A stretch of 50,713 nucleotides of DNA, taken from an uncultured Lachnospiraceae bacterium (GTDB taxonomy: Bacteria > Bacillota > Clostridia > Lachnospirales > Lachnospiraceae). The stretch lies in the NCBI GenBank assembly GCA_902762955.1, contig CACWQH010000015.1, positions 1 through 50,713 on the forward strand. Direction: 5' to 3'. This document shows, in pieces, positions 1 to 50,713 of this stretch (position 1 is the stretch's first letter; every line of letters begins with the position of its first letter). The translations under genes were made by a program, and so were the position numbers. The notes beneath the pieces are model-generated. The model was given only the letters and a program-made list of their open reading frames with translations. It had not been told where the DNA came from and did no database searches.

Positions 1-1484
1 CTTCCTCCACCGATTTCATTTCCGTTTAATACGATATCGTATGCCTTTGCACGAACCCTGCCCGGATCGCTCTCGATATACTCAAGGTCTTCTTCCATAG
101 GCATGGTAAACGGATGGTGCATAGCCTGATATCTGCCTAAATCCTCGTTCCACTCAAGGAGAGGGAATTCGGTAATCCATACAAATCTGTACTCGTTCTT
201 GTCAAGGAGTCCGAGCTGGTTTGCAAGCTCAACTCTAAGTGCTCCGAGCACATCATATACAAGCTTATTCTTATCGGCTGCAAATAATAATAAATCTCCG
301 TTTTCACCTTCCATAGCCGATACGATATTATTCATCTCATCGTCAGTCATGAATTTTGCAAATGATGATTTATAGCTTCCATCCTCTTGGATAGCTATAT
401 AAGCAAGCCCCTTTGCACCATAACCCTTTGCAAAATCAACCAAGGCATCTATCTTCTTACGAGGCATAGCGCCCTGTCTCTTGGCATTTATACCTCTTAC
501 GCTTCCGCCATTATCTATAGCACCCTTAAATACTACAAATTCGGAATTTCTAACCACATCGGTTACATCCTTAAGCTCCATACCGAATCTAAGGTCAGGC
601 TTATCGGAACCGAATCTCTCCATAGCCTCCTTGTAGGTCATCCTCTGGATAGGAAGTGAAACCTCCACACCGATGGTCTCCTTAAAGAGCTTGGCAAGAA
701 GTCTCTCATTAACATCAATTACATCATCCACGTCCACAAACGAAAGCTCCATATCTATCTGGGTAAACTCCGGCTGTCTGTCGGCACGTAAGTCCTCATC
801 ACGATAGCAGCGTGCTATCTGGAAATATCTGTCATAGCCCGAACACATAAGGAGCTGCTTATATATCTGCGGTGACTGCGGGAGTGCATAAAATGTTCCC
901 GGATGCACACGGCTCGGTACAAGATAATCTCTTGCTCCCTCAGGAGTAGACTTACAAAGTGTAGGAGTCTCAATCTCCAAAAATCCTTCGTCTGCAAGAA
1001 ATGCTCTTGTAAGAGTTGCAACCTTGCTTCTAAGCATAATGTTCTTTTGAAGATCAGGTCTTCTTAAATCAAGATATCTGTATTTTAATCTTAATTCTTC
1101 CTTAGTCTTGCTGTTTTCCTCAATAGGAAACGGAGGCGTATCTGCTTCTGAAAGTATTCTTATATCGGAAGCTATTACCTCTATATCACCTGTTGCAATA
1201 TTTTCATTTACGGCACCGGCTCTTTTTGCAACCTTGCCGGTAATTGCAACTACAAATTCACTTCTAAGCTTTTCAGCCTTGGCATACTTTTCGGAGCCGA
1301 CATTTGCCTCCTCAAAAATAACCTGAAGTATACCTGAACGGTCACGCAAATCAACAAAGATGATACCACCCTTATTTCTGCTCTTTTGCACCCATCCCAT
1401 AACTGTAACCTCGTTACCTATAAGTGCATTACTTACCTCTGTACATCTGTGACTTCTTTTAAGTCCATTCATTGACTCAGCCAT
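1..1484 (-). CDS. aspS: Aspartyl-tRNA synthetase, partial (C-terminus beyond the left edge)
   Basis: Class II aminoacyl-tRNA synthetase that charges tRNA-Asp in the cytoplasm. About 494 codons are present and the 3' end is cut off by the window edge. Visible in order: an N-terminal OB-fold anticodon-binding region (GWVQKSRNKGG, VDLRDRSG), class II motif 2 (FQIARCYRDEDLRADRQPEF), a GAD-like insertion, and, near the edge, the start of motif 3 (IVLNGNEIGGG). The start is the ATG at 1484, preceded by AAGGAGAT inside the end of hisS. The gap to the hisS stop is only 2 nt, so the two genes are co-transcribed and probably translationally coupled. The length so far fits the bacterial type with a GAD domain (about 590 residues). 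Confidence 0.96.
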   Translation of the reverse strand, partial: MAESMNGLKRSHRCTEVSNALIGNEVTVMGWVQKSRNKGGIIFVDLRDRSGILQVIFEEANVGSEKYAKAEKLRSEFVVAITGKVAKRAGAVNENIATGDIEVIASDIRILSEADTPPFPIEENSKTKEELRLKYRYLDLRRPDLQKNIMLRSKVATLTRAFLADEGFLEIETPTLCKSTPEGARDYLVPSRVHPGTFYALPQSPQIYKQLLMCSGYDRYFQIARCYRDEDLRADRQPEFTQIDMELSFVDVDDVIDVNERLLAKLFKETIGVEVSLPIQRMTYKEAMERFGSDKPDLRFGMELKDVTDVVRNSEFVVFKGAIDNGGSVRGINAKRQGAMPRKKIDALVDFAKGYGAKGLAYIAIQEDGSYKSSFAKFMTDDEMNNIVSAMEGENGDLLLFAADKNKLVYDVLGALRVELANQLGLLDKNEYRFVWITEFPLLEWNEDLGRYQAMHHPFTMPMEEDLEYIESDPGRVRAKAYDIVLNGNEIGGG

Positions 1485-1486
1485 TT

Positions 1487-2830
1487 TTAAATCTCCTTAT
1501 CCTTGAAAAACTCCACAAACTCGGTATAGCCCTCTTCCGCCATCTGATCCTTCTGGAATTTTTTATTTTTCTTCATAACAACTACATTGACGGTTTTTCC
1601 TGCTGCTCTTTCTTCCTTTGCCTTCTCGAGAATCTTTAGAAGCTTATCCGAAAGCATTCCCTTTTCTACCAGATATGCTTTTTTCTCGCCCTCTCCCGGA
1701 ACCTTGAAATCATTTTCAAGTAAGAGCATTATGATTCTCTCAAATCCGATTGAAAAACCGCATGCCGGTGTTGGTGTTCCGATGAATTTTCCTATCATCT
1801 CATCATAACGTCCGCCGCCTCCGACAGAGCCGCCGTACTCATCCATGGATATCTCAAATATTGGTCCGGTATAGTAAGACATACCTCTTACAAGTGTCGG
1901 ATCAAACTGCATCTTAAAATCAGCAGCCTTGGCATTTTCCACACTGGTTATAATAGTTTCAAGATTATCTGAAACTTCATTATCCAGGTAATCGCCAAGC
2001 TCCTCCTTAATAAATCTTACACCCTCTATATCACCTGTTGCCTTATCAAATAAGTTAAGGTATTTATCAACTGCTTCACTTGAATATCCACATCCCAAAA
2101 GCTCTTCCTTAACTCCTTCAAGTCCGATCTTATCCATCTTATCAAGTATGATAAATACTGTATCGTAGTCACTTTCAGGAAATCCCGAATAAGCAGCCAT
2201 AGCCTTAAGTATTCTTCTGTCATTTATTCTGATTGTAAAATTCTTAAAATCAAGTTTTCCGAGCAGGGTTGTGGTAGCAAGTATAAGCTCTATCTCAGCT
2301 AATATAGATGCTTCTCCGAGTATATCTATATCGCACTGCATGAACTGACGATATCTGCCTCTCTGAGGTCTGTCAGCACGCCATACATTTCCCATCTGAA
2401 GTGCCTTAAACGGACTTGGCAGATCGTTGGCATTATTTGAATAATATCTTGATAACGGAAGTGTCAGGTCATAACGAAGTCCGCTGTCTGAAAGTGTGCT
2501 GACATCTATATCCAAACCTGTTTCATTATCCTTATCTGAAGCTTCAGCTTTATCTGTATCAGGTACACTCTCCGTACCGGATTTAATAAGCTTATCTACT
2601 GCGCCTGTAAGCTTGTCGCCTCTTTTCAATATCTTAAATATAAGCTTTTCATTTTCTCCACCCTGATTGCTGGAAAGGTTTTCTATATGCTCCACACAAG
2701 GGGTTTCAACCGAGGTAAAGCCAAAGGTCTTATAGGTTTCCTTGATAAGTCCTATACAATAATCCCTTATCGCCATCTCCTTAGGCAGTATATCCTTCAT
2801 ACCTGTTACGGGTTTTTTCTTCATAGCCAT
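1487..2830 (-). CDS. hisS: Histidyl-tRNA synthetase with an extra loop
   Basis: Class II synthetase for tRNA-His, 447 residues. Motif 1 lies near PVTGMKDILP, motif 2 is GNVWRADRPQRGRYRQFMQCD, the histidine-A motif is GMSYYTGPIFEI and motif 3 is GGGGRYDEMIG with GFSIGFERI. The protein is about 25-30 residues longer than usual: between LIFKILKRG and GLRYDLTLPLSRY there is an acidic, Ser/Thr/Asp-rich stretch (about residues 72-115) where most bacterial HisRS have a short loop. The C-terminal anticodon-binding domain seems shortened or diverged. GGGAGG precedes the ATG at 2830, directly after the hemZ stop (adjacent codons). Confidence 0.95.
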   Translation of the reverse strand: MAMKKKPVTGMKDILPKEMAIRDYCIGLIKETYKTFGFTSVETPCVEHIENLSSNQGGENEKLIFKILKRGDKLTGAVDKLIKSGTESVPDTDKAEASDKDNETGLDIDVSTLSDSGLRYDLTLPLSRYYSNNANDLPSPFKALQMGNVWRADRPQRGRYRQFMQCDIDILGEASILAEIELILATTTLLGKLDFKNFTIRINDRRILKAMAAYSGFPESDYDTVFIILDKMDKIGLEGVKEELLGCGYSSEAVDKYLNLFDKATGDIEGVRFIKEELGDYLDNEVSDNLETIITSVENAKAADFKMQFDPTLVRGMSYYTGPIFEISMDEYGGSVGGGGRYDEMIGKFIGTPTPACGFSIGFERIIMLLLENDFKVPGEGEKKAYLVEKGMLSDKLLKILEKAKEERAAGKTVNVVVMKKNKKFQKDQMAEEGYTEFVEFFKDKEI

Positions 2831-4417
2831 TTATCGTTTCCTCCCTATCATCTCGTCAAATCTGTCTATATAATCATCGATTGACTTGCAGTTTTCTGAC
2901 CTGTCAATCCTTATCACATTGTCCTCTTCATCCCTTATTACATACTTTGAAGAAGAGCCCGCTCCAACAGCGATTATATCAGTAAGCTCTTCCATAATAA
3001 GCACGTTATATATACACTCCTTACCCGGTAAGGAGTATCCTACATTTTCCAGATTACCGCCTATGTTTTTCTGTCTGTAAAGGTAATACGGTTCCATACC
3101 AAGCTCTGCTGCCGCCTTGGAAACCATATCGAGCATTTCATCGATATCATGATTGATATCCGCTTTGTACTCGTCCATTCTCTCATTTAGCTTTGCTGCT
3201 CTTTTAATCGCAAGCGAATGAACAGTAAGACTCTCCGGCTTTAATCCCTTAACTTTACCAAGGGTATGCTCCATCATAGGCTTATCTTCTCCCGGAAGAC
3301 CGGCGATAAGATCCATATTGATATTATCAAAGCCGCACTCCCTCGCAAGAGAAAATGCATGCTCTACATCCTCTACCGTATGTGCACGTCCTATGGTTTT
3401 AAGTGTCACATCGTTCATGGTTTGAGGATTTATACTAATTCTTGTTACATTATGCTTTTTCATAACAAGAAGCTTTTCTTTGGTTATGCTGTCAGGTCTT
3501 CCCGCTTCTATCGTATATTCAAGAAGCTTGTCAGCTTTTATTAATGTACTGTCTATATGAGTAAGAAGCCTGTCCAGCTGCTCATGATTTATCGAGGTCG
3601 GAGTTCCTCCACCCATATAAATCGACACAAGTCTTTTATCCTTATATCTTTCTGCGACATATGTTATCTCTTCGCAAAGCCTGTCGATATACCTGTCCAC
3701 CTTATCATCATGAAGTGCTATCGCATAAGCCGTAAATGAACAGTAAAGACACCTGCTCGGACAAAACGGAATTCCTACGTATAAACAGTAGGAATTTTTT
3801 AGGTCAATATCTTTTATAAGCTTAAGCTCCTTATCAGCAACATCAAAGCTAAGCTTGGCCTTGCTGTCGCAGGTATCATATGTAGTTTTGTAATAATCTG
3901 CTACTTCCTCACGTGACCTACCCTCACGGATTTTCTTCATGGCAATCTTGGTCGGTCTTACACCGGTCAGGTCTCCCCAAGGAAGCTTTCTGCCGGTAAA
4001 ATCACACAGCAGCCTGTAAACTGCTAATTTTAAATCATTGCGAAAGCTTTCCCGATCTTTAAAATCTCCATCTATAATACATGTATTTTCCCAACCGTTT
4101 TTTATTATATTTTTTATTACAGTATCAGCAACATATCCTTTTTCAAAATTGTAAATATTACCACTCTTCATTAAGGAAAATACAGCATCTTTATATGCTT
4201 TGGCAACAATCTCATTATCATTATTTAATAAAAAATCTGTGTTATCAAACAATGAAAGATATGTGTTTTTTTCCTCAAAAAAGGCCCATAAAACTAACCG
4301 TCCCTTTTCCCCATCCTGCTTACTGTAATTGACTATTTTTTCACCCGGAAAAAATGCCATAAGCATGGCACGCAAATCATTATTGTAATCCTGTACATTT
4401 TGCTTAAGCAAAATCAT
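2831..4417 (-). CDS. hemZ: Radical SAM coproporphyrinogen dehydrogenase-like protein HemZ
   Basis: Radical SAM protein of the oxygen-independent coproporphyrinogen III oxidase family, 528 residues, in the HemZ branch of Firmicutes. The 4Fe-4S cluster motif CPSRCLYC gives C219, C223 and C226, followed by YMGGGTPTS (SAM-binding glycine motif) and the HemN-like stretch TIEAGRPD. The N-terminal ~200 residues are a HemZ-specific extension. In related anaerobes this gene sits in the same block with hisS and aspS, which supports the HemZ name over HemN or HemW. GGAG lies 8 nt before the ATG at 4417. Actual haem-pathway activity in this organism cannot be told from sequence. Confidence 0.88.
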   Translation of the reverse strand: MILLKQNVQDYNNDLRAMLMAFFPGEKIVNYSKQDGEKGRLVLWAFFEEKNTYLSLFDNTDFLLNNDNEIVAKAYKDAVFSLMKSGNIYNFEKGYVADTVIKNIIKNGWENTCIIDGDFKDRESFRNDLKLAVYRLLCDFTGRKLPWGDLTGVRPTKIAMKKIREGRSREEVADYYKTTYDTCDSKAKLSFDVADKELKLIKDIDLKNSYCLYVGIPFCPSRCLYCSFTAYAIALHDDKVDRYIDRLCEEITYVAERYKDKRLVSIYMGGGTPTSINHEQLDRLLTHIDSTLIKADKLLEYTIEAGRPDSITKEKLLVMKKHNVTRISINPQTMNDVTLKTIGRAHTVEDVEHAFSLARECGFDNINMDLIAGLPGEDKPMMEHTLGKVKGLKPESLTVHSLAIKRAAKLNERMDEYKADINHDIDEMLDMVSKAAAELGMEPYYLYRQKNIGGNLENVGYSLPGKECIYNVLIMEELTDIIAVGAGSSSKYVIRDEEDNVIRIDRSENCKSIDDYIDRFDEMIGRKR

Positions 4418-4432
4418 TTTATATACTCCAAA

Positions 4433-5074
4433 CTAAAAATCCGAAAAGAACGGATTCATTCTCTTTTCTCTTCCTACGGTGGTTTTACCGCCATGTCCCG
4501 AATATACAACCACGTCCTCAGGGAGTGAAAGAAGCTTGGCACTTATATTTTCTATAAGATCCTCCCAGCTTCCGGTCGGAAAATCAGAACGTCCGACACT
4601 CATTTCAAAAAGAGTGTCACCTGAAAATACTATCTTATTATCCTCAAAATAATAACACATACCGCCCTTGGTATGTCCCGGCACATGGAGACATTTTATC
4701 TTAGCACCTATTAATTCAAGTACCTCATTATCATCAACGTAAACGTCTGCATCCAATGTCATCTCAGGCGGAAAATCAACCGTCATATTGACATGTACAT
4801 TTTTAAGGACATCCTCTTCTTCCTTACCTGCATATACCTTGATATCCGGATATTCCTTCTTAAGTCCCGGTACCGCCCTGATATGGTCAAAATGTCCATG
4901 TGTCAGCAAAATACCGGCAACCTTATACTGCTGTTCCTTACATCTTTTTATGATAAAATCCGCCTTATCGGCAGGGTCAACAATAAGTGCCTCTCTGGTA
5001 TCGGTATTGACAACCATATAGCAATTGGTTGCAAGCGGTCCCAGCACATTTGTAACCGTAATAATATTAGCCAT
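4433..5074 (-). CDS. MBL-fold metallo-hydrolase, glyoxalase II-like
   Basis: Metallo-beta-lactamase-fold hydrolase of 213 residues. The zinc motif THGHFDH gives H59, H61, D63 and H64; further metal ligands are in VPGHTKGG and the late aspartate in FSGDTLF, with a final GHGGKT histidine. The family (glyoxalase II / YcbL-like) hydrolyses thioesters, but the substrate here is unknown. AAAGGA precedes the ATG. It lies between rel and hemZ. In many relatives a D-aminoacyl-tRNA deacylase gene (dtd) stands between rel and this gene; here the 72-bp gap has no such gene. Confidence 0.88.
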   Translation of the reverse strand: MANIITVTNVLGPLATNCYMVVNTDTREALIVDPADKADFIIKRCKEQQYKVAGILLTHGHFDHIRAVPGLKKEYPDIKVYAGKEEEDVLKNVHVNMTVDFPPEMTLDADVYVDDNEVLELIGAKIKCLHVPGHTKGGMCYYFEDNKIVFSGDTLFEMSVGRSDFPTGSWEDLIENISAKLLSLPEDVVVYSGHGGKTTVGREKRMNPFFSDF

Positions 5075-5146
5075 GTTTTTTCCTTTCTATATTACCGGAC
5101 TATTGGTAAGCCTGCGACTTTGTTTATAACCGGTTCACCTGCTTAA

Positions 5147-7426
5147 CTACCCCGTGGTTCTTTCGATATCGATAACTCCCTCGATATTTCTTACCTTGGA
5201 AATTATCTTCATAAGCTGATCCTTGGAATGTATATCAAACTTGACTGATATAGTAGCCTTACCCTGCTTGCTGAGACGTACATTTAATCCGGTCAGATTG
5301 ATATTTTCCTCATTAAATATCTTGGTAAGTGCAAATACAAGTCCCTGCTTTTCCACCGCATATACATTAATCTCTGCGGTATAGAGATTAGTGCTTTGAC
5401 CCTGATCCTGTGCCCATTCCGCCTCGATAAGTCTCTCACGGTCAAGCTCACTCATGCAAAGAATATTGATACAGTCAGTTCTGTGAATGGATATACCTCT
5501 TCCTCTGGTTATATATCCTACTATCTCATCTCCCGGAACCGGAGCACAGCACTGTGAAAATCTCACGGCTACATCATCTATTCCCTTAACGATAATTCCC
5601 TCACGGCTATTCTTGGTTGAACGTCCCGGGGTATTTATCTTTTCAACTATATCATCTTCGGTAACCTTTCTGGCGAGTTCATTTTTATACTCTTCCTGAA
5701 GACGATTAACTATTTGTCCTTCTTTGATGCCGCCATGGCCTATACTTGCCAAAAGAGCATCCCAATTTGCAAAATTGTACTTCTTTAAAACCCTGTCCAT
5801 AAATTCAGGCTTCATAATATCAGAAGCAACAATACCCTTTGACTTACAATATGCATTTATGGCATCACGTCCCTTTTGCATATTGTCTTCTTTATTTTCA
5901 AGTCTGAACCACTGGTTAATCTTAGTCTTAGCCTGAGTACTTTTAACGACATTTAACCAATCAAGGCTCGGACCCTTGGAATTTTGTGAAGTAATAATCT
6001 CAACACGGTCTCCGTTGTGAAGCTCGGTTTCTATAGGAACCTGTTTACCGTTTACCCTTGCTCCCACCATCTTGTTACCGACAGCTGTGTGGATGATATA
6101 TGCAAAGTCAATCGGTGTCGAACCCTTAGGCAGATTCTTTACATCACCTGCAGGTGTAAAGCAATAAACCTGATCGGAAAAAATATTTAAATCCGTCTTT
6201 ATTGCACTTACAAATTCCTTATTATCGGTTGTATCCGTCTGCCACTCAAGTATCTGTCTTAACCAGCTGAGTTTCTTTTCTTCTGACTCCTTGGAATTGC
6301 CGCCCTCCTTGTATTTCCAATGTGCAGCGATACCGTATTCTGCAGTCCTGTGCATTTCATAGGTTCTTATCTGAATCTCAAACGGTTTACCCTCAGGACC
6401 GATAAGTGTAGTATGAAGTGACTGATACATGTTGGATTTAGGCATGGCAATATAATCCTTAAATCGTCCCGGTATAGGCTTGTATTTTTCATGGATTATA
6501 CCAAGCGCTGCATAGCAATCCCTTACATTTTCAACCTTGATTCTTATGGCATGTATATCATAAATCTGGTCAAGAGTTTTCTCCTGTGTAACCATCTTCT
6601 TATATATACTGAATAAATGCTTGACTCTTCCGTCAACCTCTGCCTCTATGCCGGCCTCCTTCATATAGTTACTTACTTCATCAACCATATGATTGATAAA
6701 TTCCTCACCTGCCGAGACATAATTTGCAATCTCTTCCTTGAGATTTTCATATACATCCGGATAGAGATATCTCATGGATAAATCATCCAGTTCAATCTTG
6801 ATTTTGGATATACCGAGCCTATGCGCAAGCGGTGCATATATATCCATGGTCTCACGCGATTTTTCTATCTGCTTTGCCGGTGACTGATACTGAAGAGTCC
6901 TTAAATTATGAAGTCTGTCGGCAAGCTTTATAAGAATAACTCTAATATCCTTGGCCATAGCCAAAAACATCTTTCTTAGGTTTTCAGCCTGTACCTCTAT
7001 TTTATCCTGTGACAAATCCAATTGGGTAAGCTTTGTAACACCATCCACCAAAAGTGCAATCTCCGGTGAAAATTCTTTGGAAATTTCCTCGCTGGTCATA
7101 ACCGTATCCTCTACAACATCATGCAAAAGGCCGGCAGCTATGGTTTCTTTATCCAGTTCCAATTCAGCCAAAATTATAGCAACACAAAGAGGGTGAATGA
7201 TATACGGTTCACCCGACTTACGTTTTTGACCTTCATGTGCTTTATCCGCCACCTTATAAGCCTTTTCGATAATAGTTAAATCATCGGAAGGATGATACTT
7301 CAAAACAGTTTCCTTAAGCTGTTCATAAAGCTCCTCCGGTGGTGTAAAATCACTCGGCGTGCTAAGGTCATTTTTCAATGTACTATGTGCTAATTTAGTT
7401 GTCATCTCTTTAACTTCCTCTGCCAT
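5147..7426 (-). CDS. rel: Bifunctional (p)ppGpp synthetase/hydrolase Rel
   Basis: Makes and degrades the stringent-response alarmone (p)ppGpp, 759 residues. Order of domains: HD hydrolase (about 45-200, with HDVVED at 102-107, the intact hydrolase signature), synthetase (about 230-350, with RFKDYIAMPKSN), TGS (about 390-450), a Cys-containing zinc-finger/helical region (about 640-660, RFSQCCAPVPGDEIVG) and a C-terminal ACT domain. The RxKD-type synthetase motif and intact HD motif point to a bifunctional Rel rather than a mono-functional RelA. I chose the ATG at 7426, nine bases after AAGGAG. An in-frame GTG at 7453 directly after the apt stop has no ribosome binding site. Confidence 0.95.
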   Translation of the reverse strand: MAEEVKEMTTKLAHSTLKNDLSTPSDFTPPEELYEQLKETVLKYHPSDDLTIIEKAYKVADKAHEGQKRKSGEPYIIHPLCVAIILAELELDKETIAAGLLHDVVEDTVMTSEEISKEFSPEIALLVDGVTKLTQLDLSQDKIEVQAENLRKMFLAMAKDIRVILIKLADRLHNLRTLQYQSPAKQIEKSRETMDIYAPLAHRLGISKIKIELDDLSMRYLYPDVYENLKEEIANYVSAGEEFINHMVDEVSNYMKEAGIEAEVDGRVKHLFSIYKKMVTQEKTLDQIYDIHAIRIKVENVRDCYAALGIIHEKYKPIPGRFKDYIAMPKSNMYQSLHTTLIGPEGKPFEIQIRTYEMHRTAEYGIAAHWKYKEGGNSKESEEKKLSWLRQILEWQTDTTDNKEFVSAIKTDLNIFSDQVYCFTPAGDVKNLPKGSTPIDFAYIIHTAVGNKMVGARVNGKQVPIETELHNGDRVEIITSQNSKGPSLDWLNVVKSTQAKTKINQWFRLENKEDNMQKGRDAINAYCKSKGIVASDIMKPEFMDRVLKKYNFANWDALLASIGHGGIKEGQIVNRLQEEYKNELARKVTEDDIVEKINTPGRSTKNSREGIIVKGIDDVAVRFSQCCAPVPGDEIVGYITRGRGISIHRTDCINILCMSELDRERLIEAEWAQDQGQSTNLYTAEINVYAVEKQGLVFALTKIFNEENINLTGLNVRLSKQGKATISVKFDIHSKDQLMKIISKVRNIEGVIDIERTTG

Positions 7427-7453
7427 AGTATCACGCTCCTTACCCTGATACAC

Positions 7454-7978
7454 TTACTCGCCTTCATACTGAACAACCGAGTCAATCTTATAATCCTTGA
7501 GTTTTTCTCTTCCCCTAAGGTCGATAAGCTCAATCAAAAATACCATCTTAACCACCTCACCGCCAAGCTCCTCGATAAGCTTTGCAGCAGCCTCTATGGT
7601 TCCGCCTGTAGCTATAAGGTCATCAACCAAAACCACCTTATCACCCGGCTTGATAGCATCCTTATGTATCTCTATGGTAGCTGTTCCATACTCAAGCTCA
7701 TAGCTTCTCTCTATAGTTTCTCTTGGGAGCTTGCCCTTCTTTCTTACAGGAACAAAACTCTTTTTATTGATATAAGCAAGAGGTGCGCCAAATATGAATC
7801 CTCTTGATTCGGTTCCTGCAATAACATCATAATCAACTCCATCAAGGAACTTATTCATCTCATCAATTGCAAGAGAATAGCCCTCTTCGTTTTCAAGAAC
7901 ACTTGTAATGTCTCTGAATATTATACCCTCACTCGGAAAATCAGGTATGCTTGTAATATAGTCTTTGATGTCTTTCAT
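7454..7978 (-). CDS. apt: Adenine phosphoribosyltransferase
   Basis: Salvage enzyme that makes AMP from adenine and PRPP, 174 residues, the normal family length. The N-terminal region carries PDFPSEGIIFRDIT, the middle AGTESRGFIFG, and the PRPP-binding loop VVLVDDLIATGG lies at about residue 115-126. GGAGGA sits just before the ATG, directly after the recJ stop. The recJ-apt-rel order is common in Firmicutes. Confidence 0.96.
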   Translation of the reverse strand: MKDIKDYITSIPDFPSEGIIFRDITSVLENEEGYSLAIDEMNKFLDGVDYDVIAGTESRGFIFGAPLAYINKKSFVPVRKKGKLPRETIERSYELEYGTATIEIHKDAIKPGDKVVLVDDLIATGGTIEAAAKLIEELGGEVVKMVFLIELIDLRGREKLKDYKIDSVVQYEGE

Positions 7979-7988
7979 TTTTTCCTCC

Positions 7989-9758
7989 TCATGCTTTCTG
8001 ATATCTTTCCGGCCTTATCTGAATATAAGTTTTACCATTATAATAATTAAGTTCCGGATGATATGCAACATTTATCTTAACGTTATTTGGCTGTCCTTTT
8101 AGCATTTTATCACATTCCTGCTCTCCAAACCACATTTTTATGCTTTCTATGAAAGAATTAATATCAAAATCCACTGCATTAATTCTAAAACCGTTCTTAT
8201 CCTGAAGAGTAAGCCTGCCAAATTGATTCTTTTCACCCATAAATCTTATATTGACAACACCAAGACCCGCCTGTCCAAATAAAGCCCTTGGATTATCTTT
8301 TCCGTATGGTTCAAGCAAATCAAGCTCTTTTATAAGTTCTTCCGTTATATATGAAAATGGCATAGCTGCATCCAAATGTACCTTATACGCAAGATCATCC
8401 TCTGTAAGTTTTTGATTTTCATTTAATTTTTTTCTAAGCTCGGAAAGCTTATCTTTTTCAATCGAAAAACCTGCTGCCATCTGATGTCCACCGACCCTTA
8501 TAAAAAGCTCCTTTATGGCACTTAATTCTTCAAACATATTATACTCTTCGATGGATCGGCCTGAGCCTTTTAAAAATCCACCTTCTCCATCCGTAAAAAC
8601 AAGTGTCGGCTTATGATACTTTTCCTTTACCTTTCCTGCAACTATACCTGCAAGACTCTCATGTAAACTGGGAATATATATAACAAGAATTATATCATCT
8701 TTTAATTCCTTTTCAACTATTTCAAATGCCTGCTTTGTACCATTTTCCGTCATACTTTTGCGTTCAACATTTATTTCTTTTATTCTCGCAGCCTCTTTGA
8801 CAGCATACTCTTCATCCTCAGAAAGCAAAAGAGAAAGTCCTGTCTTAGCACTCTCCAGTCTTCCTGTAGCATTGAAGCATGGTCCGAGAACGAACCCAAA
8901 ATCATATGTATTAATCTTTTTTTCTGTCAAACCATTTACATTAATCAATGCCTTAAGTCCGACATTATCCGTATCTTTGATTTTTTCAAGTGCTCTTTTT
9001 ACATAGTATCTGTTTTCATCCTTAAGAGACATAACATCACAGACTGTAGCAAGTCCAAGCATTTCTATATACTTGTCCTCATCCTCCCAAGTAATGTCCA
9101 TAAGCTCGTGCATTCTTCTTATAAACTTATATGCTACAACCGCTCCGCATATTTCCTTAAAAGGATACCCACATCCCGGCTGCTTTATATCTATAACTGC
9201 ATCTGCAGAAACATAGCTGTATTTCTTTTCTCCATTTTCATCAAATTCAAACGGAACCTCATGATGATCGGTAACTATGACCGTCATACCTAATTTTTTT
9301 GCGCGTGCAACTGCTTCAAATGCAGCTATACCATTATCACATGTAATTATGGTATCGACACCGGATTCTTTAGCTTCCTCAATTATCCTTGTATTTATTC
9401 CATAACCATCCAACATCCTGTCAGGGATCTCGTAGCTTACATCCGCACCTGCCTCAATAAGCGCCTTATATAGAACAAAGTTGGACATTATTCCATCCAC
9501 ATCATAATCAGATACGATTCTTATCTTTTTTCCTTCACGTATCTTTTCAATCATTATCCGGCATCCCTTATCCATATCCTTCATAAGTGCCGGTGCATGT
9601 GTATCCTCCACGCGAGGATAAAGATATCTTCGAATCTCCTCGTCATCAACCACATCCCTGTTTCTGATAACTCTGGCTACAACCGGATCTATATTAAATT
9701 TTCTTCCTATCTCATTAAAATCCGCTCTCTTACCGTATATAGTCCACTTTTCTTGCAT
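7989..9758 (-). CDS. recJ: Single-stranded-DNA-specific exonuclease RecJ
   Basis: 5'-3' single-strand DNA exonuclease used in recombination and repair, 589 residues. It has the DHH phosphoesterase motifs DYDVDGIM and TDHHEVP, the GPCFNATGRLESA motif, and a DHHA1 module with RVGGHQMAAGFSIE, followed by a C-terminal OB-fold region. The length matches the Firmicutes short RecJ form. It is the first gene of the apt-rel-hemZ-hisS-aspS run; AGGAGC precedes the ATG and a sigma-A-like promoter lies 37-65 bp upstream. Confidence 0.95.
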   Translation of the reverse strand: MQEKWTIYGKRADFNEIGRKFNIDPVVARVIRNRDVVDDEEIRRYLYPRVEDTHAPALMKDMDKGCRIMIEKIREGKKIRIVSDYDVDGIMSNFVLYKALIEAGADVSYEIPDRMLDGYGINTRIIEEAKESGVDTIITCDNGIAAFEAVARAKKLGMTVIVTDHHEVPFEFDENGEKKYSYVSADAVIDIKQPGCGYPFKEICGAVVAYKFIRRMHELMDITWEDEDKYIEMLGLATVCDVMSLKDENRYYVKRALEKIKDTDNVGLKALINVNGLTEKKINTYDFGFVLGPCFNATGRLESAKTGLSLLLSEDEEYAVKEAARIKEINVERKSMTENGTKQAFEIVEKELKDDIILVIYIPSLHESLAGIVAGKVKEKYHKPTLVFTDGEGGFLKGSGRSIEEYNMFEELSAIKELFIRVGGHQMAAGFSIEKDKLSELRKKLNENQKLTEDDLAYKVHLDAAMPFSYITEELIKELDLLEPYGKDNPRALFGQAGLGVVNIRFMGEKNQFGRLTLQDKNGFRINAVDFDINSFIESIKMWFGEQECDKMLKGQPNNVKINVAYHPELNYYNGKTYIQIRPERYQKA

Positions 9759-9794
9759 AATGCCATGCTCCTAACCTAAAACAAACATACCTAC

Positions 9795-9823
9795 ATTATA
9801 ATAATTTTAAACAGACAAGTAAA
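9795..9823 (-). promoter_or_regulatory. Predicted sigma-A promoter for the recJ operon
   Basis: Read on the minus strand: -35 TTTACT (9818-9823), a 17-bp spacer and a perfect -10 TATAAT (9795-9800). Transcription would start close to 9788, about 30 nt before the recJ ATG. This is a sequence match only. Confidence 0.6.
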
Positions 9824-10306
9824 CAAATATTTGCAAGATTACATTAATAAAGATTTCACATTCCATATTTCTTTTGTCGACTCTGTACATATAAAAAATT
9901 AAATGCTTCGGTCGATTTTCGTGTTTATTCGGTCAGAAAAATTTTCTTGGTTAATTATCCCTCTAAATTACACCATTTTTCTCGTTTTTTACTTTAAAAT
10001 GTCTCCGATCGGATACAAATGTGCAAAATTTAATCTTGCCTTTTTGTATTTATAATGATAGTCTTTATATGTGATTATTTTTTATATTTAATTTTCTAAC
10101 GAAGTACATAACATCATATATAACTATTATTTTCAAATACTACACAATCCCAAAAAATATTTTATGCCATAATGGTAAGCGGGCGTAATAATCTTTGGTT
10201 TTCTTTTAACACTCATTTAATTTTACAATAATCAGTTAAGATAGATAGACCTTGGAGAGGGTCTCTAAACACTACTACTATTAATAGTAAGAAGGTGATT
10301 TATCTT
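9824..10306. other. AT-rich intergenic region between recJ and the Rpn gene
   Basis: About 480 bp with no convincing gene on either strand. It is very AT-rich, holds short near-repeats (CGATTTTCGTGTTTATTCGGTC, about 9913-9935) and ends with a small palindrome CTATTAATAG just before the Rpn ribosome binding site. No terminal inverted repeat pair or target-site duplication around the Rpn gene could be recognised by eye. Confidence 0.5.
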
Positions 10307-11365
10307 ATGTCAAATTTAAAAGAACATTTCCCTATGATAAGAGACAGGGAAACTATTATAAATGAGATTAGTCAAAATACTAATCTTAAATCTATTTTTG
10401 ATACTTGGACAGAGGACGAGCAAAACATTTTTCTCGACTACTGCACAGGAGAACGTGGTCTTAAAATATGCTACGACCCGTTTTTTAAAGAAGTATTTAA
10501 TGTTGAGTACGACAAGTCAAGGCTTGACGATCAGCTTTCATCCATTATGGGTGAAACGGTTGAAATTATATCGGTTATTCCAAATGAAGGTGCCCGGATA
10601 TCTTCTGAAGGCAATTTAATTTTAACCGATATCCTTGTCCGTCTTGAAAACGGAAGTCTTGTAAATGTCGAGATACAAAAGATAGGCTATACATTTCCGG
10701 GCGCAAGGGCATCCTGCTATTCAGCAGATCTGTTGCTTCGGGAATACAAGCGTGTACGCGATAAGGATGGTAAAAAATTTAACTACAGTAATATAATGCC
10801 TGTATATACCATAGTAATATTTGAGGAAAGTCCGGCAGAATTGAGAGCCGCAAAGGATTATTACATACATAAATCAAAAACCATATTTGACACCGGAGTT
10901 AAGGTCAACCTTTTGCAGAATTTCATCTTTATATCACTTGACAACTTCAGGGATATCCTGCAAAATAGAATTGATAAAGCACGTAACGGTTTAGAAAATA
11001 AGCTATTATCAGGTGACGAGCTGTTACATAGCAGGCTTGAAGAATGGCTTATGTTTTTAAGCGTAGATGAACCCGAGTTAATTGAGGTACTATTACGCTA
11101 TAGGCCGTACTTTAGAGATTTATATACCGATATTTATGAAATGTGTCTTAACACTGAAAGGTTGATGAATATGTATTCAAAGTTATTGTCCGAGCTTGAT
11201 AAGAATACTGTGGTCTATATGATCGACGAACTGAAGGCCGAGATTGACAGTCAGAAGGCTGAACTTGACAAGAAAGATGCTGAACTTGGCAAGAAAGATG
11301 CTGAACTCGACAAAAAAGACGCCGAAATTGAAAGATTAAAAAAACTTCTTAAAGAAAAGCAATAA
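10307..11365 (+). CDS. Rpn-family PD-(D/E)XK nuclease / putative transposase
   Basis: Recombination-promoting nuclease-like protein (Rpn, TIGR01784-type), 352 residues. The PD-(D/E)XK nuclease core is in the first half: TDILVRLENGSLVNVEIQK supplies the Asp and the Glu-x-Gln of the active site, followed by PGARASCYSADLLLREY. The C-terminus is a charged coiled coil made of near-identical KKDAELD/G units (about 307-330). The ATG at 10307 follows AAGGTG; an upstream GTG at 10295 lies inside that ribosome binding site. It is the only plus-strand gene in the first 33 kb and has its own terminator, so it looks like an independently acquired unit. Rpn proteins are known as DNA nucleases; mobility of this copy is inference. 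Confidence 0.85.
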   Translation: MSNLKEHFPMIRDRETIINEISQNTNLKSIFDTWTEDEQNIFLDYCTGERGLKICYDPFFKEVFNVEYDKSRLDDQLSSIMGETVEIISVIPNEGARISSEGNLILTDILVRLENGSLVNVEIQKIGYTFPGARASCYSADLLLREYKRVRDKDGKKFNYSNIMPVYTIVIFEESPAELRAAKDYYIHKSKTIFDTGVKVNLLQNFIFISLDNFRDILQNRIDKARNGLENKLLSGDELLHSRLEEWLMFLSVDEPELIEVLLRYRPYFRDLYTDIYEMCLNTERLMNMYSKLLSELDKNTVVYMIDELKAEIDSQKAELDKKDAELGKKDAELDKKDAEIERLKKLLKEKQ

Positions 11366-11369
11366 TAGT

Positions 11370-11411
11370 ACAGGCTTGGTTAGTATCAAAACTAACCAAG
11401 CCTGTTTTTTT
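11370..11411 (+). terminator. Rho-independent terminator of the Rpn gene
   Basis: Perfect 14-bp stem (11370-11383 paired with 11392-11405), 8-nt loop and a run of six further T. It begins five bases after the Rpn stop codon. Confidence 0.93.
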
Positions 11412-11436
11412 CATAAACTCGTCTGAGCCAAAAGTT

Positions 11437-11557
11437 TTAGAATCTATCCCTCTTCTTTAAATTCATTCCAACTATACCTACAAGGGAAAGAAGCATAAGC
11501 ACACTTAAACCAAGCTACTTCCGGCAGTTACACCCTTTATATCCTGCCGACCTAGTC
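11437..11557 (-). pseudogene. Possible remnant of a C-terminal membrane anchor
   Basis: Directly downstream of secDF the minus strand encodes LGLSVLMLLSLVGIVGMN followed by LKKRDRF and a stop (11437-11514). This is a hydrophobic helix plus positive tail, like the C-terminal anchor of surface proteins. The frame just upstream reads GVTAGSS and would join it if one base were added or lost. There is no start codon and no remainder of a protein. I read it as a decayed gene end, perhaps left by the rearrangement that placed the Rpn gene here. Chance coding is possible in so short a stretch. Confidence 0.35.
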
Positions 11558-13765
11558 TTACGCAGTCTCTTCCTTCTTCTTTCCGATGTGCTTCTTGAAG
11601 AAGTACCACATTGGACCTGTGATGCAGATTGATGAGTAAGCACCACAGACGATACCTGCCATAAGGGTAAATGTAAATTCTTTAAGTGCAGGTACACCCA
11701 TAATGAAGAGTACAAGTACCATGATAAAGGTGGTAAGTGAAGTATAGATACTTCTTGTAAGAGTCTGTGCGACACTTGTATTAACTACTTCTTCAAGCTC
11801 TACATTTCTATCCATAATCTTCATATTTTCACGGATACGGTCAAATATGATGATGGTTGCATTGATTGAGTAACCAACGATTGTAAGCATACATGCTATG
11901 AATGTATTACCAACTGAAAGTCTTGCAACTGCATAGATTGCAAATACAACCATAACGTCATGAATAAGTGCAAGCACTGCAGATGCACCAAATCTTAAGT
12001 CTGAGAATCTGATTGCAATGTAGATAAGCATAAGGATTGATGCAATGATGATTGCTATTACGGCATCCTTCTTCATCTCACCGCTTATGGTTGAGCTTAT
12101 GCTCTGCTCACTGATTTCAGAAACCTCAAAATTATCTTTAATTGCCTTTTCCATGCTGGCAGCCTGTTCTTCTGTAAGTTCTGAAGTCTTAAAGATTACC
12201 TGGTTACTATCCTCAACTGTCTGAATCTGGATGCTTCCTGCTGATATACCGGTTGCATCTGTAATTACAGGAACAACTTCTGTTTCTGCCTTTGCAAGGT
12301 CATATACCTCATCACCCTCAAAGGTAACGGTAGTTGAAGTACCACCGGTAAATTCGAGTGAGTAGTTAAGGGCAGAACCCTTTCTTGATTTATTGACAGG
12401 AAGGAATATAATTCCTCCGATTATAACTATAAGTGAAATAACTATACAAACTCTTGAAATCTTTATATAGTTAACCTTCTTAGGCGGTTTAGCCGAACCG
12501 TATAATTTCTTGTTTGTAAGTCCAAGGTCAACAACTATTTTAAGAAGAAGTTTGGTAATAACGATAGCTGTAAACATTGAAAGAATAATACCTATCATAA
12601 GAGTTGTAGCAAATCCCTTGATACTACCTTTACCAAGAAGCATCAATACGAAAGCTGCTATAAGTGTTGTTATGTTACCATCAAGAATTGCTGAAAGAGC
12701 CTTATTGAATCCGGCATCAACTGCATTTCTTACACCCTTATCGGCTGCTATCTCTTCTCTGATACGGGTAAAGATGATGACATTTGCATCAACTGCCATA
12801 CCGATTGAAAGGATGATACCTGCGATACCCGGAAGGGTAAGTGTAACAGTTCTTACGCTAAGCACGAGAAGCATAAGAACGATATATGAAACAAGTGCAA
12901 CTGAAGCAAGTAAGCCCGGTAAAAGGTAAAGTATAATCATAAGTAGACATACAAGGCCGAAACCGATTGCACCTGCCATAAGGCTTGTAGAAATAGCTTC
13001 TCTACCAAGCTTAGCACCTACGATGTTATACTGAAGCTGTGAAAGCTCAAGAGGAAGTGCACCAATTTTGATGGTTGAAGCAAGTCTCTCTGCTTCATCA
13101 TAATCAGCCATACCGTCTATAACTGCATTACCACCTGTGATAGCAGTCTTAACTCTTGGTGCGCTTACTACAGCACCATCATAAATGATATAAATTATAT
13201 TTCCAACATTTGCAGATGTGATATCAGCAAATTTCTCAGCACCCTCATCTGTAAACTGAAGCTGAACCAGATATTCTCTGATACCTGTAGCATCACTTGT
13301 ATCAGTTGCCGGATTAGCTTCCTTAACATCAGAACCTGTAAGAGCTGCCTCATAGTCAAGTCCCTGTGACCAGTAAGCATAATTTGTTTCATCTAAGAAC
13401 AAAAGCTGTCCCGGCTGGCCGAGTTCATCCAGTATATCATGAGCGTCATACTTTGAAGTATCGACAGGTATTTCGACAGTGATTCTGTCGTCACCTTCCT
13501 TGTAAACCTCACCCTCGCTGCTGTACTCGTCGACTCTTCGCTGAAGCTTGTCGATTGTAGCGTCGATTTCTTCATCGCTTGGCTTACTATCCACTATCTG
13601 ATAGGTAACACTAAGTCCACCCTGAAGGTCAAGACCTAAAGGAATATCCTCTGCCTTACCTGTTCTTTCCTTTCCTACTCCTGCAACTGCCATGTAAATT
13701 GCTCCTGCAAGTAAAAGCAAAAATACAAGCAGCTTAATTACAGCATCTCTTTTAGCTTTCTTCAT
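11558..13765 (-). CDS. secDF: Fused protein translocase subunit SecDF
   Basis: Membrane part of the Sec export machinery that uses the proton gradient to help complete protein export, 735 residues. The N-terminal half is SecD: first membrane helix at about 8-28, DLQGG at 46-50, a large extracytoplasmic domain, then a block of helices containing GMAVDANVIIFTRIREE. The second half is SecF, starting near residue 430 with EFTGGT and ending with helices containing GYSINATIIIFDRIREN. About 12 membrane segments in all. The ATG at 13765 lies within the end of scfB (14-bp overlap), with GAGGAG in the scfB coding sequence, so it is probably translationally coupled. Confidence 0.95.
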   Translation of the reverse strand: MKKAKRDAVIKLLVFLLLLAGAIYMAVAGVGKERTGKAEDIPLGLDLQGGLSVTYQIVDSKPSDEEIDATIDKLQRRVDEYSSEGEVYKEGDDRITVEIPVDTSKYDAHDILDELGQPGQLLFLDETNYAYWSQGLDYEAALTGSDVKEANPATDTSDATGIREYLVQLQFTDEGAEKFADITSANVGNIIYIIYDGAVVSAPRVKTAITGGNAVIDGMADYDEAERLASTIKIGALPLELSQLQYNIVGAKLGREAISTSLMAGAIGFGLVCLLMIILYLLPGLLASVALVSYIVLMLLVLSVRTVTLTLPGIAGIILSIGMAVDANVIIFTRIREEIAADKGVRNAVDAGFNKALSAILDGNITTLIAAFVLMLLGKGSIKGFATTLMIGIILSMFTAIVITKLLLKIVVDLGLTNKKLYGSAKPPKKVNYIKISRVCIVISLIVIIGGIIFLPVNKSRKGSALNYSLEFTGGTSTTVTFEGDEVYDLAKAETEVVPVITDATGISAGSIQIQTVEDSNQVIFKTSELTEEQAASMEKAIKDNFEVSEISEQSISSTISGEMKKDAVIAIIIASILMLIYIAIRFSDLRFGASAVLALIHDVMVVFAIYAVARLSVGNTFIACMLTIVGYSINATIIIFDRIRENMKIMDRNVELEEVVNTSVAQTLTRSIYTSLTTFIMVLVLFIMGVPALKEFTFTLMAGIVCGAYSSICITGPMWYFFKKHIGKKKEETA

Positions 13766-15149
13766 CTTTACACTCCTCTTCTAAATCGGCTAACGCAGCC
13801 TTTATCATTATTGCACATTCGACACGTTTTCGCTGCATCTTACAGCCGATGTCATATGTATCAAGTATACCGCCACTATAAAGGTAAGAATTCGCAGCAC
13901 ATCCGCCGCTGCAGTAAAATCTTGCAAAACAATCCTTACAATTATCCTTGGCATATACATTACAAAGCTTGAATTCATTTACTACATCCTGATTATCTAT
14001 TCCGTCAAATACGGTTCCAAGCTTAAAACCATCTATACCAACAAACTGATGACACGGATAAAGCTCACCCTGAGGCGTAACCGCCAGGTACTCCGTTCCC
14101 GAGCCACAGCCTGAAAGTCTCTTGTAAACACAAGGTCCTCCGTTTAAATCCAGCATATAATGGAAAAATGTAACAGGTTTTTTCTTCTTATATCTATCTA
14201 TGATATCCAAAGCCAGCTTATCATATTCTTCAAATATCTGCGGCAGATCCTCTTCTCTGATGGAATAATCCTCTGTCGGTGCCGCAACCACCGGCTCTAT
14301 GGAAATCTCATCGAAGCCTAAGTCAGCCATTTCTTCAAAATCCTTAAAGAAGTCGATGTTATTTCTTGTAAATGTACCTCTTACATAGTAGCTCTTATCT
14401 CCGCGTTTTTCGACAAATTTCTTAAACTTAGGAACTATTATGTCGTAGCTTCCCTTTCCGTTTCTGGTAGGGCGCATAAGGTCGTTGATACATTTACGGC
14501 CATCCAGGCTAAGAACAACATTGGATATTTCCTTATTGCAAAATTCAATTACATCATCATCTATCAAAACTCCGTTGGTGGTAAGCGTAAACCGGAAGTT
14601 CTTATTGAATTCCTTTTCCTTACTTCGACCGTATTCGACAATCTTTTTAACAACGTCGAAGTTCATAAGCGGTTCACCGCCAAAGAAATCGACTTCAAGA
14701 TTGACTCTGTTTCCGGAATTTTCTATAAGAAAGTCAATCGCCTTTTTTCCTACCTCAAGGCTCATAAGCTCACGCTTTTGTCCATGATATTCACCTTCAT
14801 CCGCAAAACAGTACTTACAGGCGAGGTTACAATCATGCGCTATATGAAGGCACAAGGCTTTGACCACTGTTTTTCGCTTTTTAAAATCAATTATGACATC
14901 CTTATATACATCCTCGGTAAAAAGCTGTCCGCTGTCCTTTAACTCTTCTATATCAGAGTAGGCCTCATAGATGTCATATTCCGAATATTTATCACCGTAC
15001 TTTTCAATGATTGCGGAGGCTATGGCTTTTCTATCCATCTTCTCATACATGGCAATCATATCATACACAAGCTCGTCCACCACATGAACCGAGCCGCTGC
15101 ATACATCAAGAACGATATAGTATCCGTTGTTGATATACTGATAAACCAT
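13752..15149 (-). CDS. scfB: SCIFF peptide maturase, radical SAM/SPASM protein
   Basis: Radical SAM enzyme that installs thioether cross-links in the SCIFF ranthipeptide encoded just upstream, 465 residues. The N-terminal ~90 residues look like a PqqD/RRE-type peptide-binding region. The cluster motif CNLACKYC gives C107, C111 and C114. The C-terminal SPASM domain contains GCGSG, YPCHQFVG and the cysteine cluster CNVYAKDNCKDCFARFYC. The ATG at 15149 is preceded by AGGAG at a spacing of 8; an in-frame TTG 18 nt earlier lies on the ribosome binding site and is not used. Pairing with scfA makes the assignment firm. Confidence 0.95.
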   Translation of the reverse strand: MVYQYINNGYYIVLDVCSGSVHVVDELVYDMIAMYEKMDRKAIASAIIEKYGDKYSEYDIYEAYSDIEELKDSGQLFTEDVYKDVIIDFKKRKTVVKALCLHIAHDCNLACKYCFADEGEYHGQKRELMSLEVGKKAIDFLIENSGNRVNLEVDFFGGEPLMNFDVVKKIVEYGRSKEKEFNKNFRFTLTTNGVLIDDDVIEFCNKEISNVVLSLDGRKCINDLMRPTRNGKGSYDIIVPKFKKFVEKRGDKSYYVRGTFTRNNIDFFKDFEEMADLGFDEISIEPVVAAPTEDYSIREEDLPQIFEEYDKLALDIIDRYKKKKPVTFFHYMLDLNGGPCVYKRLSGCGSGTEYLAVTPQGELYPCHQFVGIDGFKLGTVFDGIDNQDVVNEFKLCNVYAKDNCKDCFARFYCSGGCAANSYLYSGGILDTYDIGCKMQRKRVECAIMIKAALADLEEECKDEES

Positions 15150-15190
15150 CTGTGGTACTCCTAACAAATTATTTGCTCTTTTAATAACGC

Positions 15191-15226
15191 AACTAAAGAG
15201 GACTATCCAAGATAATCCCCTTTAAT
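15191..15226 (-). promoter_or_regulatory. Hairpin between scfA and scfB, possible attenuator
   Basis: In the minus-strand transcript, AAAGGGGATTATC can pair with GATAGTCCTCTTT around a 3-nt loop, with a few G-U pairs. No clean T-run follows, so it is not a standard strong terminator. Such a hairpin would favour precursor peptide over maturase. Confidence 0.45.
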
Positions 15227-15298
15227 TAGTGCATAAATCTTCAAATAAATCAAAATATTTAAATGCATCTGCACCAGGATATTATGTATTATCTTCTA

Positions 15299-15439
15299 TT
15301 ATTTATTCTCGCAGCTCTGGTTACCAACTGTGCAGGAAGTCTTGCAAGCTGACTGGCAGGAAGTCTGGCACTCGCCACAACCACCCTTAACTACAGTGCT
15401 GTTTAATGTCTTATCTGTTAAAGTCTTGATTCTCTTCAT
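15299..15439 (-). CDS. scfA: Six-cysteine SCIFF ranthipeptide precursor
   Basis: Small ribosomally made peptide of 46 residues, the usual SCIFF length (six cysteines in about forty-five). The N-terminal leader MKRIKTLTDK is followed by a core with cysteines at positions 21, 24, 28, 32, 36 and 43, spaced by Thr/Ser-containing steps (CGECQTSCQSACKTSC). ScfB joins these cysteines by thioether bonds to neighbouring residues. AGGAGG lies 9 nt before the ATG. SCIFF peptides are nearly universal in Clostridia; a role in signalling has been proposed for the family. Confidence 0.95.
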   Translation of the reverse strand: MKRIKTLTDKTLNSTVVKGGCGECQTSCQSACKTSCTVGNQSCENK

Positions 15440-15518
15440 CCTTATATCCTCCTAAGTTTTTCTGTAATATATTATTCCTTTTATCATAGCCTCCTATCGG
15501 ATGCTACAGCTAACGTGT

Positions 15519-15527
15519 ATTATATCA
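15519..15527 (-). promoter_or_regulatory. Predicted extended -10 promoter for scfA
   Basis: On the minus strand the sequence TGATATAAT is an extended -10 element (TGnTATAAT, here 15519-15527). The -35 region is weak. The start would lie about 70-75 nt upstream of the scfA ATG. Confidence 0.5.
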
Positions 15528-15556
15528 TAACTTTTTTATAAAGAAAAGCTATTTTT

Positions 15557-15919
15557 TCAGCTAATCATTCCTCCCAAAGTTCCACCGCAAAGGCACAAAA
15601 TAATAGTGCTTAATCCCTTTGCAGCTATGACATTTTCACCATGTGAGATCAGAAGGGATGCTATAAGTATAACTCCTACATAAAGTGCTCCAAGCAAGAG
15701 TCCCCAGATATACTTTTTTTCTTTCATGCTCTTACCTATAACTATACCACCTACAGCACTCGAAAGAATATAGGTAAGCGTAATCGCAACATTTACCTTG
15801 CTTTCGTCAAGTCCCAGCTTATACATCAAAAATGCTATACCCAGCAAAAGTATGCCGGTGACAAGATACGATATTATAAGAGCTCTTAAAACATTTACAA
15901 GTCTGCCTGCTACTGACAC
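15557..15919 (-). CDS. TIGR04086-like membrane protein
   Basis: Integral membrane protein of about 120 residues with four predicted helices (roughly 12-34, 41-62, 68-90, 98-118). Size, topology and position next to scfA match the TIGR04086 family, whose function is unknown. The start is uncertain: a GTG at 15919 lies 7 nt after GGAGG and fits best; a TTG immediately upstream is an alternative. A stable hairpin ends directly before the ribosome binding site. Confidence 0.75.
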   Translation of the reverse strand: MSVAGRLVNVLRALIISYLVTGILLLGIAFLMYKLGLDESKVNVAITLTYILSSAVGGIVIGKSMKEKKYIWGLLLGALYVGVILIASLLISHGENVIAAKGLSTIILCLCGGTLGGMIS

Positions 15920-15930
15920 CAAACCACCTC

Positions 15931-15960
15931 CATATATTTATCTGCTAAAATAAATATATG
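15931..15960 (-). promoter_or_regulatory. Perfect 11-bp hairpin upstream of the TIGR04086 gene
   Basis: CATATATTTAT (15931-15941) and its exact complement (15950-15960) flank an 8-nt loop. The hairpin lies between the antiporter stop and the GGAGG of the next gene. There is no T-run, so it may be an RNA-processing or translation-control element rather than a terminator. Confidence 0.5.
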
Positions 15961-15974
15961 CGAAGTAAATTTTT

Positions 15975-17147
15975 TTATGCCGTAATCTCTCCTGCTTTCT
16001 TTAATACAATCTTGGTTATAACCGGTCCAAGCAGCTCGTAAATTACAACACCACACAAAACTATGGTCTTTATCTTACCGCCGTAATCAGGAAGAGTAGC
16101 CGCTGCCGATGAAGCAAGACCGATTGCAACACCCTCCTGAGGTATAAGTGTAAGTCCAAGCCATTTGATAACTGGCTTTGGAGCTTTGGTAATCCTTGCG
16201 CCAAAGGATGCACCGAGATACTTTCCGATAACCCTTCCGATAACATAGATTGAACCCACAACTCCTACAGTCGTGATAACCGTTACATCCAGTGATGCAC
16301 CCGAAATAATAAAAAACATCATATATATAGGCGGAGTAATCCTGTCAACCGGTTCATAAATCTTATCACTAAACTTTGATAAATTGACAAATGTAGTCGA
16401 AAGCATCATGCAGGCAAGAAGTGAAGAAAAACCTACTTCATCCGATACACCCAGACATACAAATATCATCATTATCGTTACTGCAAGTCTGTTGCCTCTG
16501 CCGGTATAGAGTTTAACAAGTAATGTCATAATTAAACCAAGTATTATGCCGAAAGCTATACCTCCGAGAAGTTCTATACACGGTTCAAGCATAAGCCTTG
16601 CAAATGAAACCTTGCCATGTGCTCTTATAACATTGGCAACGGCCATGGAAATACCAAATGCCATAAGCGCAACTGCATCATCCAGAGCAACCACCGGCAA
16701 AAGCGTCTGTGTCACAGGCCCCTTAGCCTTGTACTGTTTCACTATCATAAGTGTAGATGCCGCTGCCGTAGCTGAGGCTATAGCCCCCATCGCAAGTGCA
16801 AAGGTTACATCAAATCCACACAAAAGCATGACTGTATCTACAACTACAACTGCACCAAGTCCCTCTGTGATTCCTATAACTATAGGTGCCTTTCCTATCT
16901 TCTTTAAAAAAGAAATCTTAAATTCTGCTCCTATGGAAAATGCTATAAAGCCAAGAGCAACCTCGGATATTATAGACACGCTGTCCAAAAAATCCTGCGA
17001 TAAAAGGCTGATACAATTTGGTCCGATAAGAAGTCCGATTACCAGATAACCGGTTACGTTAGGTAATTTTAATTTTTTAACTATCTTTCCTGCGATAAGT
17101 GCCGCAAATAGCATTATTGCAATATTTGTAAGAGTATTCAGTCCCAT
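15975..17147 (-). CDS. Cation:proton antiporter, CPA2/KefB-like membrane domain
   Basis: Integral membrane transporter of 390 residues with about 12 hydrophobic helices. It starts like CPA2 transporters (KLKLPNVTGYLVIGLLIGP) and has the conserved middle segment ASATAAASTLMIVKQY followed by LPVVALDDAVALM, where the DD pair corresponds to the ion-binding aspartates. It likely exchanges Na+ or K+ for protons. There is no C-terminal RCK/TrkA-N domain; instead a separate small PII-like protein is encoded 2 nt upstream. The ribosome binding site is weak, which suggests coupling to that gene. Confidence 0.85.
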   Translation of the reverse strand: MGLNTLTNIAIMLFAALIAGKIVKKLKLPNVTGYLVIGLLIGPNCISLLSQDFLDSVSIISEVALGFIAFSIGAEFKISFLKKIGKAPIVIGITEGLGAVVVVDTVMLLCGFDVTFALAMGAIASATAAASTLMIVKQYKAKGPVTQTLLPVVALDDAVALMAFGISMAVANVIRAHGKVSFARLMLEPCIELLGGIAFGIILGLIMTLLVKLYTGRGNRLAVTIMMIFVCLGVSDEVGFSSLLACMMLSTTFVNLSKFSDKIYEPVDRITPPIYMMFFIISGASLDVTVITTVGVVGSIYVIGRVIGKYLGASFGARITKAPKPVIKWLGLTLIPQEGVAIGLASSAAATLPDYGGKIKTIVLCGVVIYELLGPVITKIVLKKAGEITA

Positions 17148-17149
17148 TT

Positions 17150-17488
17150 TTATGCACCAAGTCCTTCTACAAATAGTACAGGTACCGCAAACATAATACC
17201 TGTGTTAGGCTCATCAAGACCGACAACCTCTCTTATTACTTCCTTGGCTTTTTCCATCTCTGCATCATCCATTACAAAAAGCATGGTCTTGACGGTCTCA
17301 TGCTCATCATCATCCGCAAGTATGGACTTGAGCATACTGAACATAGGAAGGTCATCCATCTTTTCAATTATACTTGCCATACCCACACCATCAAGTATGG
17401 TTCCGCCATGTACCCCATTTTCGGCAAGCTCCTTGCAAAGCTCGTTGACCAGATTGGCTTTTTTCAAAATTACAAATAAAAGATTCAT
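17150..17488 (-). CDS. Small PII-like (ferredoxin-fold) protein, putative antiporter regulator
   Basis: Cytoplasmic protein of 112 residues. The pattern NLLFVILKKANLVNELCKEL, GVHGGTILDGVGM, then TMLFVMDDAEMEKAKEVIREVVG resembles the alternating strand-helix layout of PII/GlnB-like ferredoxin folds. The classical T-loop Tyr and the PII signature were not found, so it is at best a distant relative. I chose the ATG at 17488, preceded by AAAGGA; an upstream in-frame start has no site. Two bases separate its stop from the antiporter start, suggesting that it senses a nucleotide or ion and controls the transporter. That role is inference. Confidence 0.6.
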   Translation of the reverse strand: MNLLFVILKKANLVNELCKELAENGVHGGTILDGVGMASIIEKMDDLPMFSMLKSILADDDEHETVKTMLFVMDDAEMEKAKEVIREVVGLDEPNTGIMFAVPVLFVEGLGA

Positions 17489-17507
17489 AATATTTCCTTT
17501 CTTTTTC

Positions 17508-17768
17508 GGTTGCATACCGAATACAATCTACTTTCTCTTTTTTTGGATATTCCAATATGATTAAGTCCATCGCAGGCACGCTCCCGCTACTCTCAAACGC
17601 AGCGGTACTAAGCTCTTTGTATGCCAATTATAATCAAATCTTTTCTTCGTAAAGCTAATTAAAATTGGCATACAAAGGGCTAAGTGCCGGCGTTTTCAAA
17701 GTACCTGCTTATGGACTTATCATATTCGAATATCCGTAAACTTTTAGGACAGTATTCGGTATGCAACC
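17508..17768. repeat. Long imperfect intergenic palindrome (261 bp)
   Basis: Outer arms are exact complements over 16 bp (17508-17523 with 17753-17768). Pairing continues inward: GGATATTCCAATATGA against its diverged copy near 17725-17742, AAGTCCAT near 17562 against ATGGACTT near 17711, and AGCTCTTTGTATGCCAATT (about 17611-17629) against AATTGGCATACAAAGGGCT (about 17663-17681). The loop is about 33 nt. It fills the gap between the HAD gene and the PII-like gene and ends about 10 nt before the latter's ribosome binding site. No protein coding is apparent. Confidence 0.85.
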
Positions 17769-17802
17769 TCTATAAATTCAATTATTTTATATACTATATA
17801 AT

Positions 17803-18450
17803 TTAAATTAAATCGCATATTTTTTTTATATTTTCATACACCTGTTTTGCATATTGGGCTGTGACTTCGTTTGGTTGTATCAGGTCGATTACCATGACGG
17901 GATACATGCCGGCTCGTCCGGCTGACACTATGCCGTTTATAGAGTCCTCAACTGCTATCGCCTTAGGTGTTTCTACACCTAGTGCTGCGCAGGCTTTAAG
18001 ATAAATGTCCGGATCAGGCTTGCTGTGTTCTACCATATCGCCATAGATAAATTTATCAAAATATTTATTCATATCTCTTGAAGTAAGATATCTTTTTGCA
18101 CGTTCCTCCATCGTAGATGTGGCAAGTGCTGTTTTTATATTGTGCTCCTTTAAGTATTCAAGTGTATCAAGCGCTCCGTCCTTCATCTCAACGCCATTTT
18201 CATATACATACTTTTCAAAGTTTTCCATGACTCTGTCACGAAACTCAAGGTATTCTATGTCACGTCCGACTATCGCCTCAAATCTCGGCTTATTGTCAAA
18301 CTTTGTACCACCAGCAATCGCCTCACAGGCTTTTGTCATTATGTCTGAAGGCACACCTCTCTTGGCACCCTCCTCCATATAAAATCTCCGATACAGCTTT
18401 TCGGTATCAAAGATTACTCCGTCCATATCAAAAACTACTGCTTGAAACAT
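17803..18450 (-). CDS. HAD-family phosphatase, beta-phosphoglucomutase-like
   Basis: Haloacid-dehalogenase-type phosphatase or phosphomutase of 215 residues. Motif I is DMDGVIFDTE (nucleophile D8, D10), motif II is the Thr/Ser in ALATST, motif III is the Lys in HSKPDPDIYL and motif IV is VEDSINGI. The cap is helical, inserted after motif I (subfamily IA). The substrate, probably a sugar phosphate, cannot be fixed. AGGAG precedes the ATG, which directly follows the stop of the upstream broken gene. Confidence 0.88.
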   Translation of the reverse strand: MFQAVVFDMDGVIFDTEKLYRRFYMEEGAKRGVPSDIMTKACEAIAGGTKFDNKPRFEAIVGRDIEYLEFRDRVMENFEKYVYENGVEMKDGALDTLEYLKEHNIKTALATSTMEERAKRYLTSRDMNKYFDKFIYGDMVEHSKPDPDIYLKACAALGVETPKAIAVEDSINGIVSAGRAGMYPVMVIDLIQPNEVTAQYAKQVYENIKKICDLI

Positions 18451-19468
18451 TTAATCTTCTCCTAATATCTTTTTTGACACAATCCATTTTCCATTTCTCG
18501 ACGTACCCTCTCGCTTAATTATTTCTTTCTCTTTTAGATCTGAAATATATCTGTTAATCGTAGATCTTGGAATTTTAGTATTTTCAACTATTTCAGGTAT
18601 TGTAACGTTTTCATTGCGCAAAATTTCTCTTATAATTTTTTCTACTTTTTTACTTTTCATTGAGCTAAAAAATTCCATTATTTTTTTTATATCAGGCTCA
18701 TTTTCCGTTTTATTAGGCTCACTTTTTGATTCCAAAACCTCATTTTTCGTTTTATCAGGCTCATTTTTTGATTCCAAAACCTCATTTTTCGTTTTATCAG
18801 GCTCATTTTTTGAATTTAAAATATCATTTTCGTTTCTAAACTCCTTATGTATAAAAATTCTGCTGATAAAATAAGAATGGTCATCATCCGTCTCAAATTC
18901 AGGCATAGGAGAACCATTATCTATTATTGAATCAATAATCTTTTTGAATCCGGTATTTCTGCCTTCAGTTAAATGTAATTCTTTCAAAAACTCTCCAATC
19001 CGCCTATTTCGATATCTTCGATTAGTTACCTTATAACTCTTTAGTTGTTCTTTTGTAACCGACCTTACAGGCCCCGGAAAACTCAATATTTCTATTTTTT
19101 CATCATCAATCCTGACCTCAATCGGTTCACGCTCATCATACGCTTTGTGATAAACAGCATTTGCAAGTGCTTCTTCTACGGCAGCATATGGATAATTATA
19201 AATGTGATCAGCTTCAGCCCTATCAGGGCGCTTAATTATTTTTCTTTTTATGTATGAATTTTTTATATATCTAAGTGCATCCCTCAACTGCTGATCTATG
19301 GGGCCTTTAAATGTTTGTTCATCTATCACATCACCACCAAGACCATTTGGAAATGCTACAAATAGTTTTCAAAGACTCTTCCGGTTTCCAAGATGCCTTA
19401 AATTCAATTCTTGCCCATTCAACAACATTGCCTTTAAGTAGTGTATTAATATTAGTAGGAAGTCCCAT
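18451..19468 (-). pseudogene. AlbA_2/GHKL-type transcriptional regulator with internal deletion
   Basis: The N-terminal piece (ATG 19468 to stop 19331, AAAGGAG upstream) reads MGLPTNINTLLKGNVVEWAR and then IEFKASWKPEESLKTIC, the beginning of an AlbA_2 domain. It then loses frame. The other frame continues as AFPNGLGGDVIDEQTFKGP and on through a GHKL-like N-box (EEALANAVYH) to a C-terminal winged helix (IPRSTINRYISDLKEKEII). Intact relatives are about 450-550 residues, so roughly 150-250 codons between AlbA_2 and the ATPase part seem to be missing, together with a frame change. The remaining 3' frame (292 residues from a GTG at 19329) is open and could still yield an ATPase-wHTH fragment. A DNA-level tandem repeat lies in the linker. 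Confidence 0.75.
18695..18820 (-). repeat. 42-bp in-frame tandem repeat in the linker of the broken regulator
   Basis: Two near-perfect 42-bp units (18717-18758, 18759-18800) are flanked by partial units. Translated, the unit is NEPDKTKNEVLESK. Being a multiple of three it keeps the frame and would vary linker length by slippage. Confidence 0.85.
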
Positions 19469-19486
19469 TTATATCCACACTCCTTT

Positions 19487-19525
19487 ACAAAAATCGGAGG
19501 ACTAAGAAATCTTAATCCTCCGATT
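19487..19525 (-). terminator. Terminator at the end of the kinase/FHA/Ig operon
   Basis: A 15-bp stem (19511-19525 with 19492-19506, one G-T wobble), a 4-nt loop and a T-run on the minus strand. It follows the Ig-repeat protein gene by about 30 bp and closes the operon. Confidence 0.9.
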
Positions 19526-19554
19526 AACTTATACCATAAATTACATTTTGTCAA

Positions 19555-22500
19555 TTAGTCTTCTTTTCTTCTCTTAAGAATAAAGAATATTAATCCTCCA
19601 ACTGCGAGTATAGCTGCTACTACTATAGCCCATATCCACCAGTGGCTGGCGGCCTTTTCAACTGCATCTGACACAGCTGTTGTAACACTTTTTTGCTCTT
19701 CACCAAAGGTAAATGTAATGGTCTGCTCTGCTTCATTTCCTGCCTCGTCAGTAGCCTTCATGTATAGCTTATACTCTCCCTTATCGGAAACACTTAAGGA
19801 AGCTACATTGTTTTTAACAGTAATAACTGTATCATTTAACTTAACCTCTTCAAGTGTATCCTCATCAAGCTGTAAGGAAACCTCTATGCTGTAGCTGTCA
19901 TTTCTTACCTCTCCATCCTCAACACCGGTTACGATAAATATCGGCTCCTTGGTATCAAGGACAAAGGTTGCACTCTTTTCACTTGTATGACCAAGCTCAT
20001 CCTCTGCTGTGATAAGAAGTGTATATGAACCATCCTCAATCTCTGAAATTCCATCATACTCACTACCGTTTAAGTACATACGCACCTGACATACGGTAAG
20101 GTCTGATACGATTTCATCAAGGTCGATATCAAGTCCGATATCCTCAAAGGACTTAGCATTGAAGGTCTTGCCATCATACATTGACAAATCGCCTATAACA
20201 GGATCTGAAGTATCGATAGTGAAATGAACACTGTTTGAAGTTACATTTCCTGCTATATCGGTTGCAGTCAATGTTATATCATATATTCCTTCTTCGCTAA
20301 ATGTATCATTTATGGTCGTAGGATTGGCAGTTGCTGCAAACGGTGAGAAGGAAAGCGCGGTCTTCTTGCCGGCGGCATCTGTTCTGGTACCCTGTATGGA
20401 AACCTTCTTGCTTGCATAAAACTCATCTTTTATTATTGCAGATATACTTACTGCACCATCTGTTGAATCATAATTATTGACTCCCGAAAGTGTTATCTCC
20501 GGTTTATTGACATCCACTGTAATCTTCTGGCTTGTAGTAGCTGTATGACCAACCTTGTCGTCGGCAGTGAATTCAAATCTGTATATTCCTGACTCTCTCA
20601 AAAGCTCTGACAATGAGTAAGCTCTCTGTGTAGGCGAGATAGTGAGTGTTTTATAAAGTGCCTCATCCACACCATCACCGGCCTTACGATATATCTCTAC
20701 TGTTCCCTTTGCATCTGACCAAAATGCTTCTGTAATATTGAAGCTGACTGAGGTTGCACTTGCTGCTGTTCCACCGGCACCTGTTATAGTAAGCTGTGGT
20801 GCAGTGGTATCAACTCTGAAGCTTATGGTTCTGGTTGGACCCTGGTTATTGGCCTTATCAATTGCAAATATATTTATCACATAATCTGCTTCATCAGCAA
20901 ATGTGAAGGTTCTTTCTCCTGTTGGAAGGAACTCTGAAGTTGTAGTTGCGGTATCAGGTACAGTCTTTATAACCTGAACTCTCAAATCTCCCGCATCCTC
21001 ATTTGTGTCAGAAACTGAAGCTGTAAAGGTAAGAGGTCCTGTAAGATTTAAGGTTCCTCTACTCTCATTATAAATCTGTCCGCCATTTACAAGGAGTGAA
21101 ACTGTAGGTACAGTCTTATCAATTGTAAATGTAACCTGTTTAGCCTGCGCTGATGTTCCGGCCTTATCATTTCCTGAAATTCTTATATTATGTAAGCCCT
21201 CTGCTGAAAGCGTTACATCTGCATAATACATATCATTTCCGGTTTTCCAATCAGCACTTATAGCTGAACCATTGTCAGTAACTGACATAGCAGCAGGATT
21301 AAAGTTGTTATCTTTACATGTAAGTCTTACAACAACGTCTGAATTATAATATCCGTTGTTCTTGCCTGTAGTTCCGCTTAAGATATTTGCAGTTACTATA
21401 GGAGCTGTGTTATCAACTATAAATGTGGTTGATGCGACATTGGAACTTCTTTCAGACTTATCTCTTGCTGAAATGCTTACTGTATATTTACCATCCTTAA
21501 GCTCTTTACTTCCAAGAACCTGCTGTAAGGTGTGGCTTATACTCTCTTGTGATGCATCCTTTTCTACTGAGACATGGTAATCTTCTACATACATCTCATC
21601 GTTGTACTTAACCGATACAGAATAATCCTTAACAGTAAGGTTATCGGTTATGTTTGATGTAAGCTGTGGTGTACCTGCTATAACTATACTTTCATCTACA
21701 GCCTCACCGTTTACCTTAATATCTGCTACAGTAGGATTAGTTTTGTCGACTTTAACATATATCTGATTTGTTGAAGTATCTATGGTATTATCAGCTTTAT
21801 CTTTTGCATCAAATACAATCTTTGTTCCTACAAGTGATGTAGATTCAGGAACATTTATAGATTGACCATCCTTGCTATGTGTTCCATCTATCTCAATTGC
21901 GGTTGCTGCACCACCATCTATAGTATAACTTGCATTTTCAAGTGCAGACTCTACAGCACTTTTGCCGGAAACAAGTGAGTAATTAAGCGGATATTCCTGA
22001 TACCATGTATTGGAATTTAATACACCGTTATTTTCAACTACCGGCTGAGTATTGTCATAAAGTAAATCTCCAAGAGCTATACTTTTAGTCCTTCCATTTG
22101 AATCTTCAATTTTAATACTCATAACACTTAACAATTGGTTTTCTGTGCCTATAGGAAGAACAAATGAGAGTTCCCCTGTTGTATATAAGCCCGTTACATC
22201 ATTATTCGAATTCCCAACATCAGTGCCGCTGTATGAATAATATATATCAGTACCTTTATATAATGTAACATTACTTATATCGTAACCTGATGTTGCCTGT
22301 AAAGAAATTGTATAAATTCCTTTATAATTTTTATTTTCAAAATAATTTGATATATCATCTCCTGCCTCTATATCTGCAGCAATTGATGTACCATTATATT
22401 TTATTGATTTAAGATTTGCAATTATAGCAGAATCAATTTCTTTAATAGGTGTAAGTGCCTGCGATACTGAATTACCCGCCTTATCTTCGACGACAGCAGT

Positions 22501-24240
22501 AAGGGAAATCATTGAAGCTGTATTAATTGAAGCAAAAGGAACAGTATATACATAAAATCCTTCTCCATCAGCCTCAGTAAATGTAAAGCTTTTCTTTTCA
22601 CCATTTTCATCATTAATCTTTAATGTCGAGAAATTAGTATCTGTTGCTTTGATTTTAAATCTTAAACCGTCAAATAAAACCCTATTAACTAAATAATTAC
22701 CATTAGTTAGGTCTGCTTCAGTAACAGTCTGCCAAACATCTGCTTCAGCTCCAACTGCATGTCTTTGGAGAATTACTTCATTTAACACAGGATCAATTGT
22801 GTCTAATGTAAATGTATTGGTGGTATATATTGTTACAGCATTATTTCCAGCCGCATCATAAGGAAATACATTCAAAGTATATGTTCCATCATAGGTATGA
22901 CCTGATAATGCTTCACCTGCTCCTCCAGGATTTAATACATTGCTCAAATTAAACGAATAATTACATGTTCCATTTTCTACAGTTGCAATAGGAATATCAA
23001 CCGCTGTTATATCTATACTATCCTTTGTTCCGGTTACATGAAGTTTCGCAACACCTGATGTTGTATCAGATGCTACACCGCTTAATCCAACATCATCGCT
23101 ATTATTAAGTTTAACAAAGCCTTCATCGGTTCTTCCTTCAACAGCCAAAGAAGAAATAGATGGATTTTCTGTATCTACGTTAAATGTAAATGTTCCATCT
23201 GATTCATTATTTACATTTCCAGCGGTATCTGTAGCAGTAATAACTATTGTATTTGACCCATTTTCTATGTTTGAAATTGTATATTCATCACCTGAACCAT
23301 GGGTAATTGTTGCGTAATTACCATTTACTTTAGCTGTTACAGTTGATAAATCCGATTCAATAACTGTACTATCTCCCGACTTTATTTCAAAAGAAATACT
23401 GTTCTCGTTATGCCAAATACTTTGATCTAATGTTCCAACTGAAATTGTAGGTTTTGTTTGATCATATCTTAATCCTTCACAAACCAAACTTGAAGAATTT
23501 TTTTCATCCGATGCTGAATAAATACTATTATTTAACGTATTATTAACATCACCTGAAATAGTATATCTACATGTGTATGTATATATACAATTTGATGCAT
23601 TAGTGTTTTTAGTTATTACAATACCTGTATTTGTATCTGTATATTCATCATCTGTTGCATTTACTACATCTAAATTTCCAACAGTTAAACCAAGTATATT
23701 TAATGACGTTAGTTTGTATCCAGAGGTAATAATAACCTCTAACACATCCCCTGAATTACACCATAAATCACTTGTAGTTGCTATTGACACTCCATCTAAA
23801 GTTGCTGTTCCAGTCAGCTCAAGGCTTGAATCATTGTCAAATACGATTGCTGGTAAAATTATATTTTCGCCATAATCTTCACCTGATTTCTTATATGCTA
23901 TTGTATGCTGATTTTGATCAATGTAGATTACACCATCATTCAGTCTATCATGTTCAGCATTATCAATTTTTATTTTTTCGATATTAGTGCCACAAGTTAT
24001 TTTCCATCTATATTCCCCATCTGTTTTAGTATGGTCAGCTGTCCACTCAACCTGTTCATCAGCTTTTGAACCATCACTATACTTAAATACTTTTTCGTAT
24101 GTTACAGAGTCTTCCCCCTCTGCCTTCGCGACATACTTCTTATCAAAATGGAAATATAAGGTGGTACCTACCATGACAACAGTAAGTAGCACGGCAATCA
24201 TCTTGTAAAGTAAACTTGTTTTCTTCCAAATTTCTTTCAT
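19555..24240 (-). CDS. Large Ig-repeat surface protein anchored in the membrane
   Basis: 1561 residues. It has an N-terminal signal/anchor helix (about 12-30) and a C-terminal membrane helix WWIWAIVVAAILAVGGLIFF followed by ILKRRKED, with the bulk outside the cell. The exposed part is a chain of bacterial Ig-like modules; eleven module borders with a D-x-(T/N)-x-P pattern can be counted (for example VDTENPSIS, VDKTNPTVAD, VDNTAPIVTA, VDTTAPQLTI, LDTKEPIFIV). Each is preceded by a TATDxAGN-type segment. There is no LPxTG sorting motif. AAAGGAG precedes the ATG. As last gene of the kinase-FHA operon, it may be the extracellular end or cargo of that signalling system; this is inference from location. 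Confidence 0.85.
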   Translation of the reverse strand: MKEIWKKTSLLYKMIAVLLTVVMVGTTLYFHFDKKYVAKAEGEDSVTYEKVFKYSDGSKADEQVEWTADHTKTDGEYRWKITCGTNIEKIKIDNAEHDRLNDGVIYIDQNQHTIAYKKSGEDYGENIILPAIVFDNDSSLELTGTATLDGVSIATTSDLWCNSGDVLEVIITSGYKLTSLNILGLTVGNLDVVNATDDEYTDTNTGIVITKNTNASNCIYTYTCRYTISGDVNNTLNNSIYSASDEKNSSSLVCEGLRYDQTKPTISVGTLDQSIWHNENSISFEIKSGDSTVIESDLSTVTAKVNGNYATITHGSGDEYTISNIENGSNTIVITATDTAGNVNNESDGTFTFNVDTENPSISSLAVEGRTDEGFVKLNNSDDVGLSGVASDTTSGVAKLHVTGTKDSIDITAVDIPIATVENGTCNYSFNLSNVLNPGGAGEALSGHTYDGTYTLNVFPYDAAGNNAVTIYTTNTFTLDTIDPVLNEVILQRHAVGAEADVWQTVTEADLTNGNYLVNRVLFDGLRFKIKATDTNFSTLKINDENGEKKSFTFTEADGEGFYVYTVPFASINTASMISLTAVVEDKAGNSVSQALTPIKEIDSAIIANLKSIKYNGTSIAADIEAGDDISNYFENKNYKGIYTISLQATSGYDISNVTLYKGTDIYYSYSGTDVGNSNNDVTGLYTTGELSFVLPIGTENQLLSVMSIKIEDSNGRTKSIALGDLLYDNTQPVVENNGVLNSNTWYQEYPLNYSLVSGKSAVESALENASYTIDGGAATAIEIDGTHSKDGQSINVPESTSLVGTKIVFDAKDKADNTIDTSTNQIYVKVDKTNPTVADIKVNGEAVDESIVIAGTPQLTSNITDNLTVKDYSVSVKYNDEMYVEDYHVSVEKDASQESISHTLQQVLGSKELKDGKYTVSISARDKSERSSNVASTTFIVDNTAPIVTANILSGTTGKNNGYYNSDVVVRLTCKDNNFNPAAMSVTDNGSAISADWKTGNDMYYADVTLSAEGLHNIRISGNDKAGTSAQAKQVTFTIDKTVPTVSLLVNGGQIYNESRGTLNLTGPLTFTASVSDTNEDAGDLRVQVIKTVPDTATTTSEFLPTGERTFTFADEADYVINIFAIDKANNQGPTRTISFRVDTTAPQLTITGAGGTAASATSVSFNITEAFWSDAKGTVEIYRKAGDGVDEALYKTLTISPTQRAYSLSELLRESGIYRFEFTADDKVGHTATTSQKITVDVNKPEITLSGVNNYDSTDGAVSISAIIKDEFYASKKVSIQGTRTDAAGKKTALSFSPFAATANPTTINDTFSEEGIYDITLTATDIAGNVTSNSVHFTIDTSDPVIGDLSMYDGKTFNAKSFEDIGLDIDLDEIVSDLTVCQVRMYLNGSEYDGISEIEDGSYTLLITAEDELGHTSEKSATFVLDTKEPIFIVTGVEDGEVRNDSYSIEVSLQLDEDTLEEVKLNDTVITVKNNVASLSVSDKGEYKLYMKATDEAGNEAEQTITFTFGEEQKSVTTAVSDAVEKAASHWWIWAIVVAAILAVGGLIFFILKRRKED

Positions 24241-24260
24241 TTTTGATTTTTCTCCTTTCC

Positions 24261-25139
24261 CTATAGGCTTTCCTCTGTATGAACAATTACAACGTCATAT
24301 AAATATCTCTTGTCATTTTTATTATCTTTTATATTATCGGCTGAAAGAACTGTAGTTGCTTCTTCGTCCTTTTTGCCTGCTAATACGGTTGTTGCATCTT
24401 CATCATCGGAAGCTTTTAAGATGTCGGTTTCTTCATCGTCCGGCGTTCTTAAGACATCCGTTTCTTCTTCGTCGCCATCATCAGGTGCCCTTAGGACATC
24501 TGTTTCTCCGTCAGGATCGAAATCATCGTCTGCATCATCACTATCAGGTGCTCTTAGAACATCTGTCTCTCCATCAGGATCAAAGTCATCGTCTGCGCTG
24601 TCATCCGCTTTTAAGACATCCGTTTCTCCATCAGGATCGAAATCGTCTTCTTGGCTATCAGTCTTGCCCTTCGTGCTGCCAAGGATTGTTGTTTCCTCTT
24701 CGCCCTTCGAACCGCCGAGGATTGTTGTCTCTTCCTCACCCTTTGAACCGCCTGTCGAAGCTTTGTAGATGTCATCCTCATCTCCCGGTCTTAAAATATC
24801 TGTCTCTCTTTCTTCAGGCATTACCTGTGAAGATTCTTTATTGCTTGTAATCTTTGTCGTTTCTTCTTCGTTTGTAACAGAATCTCTAATGGTAATCTTA
24901 CCGGTATTTTGATTGTAATATTTTTTCTGCTCCTGCTTTAATATCTTACTGCTTTCACTCTTTTGAGTTCCGCCCTTTTTGTTTTTCTTTTCGGCTATTT
25001 CCTTACGGGCATTTCTTCCGGTCAAATCTCCTATTACCTTAGGGATCTTAAATACTATAAATAATATTATACTTACTATCAGAAATACTATGGCGAGTGT
25101 TAAACCGCCATAAAAGCATATATTGTAAATGTCTTTCAT
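24261..25139 (-). CDS. Membrane protein with ten Thr-x-x-Leu phospho-acceptor-like motifs
   Basis: 292 residues, no recognised family. One membrane helix (about 10-31) is followed by a basic segment and a long acidic, low-complexity cytoplasmic tail. The tail has ten motifs (E/A)T(T/D)(V/I)L, with the first Thr at 113, 138, 150, 173, 192, 213, 227, 238, 250 and 262; a variant ETTKI starts at T94. Three copies sit in the repeat DDFDPDGETDVL. A Thr with Leu/Ile at +3 in acidic context is the type of phosphopeptide bound by FHA domains. The gene lies directly after the Ser/Thr kinase gene (5 bp gap). I infer a substrate and docking scaffold. The ATG at 25139 fits AGGAG; a GTG at 25148 is too close to it. 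Confidence 0.7.
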   Translation of the reverse strand: MKDIYNICFYGGLTLAIVFLIVSIILFIVFKIPKVIGDLTGRNARKEIAEKKNKKGGTQKSESSKILKQEQKKYYNQNTGKITIRDSVTNEEETTKITSNKESSQVMPEERETDILRPGDEDDIYKASTGGSKGEEETTILGGSKGEEETTILGSTKGKTDSQEDDFDPDGETDVLKADDSADDDFDPDGETDVLRAPDSDDADDDFDPDGETDVLRAPDDGDEEETDVLRTPDDEETDILKASDDEDATTVLAGKKDEEATTVLSADNIKDNKNDKRYLYDVVIVHTEESL

Positions 25140-25144
25140 AGCTA

Positions 25145-27334
25145 TCACTCTCCTATCTCTTCATTTTCATCCGCTGCATCATCTGCGTCAGCTTCAGTAT
25201 TTTCTTCCGGTTCTTCTTCATCCTGCTTCTTCAAGGTTCCGCTTGCAAGTGAAGATACCGTATCCTTACGCTTTTTCCACGTCTTGTTACTGTCTATCGA
25301 AGGCACCTTCGAGCCCTCATCATATATGCTGATCAAGTCCGCCAATTCCTTCGGACACTGATCCGACCAATATGCAGGATCCTGATTAACCGCCTCGCAT
25401 ACGGTGTAAATGTAATCAAGGTGCTCGGCATATACCTTACCGCTAAGTACATTTCCGGTTCCAAGCACGCCCTCAAGCTCCTTATAGATTGCAAGAGCAT
25501 TGTCATACTCACCCATCTGCTCATAGCAGTAAGCTTTTTTCATCATCTTGTTGTAATAGCTTGTATTAAATATGTTGTCATTGTCTCCACCATATCCAAT
25601 CTCACCATTTTCCTCAACCTTTATGTCAAGGATTGTAAGATAATCATCGCAATAAGCTATAACCTCTTCATAGTAGGTATGTGCTTCTGACTCATTTTCA
25701 GTTATCTTTGCAAGCTGCTCATATATAACCGAAAGGTTATCATAGTAAGCATAGTAATAATCGTTGGTGTTAAGCTTTGTACCTGTATATTCATCCAGAT
25801 CCTCAACTGCCTGAGTCATTACCGTTTCAGCCTGCTTTGCAACACCCTCTGTATTGATATATGTAGCATATATCTGACCTATTGTCTTATAATTTATAAA
25901 TTTATTTTCATTTTGATTAGTATATTCACGCTGATTGTATTCTGCGAATTCATTTATCTTATCAAGCAACTCATCTATATTAACGGATGTACTTGAAAGG
26001 ATAAGTGATACCGAACCGTAATAATCCGCAAGCTCACCAAAGTTCTTATCCTTCTTGTCTATCATGTTGAAATATTTTGTCGCTGTCTTGTAATCATTTA
26101 ATTCATCAAAATATGTAATTGCCATCTTGTATAAAACTTCGTCGTTTTTATCGACATTTGCATATCCTGACTTAATACGGTTCGCAACAACATTTAATCC
26201 TGTCTGCAAATCAAGCGGTGTAGTTCCATCCTCTCTAAGCTCATGGGATGCATCTATATAGGTCTGTATAAATTTGTCGTATGCCTCTGCATCAGTACCA
26301 TCAAGCTCAAATGCTTTCTTATATTCCTCTACAGCGCTTGCATAATCTTCTTCAACCTTATAGTCATTACCTGCCTCTATGTAGGCATTGTAATTATCCA
26401 TCTTTATCTTCTTCAAACCGGAGTATCCGACAAATGCAGTTATACCGGCTGCTATGGTAAGTATTGAAGTTGTTATAAATAATCCAAGCTTTCTCTTATT
26501 TTTCTTCTTGTACGAATCATCCAGCTCCGTATAATGTTCAAGGTCATAAATAAGCTCTGAACAGTTCTGATATCTCTTCGCCGGATCATCCTCTGTACAC
26601 TTAAGAAGTATCTTCTCAAGTCCGGATGAAAGCATCGGATTCATCTCTCTTATAGGATGTACACCATACGGAGGATCACATGGATTGTTTCCTGTAACCA
26701 TATGATACATAGTTGCACCCAAGTTGTAGATATCCGTTCTTGCATCTGTATTGTATATACCACGTCCCTGCTTATCACCAAACTGCTCCGGTGCAGCATA
26801 TCCTCTTGTTCCAAGCGCTGTGGTATCGGCATTATTTTCAACGTCATACTCTTTGGCAGTACCAAAGTCTATAAGCTTAACTCCACCTTCAGGCTTGATC
26901 ATTACATTTGAAGGCTTCATATCTCTGTATATAACAGGAGGGTTCATGTTGTGGAGATAATCAAGTGCTCCCGCAAGCTGTATACCCCATTCAACCACAA
27001 GCTCCTGTGATTGTGCGCCTTCTTTCTTAAGTCTGTCGCTTATGGTTTCACCCTCGATGAAGTCCATAACAACATAAATAGTATTATCCTGATTTATGAT
27101 ATCAACAATTCGAGGAAGAACCGGGTGGTCAACATTTTTTAATATGTTAGCCTCTCTCTCGAGTCCCTTAAGCAATGTCTTTGCAGACTTTGAGCCGTCA
27201 TTTTTTATCTCTTTTACAGCCCACTGCTTGTTGAGTCGGTTATCTCTCGCAAGGTATACGATGGACATACCGCCTCGACCAACCTCTTTCCATATTTCAT
27301 ATTTACCGTCTAAAACAGTACCTTCTTTAGTCAT
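25145..27334 (-). CDS. Membrane Ser/Thr protein kinase with C-terminal TPR-like repeats
   Basis: 729 residues. The kinase domain (about 11-270) is complete: Gly loop GRGGMSIVY, Lys K41 in AVKE, catalytic YRDMKPSNV (D138, K140, N143; Tyr replaces the usual His), DFG at 156-158, and the activation segment TTALGTRGYAAPEQF with candidate autophosphorylation threonines. A single membrane helix follows at about 284-305. The rest, predicted outside the cell, holds TPR-like helical units (for example AYIEAGNDYKVEEDYASAVE, YKKAFELDG) and an acidic tail. There are no PASTA repeats, so it is unlike PrkC. It lies between a PP2C phosphatase and the TxxL protein. AAGGA precedes the ATG. Confidence 0.92.
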   Translation of the reverse strand: MTKEGTVLDGKYEIWKEVGRGGMSIVYLARDNRLNKQWAVKEIKNDGSKSAKTLLKGLEREANILKNVDHPVLPRIVDIINQDNTIYVVMDFIEGETISDRLKKEGAQSQELVVEWGIQLAGALDYLHNMNPPVIYRDMKPSNVMIKPEGGVKLIDFGTAKEYDVENNADTTALGTRGYAAPEQFGDKQGRGIYNTDARTDIYNLGATMYHMVTGNNPCDPPYGVHPIREMNPMLSSGLEKILLKCTEDDPAKRYQNCSELIYDLEHYTELDDSYKKKNKRKLGLFITTSILTIAAGITAFVGYSGLKKIKMDNYNAYIEAGNDYKVEEDYASAVEEYKKAFELDGTDAEAYDKFIQTYIDASHELREDGTTPLDLQTGLNVVANRIKSGYANVDKNDEVLYKMAITYFDELNDYKTATKYFNMIDKKDKNFGELADYYGSVSLILSSTSVNIDELLDKINEFAEYNQREYTNQNENKFINYKTIGQIYATYINTEGVAKQAETVMTQAVEDLDEYTGTKLNTNDYYYAYYDNLSVIYEQLAKITENESEAHTYYEEVIAYCDDYLTILDIKVEENGEIGYGGDNDNIFNTSYYNKMMKKAYCYEQMGEYDNALAIYKELEGVLGTGNVLSGKVYAEHLDYIYTVCEAVNQDPAYWSDQCPKELADLISIYDEGSKVPSIDSNKTWKKRKDTVSSLASGTLKKQDEEEPEENTEADADDAADENEEIGE

Positions 27335-27373
27335 GATAATTCCTTCCCATATCCTTTATATAACTTATGAACC

Positions 27374-28147
27374 TTAAACAGTTTTAATCAACCCAACTGT
27401 AATGTTATCTGTTTCTTTTCTTTGTTTCACAAGCTCTGTAAGATATATACATCCATCCTTCATACTTTCCTCATCCGGTGTATTTTTCGGACCGATTTTT
27501 GCAATCATTTCTTCCTCACTAATCTGGTGTCTGAATCCATCCGAGCATACCATATATGTTGTATTTGGCATTACCACACCCGTTGAAAATTCAGGCTCTA
27601 CCACTTCCGATGCTCCGACACATTGGAGCAATACGCTCCTTCGAGGATCTGTTTTTGACTGTTCTACCGTCATGCGACCTGCCGCAATTTCTCTTGCTAT
27701 AAATGTCTGGTCGTTTGTCAAAAGGTATATGTTATTTCCCGTAATCTGATATATTCTGCTATCGCCTACATGAATTATATAGTATCTGCCCTTATACAAA
27801 AGAATAGCTGATATGGTGGTTCCAAGCTGCAGATTATGTTCTTTTCCGAATTCCCCAAGCTTTTTGTTTTGAGTCTGGATAATCTGGTTCCATTCATCAT
27901 TTAGCTTGAAGGTGTCATACTCTCCATCCTTTACCGCATCCATAAATGTTCTGTCAAACCAGTTCATAAATGCAAGTATTACTTCTTTACTTGCCAGCTC
28001 TCCCTTGGAAAGTCCTCCCATTCCGTCACATACTATTCCAAACGCAGCCTGTCCCTGATTCGTTTCGACAATTTTAATTCCAAGCGAATCCTGATTAGTC
28101 TTTTTTGTTAATCCTACATCCGTATGATAAGCCGCTGTGTAATTCAT
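27374..28147 (-). CDS. PP2C-family Ser/Thr protein phosphatase
   Basis: Metal-dependent phosphatase of 257 residues that should oppose the adjacent kinase. PP2C motifs are present: TDVGLTKKTNQDS (metal-binding region), VCDGMGG (Asp and Gly-Gly), LGTTISAILL, HVGDSRIY, LTNDQTF, VCSDGFRHQI and the final KETDNITVGLI. It is soluble. I chose the ATG at 28147, 7 nt after AGGAG; longer in-frame starts further up have no ribosome binding site. Confidence 0.93.
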   Translation of the reverse strand: MNYTAAYHTDVGLTKKTNQDSLGIKIVETNQGQAAFGIVCDGMGGLSKGELASKEVILAFMNWFDRTFMDAVKDGEYDTFKLNDEWNQIIQTQNKKLGEFGKEHNLQLGTTISAILLYKGRYYIIHVGDSRIYQITGNNIYLLTNDQTFIAREIAAGRMTVEQSKTDPRRSVLLQCVGASEVVEPEFSTGVVMPNTTYMVCSDGFRHQISEEEMIAKIGPKNTPDEESMKDGCIYLTELVKQRKETDNITVGLIKTV

Positions 28148-28248
28148 GCTTAATCTCCTCATAATTTGTTGATTTTTCGTTAATTTTCTAAATGTATTTA
28201 AAAACATGTCCAGCCGGACTATATTTTTATAATCCGGCTATGACTTTA

Positions 28249-30093
28249 TTATTCTTTTCTAAGAAGGAAGGTAAATTCTTCATCTCCCATTCTAACTGTT
28301 GTCTTATTTTTAAGAAGAACTTCTTTTTCAGGCTCAAGCTCTACTCCATCAAGATATGTATGGTTGGTAGAATTGTTGTCCTTGATGTAATTAACTCCGT
28401 TCTTCTGAATTATTATACAATGAACTCTGCTGACAGCAGTATTGTCTGTTATTGTATAATCCGCCTTTGACTCTGATTTTCCTATAGAAAATTCAGGCTT
28501 TGTAATATTTATAATCTCACCTGTTTTAACTCTGACAAGATGAGGTACCGGTTTTTCGCTAAGCTGACCCACTAATCCTCCCATCATAGGTGCAGATCCT
28601 CCCTGTGGTGGTATAGGAGTTGCCTGTGGTATAGGTGGCGCCTGTGGTATAGGAGCTGCCTGTGGTATAGGTGGTGCCTGTGGTGCAGCTGGTGCCTGCG
28701 GAATTGGATTCTCCTTTGGCTCCGGCTTAAACGGTTCAGTTAATTCCTGCGTATTCTGCTGTTCTGAAACTATAGGCTTAACCTCCTCCGGCTTTTCTTC
28801 AGGTATAGTTTTAGCCTCCGGTATAATTTTTGTTTCAGGTATATTTTCAGGATTAGGTGCCGTCTCTGCTACAGGTTCCGGTTTTGATTCCTCTTTTGGC
28901 TCTGGAACGATTTCAGTTTTTGCTCCCATAGGCGGCTGCTGTCCCATCATCGGTGGCACTCCCATCATAGGAGGCACTTGTCCCATCATTGGAGGCACGC
29001 CAGGTTTTGGTGGCTGCTTTCCCATCATTGGTGGTACATCTGCCTTTGGTGCCTGTGGTGATTGCTGTCCCATCATAGGTGGCACGCCAGGTTTTGGTGG
29101 CTGCTGTCCCATCATAGGCGGCTGGCCTGGCATAGGTGGTCTTTGTCCCATCATCGGTGGCTGACCTTGCATTGGCTGACCTTGCATAGGTGGCTGCTGT
29201 CCCATCATTGGTGGTTGCTGGCCTGGCATAGGTGGTCTTTGTCCCATCATTGGAGGCTGACCTTGCATAGGTGGTCTTTGACCCATCATTGGTGGTTGAC
29301 CAGGCATCGGCTGACCTTGCATAGATGGTTGCTGCCCCATCATCGGTGGTTGACCGGGCATCGGCTGACCTTGCATAGGTGGTTGCTGGCCCATCATAGG
29401 CGGCTGACCAAACTGTGGTGGTCTTGAGTTTTGCATATTGTTCATTACTCCAAGTCTGTTTACCTTAACTGCCTTGGTTTGTCCTGCATCTCCACCTGCA
29501 TCCATACTTGTAAGTCCTCTATCCTTGCTGATAAAAAGACCCATTTTTTCAAGCTCATCATCAATGTAGTTTTTAAGCTTAAGTGTAGAAAAATCTTTTG
29601 TATTTATAATTGTAAGAATTTTTGCAACATAATTATCCATATCTATCTCATCAAAAGACATTCTGGATATAACATTTCTGAAGAAATCAGGAATTTCTGA
29701 AAGTGCTATAGCCTCCTGCTTTACAGGTACCAATACACACTTTACTCCCAAGGTTTCTTCATTGACATATATGTAATTAAAATCCTTTAATACATAGCTT
29801 ACAGGGATTCCCTGTGTGCCCATGTCAAATATAGATATAAGTTCTCCTAAAAGACATAAAACCTCTCTTTTCTGTAAGGTCTTGGATAAAAGCATCTCCA
29901 GACTGTAATTTTCTCTGACATAGGTGGTGATAATTCTCTTTCCACCCTGATTGTCAAATTGGAACGGAATTACATTTGCCAATTGACTAACCTTGTCGGC
30001 TATCCTTTCATCGTATTCTTCATTTCCAAGAAGCTCATACCTTATAACGTCATACCCATTTTCCTTTGTTACGGATAAATCAAGTTTTTTCAT
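28249..30093 (-). CDS. FHA-domain protein with DUF6382-like N-terminus and Pro/Met/Gln-rich linker
   Basis: 614 residues. The N-terminal ~190 residues resemble the DUF6382 region that precedes FHA domains in Clostridia. The middle (about 220-390) is a low-complexity linker with twelve PPMMG units separated by GQQPPMQGQPMPG-like spacers, followed by an acidic segment and PQAPPIPQA repeats. The C-terminus is an FHA domain (about 515-614) with IGKSESKADY, SRVHC and STNHTYLDG. FHA domains bind phosphothreonine, so it is a probable reader of the kinase encoded downstream. GGAGGGG stands before the ATG at 30093; another ATG at 30108 overlaps the stop of the previous gene (TAATG) and remains possible. 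Confidence 0.88.
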   Translation of the reverse strand: MKKLDLSVTKENGYDVIRYELLGNEEYDERIADKVSQLANVIPFQFDNQGGKRIITTYVRENYSLEMLLSKTLQKREVLCLLGELISIFDMGTQGIPVSYVLKDFNYIYVNEETLGVKCVLVPVKQEAIALSEIPDFFRNVISRMSFDEIDMDNYVAKILTIINTKDFSTLKLKNYIDDELEKMGLFISKDRGLTSMDAGGDAGQTKAVKVNRLGVMNNMQNSRPPQFGQPPMMGQQPPMQGQPMPGQPPMMGQQPSMQGQPMPGQPPMMGQRPPMQGQPPMMGQRPPMPGQQPPMMGQQPPMQGQPMQGQPPMMGQRPPMPGQPPMMGQQPPKPGVPPMMGQQSPQAPKADVPPMMGKQPPKPGVPPMMGQVPPMMGVPPMMGQQPPMGAKTEIVPEPKEESKPEPVAETAPNPENIPETKIIPEAKTIPEEKPEEVKPIVSEQQNTQELTEPFKPEPKENPIPQAPAAPQAPPIPQAAPIPQAPPIPQATPIPPQGGSAPMMGGLVGQLSEKPVPHLVRVKTGEIINITKPEFSIGKSESKADYTITDNTAVSRVHCIIIQKNGVNYIKDNNSTNHTYLDGVELEPEKEVLLKNKTTVRMGDEEFTFLLRKE

Positions 30094-30107
30094 TGCATAC
30101 CCCTCCA

Positions 30108-31916
30108 TTATCTTATCTTAAATAAAAATTCTTCATCCCCAAGTTTGATAGTCGAGTCATGAGTAAGAATCTCTTCTTTACCTTCTTCTACTTCTTTATC
30201 ATTAACATACGTATGATTTGTTGATTTATTATCTTTAATGTAACATACCCCATCCTTTTGTGTAATAATAGCATGTTGTCTGCTTACAGCACCATTTCCG
30301 CTTACCGAATAATCAACACCTCTTGAGGCTTTTCCGATTTTAAATACTGCCTTGTTAAGCATAATTCTTTCTTCAGTATTTACTCTTATAAGATAAGGCA
30401 TAGCCTTTGGTGCATTGAGTAAGGTATTGGATTTAACAGGCTCTGCCGGTTTAGTCTCTTGTGCAACAGCTTCTTTTGTATCTGCATTCTTTTCTGTCTT
30501 TGCCTTATTTAAATCTTCTTCTGAAAGCTCTTCGGTTTCAGCTTCATGCTCTGCTATACTCTGTATGATAGCTGCTCTGTTTACCTTAACAACATTTTTC
30601 TTTGGAGGCTGGTTTTTGCTCGTATCAAGCATTTCCTCCAGATCCGCAAGTGTCTTTACCTTCTTTGGATCATCTGTGGTCTTGGCAGTCGGAACATCTC
30701 CTACAAGCTGTTTTATCTTATTCTTTATTACATCCAAATCCTCTTCCTTCTTAGCCGGTGCAGGCTTTGGAGCATCTTCAGGCTTTGATATAGGCTCTAA
30801 TTTAGGTTCTTCCTCAGTCTTCTTGAGTATATCCTCAGTAACTGTTATCTCAGGAATCTCTGCAGGCTCGTCCTTTACATCAGAAGCTGTCTCTTCAGCT
30901 TTTTGAGTTTCCTCATCTTCAGAAGCTTCCTTAATTACTTCTTCTGCTTTTTCTTCAGCAGTTTCTGGCGGAGCCTGAATATCTTCTACAGCAGCTTTCT
31001 CTGTTGTTTCTTCAACAGACTCAGCTTCTTTCTCTGTTGCTTCTGCTTTTTCTTCAACAGGCTCTACTTCCTCATTGTTATGAATATTATCTATATCTTC
31101 AATTACATTTTCCGTTTCGGTTTCCGGTGCTTTCATACCTGCCGGAAGGATACTATCAAGCTCTCCGTCCTCCACAGGAGGTTCTTCATCTTCATCAGCC
31201 TCGTCATCACCAATTTCAGGAAGCGGTTCATCATCTACATCACTCATAAAGTCAGTAACCTTAGATTCTGCTTTTTCTTCAACTTCTTTCTCCGGTGCTT
31301 CATTTACTATCTCCACACCCTCTGTCTCAATTGTACCGGCTTCTTCATGCTCTATGCCGGCTTCCTCCATCAAGGCTTCGGTCAATCCGACAAGTCCTCT
31401 CAAATTAAAATTATCTCCGTTTATATAGGTGAGAAGCTTACCGACAAAGCTTAAATCCTCATCTACGTTATATTTCATATTGGCAAGTAATTGTCTTAAA
31501 AATCCTTTGAATTCTACTGAAAGGGAACCCTTATTTTCTACAGGAACACATATAAAGAATACGTCATTATTTTTTCCCACATATACATATTCTCTGTTCA
31601 GTAAAATATATGAAAGATGTATCGCCTGCTCTTTAATGGAGATAAGGTTGCCGGCAACATTTCTCACTATGAAAAGTGCCTGTTCGCTGCTTACCTCATC
31701 AGCCATCAAATCCTTAAGGGAAACCTTATCCGTTATGTCATAGGTAAGATAGTCATAATCATCATCTTCCTCGTAGATGATATCAACCAGCTCCTTTACC
31801 TCATTTTCCTCACAATAATCAAGTACATCTTCATCAAGCTCTGTTTCTTCCCCCATAGTATAGGTCAGATATTTTTCCTGCCCTATATTTCTTGCCTTGA
31901 AATAAAACGTTCTCAT
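30108..31916 (-). CDS. FHA-domain protein with DUF6382-like N-terminus and acidic linker
   Basis: 602 residues, first gene of the kinase operon. The N-terminal ~190 residues match the same DUF6382-like region as its downstream neighbour. The linker (about 200-500) is very rich in Glu, Ala, Lys and Pro and likely disordered. The C-terminal FHA domain (about 505-602) has IGKASRGVDY, SRQHA and STNHTYVND. The two FHA proteins are paralogues that kept both ends but differ completely in the linker. GAGGGAC is near the ATG at 31916, and a good promoter lies 30-58 bp upstream. Confidence 0.88.
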   Translation of the reverse strand: MRTFYFKARNIGQEKYLTYTMGEETELDEDVLDYCEENEVKELVDIIYEEDDDYDYLTYDITDKVSLKDLMADEVSSEQALFIVRNVAGNLISIKEQAIHLSYILLNREYVYVGKNNDVFFICVPVENKGSLSVEFKGFLRQLLANMKYNVDEDLSFVGKLLTYINGDNFNLRGLVGLTEALMEEAGIEHEEAGTIETEGVEIVNEAPEKEVEEKAESKVTDFMSDVDDEPLPEIGDDEADEDEEPPVEDGELDSILPAGMKAPETETENVIEDIDNIHNNEEVEPVEEKAEATEKEAESVEETTEKAAVEDIQAPPETAEEKAEEVIKEASEDEETQKAEETASDVKDEPAEIPEITVTEDILKKTEEEPKLEPISKPEDAPKPAPAKKEEDLDVIKNKIKQLVGDVPTAKTTDDPKKVKTLADLEEMLDTSKNQPPKKNVVKVNRAAIIQSIAEHEAETEELSEEDLNKAKTEKNADTKEAVAQETKPAEPVKSNTLLNAPKAMPYLIRVNTEERIMLNKAVFKIGKASRGVDYSVSGNGAVSRQHAIITQKDGVCYIKDNKSTNHTYVNDKEVEEGKEEILTHDSTIKLGDEEFLFKIR

Positions 31917-31945
31917 AAAGTCCCTCCTTCTCTCAGTTAGTATTA

Positions 31946-31974
31946 TCTATATGATAAATTCTTTTAATTCTCAA
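31946..31974 (-). promoter_or_regulatory. Predicted promoter of the FHA/kinase operon
   Basis: Minus strand: -35 TTGAGA (31969-31974), 17-bp spacer, -10 TATAGA (31946-31951), about 30 nt upstream of the first FHA gene. An overlapping alternative is TTGTTT, 17 bp, TATCAT. Confidence 0.5.
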
Positions 31975-32025
31975 AACAAATGCTTTTATCTGCAAATATT
32001 TTATCTGTAAATGTATCTCTTACCA

Positions 32026-33117
32026 TTAATAATCTTCTACTTCATCCTCAGGTATACCATTAGGTCCACCTATAATCTGGGTATCTACATGCTCCTCATA
32101 AGTCTCTGTAAATACATGAGTACCCTCATCCTCATTATCTATGTGATAGTAATAGAAGCCATGCTCCTGTGGATAAAGCACTGAATTGATACATGCAAGT
32201 CCCGGATTGCATATCGGTCCAACCGGAAGTCCCTCATACTTGTAAGTATTGTATGGAGAATCAAGTTCCAAATCCTCATAATATACTTTACTTTGATCAT
32301 ACATTCCATCCGTCAAAGGATATAAAACCGTAGGACACATCTGGAGAGGCATACCCGCACTAAGTCGGTTATTCATTACTCCGGCTATAATAGCTCTCTC
32401 CTCATCAATCTTCGCCTCACGTTCTATAATTGAAGCTCTGGTCACAACCTCAAAAGAATTGTATCCAAGTTCCTGGGCTCTAAGCTGCAAATCCATGGTG
32501 TAATTATTTTCAAATGTTTCAAGCATCCACTTTACAAGCGACTCTGCAGTTGTATATTCATATATATCATATGTTGCCGGGAAGATATATCCCTGGAGTC
32601 TGTACTTTACATTTGCACCGGCAGGAACATCGGCAAGATACGGGAAATCCTCTTTAGTAACGGAATTAACCGCATTTAAAAATTCCTGTGCCGTACATAT
32701 GCCCTGCTTTTCACACCTGGCCGCTATCTGTTCTATGGTAAAGCCCTCCGGTATAACAAGGGTATCTATCTTTTCATCCACCTCTATTACAGGGCTCATG
32801 GTTTTAATCATATCAAGTGTGCTCATGCCGGTATTAAGTGTATAAGTACCACTCTTAACTCGATAGTTTGATTCTTGAAGTCTTTTGACAAATGCTCTTT
32901 CAAAATGAATAAGTCCTTTTTCCTTGAGAATCTTTGCAATGGTTTTTGCCGCTGCTCCTTCTGGTATCTCAACCACAACATCCTCACCTATGGTTGTTTC
33001 AGTTCCTTTATATTCATCCTGATATATGTCATACCAGCCCTTGCCATAATCATAAAAAATAGTAAATAATGTAAATGTAGCAACAATTAAAATTATGCCT
33101 TTTAAAAATCTGACCAC
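32026..33117 (-). CDS. mltG: Endolytic murein transglycosylase MltG
   Basis: Membrane-bound lytic transglycosylase that cleaves nascent glycan strands, 363 residues. N-terminal membrane helix (about 5-23), then a LysM-like/VEIPEGAAAKTIAKIL segment, IPEGFTIEQIA, and the YceG/MltG core with TRASIIEREAKIDEER (catalytic Glu in the ERE context), MNNRLSAGMPLQMCPTVLY and SPYNTYKYEGLPVGPI. The start is a GTG at 33117 behind AGAGGGA. It is divergent from the peptidyl-prolyl isomerase gene and lies upstream of the FHA operon but behind its promoter, so it is probably a separate unit. Confidence 0.94.
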   Translation of the reverse strand: MVRFLKGIILIVATFTLFTIFYDYGKGWYDIYQDEYKGTETTIGEDVVVEIPEGAAAKTIAKILKEKGLIHFERAFVKRLQESNYRVKSGTYTLNTGMSTLDMIKTMSPVIEVDEKIDTLVIPEGFTIEQIAARCEKQGICTAQEFLNAVNSVTKEDFPYLADVPAGANVKYRLQGYIFPATYDIYEYTTAESLVKWMLETFENNYTMDLQLRAQELGYNSFEVVTRASIIEREAKIDEERAIIAGVMNNRLSAGMPLQMCPTVLYPLTDGMYDQSKVYYEDLELDSPYNTYKYEGLPVGPICNPGLACINSVLYPQEHGFYYYHIDNEDEGTHVFTETYEEHVDTQIIGGPNGIPEDEVEDY

Positions 33118-33206
33118 AACTAATTCCCTCTTATATCTAAAATCTATATTTCAAATGTGTAACTTTTTAACTTTAGGAAGCATATTTCCCTTAAAAAATT
33201 ACAGAC

Positions 33207-33235
33207 TTGACGTAATTTTACATTAACGTTATTAT
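33207..33235 (+). promoter_or_regulatory. Predicted sigma-A promoter for the PPIase gene
   Basis: -35 TTGACG (33207-33212), exactly 17-bp spacer, -10 TATTAT (33230-33235). This is the best promoter match in the window. Confidence 0.75.
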
Positions 33236-33277
33236 AGTAACATCTTTTATAGAAAATTTCAAGAAAGGATGATGAAT

Positions 33278-33796
33278 TTGGCAAATCCAATTATAACAAT
33301 GACGATGTCGACCGGAGATGTGATGAAATTTGAGCTTTATCCTGACATCGCACCTAACACGGTTAAGAACTTTATTTCACTTGTAAAAAAAGGCTTTTAT
33401 GACGGATTAATCTTTCACAGAGTTATAGAAGGCTTTATGATTCAGGGCGGTGACCCTGACGGAAATGGAACCGGCGGTCCCGGTTATTCAATCAAAGGAG
33501 AATTTGCGGATAACGGCTTTAAAAATGATTTGAAGCACGAGCCGGGTGTTCTTTCAATGGCCCGCTCCATGATGCCTGACTCAGCCGGATCACAATTTTT
33601 TATAATGCATAAGACTTCTCCTCATCTCGATGGAGCTTACGCAGCTTTTGGAAAAATCACTGAAGGTCTTGACGTCGTAGATAAAATTGCAACTACTCCT
33701 ACCGGATGGGCAGACAGGCCTCTCGAAGATCAGGTAATTAAATCAGTTACTGTAGACACTATGGGTGTTGAATACGACGAACCTGAAAAATGTTAA
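33278..33796 (+). CDS. Cyclophilin-type peptidyl-prolyl cis-trans isomerase
   Basis: Protein-folding enzyme of 172 residues. Cyclophilin motifs: FELYPDIAPNTVKNFISL, FHRVIEGFMIQGGDPDGNGTGGPG, SMARSMMPDSAGSQFFI and LDGAYAAFGKI. There is no signal peptide, so it acts in the cytoplasm. The start is a TTG at 33278, seven bases after AAGGA, giving the typical (M)ANPI start of the family; two ATG codons at 33269 and 33272 overlap that ribosome binding site. The gene is monocistronic, with its own promoter and a long palindrome behind it. Confidence 0.93.
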   Translation: MANPIITMTMSTGDVMKFELYPDIAPNTVKNFISLVKKGFYDGLIFHRVIEGFMIQGGDPDGNGTGGPGYSIKGEFADNGFKNDLKHEPGVLSMARSMMPDSAGSQFFIMHKTSPHLDGAYAAFGKITEGLDVVDKIATTPTGWADRPLEDQVIKSVTVDTMGVEYDEPEKC

Positions 33797-33811
33797 TTTT
33801 TCAAATAATAA

Positions 33812-34099
33812 AGATGGTTCTGATTGTCACACTTTGTTTTTGGCAGCTACGTGTCAGAATAAAAACAAGCAGGTATTCGGGAGCATTTAACCCGATTTGC
33901 GTTAAATCAACAACGAGAATTCACGATAGGTGCGTTAAAAAATCGAACTGTTTGAGCGAAGCGAGTTTTCGATTTTTAGCACCTATAAAGAATTCGAGTG
34001 CATTGATTTAGCAAATTGATGGTTAGCTCCCGGATGCCTGCTTGTTATTTGTTCTGACACGAAATTATTAAACATAAGGTGTGACAATCAGAACCATCT
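33812..34099. repeat. Long imperfect intergenic palindrome (288 bp)
   Basis: The outer arms are 21-bp perfect complements (33812-33832 with 34079-34099). Inner segments also pair: CGTGTCAGAATAAAAACAAG plus CAGGTATTCGGGAGC on the left against GCTCCCGGATGCCTGCTTG and its continuation on the right. The centre is a tight hairpin, AAAAATCGAA against TTCGATTTTT, with GAGCGAAGCGAG in the loop. It fills the space between two convergent genes and probably acts as a terminator in both directions. The length is far beyond a normal terminator. Confidence 0.9.
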
Positions 34100-34101
34100 C
34101 T

Positions 34102-34815
34102 TTATTTTCCATTTTCTTCTTTAAGTTCGTCTGAAAATATTTTTTCGTCTTCTTCGTCTGATGAGTCATCAGTATTATCTTCGTCTGTTACGAGGTATGC
34201 TTTAAGGCACCTGTAAAACAAAGCTCCGTTTATGTAGCCCATAGCACCGAAGCCGACCAAAAAGTACCCTGCTATGGCAAGTGCCGGTGCATAGTAAACT
34301 CCAAATACCATAATCGCAGTGATTAACAGCACCGCCAATGTAGTCGGGAAAAATTTGATAGATAAGAGAAATGCATTTCTAAGCTGAACCTTTATCTTAT
34401 TATCAAATTTCGCCTGAAGCGGAAATACAAAAATAAATATCATTGCAGCAACCATAAGCATAACCACACTGATTACTATCATAATTCGTGCAAATCCAAG
34501 TCTTGCATCCTGCCACTGCTTTAACCAGAACCAGAGGTCAACTCCAAATACAAATAATGCAAGTGCCATTATAAGAAAGATTGCTATTCCCTGCTTTAGA
34601 TTTTGCTTGAAGCTTTTGAAGAAATATTTTGCAACATATCCCTCACCAACTGTGATTCCCTTCATAGCAGTATAGTAGAGTGCTGTAAGCGCCGGACCGA
34701 TTGTCACAACCGGTATACAGCATATCGAAAAAATTACCGATAGTATAAATACATCTCCTATCCTGTTTAATAATCTCATAAATATACTGTCATAATTAAA
34801 ACCTTCTGAAGCCAT
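34102..34815 (-). CDS. DUF624 (YesL-like) membrane protein
   Basis: 237 residues. The N-terminal block NRIGDVFILSVIFSICCIPVVTIGPALTALYY is typical of DUF624/YesL proteins. There are four to five membrane helices and an acidic cytoplasmic tail rich in Asp, Glu and Ser. The family is often next to sugar ABC transporters but none is here; the function is unknown. GGAG stands 8 nt before the ATG at 34815; an ATG six codons earlier overlaps the site. Confidence 0.82.
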   Translation of the reverse strand: MASEGFNYDSIFMRLLNRIGDVFILSVIFSICCIPVVTIGPALTALYYTAMKGITVGEGYVAKYFFKSFKQNLKQGIAIFLIMALALFVFGVDLWFWLKQWQDARLGFARIMIVISVVMLMVAAMIFIFVFPLQAKFDNKIKVQLRNAFLLSIKFFPTTLAVLLITAIMVFGVYYAPALAIAGYFLVGFGAMGYINGALFYRCLKAYLVTDEDNTDDSSDEEDEKIFSDELKEENGK

Positions 34816-34895
34816 TATCTTTCTCCTCTGCATTACATTTATCCAATTATTATAAGAGTTTTTAAATATATTATCAAGTAAAATTAAAAGGATAC

Positions 34896-34924
34896 TTGCA
34901 TTTTAAAACAACTTTTAGTAATAT
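34896..34924 (+). promoter_or_regulatory. Possible promoter for the zinc-ribbon protein gene
   Basis: -35 TTGCAT (34896-34901), 17-bp spacer, -10 TAATAT (34919-34924). It is embedded in very AT-rich DNA, which weakens the call. Confidence 0.4.
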
Positions 34925-34969
34925 AAAAATATACTATTTTATCAATATATTTTTATAAGAGGAATTCAT

Positions 34970-35836
34970 ATGAAATGTTCTAAATGCGGATTTATATATA
35001 ATTATGATTCAAATATCTGTCCACAATGTGGAAATATTATAACCGACAGTCAAAAAATAACCTCAGAAAATTTTAAAGATATCAGCCTTACCGAACCTAT
35101 TGACAACATTGAGGAATTTGGTGCAACCATGCCTGTTGAGAATATCGAGGAACCCAAACCATCAGACGAATCAGCCAAAGCATATGATCCGATAACACAG
35201 CTTCAAAAGGATTACACTTACAAAAAAAGCGAAGCAAACTCTTCGCCAAACAAAAAAAGTCCTGTTCATTTCATAGCATTCGGTATTCTTCTCGTTGTGA
35301 TTGCCGCCATAATTATTGTATTTTTTATAAAAGATGAAAAAAAAGGCAAAAACGATAATGGTAATTCATTTAAGATAGAACAAAAATTATTGGTGGTAAA
35401 TGAATCATTGTTTGGTATGTCTTACGATGAACTGAATGATTATCTCGACGGCACACTTCCTTCATTAAAATCATGGGATTGGGCTGATGTTCCATTGGAT
35501 TACTGTGACTTCACATACACAGATAACAATTCTTACACGCTCTTTTTTGAAAATAAAAAACTGGTCGGCATACGTTACGAAGCTTCCCTTAATGGTGAAG
35601 AAATTCCGAGTGATGTCTATAATGCTGCAGTAAACAAATATGGTGTTCCATATAAAAACTGGGTTTCCGAGGGACATGGTGAAATCTATGAATATAACTG
35701 GAAATGCAAAATAAACGGACAAAACGGCGAATATGCCATCTTCGTAAATTTTTATGATAATGTTTATCACCTTGATCAGCAGTACACCTCCGCCGACTAC
35801 ACCGGTGACTACATCCAACCACATACCATGTATTAA
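34970..35836 (+). CDS. Zinc-ribbon membrane protein of unknown function
   Basis: 288 residues. An N-terminal zinc ribbon (CSKCGFIYNYDSNICPQCG, two CxxC pairs) is followed by a flexible acidic linker, one membrane helix (about 96-119: HFIAFGILLVVIAAIIIVFF) and an extracellular domain of about 160 residues with many Asp, Tyr and Trp. This layout is common in Firmicutes but the outer domain was not recognised. GAGGAATTC precedes the ATG. Its stop overlaps the stop of the convergent neighbour by 4 nt. Confidence 0.75.
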   Translation: MKCSKCGFIYNYDSNICPQCGNIITDSQKITSENFKDISLTEPIDNIEEFGATMPVENIEEPKPSDESAKAYDPITQLQKDYTYKKSEANSSPNKKSPVHFIAFGILLVVIAAIIIVFFIKDEKKGKNDNGNSFKIEQKLLVVNESLFGMSYDELNDYLDGTLPSLKSWDWADVPLDYCDFTYTDNNSYTLFFENKKLVGIRYEASLNGEEIPSDVYNAAVNKYGVPYKNWVSEGHGEIYEYNWKCKINGQNGEYAIFVNFYDNVYHLDQQYTSADYTGDYIQPHTMY

Positions 35837-36576
35837 GCTCCGGTTTCAAGCTGTGGATATCCAAACAACTGCTTATGTATAACTTCATTATTATAAGCGG
35901 CTGCTGTCTTTTTCTTATTTTTCAAGATATTATTGCTTACTGCTATGATTACAATACTTAAAACCAACTCCAAAAACGCAACCATAAGCTCAGGCATATA
36001 TCTCGGTACGAATCTGTACCAGATACTCATCCTGTCACCATAGTATGCAGAATAAAAAATACCCGTATAAGATGAATCCGTCACCGTTTCCATCGTAAGA
36101 GTCTTTCCGGCATCTGACGAAAAAAGCTCAACAAACACGTATGCAACCGCACTTGTAGTTCCGAAAACTCTCGTATCATTAGTATTATAGTCTGCCCTAA
36201 GCTCACCATCTATCCATATCCTCATATCCTGCTTGGAGCTTCTAAAGCAGAGATATTTGTTGCTGACAATCTCAGCCGGCAAAGTAGTTTCAAGAATTAT
36301 TTTTTCTCCTCTTTGTGCAGCCACCTTACCCGGAAATGTTATGCTCTCACCTACGCTGCCATCCTCCTTAACCTGTGTCCACTCACCCTTATATTCAGCA
36401 TACTCATAATCTCCGCTTGACGGCGAATCCGCCGGAAGAAAAATCTGACTAAAAATAAAATAAGAAAATACCAAAACCACAAATACGCCAAACATAAGCT
36501 TTATAAAATACATAAGTGGCGTGTTTTTATAATTATTACCGGCTTTAAAATCTCTTTTGCCGAATCTGTTATCCAT
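35833..36576 (-). CDS. Two-helix membrane protein with an extracellular sensor-like domain
   Basis: 247 residues, family not recognised. Membrane helices at about 20-42 and 205-225 frame a beta-rich extracellular domain (about 50-200) that contains LRADYNTNDTRVFGTTSAVAY. Its look resembles the sensor part of diguanylate cyclases or other receptors, but no output domain follows; only about 25 residues come after the second helix. It could be a truncated receptor or a stand-alone sensor. GGAG precedes the ATG at 36576; a longer start 39 nt upstream has no clear site. Confidence 0.6.
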   Translation of the reverse strand: MDNRFGKRDFKAGNNYKNTPLMYFIKLMFGVFVVLVFSYFIFSQIFLPADSPSSGDYEYAEYKGEWTQVKEDGSVGESITFPGKVAAQRGEKIILETTLPAEIVSNKYLCFRSSKQDMRIWIDGELRADYNTNDTRVFGTTSAVAYVFVELFSSDAGKTLTMETVTDSSYTGIFYSAYYGDRMSIWYRFVPRYMPELMVAFLELVLSIVIIAVSNNILKNKKKTAAAYNNEVIHKQLFGYPQLETGA

Positions 36577-36746
36577 CTTCTCTCCTCTGTAATCCCATAC
36601 TACCAACATAATCACCTGATACCTAACAGCCTACAGTACGATAATACAACTTAAAACCACCATTTTGCAATAATAATCTTATACAAACAGCCTATATTTC
36701 AAAATTTTCATTTCATAATACCAATAATTATGTTACAATTAGCGAG

Positions 36747-36755
36747 TGTTATAAA
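36747..36755 (+). promoter_or_regulatory. Possible extended -10 promoter for lysA
   Basis: TGTTATAAA matches an extended -10 (TGnTATAAA). No good -35 is seen. The transcript would carry the palindrome at 36789-36877 in its leader. The remaining 36577-36746 is AT-rich with nothing recognised. Confidence 0.35.
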
Positions 36756-36788
36756 CAATATCAAATAACATACAATATGCTGAATACA

Positions 36789-36877
36789 GATTTCAACCTG
36801 CTTATAATTCAGGTGCTAAGCAAATCGTGAGCGCCAGCGAGATTTGTGTGCACCTGAATTATAAACAAGTTGAAATC
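36789..36877 (+). repeat. Palindrome (89 bp) in the lysA leader
   Basis: 28-bp arms (36789-36816 with 36850-36877) with two mismatches, and an inner CAAATC/GATTTG stem around GTGAGCGCCAGCGA. The structure ends about 16 nt before the lysA ribosome binding site (GGGAGG). It does not resemble the lysine (L-box) riboswitch, which is longer and multi-branched. Confidence 0.8.
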
Positions 36878-36904
36878 GCAAAATAGCCACTAAGGGAGGT
36901 AAAT

Positions 36905-38155
36905 ATGAAGAACGCATTTGTTACTAAAGAACAGATTGAAGAAATAGTTAAAACCTATCCTACTCCGTTTCATATATATGATGAGAAGGGTATAAGAGAA
37001 AACGCAAGAAAGCTTTATCAGGCTTTTTCCTGGAACAAGGGTTACAAAGAATACTTTGCAGTAAAGGCTACGCCTAATCCGACTATATTAAGGATTCTTA
37101 AGGAGGAGGGTTGCGGAACCGACTGCTCATCATATACAGAGCTTTTGATGTCCGAAAAGGTCGGCATAACCGGTCATGATATCATGTTTTCCTCAAACGA
37201 TATGCCAAAGGAGGACTTTGAACTTGCAAGCAGGCTTGGTGCAATTATAAACCTTGATGATTATACTCATATCGATTTTTTAAATGAAACCTGCGGAGTA
37301 CCTGAAACCATATGCTGTAGATACAACCCGGGCGGAACCTTTTCCATTTCAACTACTATTATGGACAATCCGGGGGATGCCAAGTACGGTATGACCAAGG
37401 AGCAGCTTCTTAAGGCATACCCAAGGCTTAAAGCGGCAGGGGCAAAGCATTTTGGTCTCCACGCATTTCTTGCCAGCAACACTGTAACAAATGAATATTA
37501 TCCTACTCTTGCAAAAATTCTTTTTGAAGTTGCAGTAGAGATAAAAGAAAAAACCGGCATAAATCTTTCCTTTATCAATCTTTCGGGAGGTGTCGGCGTT
37601 CCTTATACTCCTGACAAGGAGCCAAATGATATCCTTGCCATAGGCGAAGGTGTCCATAAAGCCTTTGATGAGGTTCTTGTACCGGCAGGACTTGGTGATG
37701 TGAGCATTTTTACGGAGCTCGGAAGATTTATGCTTGCTCCTTACGGAGAGCTTGTTACAAAGGCTATTCATGAAAAACATATTTATAAAGAATATATAGG
37801 TGTTGATGCATGTGCAGTAAATCTTATGAGACCTGCTATGTATGGAGCTTATCATCATATCACGGTTTTAGGCAAAGAAAATGAACCTTGCGATTATACT
37901 TATGATGTCACAGGTTCACTTTGTGAAAATAATGATAAATTTGCTATAGACAGAAAGCTCCCTAAAATTGATATGGGCGACTATCTGGTTATACACGATG
38001 CCGGCGCACATGGCTTTTCCATGGGCTACAACTATAACGGTAAATTAAAATCTGCAGAGCTTTTACTTTGTGAGGATGGCTCTGTGAAGCAAATCCGCCG
38101 TGCTGAGACACCGGCAGATTACTTCGCAACACTTGAGGGCTATTGGGATGTATAG
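36905..38155 (+). CDS. lysA: Diaminopimelate decarboxylase
   Basis: PLP enzyme that makes lysine from meso-diaminopimelate, 416 residues. The PLP lysine is K54 in FAVKATPNP. Other fold-III decarboxylase features are CGTDCSSYTELLMS, the substrate/PLP-binding GLHAFLAS and INLSGGVGVPY, ELGRFMLAPYGELV, and the active-site region GSLCENNDKF (the catalytic Cys) near the C-terminus. GGGAGG precedes the ATG. Among PLP fold-III decarboxylases, ornithine/carboxynorspermidine types are less likely given ELGRF and SLCENNDK. Its 3' end overlaps the convergent gene by 16 bp. Confidence 0.88.
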   Translation: MKNAFVTKEQIEEIVKTYPTPFHIYDEKGIRENARKLYQAFSWNKGYKEYFAVKATPNPTILRILKEEGCGTDCSSYTELLMSEKVGITGHDIMFSSNDMPKEDFELASRLGAIINLDDYTHIDFLNETCGVPETICCRYNPGGTFSISTTIMDNPGDAKYGMTKEQLLKAYPRLKAAGAKHFGLHAFLASNTVTNEYYPTLAKILFEVAVEIKEKTGINLSFINLSGGVGVPYTPDKEPNDILAIGEGVHKAFDEVLVPAGLGDVSIFTELGRFMLAPYGELVTKAIHEKHIYKEYIGVDACAVNLMRPAMYGAYHHITVLGKENEPCDYTYDVTGSLCENNDKFAIDRKLPKIDMGDYLVIHDAGAHGFSMGYNYNGKLKSAELLLCEDGSVKQIRRAETPADYFATLEGYWDV

Positions 38156-40689
38156 GTATACATCGTATTGCCCTGCATACTTAAAAGATTAGTGAACTCT
38201 GTTCTCGTTACCTTTACTTCTTCAGCCGCTATAGGGTCATAGTACCTTATATGGCTGGAGTTGTAGCTTATAACAAGCACATATCTTCCATCATCTATAC
38301 ATGCGGCAAAAGGAATATCCCTGTCAAGAAAATATAATGCCGTATCAAGACTTATACCCGATATATTTATACCGACTCCATGCGTATATTCCGAAAATGC
38401 TTCCTCCCAGCTGTCACATGCCAAAACCTCTTCATATTCTGCCTTGCCTCCGGCTGCTTTTATACACATATACGCACAGGTCATAAGTGTGTCATTTTTA
38501 TCGAGGCATGCTCTTTCATTTATCATATCGGCAACTGTATTGTAGGTTACAGCCTCTAACATTCTGTAAATCGTGTCACCATTGCTGTCCACTACCAGAC
38601 CGCTTTTTGCGTCATTTACTGCAGTTATGGCACTTCCTGCACTTCTGAATTCTCCCTGATATCCATCATTGTCAAATACATAAAATGCATTTTCCCTTGT
38701 GCCGGTTTCAAGCTTTATATCCTTGTTGATCTCGCTGTCCTTATACTTTGTCATAACCGGCTCAACATTGGCAGTTATATAAATATTTGCCGGAAATTTG
38801 ATAGTCTGTTTAGAATAGTCATAATTTGAATATGATTCACCAAGCTCCATAACCATCGGATTTTCTTCTTTTTTATATGATATATAGTCAGGGTCGGTCT
38901 CTTCAAAGAAATTATTATTTTTTACCGCCCTTTTAAGATATATAGTGTCCTCTTCAACGGATGTGTTCATCGTATATATTCCGCTTTTACTGTATTCCTT
39001 TACAACGTTGCCGTCCGGCTGCATTATATATATTTTGTAAAGCGGCATTATCGCTTCCCCTGAGGCAGACATATTTATATCACTTTGATTTGCCACACCA
39101 TAGATCAAATCATTTCCGACAAAACCAAGTCCCAAAAATCTGTCCGCGGAATCTCCTGTCTTTTCGTATTCCGTTCCCGTCTCAAAATTATGAATAATTA
39201 TTTTTGACACTTCCTCATCAACATCAACATCCGGATATGCAACTATCTTTTTATTGTCAGATACAAGATACTTGTCCGAGGCTATATTATAAACCATGGT
39301 ATCCTGTGTCATATCCTTTAAATTGACCTTATAGATGGAACTGTCCAAAAGATAATAAAACCATCCGTCCGGATCATAATACGAAAATCTGCCGACCTCT
39401 TTTTCCATAATGTCAAAGGGTTCATCACAGCTTGTATAATAGATTTCCTCAAGCTTATTTTCACTTGCATCAAAATGATACAGAGCAAGTCCGTTTTTGC
39501 CCTCATTCTTACCTCTGTTCATATAACCATAAACAACAAAATACATGTTGGCATCGTCATCCATGTACGCTATGTTTATATCAATATTATTGTTAATAGC
39601 CCTGACATCAGAATAATTACCCTGTATATAGCTAAATACGGAGGTTAGAGTCTGCTCATCATAATCATAAAGCCATAACTCACCCGCCTTAACAAAAGCG
39701 AGCTTTCTGCTGTCCGAAGATGTTCTAAACTCTATATCCTCTTTTTTTGCTATGCCGAGACTTATACTGTTTTCCGAAGGAGTAATATAGCTCTTGTCAA
39801 ATATACTGTCGATATATCTGTCAAAGGCAAGCAGTTCAACCTCGGATTTATTGGTGTTATACCTTGCGGTATAATATTCATCAACATAATAAAAATGCTG
39901 TTCCTCCTGATAAACGGTTCCTGCCACATATCCAAAATGAATTACCGCATATTCATTATCAAGCTCCGTTATCTCAGGTACCACTCCTGTTATGGTCATA
40001 GGGCTCATGCCGCCCCAGCTTATCATGTCATACGAGGAATTTAAATTAACATGCGAAAGATCATAATCCTGGCCTTCAGGTGTTACCTTAAGTCTGTCAA
40101 AGACCATATTGCCTTCGCTTTCATTTACTTCCTTGATAAAGGTTGTATTGTGAAAGTCCATGGCAAACGTTATTATCTCGTTGGCATGCTGACTGTTTAA
40201 ATTAACTACTCTGGTATAGTATCTTGCACTTTCCCCTTCTTTATTGGTTATGACGAAAACAAAAACATACTCCCTGTTTTCACTCATATCCATACGGAAA
40301 TGAACCTTATACTCTGTAAATCCGTCCTTCGTCACACCCTTTTCGGCATCTCCGTTTTCTATCAGATTGTCTCCTGATATACTTCTTAATTCATAACTAA
40401 ATGTTTCGCCATAGTCAGAATAATCTGCCACCAGTACATTTACGCCATAATCATCATTTACCGGAATTATGCCGTCCCGCATAAGGCTTGTGGACATTAC
40501 CTGCGTATATCCGTACATCATGTTGACGGTTCTTTCACCCAGCTTGCAATATACCACAGGTAGTGTCGGCTCCTCCACCTCACGTGAAACTGCGTCAAGC
40601 CCAAGATTATTTATTTTATTAATTAAAAGGGCTGATCCTGTTGCTACAGCAATAAATACAATCACCCTGATTATTATCTTTCTTATCAT
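38140..40689 (-). CDS. Exported membrane-anchored protein, possible degenerate C39-like C-terminus
   Basis: 849 residues. One N-terminal anchor helix (about 5-23); the rest is extracellular. The middle (about 250-620) has repeated YxYD-type strands such as LWLYDYDEQTLTSVFSY, ALYHFDASENKLEEIYY and GWFYYLLDSSIYKVNL, like blades of a beta-propeller. The last ~150 residues (YNTVADMINERACLDKND, CAYMCIKAAGG, FAACIDDGRYVLVISYNSSHI and YYDP) have the outline of a papain-like C39 peptidase. The expected catalytic His in G-H-(Y/W) is Arg here, so activity is unlikely. Function unknown. AAGGAG lies unusually far (about 15 nt) from the ATG. Confidence 0.6.
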   Translation of the reverse strand: MIRKIIIRVIVFIAVATGSALLINKINNLGLDAVSREVEEPTLPVVYCKLGERTVNMMYGYTQVMSTSLMRDGIIPVNDDYGVNVLVADYSDYGETFSYELRSISGDNLIENGDAEKGVTKDGFTEYKVHFRMDMSENREYVFVFVITNKEGESARYYTRVVNLNSQHANEIITFAMDFHNTTFIKEVNESEGNMVFDRLKVTPEGQDYDLSHVNLNSSYDMISWGGMSPMTITGVVPEITELDNEYAVIHFGYVAGTVYQEEQHFYYVDEYYTARYNTNKSEVELLAFDRYIDSIFDKSYITPSENSISLGIAKKEDIEFRTSSDSRKLAFVKAGELWLYDYDEQTLTSVFSYIQGNYSDVRAINNNIDINIAYMDDDANMYFVVYGYMNRGKNEGKNGLALYHFDASENKLEEIYYTSCDEPFDIMEKEVGRFSYYDPDGWFYYLLDSSIYKVNLKDMTQDTMVYNIASDKYLVSDNKKIVAYPDVDVDEEVSKIIIHNFETGTEYEKTGDSADRFLGLGFVGNDLIYGVANQSDINMSASGEAIMPLYKIYIMQPDGNVVKEYSKSGIYTMNTSVEEDTIYLKRAVKNNNFFEETDPDYISYKKEENPMVMELGESYSNYDYSKQTIKFPANIYITANVEPVMTKYKDSEINKDIKLETGTRENAFYVFDNDGYQGEFRSAGSAITAVNDAKSGLVVDSNGDTIYRMLEAVTYNTVADMINERACLDKNDTLMTCAYMCIKAAGGKAEYEEVLACDSWEEAFSEYTHGVGINISGISLDTALYFLDRDIPFAACIDDGRYVLVISYNSSHIRYYDPIAAEEVKVTRTEFTNLLSMQGNTMYTYTSQ

Positions 40690-40692
40690 ATG

Positions 40693-41040
40693 CTAAAAGA
40701 ATCTTCTCCTTCTTTTATATCTGCATCTTCTTAAATACATTTCATTGCACAGCATAACTTCAATAAGCTGTCTTAATCCATCGTCGTTATCCTTATATTT
40801 TACCTTATCATACATCCTGTCTGCAATACCTCTTACTGTATCCTTATCAGGATACTCCGCAAACATAGGACTGCCCTCATATTCGAGTCTGTCACATGCA
40901 TCCTCGATCAAAACCATTATGAGTCTTGCCTTTGCCGGAAACATCTGCGTCAGATAGTCTCTGTCACGTTCCAATTCATCTTCATAGGCAGCCGAAAGCT
41001 CCGGTGTCATTTTTTTTGATTCACTAAATAAATTTTCCAT
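40693..41040 (-). CDS. Small conserved-looking protein of unknown function
   Basis: 115 residues, helical and charged, ending in a very basic tail (RRCRYKRRRRFF) that could bind nucleic acid or membrane lipids. No family recognised. I chose the ATG at 41040, preceded by GAGG; a longer frame up to 41088 lies within the palindrome and has no site. It is followed after 3 bp by the 849-residue gene, so the two probably form one unit. The upstream palindrome includes this ribosome binding site. Confidence 0.65.
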   Translation of the reverse strand: MENLFSESKKMTPELSAAYEDELERDRDYLTQMFPAKARLIMVLIEDACDRLEYEGSPMFAEYPDKDTVRGIADRMYDKVKYKDNDDGLRQLIEVMLCNEMYLRRCRYKRRRRFF

Positions 41041-41150
41041 ATATACCTCACACTGATTATTATACGAAACAGCGAAACTAAAATTCATAATATTTAGCTT
41101 CGCTGTTTCCTACATTTATTATATTCGTTAAATCAGTGTATGTGAGATAT
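41041..41150 (-). promoter_or_regulatory. Palindrome (110 bp) that includes a ribosome binding site
   Basis: Outer arms 41041-41058 and 41131-41150 pair imperfectly; the inner hairpin 41066-41082 with 41093-41109 pairs over 17 bp with one mismatch. In the minus-strand RNA the outer pairing covers the GAGG and the bases next to the ATG of the gene starting at 41040. It lies directly behind the pfkA stop codon and may also end pfkA transcription. Confidence 0.75.
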
Positions 41151-41151
41151 A

Positions 41152-42234
41152 TTAATCACCAAATGATATTCCGAGCATCTTGGCATTTTTAACTATATCA
41201 TCATCCGGTGAAATATACTTTAACTTTCCGGCACTCTCTGCAAGAGGAATAGCAGTTACCTCGTTGCCCTTCATGACAACAAGCTTACCGAAATCTCCCT
41301 TCTTGATAAGCTCTGCTGCCTTTGCTCCGAATCTGCTTGAAATAACTCTGTCATAAGGACATGGGCTTCCACCTCTTTGAGTATGTCCCGGAACCGTTAC
41401 TCTTATATCCATGCCAGGGAACTGCTGTTTAAGCTTATCTGCAATCTCATATGCAACTGAAGGATATTTGGCAGCTGCATCTGCGATAGCCTGCTTTCTT
41501 TCCTTCTTAGGAAGCTTTGCAACCTCTTTGGAGATAGCACCCTCGGCAACGGCAAGAATCGAAAATCCTTTTCCTGCCTTAGTTCTCTTTTCAAGAGCAT
41601 CACTTACCTTCTTGATATCATATGGAATTTCAGGAACAAGTATAACATCCGCACCCGATGCAATACCGGCATGAAGTGTAATCCAGCCTACCTTATGTCC
41701 CATAACCTCAACTATAAACACACGACCATGTGAGCATGCAGTTGTATGGATACAGTCAATTGTATTTGTTGCTATATCAACAGCACTCTGGAAACCAAAG
41801 GTCATATCAGTTCCCCAGATATCATTATCTATAGTCTTTGGACAGCCGATTACATTTAATCCTTCCTCGCTAAGACGGTTAGCTGTTTTCTGTGAACCGT
41901 TACCACCAAGTACAACAAGGCAGTCAAGCTTTAACTTCTTGTAGGTTTCCTTCATAGACTTAACCTTATCGAGTCCGTCAGGAGTAGGGATATCAAGCTC
42001 CTTAAATGGTGTTCTTGAGCTTCCAAGTATTGTACCGCCCTTTGTAAGTATTCCGGAAAAATCATCTGCTGAAAGCTTCTGATAGTTTCCATATATAAGA
42101 CCCTTATAACCCTCTAAAAAGCCATATATTTCAACCTCTTTAAAGCATCCGTAAAGTCCCTTAACGACACCTCTCATGGTTGCATTAAGTGCCTGACAAT
42201 CTCCACCGCTTGTAAGCATTCCAATTCTCTTCAT
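41152..42234 (-). CDS. pfkA: 6-phosphofructokinase with mixed ATP/PPi-type signature
   Basis: Glycolytic enzyme that phosphorylates fructose 6-phosphate, 360 residues. TSGGDCQALN is at the N-terminus. The nucleotide-binding motif GGNGS (110-114) keeps the Gly typical of ATP enzymes, but the active-site motif is PKTIDND (132-138), where the Lys is typical of PPi-dependent or group III enzymes in place of the Gly of E. coli PfkA. MGHKVGWITL and GHTQRGGSP are also present. The phospho-donor is therefore not certain. A TATAAT overlaps the recR stop upstream. AAGGAAGG precedes the ATG. Confidence 0.93.
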   Translation of the reverse strand: MKRIGMLTSGGDCQALNATMRGVVKGLYGCFKEVEIYGFLEGYKGLIYGNYQKLSADDFSGILTKGGTILGSSRTPFKELDIPTPDGLDKVKSMKETYKKLKLDCLVVLGGNGSQKTANRLSEEGLNVIGCPKTIDNDIWGTDMTFGFQSAVDIATNTIDCIHTTACSHGRVFIVEVMGHKVGWITLHAGIASGADVILVPEIPYDIKKVSDALEKRTKAGKGFSILAVAEGAISKEVAKLPKKERKQAIADAAAKYPSVAYEIADKLKQQFPGMDIRVTVPGHTQRGGSPCPYDRVISSRFGAKAAELIKKGDFGKLVVMKGNEVTAIPLAESAGKLKYISPDDDIVKNAKMLGISFGD

Positions 42235-42257
42235 CTTGTATACCTTCCTTTCTTGTA

Positions 42258-42857
42258 TTATATAGCTATTCTTCCTTCCAATGCTCTAAGAAGAGTCATC
42301 TCATCTATACACTCCAAATCTCCTCCCACAGGTACTCCGCTCGCTATACGTGTGGTTTTAATCCCTGAAGGTTTTATCAATTTGGAAATATACATTGCTG
42401 TTGCTTCACCCTCTACACTTGAATTGGTTGCAATAATTACCTCTTCCACATCCTCTGCTTCGAGTCTTAAAATAAGCTCTTTAAGCTTTATATCATTTGC
42501 ACCGATTCCCATAGCAGGATTTATAACTCCGTGAAGGACATGATATACCCCGGTATACTGTCCTGTTCTTTCATAGGCAGCCAGATCTCTCGGTGTTTCA
42601 ACAACCATAATAAGCTTATGATTTCTCTTTACCGATGCGCATATAGGACATTCTTCCCTGTCTGTTATCGTATAACAGCTCTTGCAGTATTTGATATGCT
42701 TTTTTGCATCAGATATTGCAAGCGAAAGATTTTCCACTCTGTCCTCAGGCATATTGATTATATAAAATGCCAGTCTTTGTGCTGTCTTACCGCCTATTCC
42801 CGGAAGTCTTGACAATTCTTCAATTAATTTATTGACCTTATCTCCATATATATCCAT
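42258..42857 (-). CDS. recR: Recombination mediator RecR
   Basis: DNA repair protein that loads RecA with RecF/RecO, 199 residues, the usual length. N-terminal helix-hairpin-helix (LSRLPGIGGKTAQRLAFYI), zinc finger (CKSCYTITDREECPIC), Toprim (MVVETPRDLAAYERTGQYTG, VYHVLHGVINPAMGIG) and C-terminal ATNSSVEGEATAMY. The start codon overlaps the ybaB stop (TAATG). Confidence 0.97.
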   Translation of the reverse strand: MDIYGDKVNKLIEELSRLPGIGGKTAQRLAFYIINMPEDRVENLSLAISDAKKHIKYCKSCYTITDREECPICASVKRNHKLIMVVETPRDLAAYERTGQYTGVYHVLHGVINPAMGIGANDIKLKELILRLEAEDVEEVIIATNSSVEGEATAMYISKLIKPSGIKTTRIASGVPVGGDLECIDEMTLLRALEGRIAI

Positions 42858-43213
42858 TAGAATGGGAAGCCTCCGCCCATACCGCCGGTTATCTTGCCCA
42901 TCTTTTCTTTCTCATCATCTGCCTGAAGTCTAATAGCTTCATTGACAGCTGCCATAACATTTTCCTCGATATCCTCAAATAAGTCCTCATCATCTCTGTC
43001 AAATGCATCCTTATCGATTTTGATCTCTGTTATTTCTTTCTTGCCGTTAATCTTAACCTTTACAACTCCGCCTCCGGCAGTTGCCTCATACTCCTTTTCT
43101 TCAAGCTCCTTGGTTGTCTCCTCCATCTGCTTTTGCATCTTCTGAGCCTGTTTCATAAGATTATTCATGTTTCCCGGCATCATGCCTCCCGGAAATCCAC
43201 CTCTTTTTGCCAT
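42857..43213 (-). CDS. ybaB: Nucleoid-associated protein YbaB/EbfC
   Basis: Small DNA-binding protein of 118 residues with the family core MNNLMKQAQKMQKQMEETTK and EATAGGGVVKVKINGKKEI, and a Gly/Phe-rich C-terminus. It sits between dnaX and recR as in most Firmicutes. AGGAGG precedes the ATG at 43213. Confidence 0.95.
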   Translation of the reverse strand: MAKRGGFPGGMMPGNMNNLMKQAQKMQKQMEETTKELEEKEYEATAGGGVVKVKINGKKEITEIKIDKDAFDRDDEDLFEDIEENVMAAVNEAIRLQADDEKEKMGKITGGMGGGFPF

Positions 43214-43283
43214 CTTTTAATCCTCCTGATTTTTTATAGCTTTTATATTTTTAATATTAAATCATTTTTTTGTTTGATTTTTG

Positions 43284-43346
43284 TTTTTTATTTGTTTTTT
43301 TGCTTTTTATGTTAGTTTTTTATTTGTTTTTTGCTTTTTATATTAG
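43284..43346 (-). repeat. A-rich 31-32-bp tandem repeat between dnaX and ybaB
   Basis: Two copies of TTTTTTATTTGTTTTTTGC followed by TTTTTATRTTAG (plus-strand sense) lie next to each other in the 168-bp gap. In the transcript this is an unstructured A-rich stretch ahead of ybaB. Confidence 0.7.
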
Positions 43347-43381
43347 TTTTTATGCTGTTCATTTTTATAAAGATTTCCATG

Positions 43382-45061
43382 TTATGCTTTGATTTTAATG
43401 TCATCATATTTGACCTTGGACAGATCAAAGCTGCTAAGTCTTTCAAGTGTCGGATCACCCTTACTTAAAAGTCTTAAACCTATGTGTATCTCCCTTCCCG
43501 TAAGCTCTGAAATCTCTTCTTCAAGAAGCTCCCTGTTGCTCTTTTTTTCAAAATAATCTATAGCAAGAGAGTTTTCGGAATTTTTTTCATACACAAGCTC
43601 CATAGTTGACTTCATTTCACCGGGTACAACCTTAGCCTTATCAAGAAAAACCTTTTGCAAATGCATTACTGTTTTAAGAAGTCCATCCCATATGCTTATA
43701 ACACTTTCAATCTCTTTTAAGTTTGCTTCAGGATAATTCTTTTTTATATTTTCATATATCTGTCTGCTGTCTTCTCTTCCGGAATTATTATCCGTATTTA
43801 TCTGACCGTCGCCCGTGTTATCTGCAGCCGCAACCAAGTTTTCCTTATCTGTTGCCGTCTGCACAGGTATTTCACTTGCGGAATTTACATATACAACCTT
43901 GGCATTTTCGCCCAAATCATCTGTTTTCTTTTCCAGATCTTCAAGTCTTTTTTCAATCGCAGAATAATCCTTTTGCATCTGCGGTCTGCACATCTTTATT
44001 ATAGCCACATCAACTATAACTCTCTTTGTTTTAATGTAAGCCATCTTATTTGATGCTTCTTGAAGAATATTGATATAATTTATAAGATAATCTGCATTTA
44101 ATTCTTTACCGAATTCTATCAGAGTATCCTTTTTTTCCGTGGCAATATCCACATCAAAGGAAGGATCAAGCTTGAGCATAAGCACATTTCGTATAAAGCC
44201 GATAAACTCGATGATAAACTGTGGCAAATCCTTACCCTGCCATACTGCATCATCAATTATATCAATCGCCTTGCTTACCTCATCCTTTATTATTGCCTCA
44301 AGCAAATTGATATAGATGTCTACATCAACAGCACCTATGGTGTCCAAAACCTTTTCGTAGGTAAGCTCCTCTCCGAGATTAAAGGATATACACTGATCCA
44401 GTATACTTAACGCATCTCTCATGGATCCGTCAGCCACCTTTGCCACATAGGCAAGTGCATCTCTCTCGGCCTTTATATTTTCTCTTTCCAAAAGCTCAGC
44501 AAGTCTGTCAGTTATAGTTTCAATGGAAATTCTTCTGAAATCATATCTCTGACATCTTGAAAGTATGGTAATAGGAACTGAATGAACATCCGTTGTAGCA
44601 AGTATAAATATAACATAGGACGGTGGTTCCTCAAGAGTCTTTAATAGAGCATTAAAGGCTTCCTTTCTAAGCATATGAACCTCATCGATTATATAAACCA
44701 GATATTTGCCTGTCGAAGGTGAATATTGAACAGAGCTGTTAATCTGTCTTATATTATCTACACCGTTGTTGGATGCTCCGTCTATCTCTATAACATTCAT
44801 GGATGCACCATCAGATATAGCTTTGCAGCTTGCACACTCGTTGCATGGACTTCCATCCACCGGATGCTCGCAATTTACGGATTTTGCCAGCAGCCTCGCT
44901 ATAGTGGTTTTACCTGTACCTCTTGTTCCGCAGAAAAGATAAGCGTGACCTACTCTTTCATATTTTATTTGATTTTTTAATGTCCTGACAATGTGTTCCT
45001 GACCTTTTACTTCTTCGAATTCATTTGGACGCCATTTTCTATATAAAGCCTGATATGACAT
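43382..45061 (-). CDS. dnaX: DNA polymerase III subunit gamma/tau
   Basis: Clamp-loader ATPase of 559 residues. Walker A GTRGTGKT (45-52), zinc ligands C64, C73, C76 and C79, Walker B IIDEVHML, sensor LATTDVHS, and the SRC motif (SRCQRYDF). A Glu/Asp-rich linker leads to a tau-like C-terminal region. No slippery A-run with strong frameshift signals was noticed. AAAGGA precedes the ATG. First gene of the dnaX-ybaB-recR run. Confidence 0.96.
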   Translation of the reverse strand: MSYQALYRKWRPNEFEEVKGQEHIVRTLKNQIKYERVGHAYLFCGTRGTGKTTIARLLAKSVNCEHPVDGSPCNECASCKAISDGASMNVIEIDGASNNGVDNIRQINSSVQYSPSTGKYLVYIIDEVHMLRKEAFNALLKTLEEPPSYVIFILATTDVHSVPITILSRCQRYDFRRISIETITDRLAELLERENIKAERDALAYVAKVADGSMRDALSILDQCISFNLGEELTYEKVLDTIGAVDVDIYINLLEAIIKDEVSKAIDIIDDAVWQGKDLPQFIIEFIGFIRNVLMLKLDPSFDVDIATEKKDTLIEFGKELNADYLINYINILQEASNKMAYIKTKRVIVDVAIIKMCRPQMQKDYSAIEKRLEDLEKKTDDLGENAKVVYVNSASEIPVQTATDKENLVAAADNTGDGQINTDNNSGREDSRQIYENIKKNYPEANLKEIESVISIWDGLLKTVMHLQKVFLDKAKVVPGEMKSTMELVYEKNSENSLAIDYFEKKSNRELLEEEISELTGREIHIGLRLLSKGDPTLERLSSFDLSKVKYDDIKIKA

Positions 45062-45124
45062 ATCTATGTCCTTTCTAAGCCTGAATTTGTTTATAATACT
45101 ACTTTATTGTATATATCTGAACTA

Positions 45125-46141
45125 TTACTTTTTATACCTGAATCTGAATATCTGATCCAACATACGTAAGGTTTTAAAATTACCTTTTGCAGTTATCTCT
45201 CCGGACATAAATCCTTTCTGAAAAGTCATCTTTCCGTCTATTATACTTCGCATCATAGAGCTATCAGCCTTGAGCTTTACATCTGCCTCCTGGTCCTCTC
45301 CATATTCACAGCAAAGCTCTTCACCGGCCTTGACATCTATGATAAGATTCTTGCTTATATCCGGAATTATTATTACATATTTTGCAGAAAAATCCTTTTC
45401 AGGATAATAGTTCTTAAAGAAACCGCCTACTATATCATCCTCATAAACCGGTTCCTCTTTAACCTCATCATCCCCAAGCATATGCTTAAACATAGCAGCC
45501 AGCTCTTCTATGTCTTCCTTTTGCTTTTTAACATAACCATCATTAGCTGCAAACTTAGATAACTGCTCCGTCTCCTGCGGAGTCAATTTGATATTATGCT
45601 TTTTAATAATATTGTTTTTAACTGCTGCATTACTTGTAGGCAGCTTGACCTGCTTTTGATTAATGCTTCTATATAAATCCTCCGCTTTCTTTTCTATCAT
45701 CGATAAAAATGCAGAATTACGTTCAAAAACTTCATAGCTTTCAACATAACTTGCTATACCGTTAATGGAAATACCGCCCAGAATATCCCATGCTTTTTTT
45801 AAAGAAAGCTCTGCATCAAGCTCACCATATGCCGTAGCAACAACCACCGGCATCATATATAAACCGGAGATCTTTTCTTTATCCCCATATAACCAGCACA
45901 TATCTAAAAACTGCTGCATATATCCACCAATGCCAAACCACTCTACACTTGATGCAAGAATTACTCCATCGCATTCCTTTAATGTATTTGGCAGAGCTGC
46001 TATGCCGGATTTGTCCTCATACATTTTGTACTTCTTTACTTCTACTCTTAACTCCTCAAAAACCTGCACAATTCTGTCTATTACAAACAAAGTCGGGTCT
46101 TCCAGTAAGCCCCTGCCTCCATAGTATATATTGATCTTCAA
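45125..46141 (-). CDS. Flavodoxin-like NAD(P)H:FMN reductase fused to an SCP2-like domain
   Basis: 338 residues. The N-terminal ~170 residues follow the flavodoxin/FMN-reductase layout (INIYYGGRG, CDGVILASSVEWFGIGGYMQQFLD, VVVATAYGELDA). A charged linker follows, and the last ~100 residues look like an SCP2 (sterol carrier) domain: VKLKADSSMMRSIIDGKMTF and GEITAKGNFKTLRMLDQIF. The SCP2 fold binds lipids or other hydrophobic ligands; the substrate is unknown. The start is a TTG at 46141 behind GAGGTG. Its upstream neighbour ends in a terminator, so it is likely transcribed alone. Confidence 0.75.
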   Translation of the reverse strand: MKINIYYGGRGLLEDPTLFVIDRIVQVFEELRVEVKKYKMYEDKSGIAALPNTLKECDGVILASSVEWFGIGGYMQQFLDMCWLYGDKEKISGLYMMPVVVATAYGELDAELSLKKAWDILGGISINGIASYVESYEVFERNSAFLSMIEKKAEDLYRSINQKQVKLPTSNAAVKNNIIKKHNIKLTPQETEQLSKFAANDGYVKKQKEDIEELAAMFKHMLGDDEVKEEPVYEDDIVGGFFKNYYPEKDFSAKYVIIIPDISKNLIIDVKAGEELCCEYGEDQEADVKLKADSSMMRSIIDGKMTFQKGFMSGEITAKGNFKTLRMLDQIFRFRYKK

Positions 46142-46194
46142 AGCTATTCACCTCATCATATAAACTAACATTTTGACATATATACTTAATATAC

Positions 46195-46231
46195 CAAAAA
46201 ATAGGGATAAATACAATGATTTTATCCCTAT
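46195..46231 (-). terminator. Terminator after the tad-locus FHA gene
   Basis: 11-bp perfect stem (46221-46231 with 46201-46211), 9-nt loop and six T on the minus strand. It closes the pilus gene run. Confidence 0.9.
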
Positions 46232-46253
46232 CATTTTGAAATACTTTTAAATT

Positions 46254-47648
46254 TTATCCTACAAAAAATTCTTCATTTGCAAGTCTTATAATATCTCCTA
46301 TACTTACAAGTTTTTCTTCATATGCTTCAAGTTTTGATGCATTTATGTATGTACCGTTTGTTGAATTTTGATCCTTAATATATACCCCGTCTGACTTTAT
46401 TATTATACTTGCATGAATCCTGCTTATCTGTTCTTTATTTATTCTATAATCCGTTTCATTTTTTCCACGTCCTATAACAGTTTCTTTTTTATCCGGATTT
46501 ATCACTATAGGTTCAAGCATGCCATCATTAAGCGGAATTAGTTTATACTCTTTTTTATTCATGCTTATATTCATTTTGTTGGTTTCACGATTATTATATT
46601 CATAAGTGAAATTGTTAGATATATAATCAACATCTTCATAAGTATTAATATTATCTTTATGATTAATACTTTCACAATAATCCATATCATTATTTATTTT
46701 GTATCTTTCTTCGAATTCCTTCATTGACTTATCTATATCGATTTCATCCCCTTTCTCTTTTTTAAAAATATATACAAATGAATTTATCACAAGACTAATT
46801 ATCGAAATAAGAAACAAAAGAAATATTACCTTTTCTTTATTTATAAATAAAAATGTTAAAAATAATATTCCTGAAACAGCGGCATTTATCCCTATTATTA
46901 CCTCATACCTGCTTTCTTCTTTAACTATCTTTGCATCATCCTCTTCTAAAGAGGTCTCCTTTTTTTTCATACGATTCCCTTTTTCATTGAAATCCTTATT
47001 GACATAACCGACATTATTCTCCACATTTTTGACAAGCGAAAAATTATCAGAACTATCTAAGAGCTTATATTTAAGCCTATCAACGCCTTTCTCACCCATC
47101 GCATCCGAAACATATCTTTCCAATTCGTTAATATCAAAGTCTTCCCCGGTAATCAATTCATATATATGATGAAGCGTCATAACCCCATCTGCACTTTTGT
47201 AATCAAAAATGCGCATTATATATTCTATAAAATATTTCAACTGGTATTGTATTTTTTTATTGTAAAAAGGAGCATATATAATTCTAACCTTTTGGTCTTT
47301 GTAGTCCCACAGCATATAATCCGGTGAGATAACCAGATCATCCGTATTTAGTAAAAACTGTTCAGATATTTTTACGCAAGCACAAACAGATTTTAATATA
47401 TTTTTTAATACGGTTATATCAGGCTTTGATTTAAGAAAAAATTTATCCAACACAAACAAAGAATTGACCTGATATCTTAAAAATAAATCATTATCCAGTT
47501 TGCTGACAGCCGGTTTGATTATTTCCCCTATCTCATTATCTTCAAGCATTCTTATAACATAATTATTCTTCGATACATTAAAATCTTTTTCGTTTATGCA
47601 TACTTCGATGTAATTATTTACACCCTTACTCCCGTAATAAATCTCCAT
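46254..47648 (-). CDS. DUF6382-FHA protein of the tad locus
   Basis: 464 residues. The N-terminal ~200 residues are the best DUF6382-like stretch in the window (MEIYYGSKGVNNYIEVCI, YMLWDYKDQKVRIIYAPFY, IEYIMRIFDY). Two membrane helices lie at about 245-285 (YEVIIGINAAVSGILFLTF, VIFLLFLISIISLVINSF). The C-terminal FHA domain (about 375-464) has VIGRGKNETDYRI, SRIHA and STNGTYINA, the standard FHA motifs. I chose the ATG at 47648, which follows AGGAGA and overlaps the TadE gene by 23 bp; longer frames reach 47747 but would overlap by 122 bp and lack good sites. Confidence 0.82.
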   Translation of the reverse strand: MEIYYGSKGVNNYIEVCINEKDFNVSKNNYVIRMLEDNEIGEIIKPAVSKLDNDLFLRYQVNSLFVLDKFFLKSKPDITVLKNILKSVCACVKISEQFLLNTDDLVISPDYMLWDYKDQKVRIIYAPFYNKKIQYQLKYFIEYIMRIFDYKSADGVMTLHHIYELITGEDFDINELERYVSDAMGEKGVDRLKYKLLDSSDNFSLVKNVENNVGYVNKDFNEKGNRMKKKETSLEEDDAKIVKEESRYEVIIGINAAVSGILFLTFLFINKEKVIFLLFLISIISLVINSFVYIFKKEKGDEIDIDKSMKEFEERYKINNDMDYCESINHKDNINTYEDVDYISNNFTYEYNNRETNKMNISMNKKEYKLIPLNDGMLEPIVINPDKKETVIGRGKNETDYRINKEQISRIHASIIIKSDGVYIKDQNSTNGTYINASKLEAYEEKLVSIGDIIRLANEEFFVG

Positions 47649-48036
47649 ACAATTGCCATCTCCTAAGTCTTTGTGTACATTTATCATATTCTCTTTTGTA
47701 ACACACATTCTCTCCCTGATATCTGTATATGCTTCCTCCGTTAACATTTTGAGTTCTTATGTATGCCGCAAGCTCCCCTGATACGATACCGATGCTCACA
47801 TCCGGAGTATTTCCTGTTCCCACCATCTCAGTTTCAAGATTTGAATTCATTTTATTATTTATTTTTTCTTCATTATCTCCTACTGAAATTTCATATATAC
47901 CCAAGTAGCCATCTCCTTGTACCACTGCATCATTTATAACATCCAAAAACAAAAATATGACTGCAACTATAATAAAAATCAATATAGGCATGATAAAAGT
48001 AACTTCAACTATTGTACTTCCCTTGTTGTTTTTCAT
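47626..48036 (-). CDS. TadE-like pseudopilin
   Basis: 136 residues. N-terminus MKNNKGSTIVEVTFIMPILIF and a hydrophobic helix typical of TadE/TadF minor pilins, with Glu at position 5 of the mature-like segment (GSTIVEVTF). The rest is predicted outside the membrane and ends in a basic stretch (KCTQRLRRWQLYGD). It lies between a longer TadE-like gene and the FHA gene in the tad/flp run. Confidence 0.8.
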   Translation of the reverse strand: MKNNKGSTIVEVTFIMPILIFIIVAVIFLFLDVINDAVVQGDGYLGIYEISVGDNEEKINNKMNSNLETEMVGTGNTPDVSIGIVSGELAAYIRTQNVNGGSIYRYQGENVCYKREYDKCTQRLRRWQLYGDLLRE

Positions 48037-48050
48037 TTTGTCCTCCTCTT

Positions 48051-48782
48051 TTAGTCACAACATCTGCTGCACGCCGGCAGTCCTGATACCTCGCTTAATT
48101 TAACAATGTATACCGTACGTTTAAGTCCGCTGCATGCTTTACTCGAATGATACCTTCCTCCCTCATCAGTTATATAAACTGTATTCTCTGCTTTATCACC
48201 GCAAAATTCACAAGGTGAGAATCCATAATTTTGAGCACATTTTAAACTTGTCTGATGGATGGAAAGCTTTAAATGTGTACAGTTTCTGCTGCTATGATAT
48301 ACCTCCCTGTTATCTGTTACATATACATACTTATCTTCATCCGGACATTCATCTTTTCCGTTATCTTCCCCTTCACCGATATAGGCTCTTTGCTTTATGA
48401 TTATCTGTCTTTTTTTACTGAGCGAAGGCATCATAGGGATGTCAACATTAAGTGTATAATTAACCTTTAATACCACATAATTATCGCTGTCCCTTGTTAT
48501 AGTTCCAAAGTAGTCTATTCCTTTTATTCCGCCATCAATACTTTCGTTAACCAGTTCCTTATTATCTATATATTGAGACATTACCATACCCGGCATCAGA
48601 ATATTAGGTTCATCCAGATACGAATATTCCGCCATATATTCAGCAGTTTCGGAAGCCGCTTCATATATAATCCCCTCTGCAAGCTTACATCTGCACATGC
48701 TGTATATTGCAAGCATCGCAAAAAGAAAAACAGGAATAATCAATGTAGCTTCTACAACCGCACTTCCTAAATTATTTTTCAT
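48051..48782 (-). CDS. TadE-like pseudopilin with duplicated Cys-His motif domain
   Basis: 243 residues. N-terminus MKNNLGSAVVEATLIIPVFLF is the TadE-type helix. After about 120 residues come two copies of a small module: VYVTDNREVYHSSRNCTHL ending in CEFC, and VYITDEGGRYHSSKACSGL ending in CSRC. Pattern: VY(V/I)T, YHSS, C, L, then CxxC. This suggests metal binding or disulphide formation on the cell surface. The ATG overlaps the stop of an upstream open frame (ATGA). Confidence 0.78.
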   Translation of the reverse strand: MKNNLGSAVVEATLIIPVFLFAMLAIYSMCRCKLAEGIIYEAASETAEYMAEYSYLDEPNILMPGMVMSQYIDNKELVNESIDGGIKGIDYFGTITRDSDNYVVLKVNYTLNVDIPMMPSLSKKRQIIIKQRAYIGEGEDNGKDECPDEDKYVYVTDNREVYHSSRNCTHLKLSIHQTSLKCAQNYGFSPCEFCGDKAENTVYITDEGGRYHSSKACSGLKRTVYIVKLSEVSGLPACSRCCD

Positions 48783-48988
48783 AACTTATCGTCTCCAAAA
48801 GTCAAAAATATGCAATCTATATAATACGCATTATCCAAATCACCCAAACATTTTAAATTCATATAACTATCTGTCGATTTGATTTTTGTTTTAATATCCC
48901 CTGCCCCGTGGTCTGCACCCGGAGAGGATTTGATTAATTGATAAAGGCAGGAGACATTAAGACAACCATCAAACCTAATAGCCTCCGC
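48779..48988 (-). other. Open frame without standard start between the DUF5702 and TadE genes
   Basis: A 69-codon open frame fills the gap between the DUF5702 stop and the next gene and ends in TGA overlapping the next ATG, as coupled genes do. It reads FDGCLNVSCLYQLIKSSPG, later DSYMNLKCLGDLDNAYYIDC. No ATG, GTG or TTG occurs in its first ~45 codons, so full translation would need an ATT or CTT start or a frameshift. It may be a gene remnant or chance. Confidence 0.25.
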
Positions 48989-50447
48989 TTATACAAAAAT
49001 TAAAAGCACTGTCATCACATTCTATACTCACATCTACCGTTAATCCTACTGCTGCATTTTCCATTTTGAATTCCGGATAAAACTGCCTTGTGTTAAGCTG
49101 GATTATATCCAACATCCTTGGATATGCACTATCCATATTCATAGCAAGAAGTATAAGCAGATAGTCCTCATAAGAAAGACCTTCCCCTTCATCCTCCTCT
49201 TCTTCCACAAAGCTTTTAGCAAGATTATATATATCGGTTTTCCAATTCGAGCTGTTCTTTTCAAACTCCAGCTTGTGTCCTCTCATAAGCTGCCTAACAT
49301 CAGATAGCGCCTCCGCATATGACCAGCATCCCGCTATCAGGTATTTTAAAACAGGCTCGGGTATAGCAGTTGTTAAGCTAAGTGAAAAAGCAATTGCCTT
49401 AACATTGCTCATTTTAGGTGTGTCAGTTAAAAGGTATGAAAAGTTAACCGGAAATCTAATAGCTGTCATCTTATTTACAGTTTGCTTTAGATTCATATAA
49501 TCAGATGCCTTGCCACAGATAAGATATTCAATTTCAAATTTAAACACAGAATCTTCATTGACCTCCTGATCCAATGCGCAATTAAACACATCTCTTGCAT
49601 ATGCAAGCCCGCAGCCTGCATCAATCAACGCATTGTTCCATGATGAGTTTTGCTTCAAGTCCTTTTTTAATCTGCTATAGCTGTCAAACTTATAATTTAT
49701 ATTAAAGAAACTGGCCAAATTGACTCTTCCTTTGCTCGGACATTCAGATAGATTTATGGTTTCTTCACTGATCTCCAAATCATCAGGTACAACAAATATA
49801 AGAATGCCTTTTTTCCCGATTGTCTTCGTAAAATCTCTGGGATCATCGTCACTGCCGGATTTATAAGCGTGATTTCTATTGGTCTGGGGATTTTCTTGAT
49901 TATTATTATCAGGATTATTATTTTCTTTGCTTAATGAGGAAGATTCCGGCTGTGATTTTATAGACCCATTATCCGTATCAGCATCCATACTGTCGATAAC
50001 ACTTTCATCAACAACAGCATCCTTTCCGCCCGTCTTGGAAAGTATAGCTTCTGCCCCATAATTTATCGCTGCATATGCAGTATAATCATTTATCTGTAGC
50101 TTCAAGGCCTCACAATCATTGTCCAAAAGCAAATCAAAATCCGTTATAGCTATATAGACCGGTCTTTGATTATCATCAAGATTATTTTTTATATTATCAC
50201 TTAAAAACTCTTCAACTGCTGCTTCACCCTTACCATAATCTGTTTTATCAAAGAGAAGAATATGATAATGCTCATATATGTAACTGTTAAACTCAGATTT
50301 AACATCTGATATAGCCGAATTAACAACCTGCACAGCTTTAGCCTTGTCATAATAAAACCTGCATATTTTAAACGCAAAAAGCCCAAGCATAATCATTGCA
50401 CACATTATTAAGCTTATAAAAACAGTAATCTGACCTTTATTATTCAT
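48975..50447 (-). CDS. DUF5702 / TadG-like protein of the tad locus
   Basis: 490 residues. The N-terminus NNKGQITVFISLIMCAMIMLG is a pilin-like membrane helix, followed by AVQVVNSAISDVKSEFNSYI and YEHYHILLFD, the hallmark of DUF5702 proteins found with tad pilus genes in Clostridia. The remainder is a large outer domain with a Ser/Asn/Asp-rich spacer (about 160-205). GGAGGAG precedes the ATG at 50447; an ATG four codons earlier overlaps this site. Confidence 0.82.
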   Translation of the reverse strand: MNNKGQITVFISLIMCAMIMLGLFAFKICRFYYDKAKAVQVVNSAISDVKSEFNSYIYEHYHILLFDKTDYGKGEAAVEEFLSDNIKNNLDDNQRPVYIAITDFDLLLDNDCEALKLQINDYTAYAAINYGAEAILSKTGGKDAVVDESVIDSMDADTDNGSIKSQPESSSLSKENNNPDNNNQENPQTNRNHAYKSGSDDDPRDFTKTIGKKGILIFVVPDDLEISEETINLSECPSKGRVNLASFFNINYKFDSYSRLKKDLKQNSSWNNALIDAGCGLAYARDVFNCALDQEVNEDSVFKFEIEYLICGKASDYMNLKQTVNKMTAIRFPVNFSYLLTDTPKMSNVKAIAFSLSLTTAIPEPVLKYLIAGCWSYAEALSDVRQLMRGHKLEFEKNSSNWKTDIYNLAKSFVEEEEDEGEGLSYEDYLLILLAMNMDSAYPRMLDIIQLNTRQFYPEFKMENAAVGLTVDVSIECDDSAFNFCISGGY

Positions 50448-50606
50448 ACTCTCCTCCATGATTTTTTGTGATACAATTATTTATATAATTAAACGGAGTG
50501 CATAACATATAAAAAAAACAATTAATTTCAAAAAACTTCAACCCTAATAAATAATCTAAAAATATGAAAATACTACTTATTACGATTGGTGACTTTATGA
50601 ATAAAA

Positions 50607-50713
50607 TTAACTATAAATTTTTTTGGCATCTTTATTTATGGATTTCCAGATATTATTGACCAAGCTTTCTATCTGATCTTTAAATATAGCAACCATTGCT
50701 ATCAGAACGACAA
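50607..50713 (-). CDS. Flp1-like type IVb pilin, partial (N-terminus beyond the right edge)
   Basis: The last 35 codons or so of a gene that enters from the right edge. The reading is VVLIAMVAIFKDQIESLV then NNIWKSINKDAKKIYS, stop at 50607. A hydrophobic helix followed by FKDQI and an amphipathic tail is the usual end of Flp1-like small pilins of Clostridia. It fits the downstream DUF5702 and TadE genes. The 147 bp between this stop and the DUF5702 gene are AT-rich with nothing clear. Confidence 0.75.
   Translation of the reverse strand, partial: VVLIAMVAIFKDQIESLVNNIWKSINKDAKKIYS

Follow-up and report, generated by a model that had tools for sequence, protein, structure and literature searches.

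The window, meaning the whole 50,713-nucleotide stretch of an uncultured Lachnospiraceae genome (contig CACWQH010000015.1) that was analysed, carries on its minus strand genes for two FHA-domain adaptors, a PP2C phosphatase, a Ser/Thr kinase, a single-helix membrane protein with an acidic, repetitive tail (the tail protein), and a large Ig-like surface protein. Genes of these types occur in T7SSe, a secretion variant in which they are called TseJ, TseF, TseD, TseH and TseI (Garrett, Higginson and Palmer 2024, PMC11217815), and the window genes are named here by likeness to those components:

19555..24240, minus strand: large Ig-like surface protein (TseI-like), 1561 aa, with a C-terminal membrane helix (Big_13, 5e-30)
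24261..25139, minus strand: tail protein (TseH-like), 292 aa, with one membrane helix and an acidic ten-motif tail
24264..24308, minus strand: conserved C-terminal element of the tail protein, RYLYDVVIVHTEESL (family form ...I..IHT[DE]E.[IL])
24345..24803, minus strand: ten-motif tail segment (T-x-[VI]-L), residues 113-265
25041..25106, minus strand: membrane helix of the tail protein, residues 12-33, followed by a conserved basic juxtamembrane stretch, IPKVIGDLTGRNARKEI
25145..27334, minus strand: membrane Ser/Thr kinase (TseD-like) with a kinase domain (Pkinase, 1.1e-45), one predicted helix, and a TPR region predicted to lie outside
27374..28207, minus strand: PP2C phosphatase (TseF-like; PF13672, 7.8e-11)
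28249..30108, minus strand: adaptor (TseJ-like) with a C-terminal FHA domain at 28285-28488 (FHA, 3.1e-14)
30108..31916, minus strand: DUF6382-FHA adaptor (TseJ-like) with an FHA domain at 30138-30341 (FHA, 1.8e-14; DUF6382, 5.4e-12)

The open reading frame of the tail protein runs from an ATG at 25139 to a stop at 24261. The kinase gene stops 5 nt ahead of this ATG, and the PP2C gene and the two FHA genes lie further upstream on the same strand. Thus, the first-pass annotation, which gave no strand, correctly placed a kinase directly upstream and two FHA proteins in the same operon. Its description of one membrane helix and an acidic tail is also confirmed: the helix is hydrophobic, and residues 106-275 contain 62 D/E versus 16 K/R. 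By the positive-inside rule, the basic flank of a membrane helix faces the cytoplasm. Since the tail protein has 1 K/R in residues 1-12 and 9 K/R with 3 D/E in residues 34-60, its tail is predicted to be cytoplasmic. An AlphaFold2 model generated without an alignment consists of one helix (residues 2-55), with a block-mean pLDDT below 60 from residue 51 on; this low confidence fits a disordered tail, as expected, without proving disorder. In an alignment of 28 sequences from the genus (A1), residues I32, P33, L39, G41, and A44 are invariant. Searches with the tail protein returned only sub-cut-off DUF4834 in Pfam and only matches far below cut-off in NCBIfam.

The window kinase contains the catalytic Lys, Asp, and Asp-Phe-Gly of an active Hanks-type kinase (K41, D138, and D156-F157-G158), residues that are invariant among the 31 kinase domains of a second alignment (A2). 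Judged by these catalytic residues, the kinase of the set is predicted to be active. The gene order recurs in 16 loci fetched from the genus, at up to 20 kb each and with some cut at contig or stretch ends. The kinase and PP2C genes are present in 16/16 and the Ig-like protein in 15/16 (absent from L063), while the tail protein was detected by BLAST in 15/16 and by a weak match in L063 (genome G027). MltG precedes the set in all 11 genus loci that reach that far. A second PP2C gene is found beyond the Ig-like protein in 12 of the 16 (L048-L053, L055-L057, L061-L063), or, in the case of L063, beyond the tail protein; the window holds a HATPase_c_4/HTH gene (18451-19329) at this place.

The tail contains ten T-x-[VIL]-L motifs, with Thr at residues 113, 138, 150, 173, 192, 213, 227, 238, 250, and 262, and no further TxxL. 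These are exactly the positions given in the first-pass annotation, and all ten fit its pattern, (E/A)T(T/D)(V/I)L; in the first motif, RETDIL, an Arg precedes the Glu. When the protein after residue 36 was shuffled 2000 times, the mean was 0.23 motifs and the maximum 3. In a comparison of 36 window genes (15033 aa), none besides the tail protein exceeds 3 T.[VIL]L, and the single other [DEAG]T.[VI]L lies in the Ig-like protein. Matches to the tail protein at E 0.01 are present in 35 of 37 genomes of the genus, the source genome included. Each of 30 genus tail proteins (28 complete and 2 cut by contig ends) has 4-15 T.[VIL]L, and in no case was the count reached in 2000 shuffles. The residue preceding x-[VI]-L in the genus is Thr 272 times and Ser 5 times, and T138, T150, T173, T192, T227, T238, and T262 are conserved in at least 90% of the genus alignment.

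Conservation of the motif relative to the rest of the tail was assessed in 42 genus orthologue pairs of 60-93% identity. Of 785 aligned cells holding a motif Thr, 95% retain it, versus 51% of 444 for other tail Thr and 32% of 622 for other Ser, and motif Leu is kept in 95% of 782 cells versus 72% of 158 for other Leu; the size of this effect is approximate because the pairs are not independent and the alignment anchors on the repeats, which may inflate the figures. A different synonymous codon is used by 62% of the kept motif Thr. Thus, the motif, whose fate in orthologues the first-pass annotation had singled out as a check, is kept within the genus while the other parts of the tail drift.

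To counter the bias of searching with the tail protein itself, a second sample of loci was chosen without reference to the motif. It consists of the best 80 of 580 confirmed kinase matches in named genomes, with A2 as the query; because A2 is derived mostly from kinases beside tail proteins, the sample covers that kinase class. The genera represented in these best 80 of 580 include Bacillus, Ornithinibacillus, Thomasclavelia, Konateibacter, Pseudobutyrivibrio, Butyrivibrio, and Lachnoanaerobaculum. The downstream protein was selected by a script (helix score and distance) or, for L175, by hand. Four loci (L165, L186, L202, L205) duplicate DNA already contained in the order search described below, and L130 and L131 may come from genus genomes G033 and G031.

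A helix protein shorter than 500 aa that starts no more than 170 nt from the kinase stop is present in 76 of the best 80 loci; among the other four, L156 and L157 end at a contig edge, L187 has a short kinase frame and a helix protein 259 nt away, and in L200 no helix protein was seen. At least one TxPhi[LF] occurs in 69 of these 76 tails, with up to 17 per tail. The total of 326 in the 76 proteins compares with a shuffle mean of 21.9 and a maximum of 39 (500 shuffles), and 54/76 are individually unusual at 1%. The post hoc choice of motif was countered by scoring residue pairs at gaps of 1-6; among pairs seen at least 20 times in the 76 proteins, the top one is T..L at +3 (z 44.9). The position before x-[VI]-L (twelve residues counted) in this best-80-of-580 sample is occupied by Thr 263 times, Asn 8, Glu 7, Ser 5, Asp 5, Arg 5, and Val 1, and the 76 tails contain in total 1323 Thr, 1051 Ser, and 824 Val. 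The commonest residues around the motif are E-E-E-T-[E/D/T]-V-L. The 76 proteins are related: single linkage at 40% identity places them in 10 clusters, the largest with 66 members; the motif is present in most members of 6 clusters and not so in 4. Chance or low complexity as the source of the motif is rejected on the basis of the shuffles, the pair enrichment, and the conservation in orthologues, and the ten-motif observation is, at the level of sequence, real and more than chance.

Tails lacking TxPhi[LF] are found in 7 of the 76 proteins from the best 80 of 580 matches (L167, L175, L182, L194, L195, L198, L208), so the tail protein must also have a function beyond the motif. Looser TxxL sequences are present in L208 (TVPL, TLPL, TKAL, and others), L198 (TVKL), and L175 (TDML and TACL), and the L194 protein is cut by a contig end. 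The L182 protein is 71 aa long, with only the helix and the C-terminal element and no TxxL. The Actinomycetota side (T7SSd/TsdH) was compared through one Coriobacteriales MAG, L167, the only Coriobacteriales member of these best 80; its tail is without the motif, and its sole TxxL, TGQL, lies near the membrane. A C-terminal element with an end of the H/N-T/S-x-[DE] type (one pattern) occurs in 51 of the 76 proteins. Since this element, of the type I..IHT[DE]E.I, is kept where motifs are absent, as in L182, it probably has a role of its own.

The neighbors of the kinase are also recurrent in the best 80 of 580 matches. A PP2C gene is adjacent in 77/80 loci, and a BLAST-linked relative of the Ig-like protein is present in 57/80, upstream of the kinase in 4. 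An FHA gene lies upstream on the same strand in 67/80, and 13/80 have none in the available flank. A search of 11 of these 13 genomes (all except those of L146 and L189) detected FHA domains elsewhere in every one; no FHA domain was seen in ten large genes that lie upstream in nine of the loci. Closely following the tail protein, 18 of the best 80 loci encode a member of a family of multi-helix membrane proteins of ~170 aa, for example L166:10187-10696.

Relatives of the tail protein were also sought in the order and the phylum. A profile of the genus proteins at E 0.001 matched 35 of 392 genomes in the order, including the source genome and one other genus member. Follow-up covered 32 loci outside the genus, leaving out G250 and G278, whose 62-63-aa frames match only the helix. 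The match starts -60 to +200 nt from a same-strand kinase in 30/32 loci and at -82 and +209 in the others; among the 30, to which alone neighbors were credited, a PP2C gene is adjacent in 28 and an FHA gene lies no more than 4.5 kb upstream in 20. TxPhi[LF] occurs in 27/32 of these proteins and TxxL in 30/32. In a wider profile of 36 proteins (A4), the 35 others are 16-49% identical to the window tail protein, and 34 of them are only 16-32% identical, with unrelated spacers in which the motif recurs. Three columns of A4 are invariant: a membrane-proximal Gly plus both Thr and Leu within a single motif. The family search for motif counts suggested in the first-pass annotation thus gives 4-15 per protein in the genus, and the majority of distant relatives keep both the motif and the gene neighbors. 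At E 1e-5 the A4 profile matched 42/392 genomes in the order versus 4/398 across the phylum, source genome included, indicating that, at this sensitivity, the family is sparse outside the order.

FHA domains are strongly specific for Thr, with the +3 residue as a key determinant (PMC11884936, PMC3953482). The tail motif favors Thr over Ser and has an almost fixed Leu at +3, both features that an FHA partner reading phosphothreonine would impose. The canonical FHA pocket, as described for Rad53, consists of G69, R70, S85, H88, and N107, with R70 binding the phosphate (PMC5549992). Fetched loci yielded 132 FHA domains, 126 of them distinct and a few not adaptors of this set. Judged from sequence only, the pocket Ser, His, and Asn are kept in 123, 126, and 124 of the 126, both window operon domains included. 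The position of the phosphate-binding Arg is occupied by Lys in 114 of them; the remaining 12 have Arg (9), Thr (2), or Gln (1). Both window operon domains have this Lys, after the Gly, in place of the canonical Arg; an FHA domain from the genus relative L126 has Arg.

The DUF6382 region (window 31317-31916) was modeled from 53 sequences with a mean pLDDT of 89.5. Compared with known structures, the model is kinase-like: the TraF N-terminal domain, the YukC/EssB pseudokinase, and, in third place, the Rv3910 kinase-homology domain are its best matches (E 2e-5 to 1e-4, TM ~0.5, 10-15% identity), and many true kinases rank after them. Because the DUF6382 consensus contains no obvious HRD or DFG, this kinase-like domain is likely a pseudokinase. 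The N-terminus of the other adaptor (28249-30108) resembles DUF6382 only at E 0.035, below cut-off. Residues ~230-390 of this adaptor form a PPMMGQ-repeat linker, likely disordered, in which PPMMG occurs 12 times and other Gly-Gln units, PMQGQ- or PMPGQ-like, 8 times.

Taken together, the tail protein is probably a TseH-type membrane scaffold, whose cytoplasmic tail would serve as a docking array for FHA adaptors, written by the kinase and erased by the phosphatase. The upstream kinase probably receives an envelope signal through the part predicted to lie outside and would phosphorylate Thr at the E-E-x-T-x-V-L motifs. The DUF6382-FHA adaptors encoded in the same set would then bind the phosphothreonines through their FHA domains, reading the Leu at +3, and several adaptors with their kinase-like (probably pseudokinase) domains would gather at the membrane until the co-encoded PP2C phosphatase undoes the phosphorylation. 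The copy number of the motif would thus set the valency, making the tail a multi-site, switchable platform. As for the output, control of the Ig-like surface protein or of envelope assembly is a guess from gene order. This phospho-docking proposal, first made in the first-pass annotation, is partly supported: it passed the sequence tests that were tried, with reservations about the pocket Arg and the motif-less minority.

Comparison with T7SSe bears on what such a platform would serve. In PMC11217815, T7SSe contains the same gene types: a DUF6382-FHA protein, a PPM phosphatase, a membrane kinase, a single-helix protein with an unstructured cytoplasmic part, and a large Ig-like protein with a C-terminal helix. 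The window locus encodes the kinase and PPM phosphatase (TseD and TseF) and a large Ig-like protein with a C-terminal helix (TseI), and its protein at 30108-31916 combines DUF6382 and FHA as in TseJ. The assignment of the tail protein to TseH is by description (single helix, unstructured cytoplasmic region) and gene order, and TseK is similarly described. The T7SSd counterpart of TseH, TsdH, is reported to have one helix and a short, likely unstructured region, whereas the window protein has ~240 residues after the helix. The window kinase also has a TPR region, a feature reported in PMC11217815 for TsjD of T7SSj, a system without TseH. Two further defining components were not detected in the source genome, which is 89% complete: for WXG100 (TseA, TseA2; PF06013) the best match has E 0.0125 and none is over cut-off, and for the EssC-type ATPase (TseC) there is no relative at E 1e-20 of the single ATPase used as query, from L104. 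FtsK_SpoIIIE does match above cut-off twice in the source genome, in open reading frames 905 and 466 aa long. Relatives of the L104 ATPase were not found in 11 of 19 genus genomes searched, namely the source genome and ten that are at least 97% complete; in the 8 others the ATPase lies on a different contig from the tail-protein set. Consequently, the window locus is best called, from its gene content, a regulatory set of the T7SSe type in which no secretion engine was detected; the engine seems dispensable for this locus and may be needed for others.

Elsewhere, an EssC-type ATPase is found in 7 of 36 loci (L096, L104, L107, L112, L117, L120, and L128 among L093-L128), and the kinase-anchored locus L161 has both an ATPase and a WXG100 gene. 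The set is present twice in genome G023: besides the main copy there is a second one, linked to an ATPase, which includes a tail protein with four TxxL. In this second copy, a further, different kinase gene (L128:1512-3437) lies between the ATPase and the Ig-like gene.

These loci, together with the match of gene types to TseJ/F/D/H/I, favor an explanation in which TseH is a structural part of T7SSe and its tail regulates or assembles the apparatus via FHA domains, for example on the TseC ATPase. For the window locus this explanation is weakened by the absence of detected WXG100 or ATPase from the source genome and of the ATPase from the ten nearly complete relatives, by its location on other contigs elsewhere, and by its presence in the flank of just 5 of the best 80 of 580 loci, many of whose flanks are short; it is judged improbable. 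Only slightly better is the prospect that T-x-x-L is an unphosphorylated short linear motif that binds another partner, for example by strand addition, with the kinase neighborhood being incidental. The predominance of Lys over Arg in the FHA pocket would suit such motifs, as would a C-terminal element that looks strand-forming and persists where the motifs are absent. However, a simple preference for beta-branched residues would not exclude Val at position 0, and the counts there in the best-80-of-580 sample (Ser 5 and Val 1 versus Thr 263) point instead to a phosphothreonine reader; the frequent pairing of PP2C with the kinase likewise argues for reversible phosphorylation within the set. 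On balance, unphosphorylated motifs are thus an unlikely explanation.

The least probable explanation, to be given very little weight, is that the tail is an acidic low-complexity stretch enlarged by tandem duplication, with the motif count as a by-product. It has in its favor that FDPDGETDVLRAP in the window looks like recent tandem copies and that near-identical units occur in L015 and L021. It is already contradicted by the sequence comparisons: the motif recurs among unrelated spacers in the distant tails of A4, T..L leads the pair enrichment among the best 80 of 580 kinase matches, and most kept motif Thr are encoded by another codon. The docking array remains the preferred reading. A more specific form of it, put forward tentatively and somewhat more likely to fail than to hold, is a stand-alone membrane platform, adjacent to T7SS in some genomes and apparently without T7SS in others, in which near-identical phosphothreonine sites of variable number, here ten, would gather pseudokinase-FHA adaptors in reversible clusters beneath the Ig-like surface protein, with a Lys-type FHA domain as the reader and the motif number tuning the threshold.

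Several known systems share parts of this layout. In Mycobacterium tuberculosis, the Rv1747 ABC transporter with PknF and PstP likewise combines a membrane protein, a disordered cytoplasmic stretch, FHA, a kinase, and a phosphatase, and Rv1747 forms phosphorylation-dependent condensates in vitro and membrane clusters (PMC9312465). However, Rv1747 has FHA and the disordered linker in one protein, whereas the window encodes separate readers and regular repeat sites. In the type VI system of Agrobacterium tumefaciens, PpkA activity is needed for phosphothreonine on the membrane protein TssL, which an FHA protein then binds; this involves one site (Thr14) rather than ten, and the membrane protein is unrelated (PMC3953482). 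The TQXF and acidic SDT repeats of MDC1, which involve RNF8, PELI, and NBS1, are repeated phosphosites read by FHA domains with +3 specificity (PMC11884936), although MDC1 is a eukaryotic nuclear protein with another kinase and motif. The MviN (Rv3910) pseudokinase and FhaA pair a kinase-like fold with FHA in a phosphorylation-dependent envelope complex (PMC12599244), while TseJ has both domains in one chain and the docking tail is on a third protein. Finally, PknA-dependent Thr sites of M. tuberculosis are enriched for acidic residues at -1, -3 to -6, and +7, Leu/Val at +3, Lys/Arg at +4, and Pro at -1 and +2 (PMC7164672). The tail motif, from another phylum, shares the acidic run and Leu +3; Arg/Lys is present at +4 in 6/10 window motifs but not widely in the family, Pro +2 is lacking, and Pro at -1 and +2 is not typical.

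The first-pass annotation knew of no described system with this exact layout. That claim stands in part: the five gene types are already known from PMC11217815, and multi-site FHA/phosphothreonine scaffolds are known in Rv1747 and MDC1, but the literature searched yielded no account of the repeat or of its preference for Thr, nor of the set occurring without the ATPase. Within that literature PMC11217815 is the only paper using DUF6382; its main text has 0 occurrences of 'txxl', and it raises phospho-control only as a possibility. The tail provides a specific, experimentally testable candidate substrate and docking motif for a set of kinase, phosphatase, and FHA genes that, among the best 80 of 580 matches, is found in Lachnospiraceae, some Bacillus species, and other Bacillota. 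The same matches provide a natural series of 0-17 motif copies per tail for relating valency to clustering in bacteria, and the findings suggest that the set occurs independently of the secretion system with which it was named.

Further kinase and FHA genes lie elsewhere in the source genome. A second cluster (L044, C16:15000-34999) encodes two kinases, one carrying a fused FHA domain, along with a PP2C and FHA proteins. In the window itself, the region 46254-50459 includes a third DUF6382-FHA protein, this one with the canonical Arg, near TadE-like (below cut-off) and DUF5702 genes. The kinase set of L166 borders on a DUF5702 gene and on one for a prepilin-type peptidase, and these neighborhoods hint at a link between the kinase set and Tad-like pilus genes.
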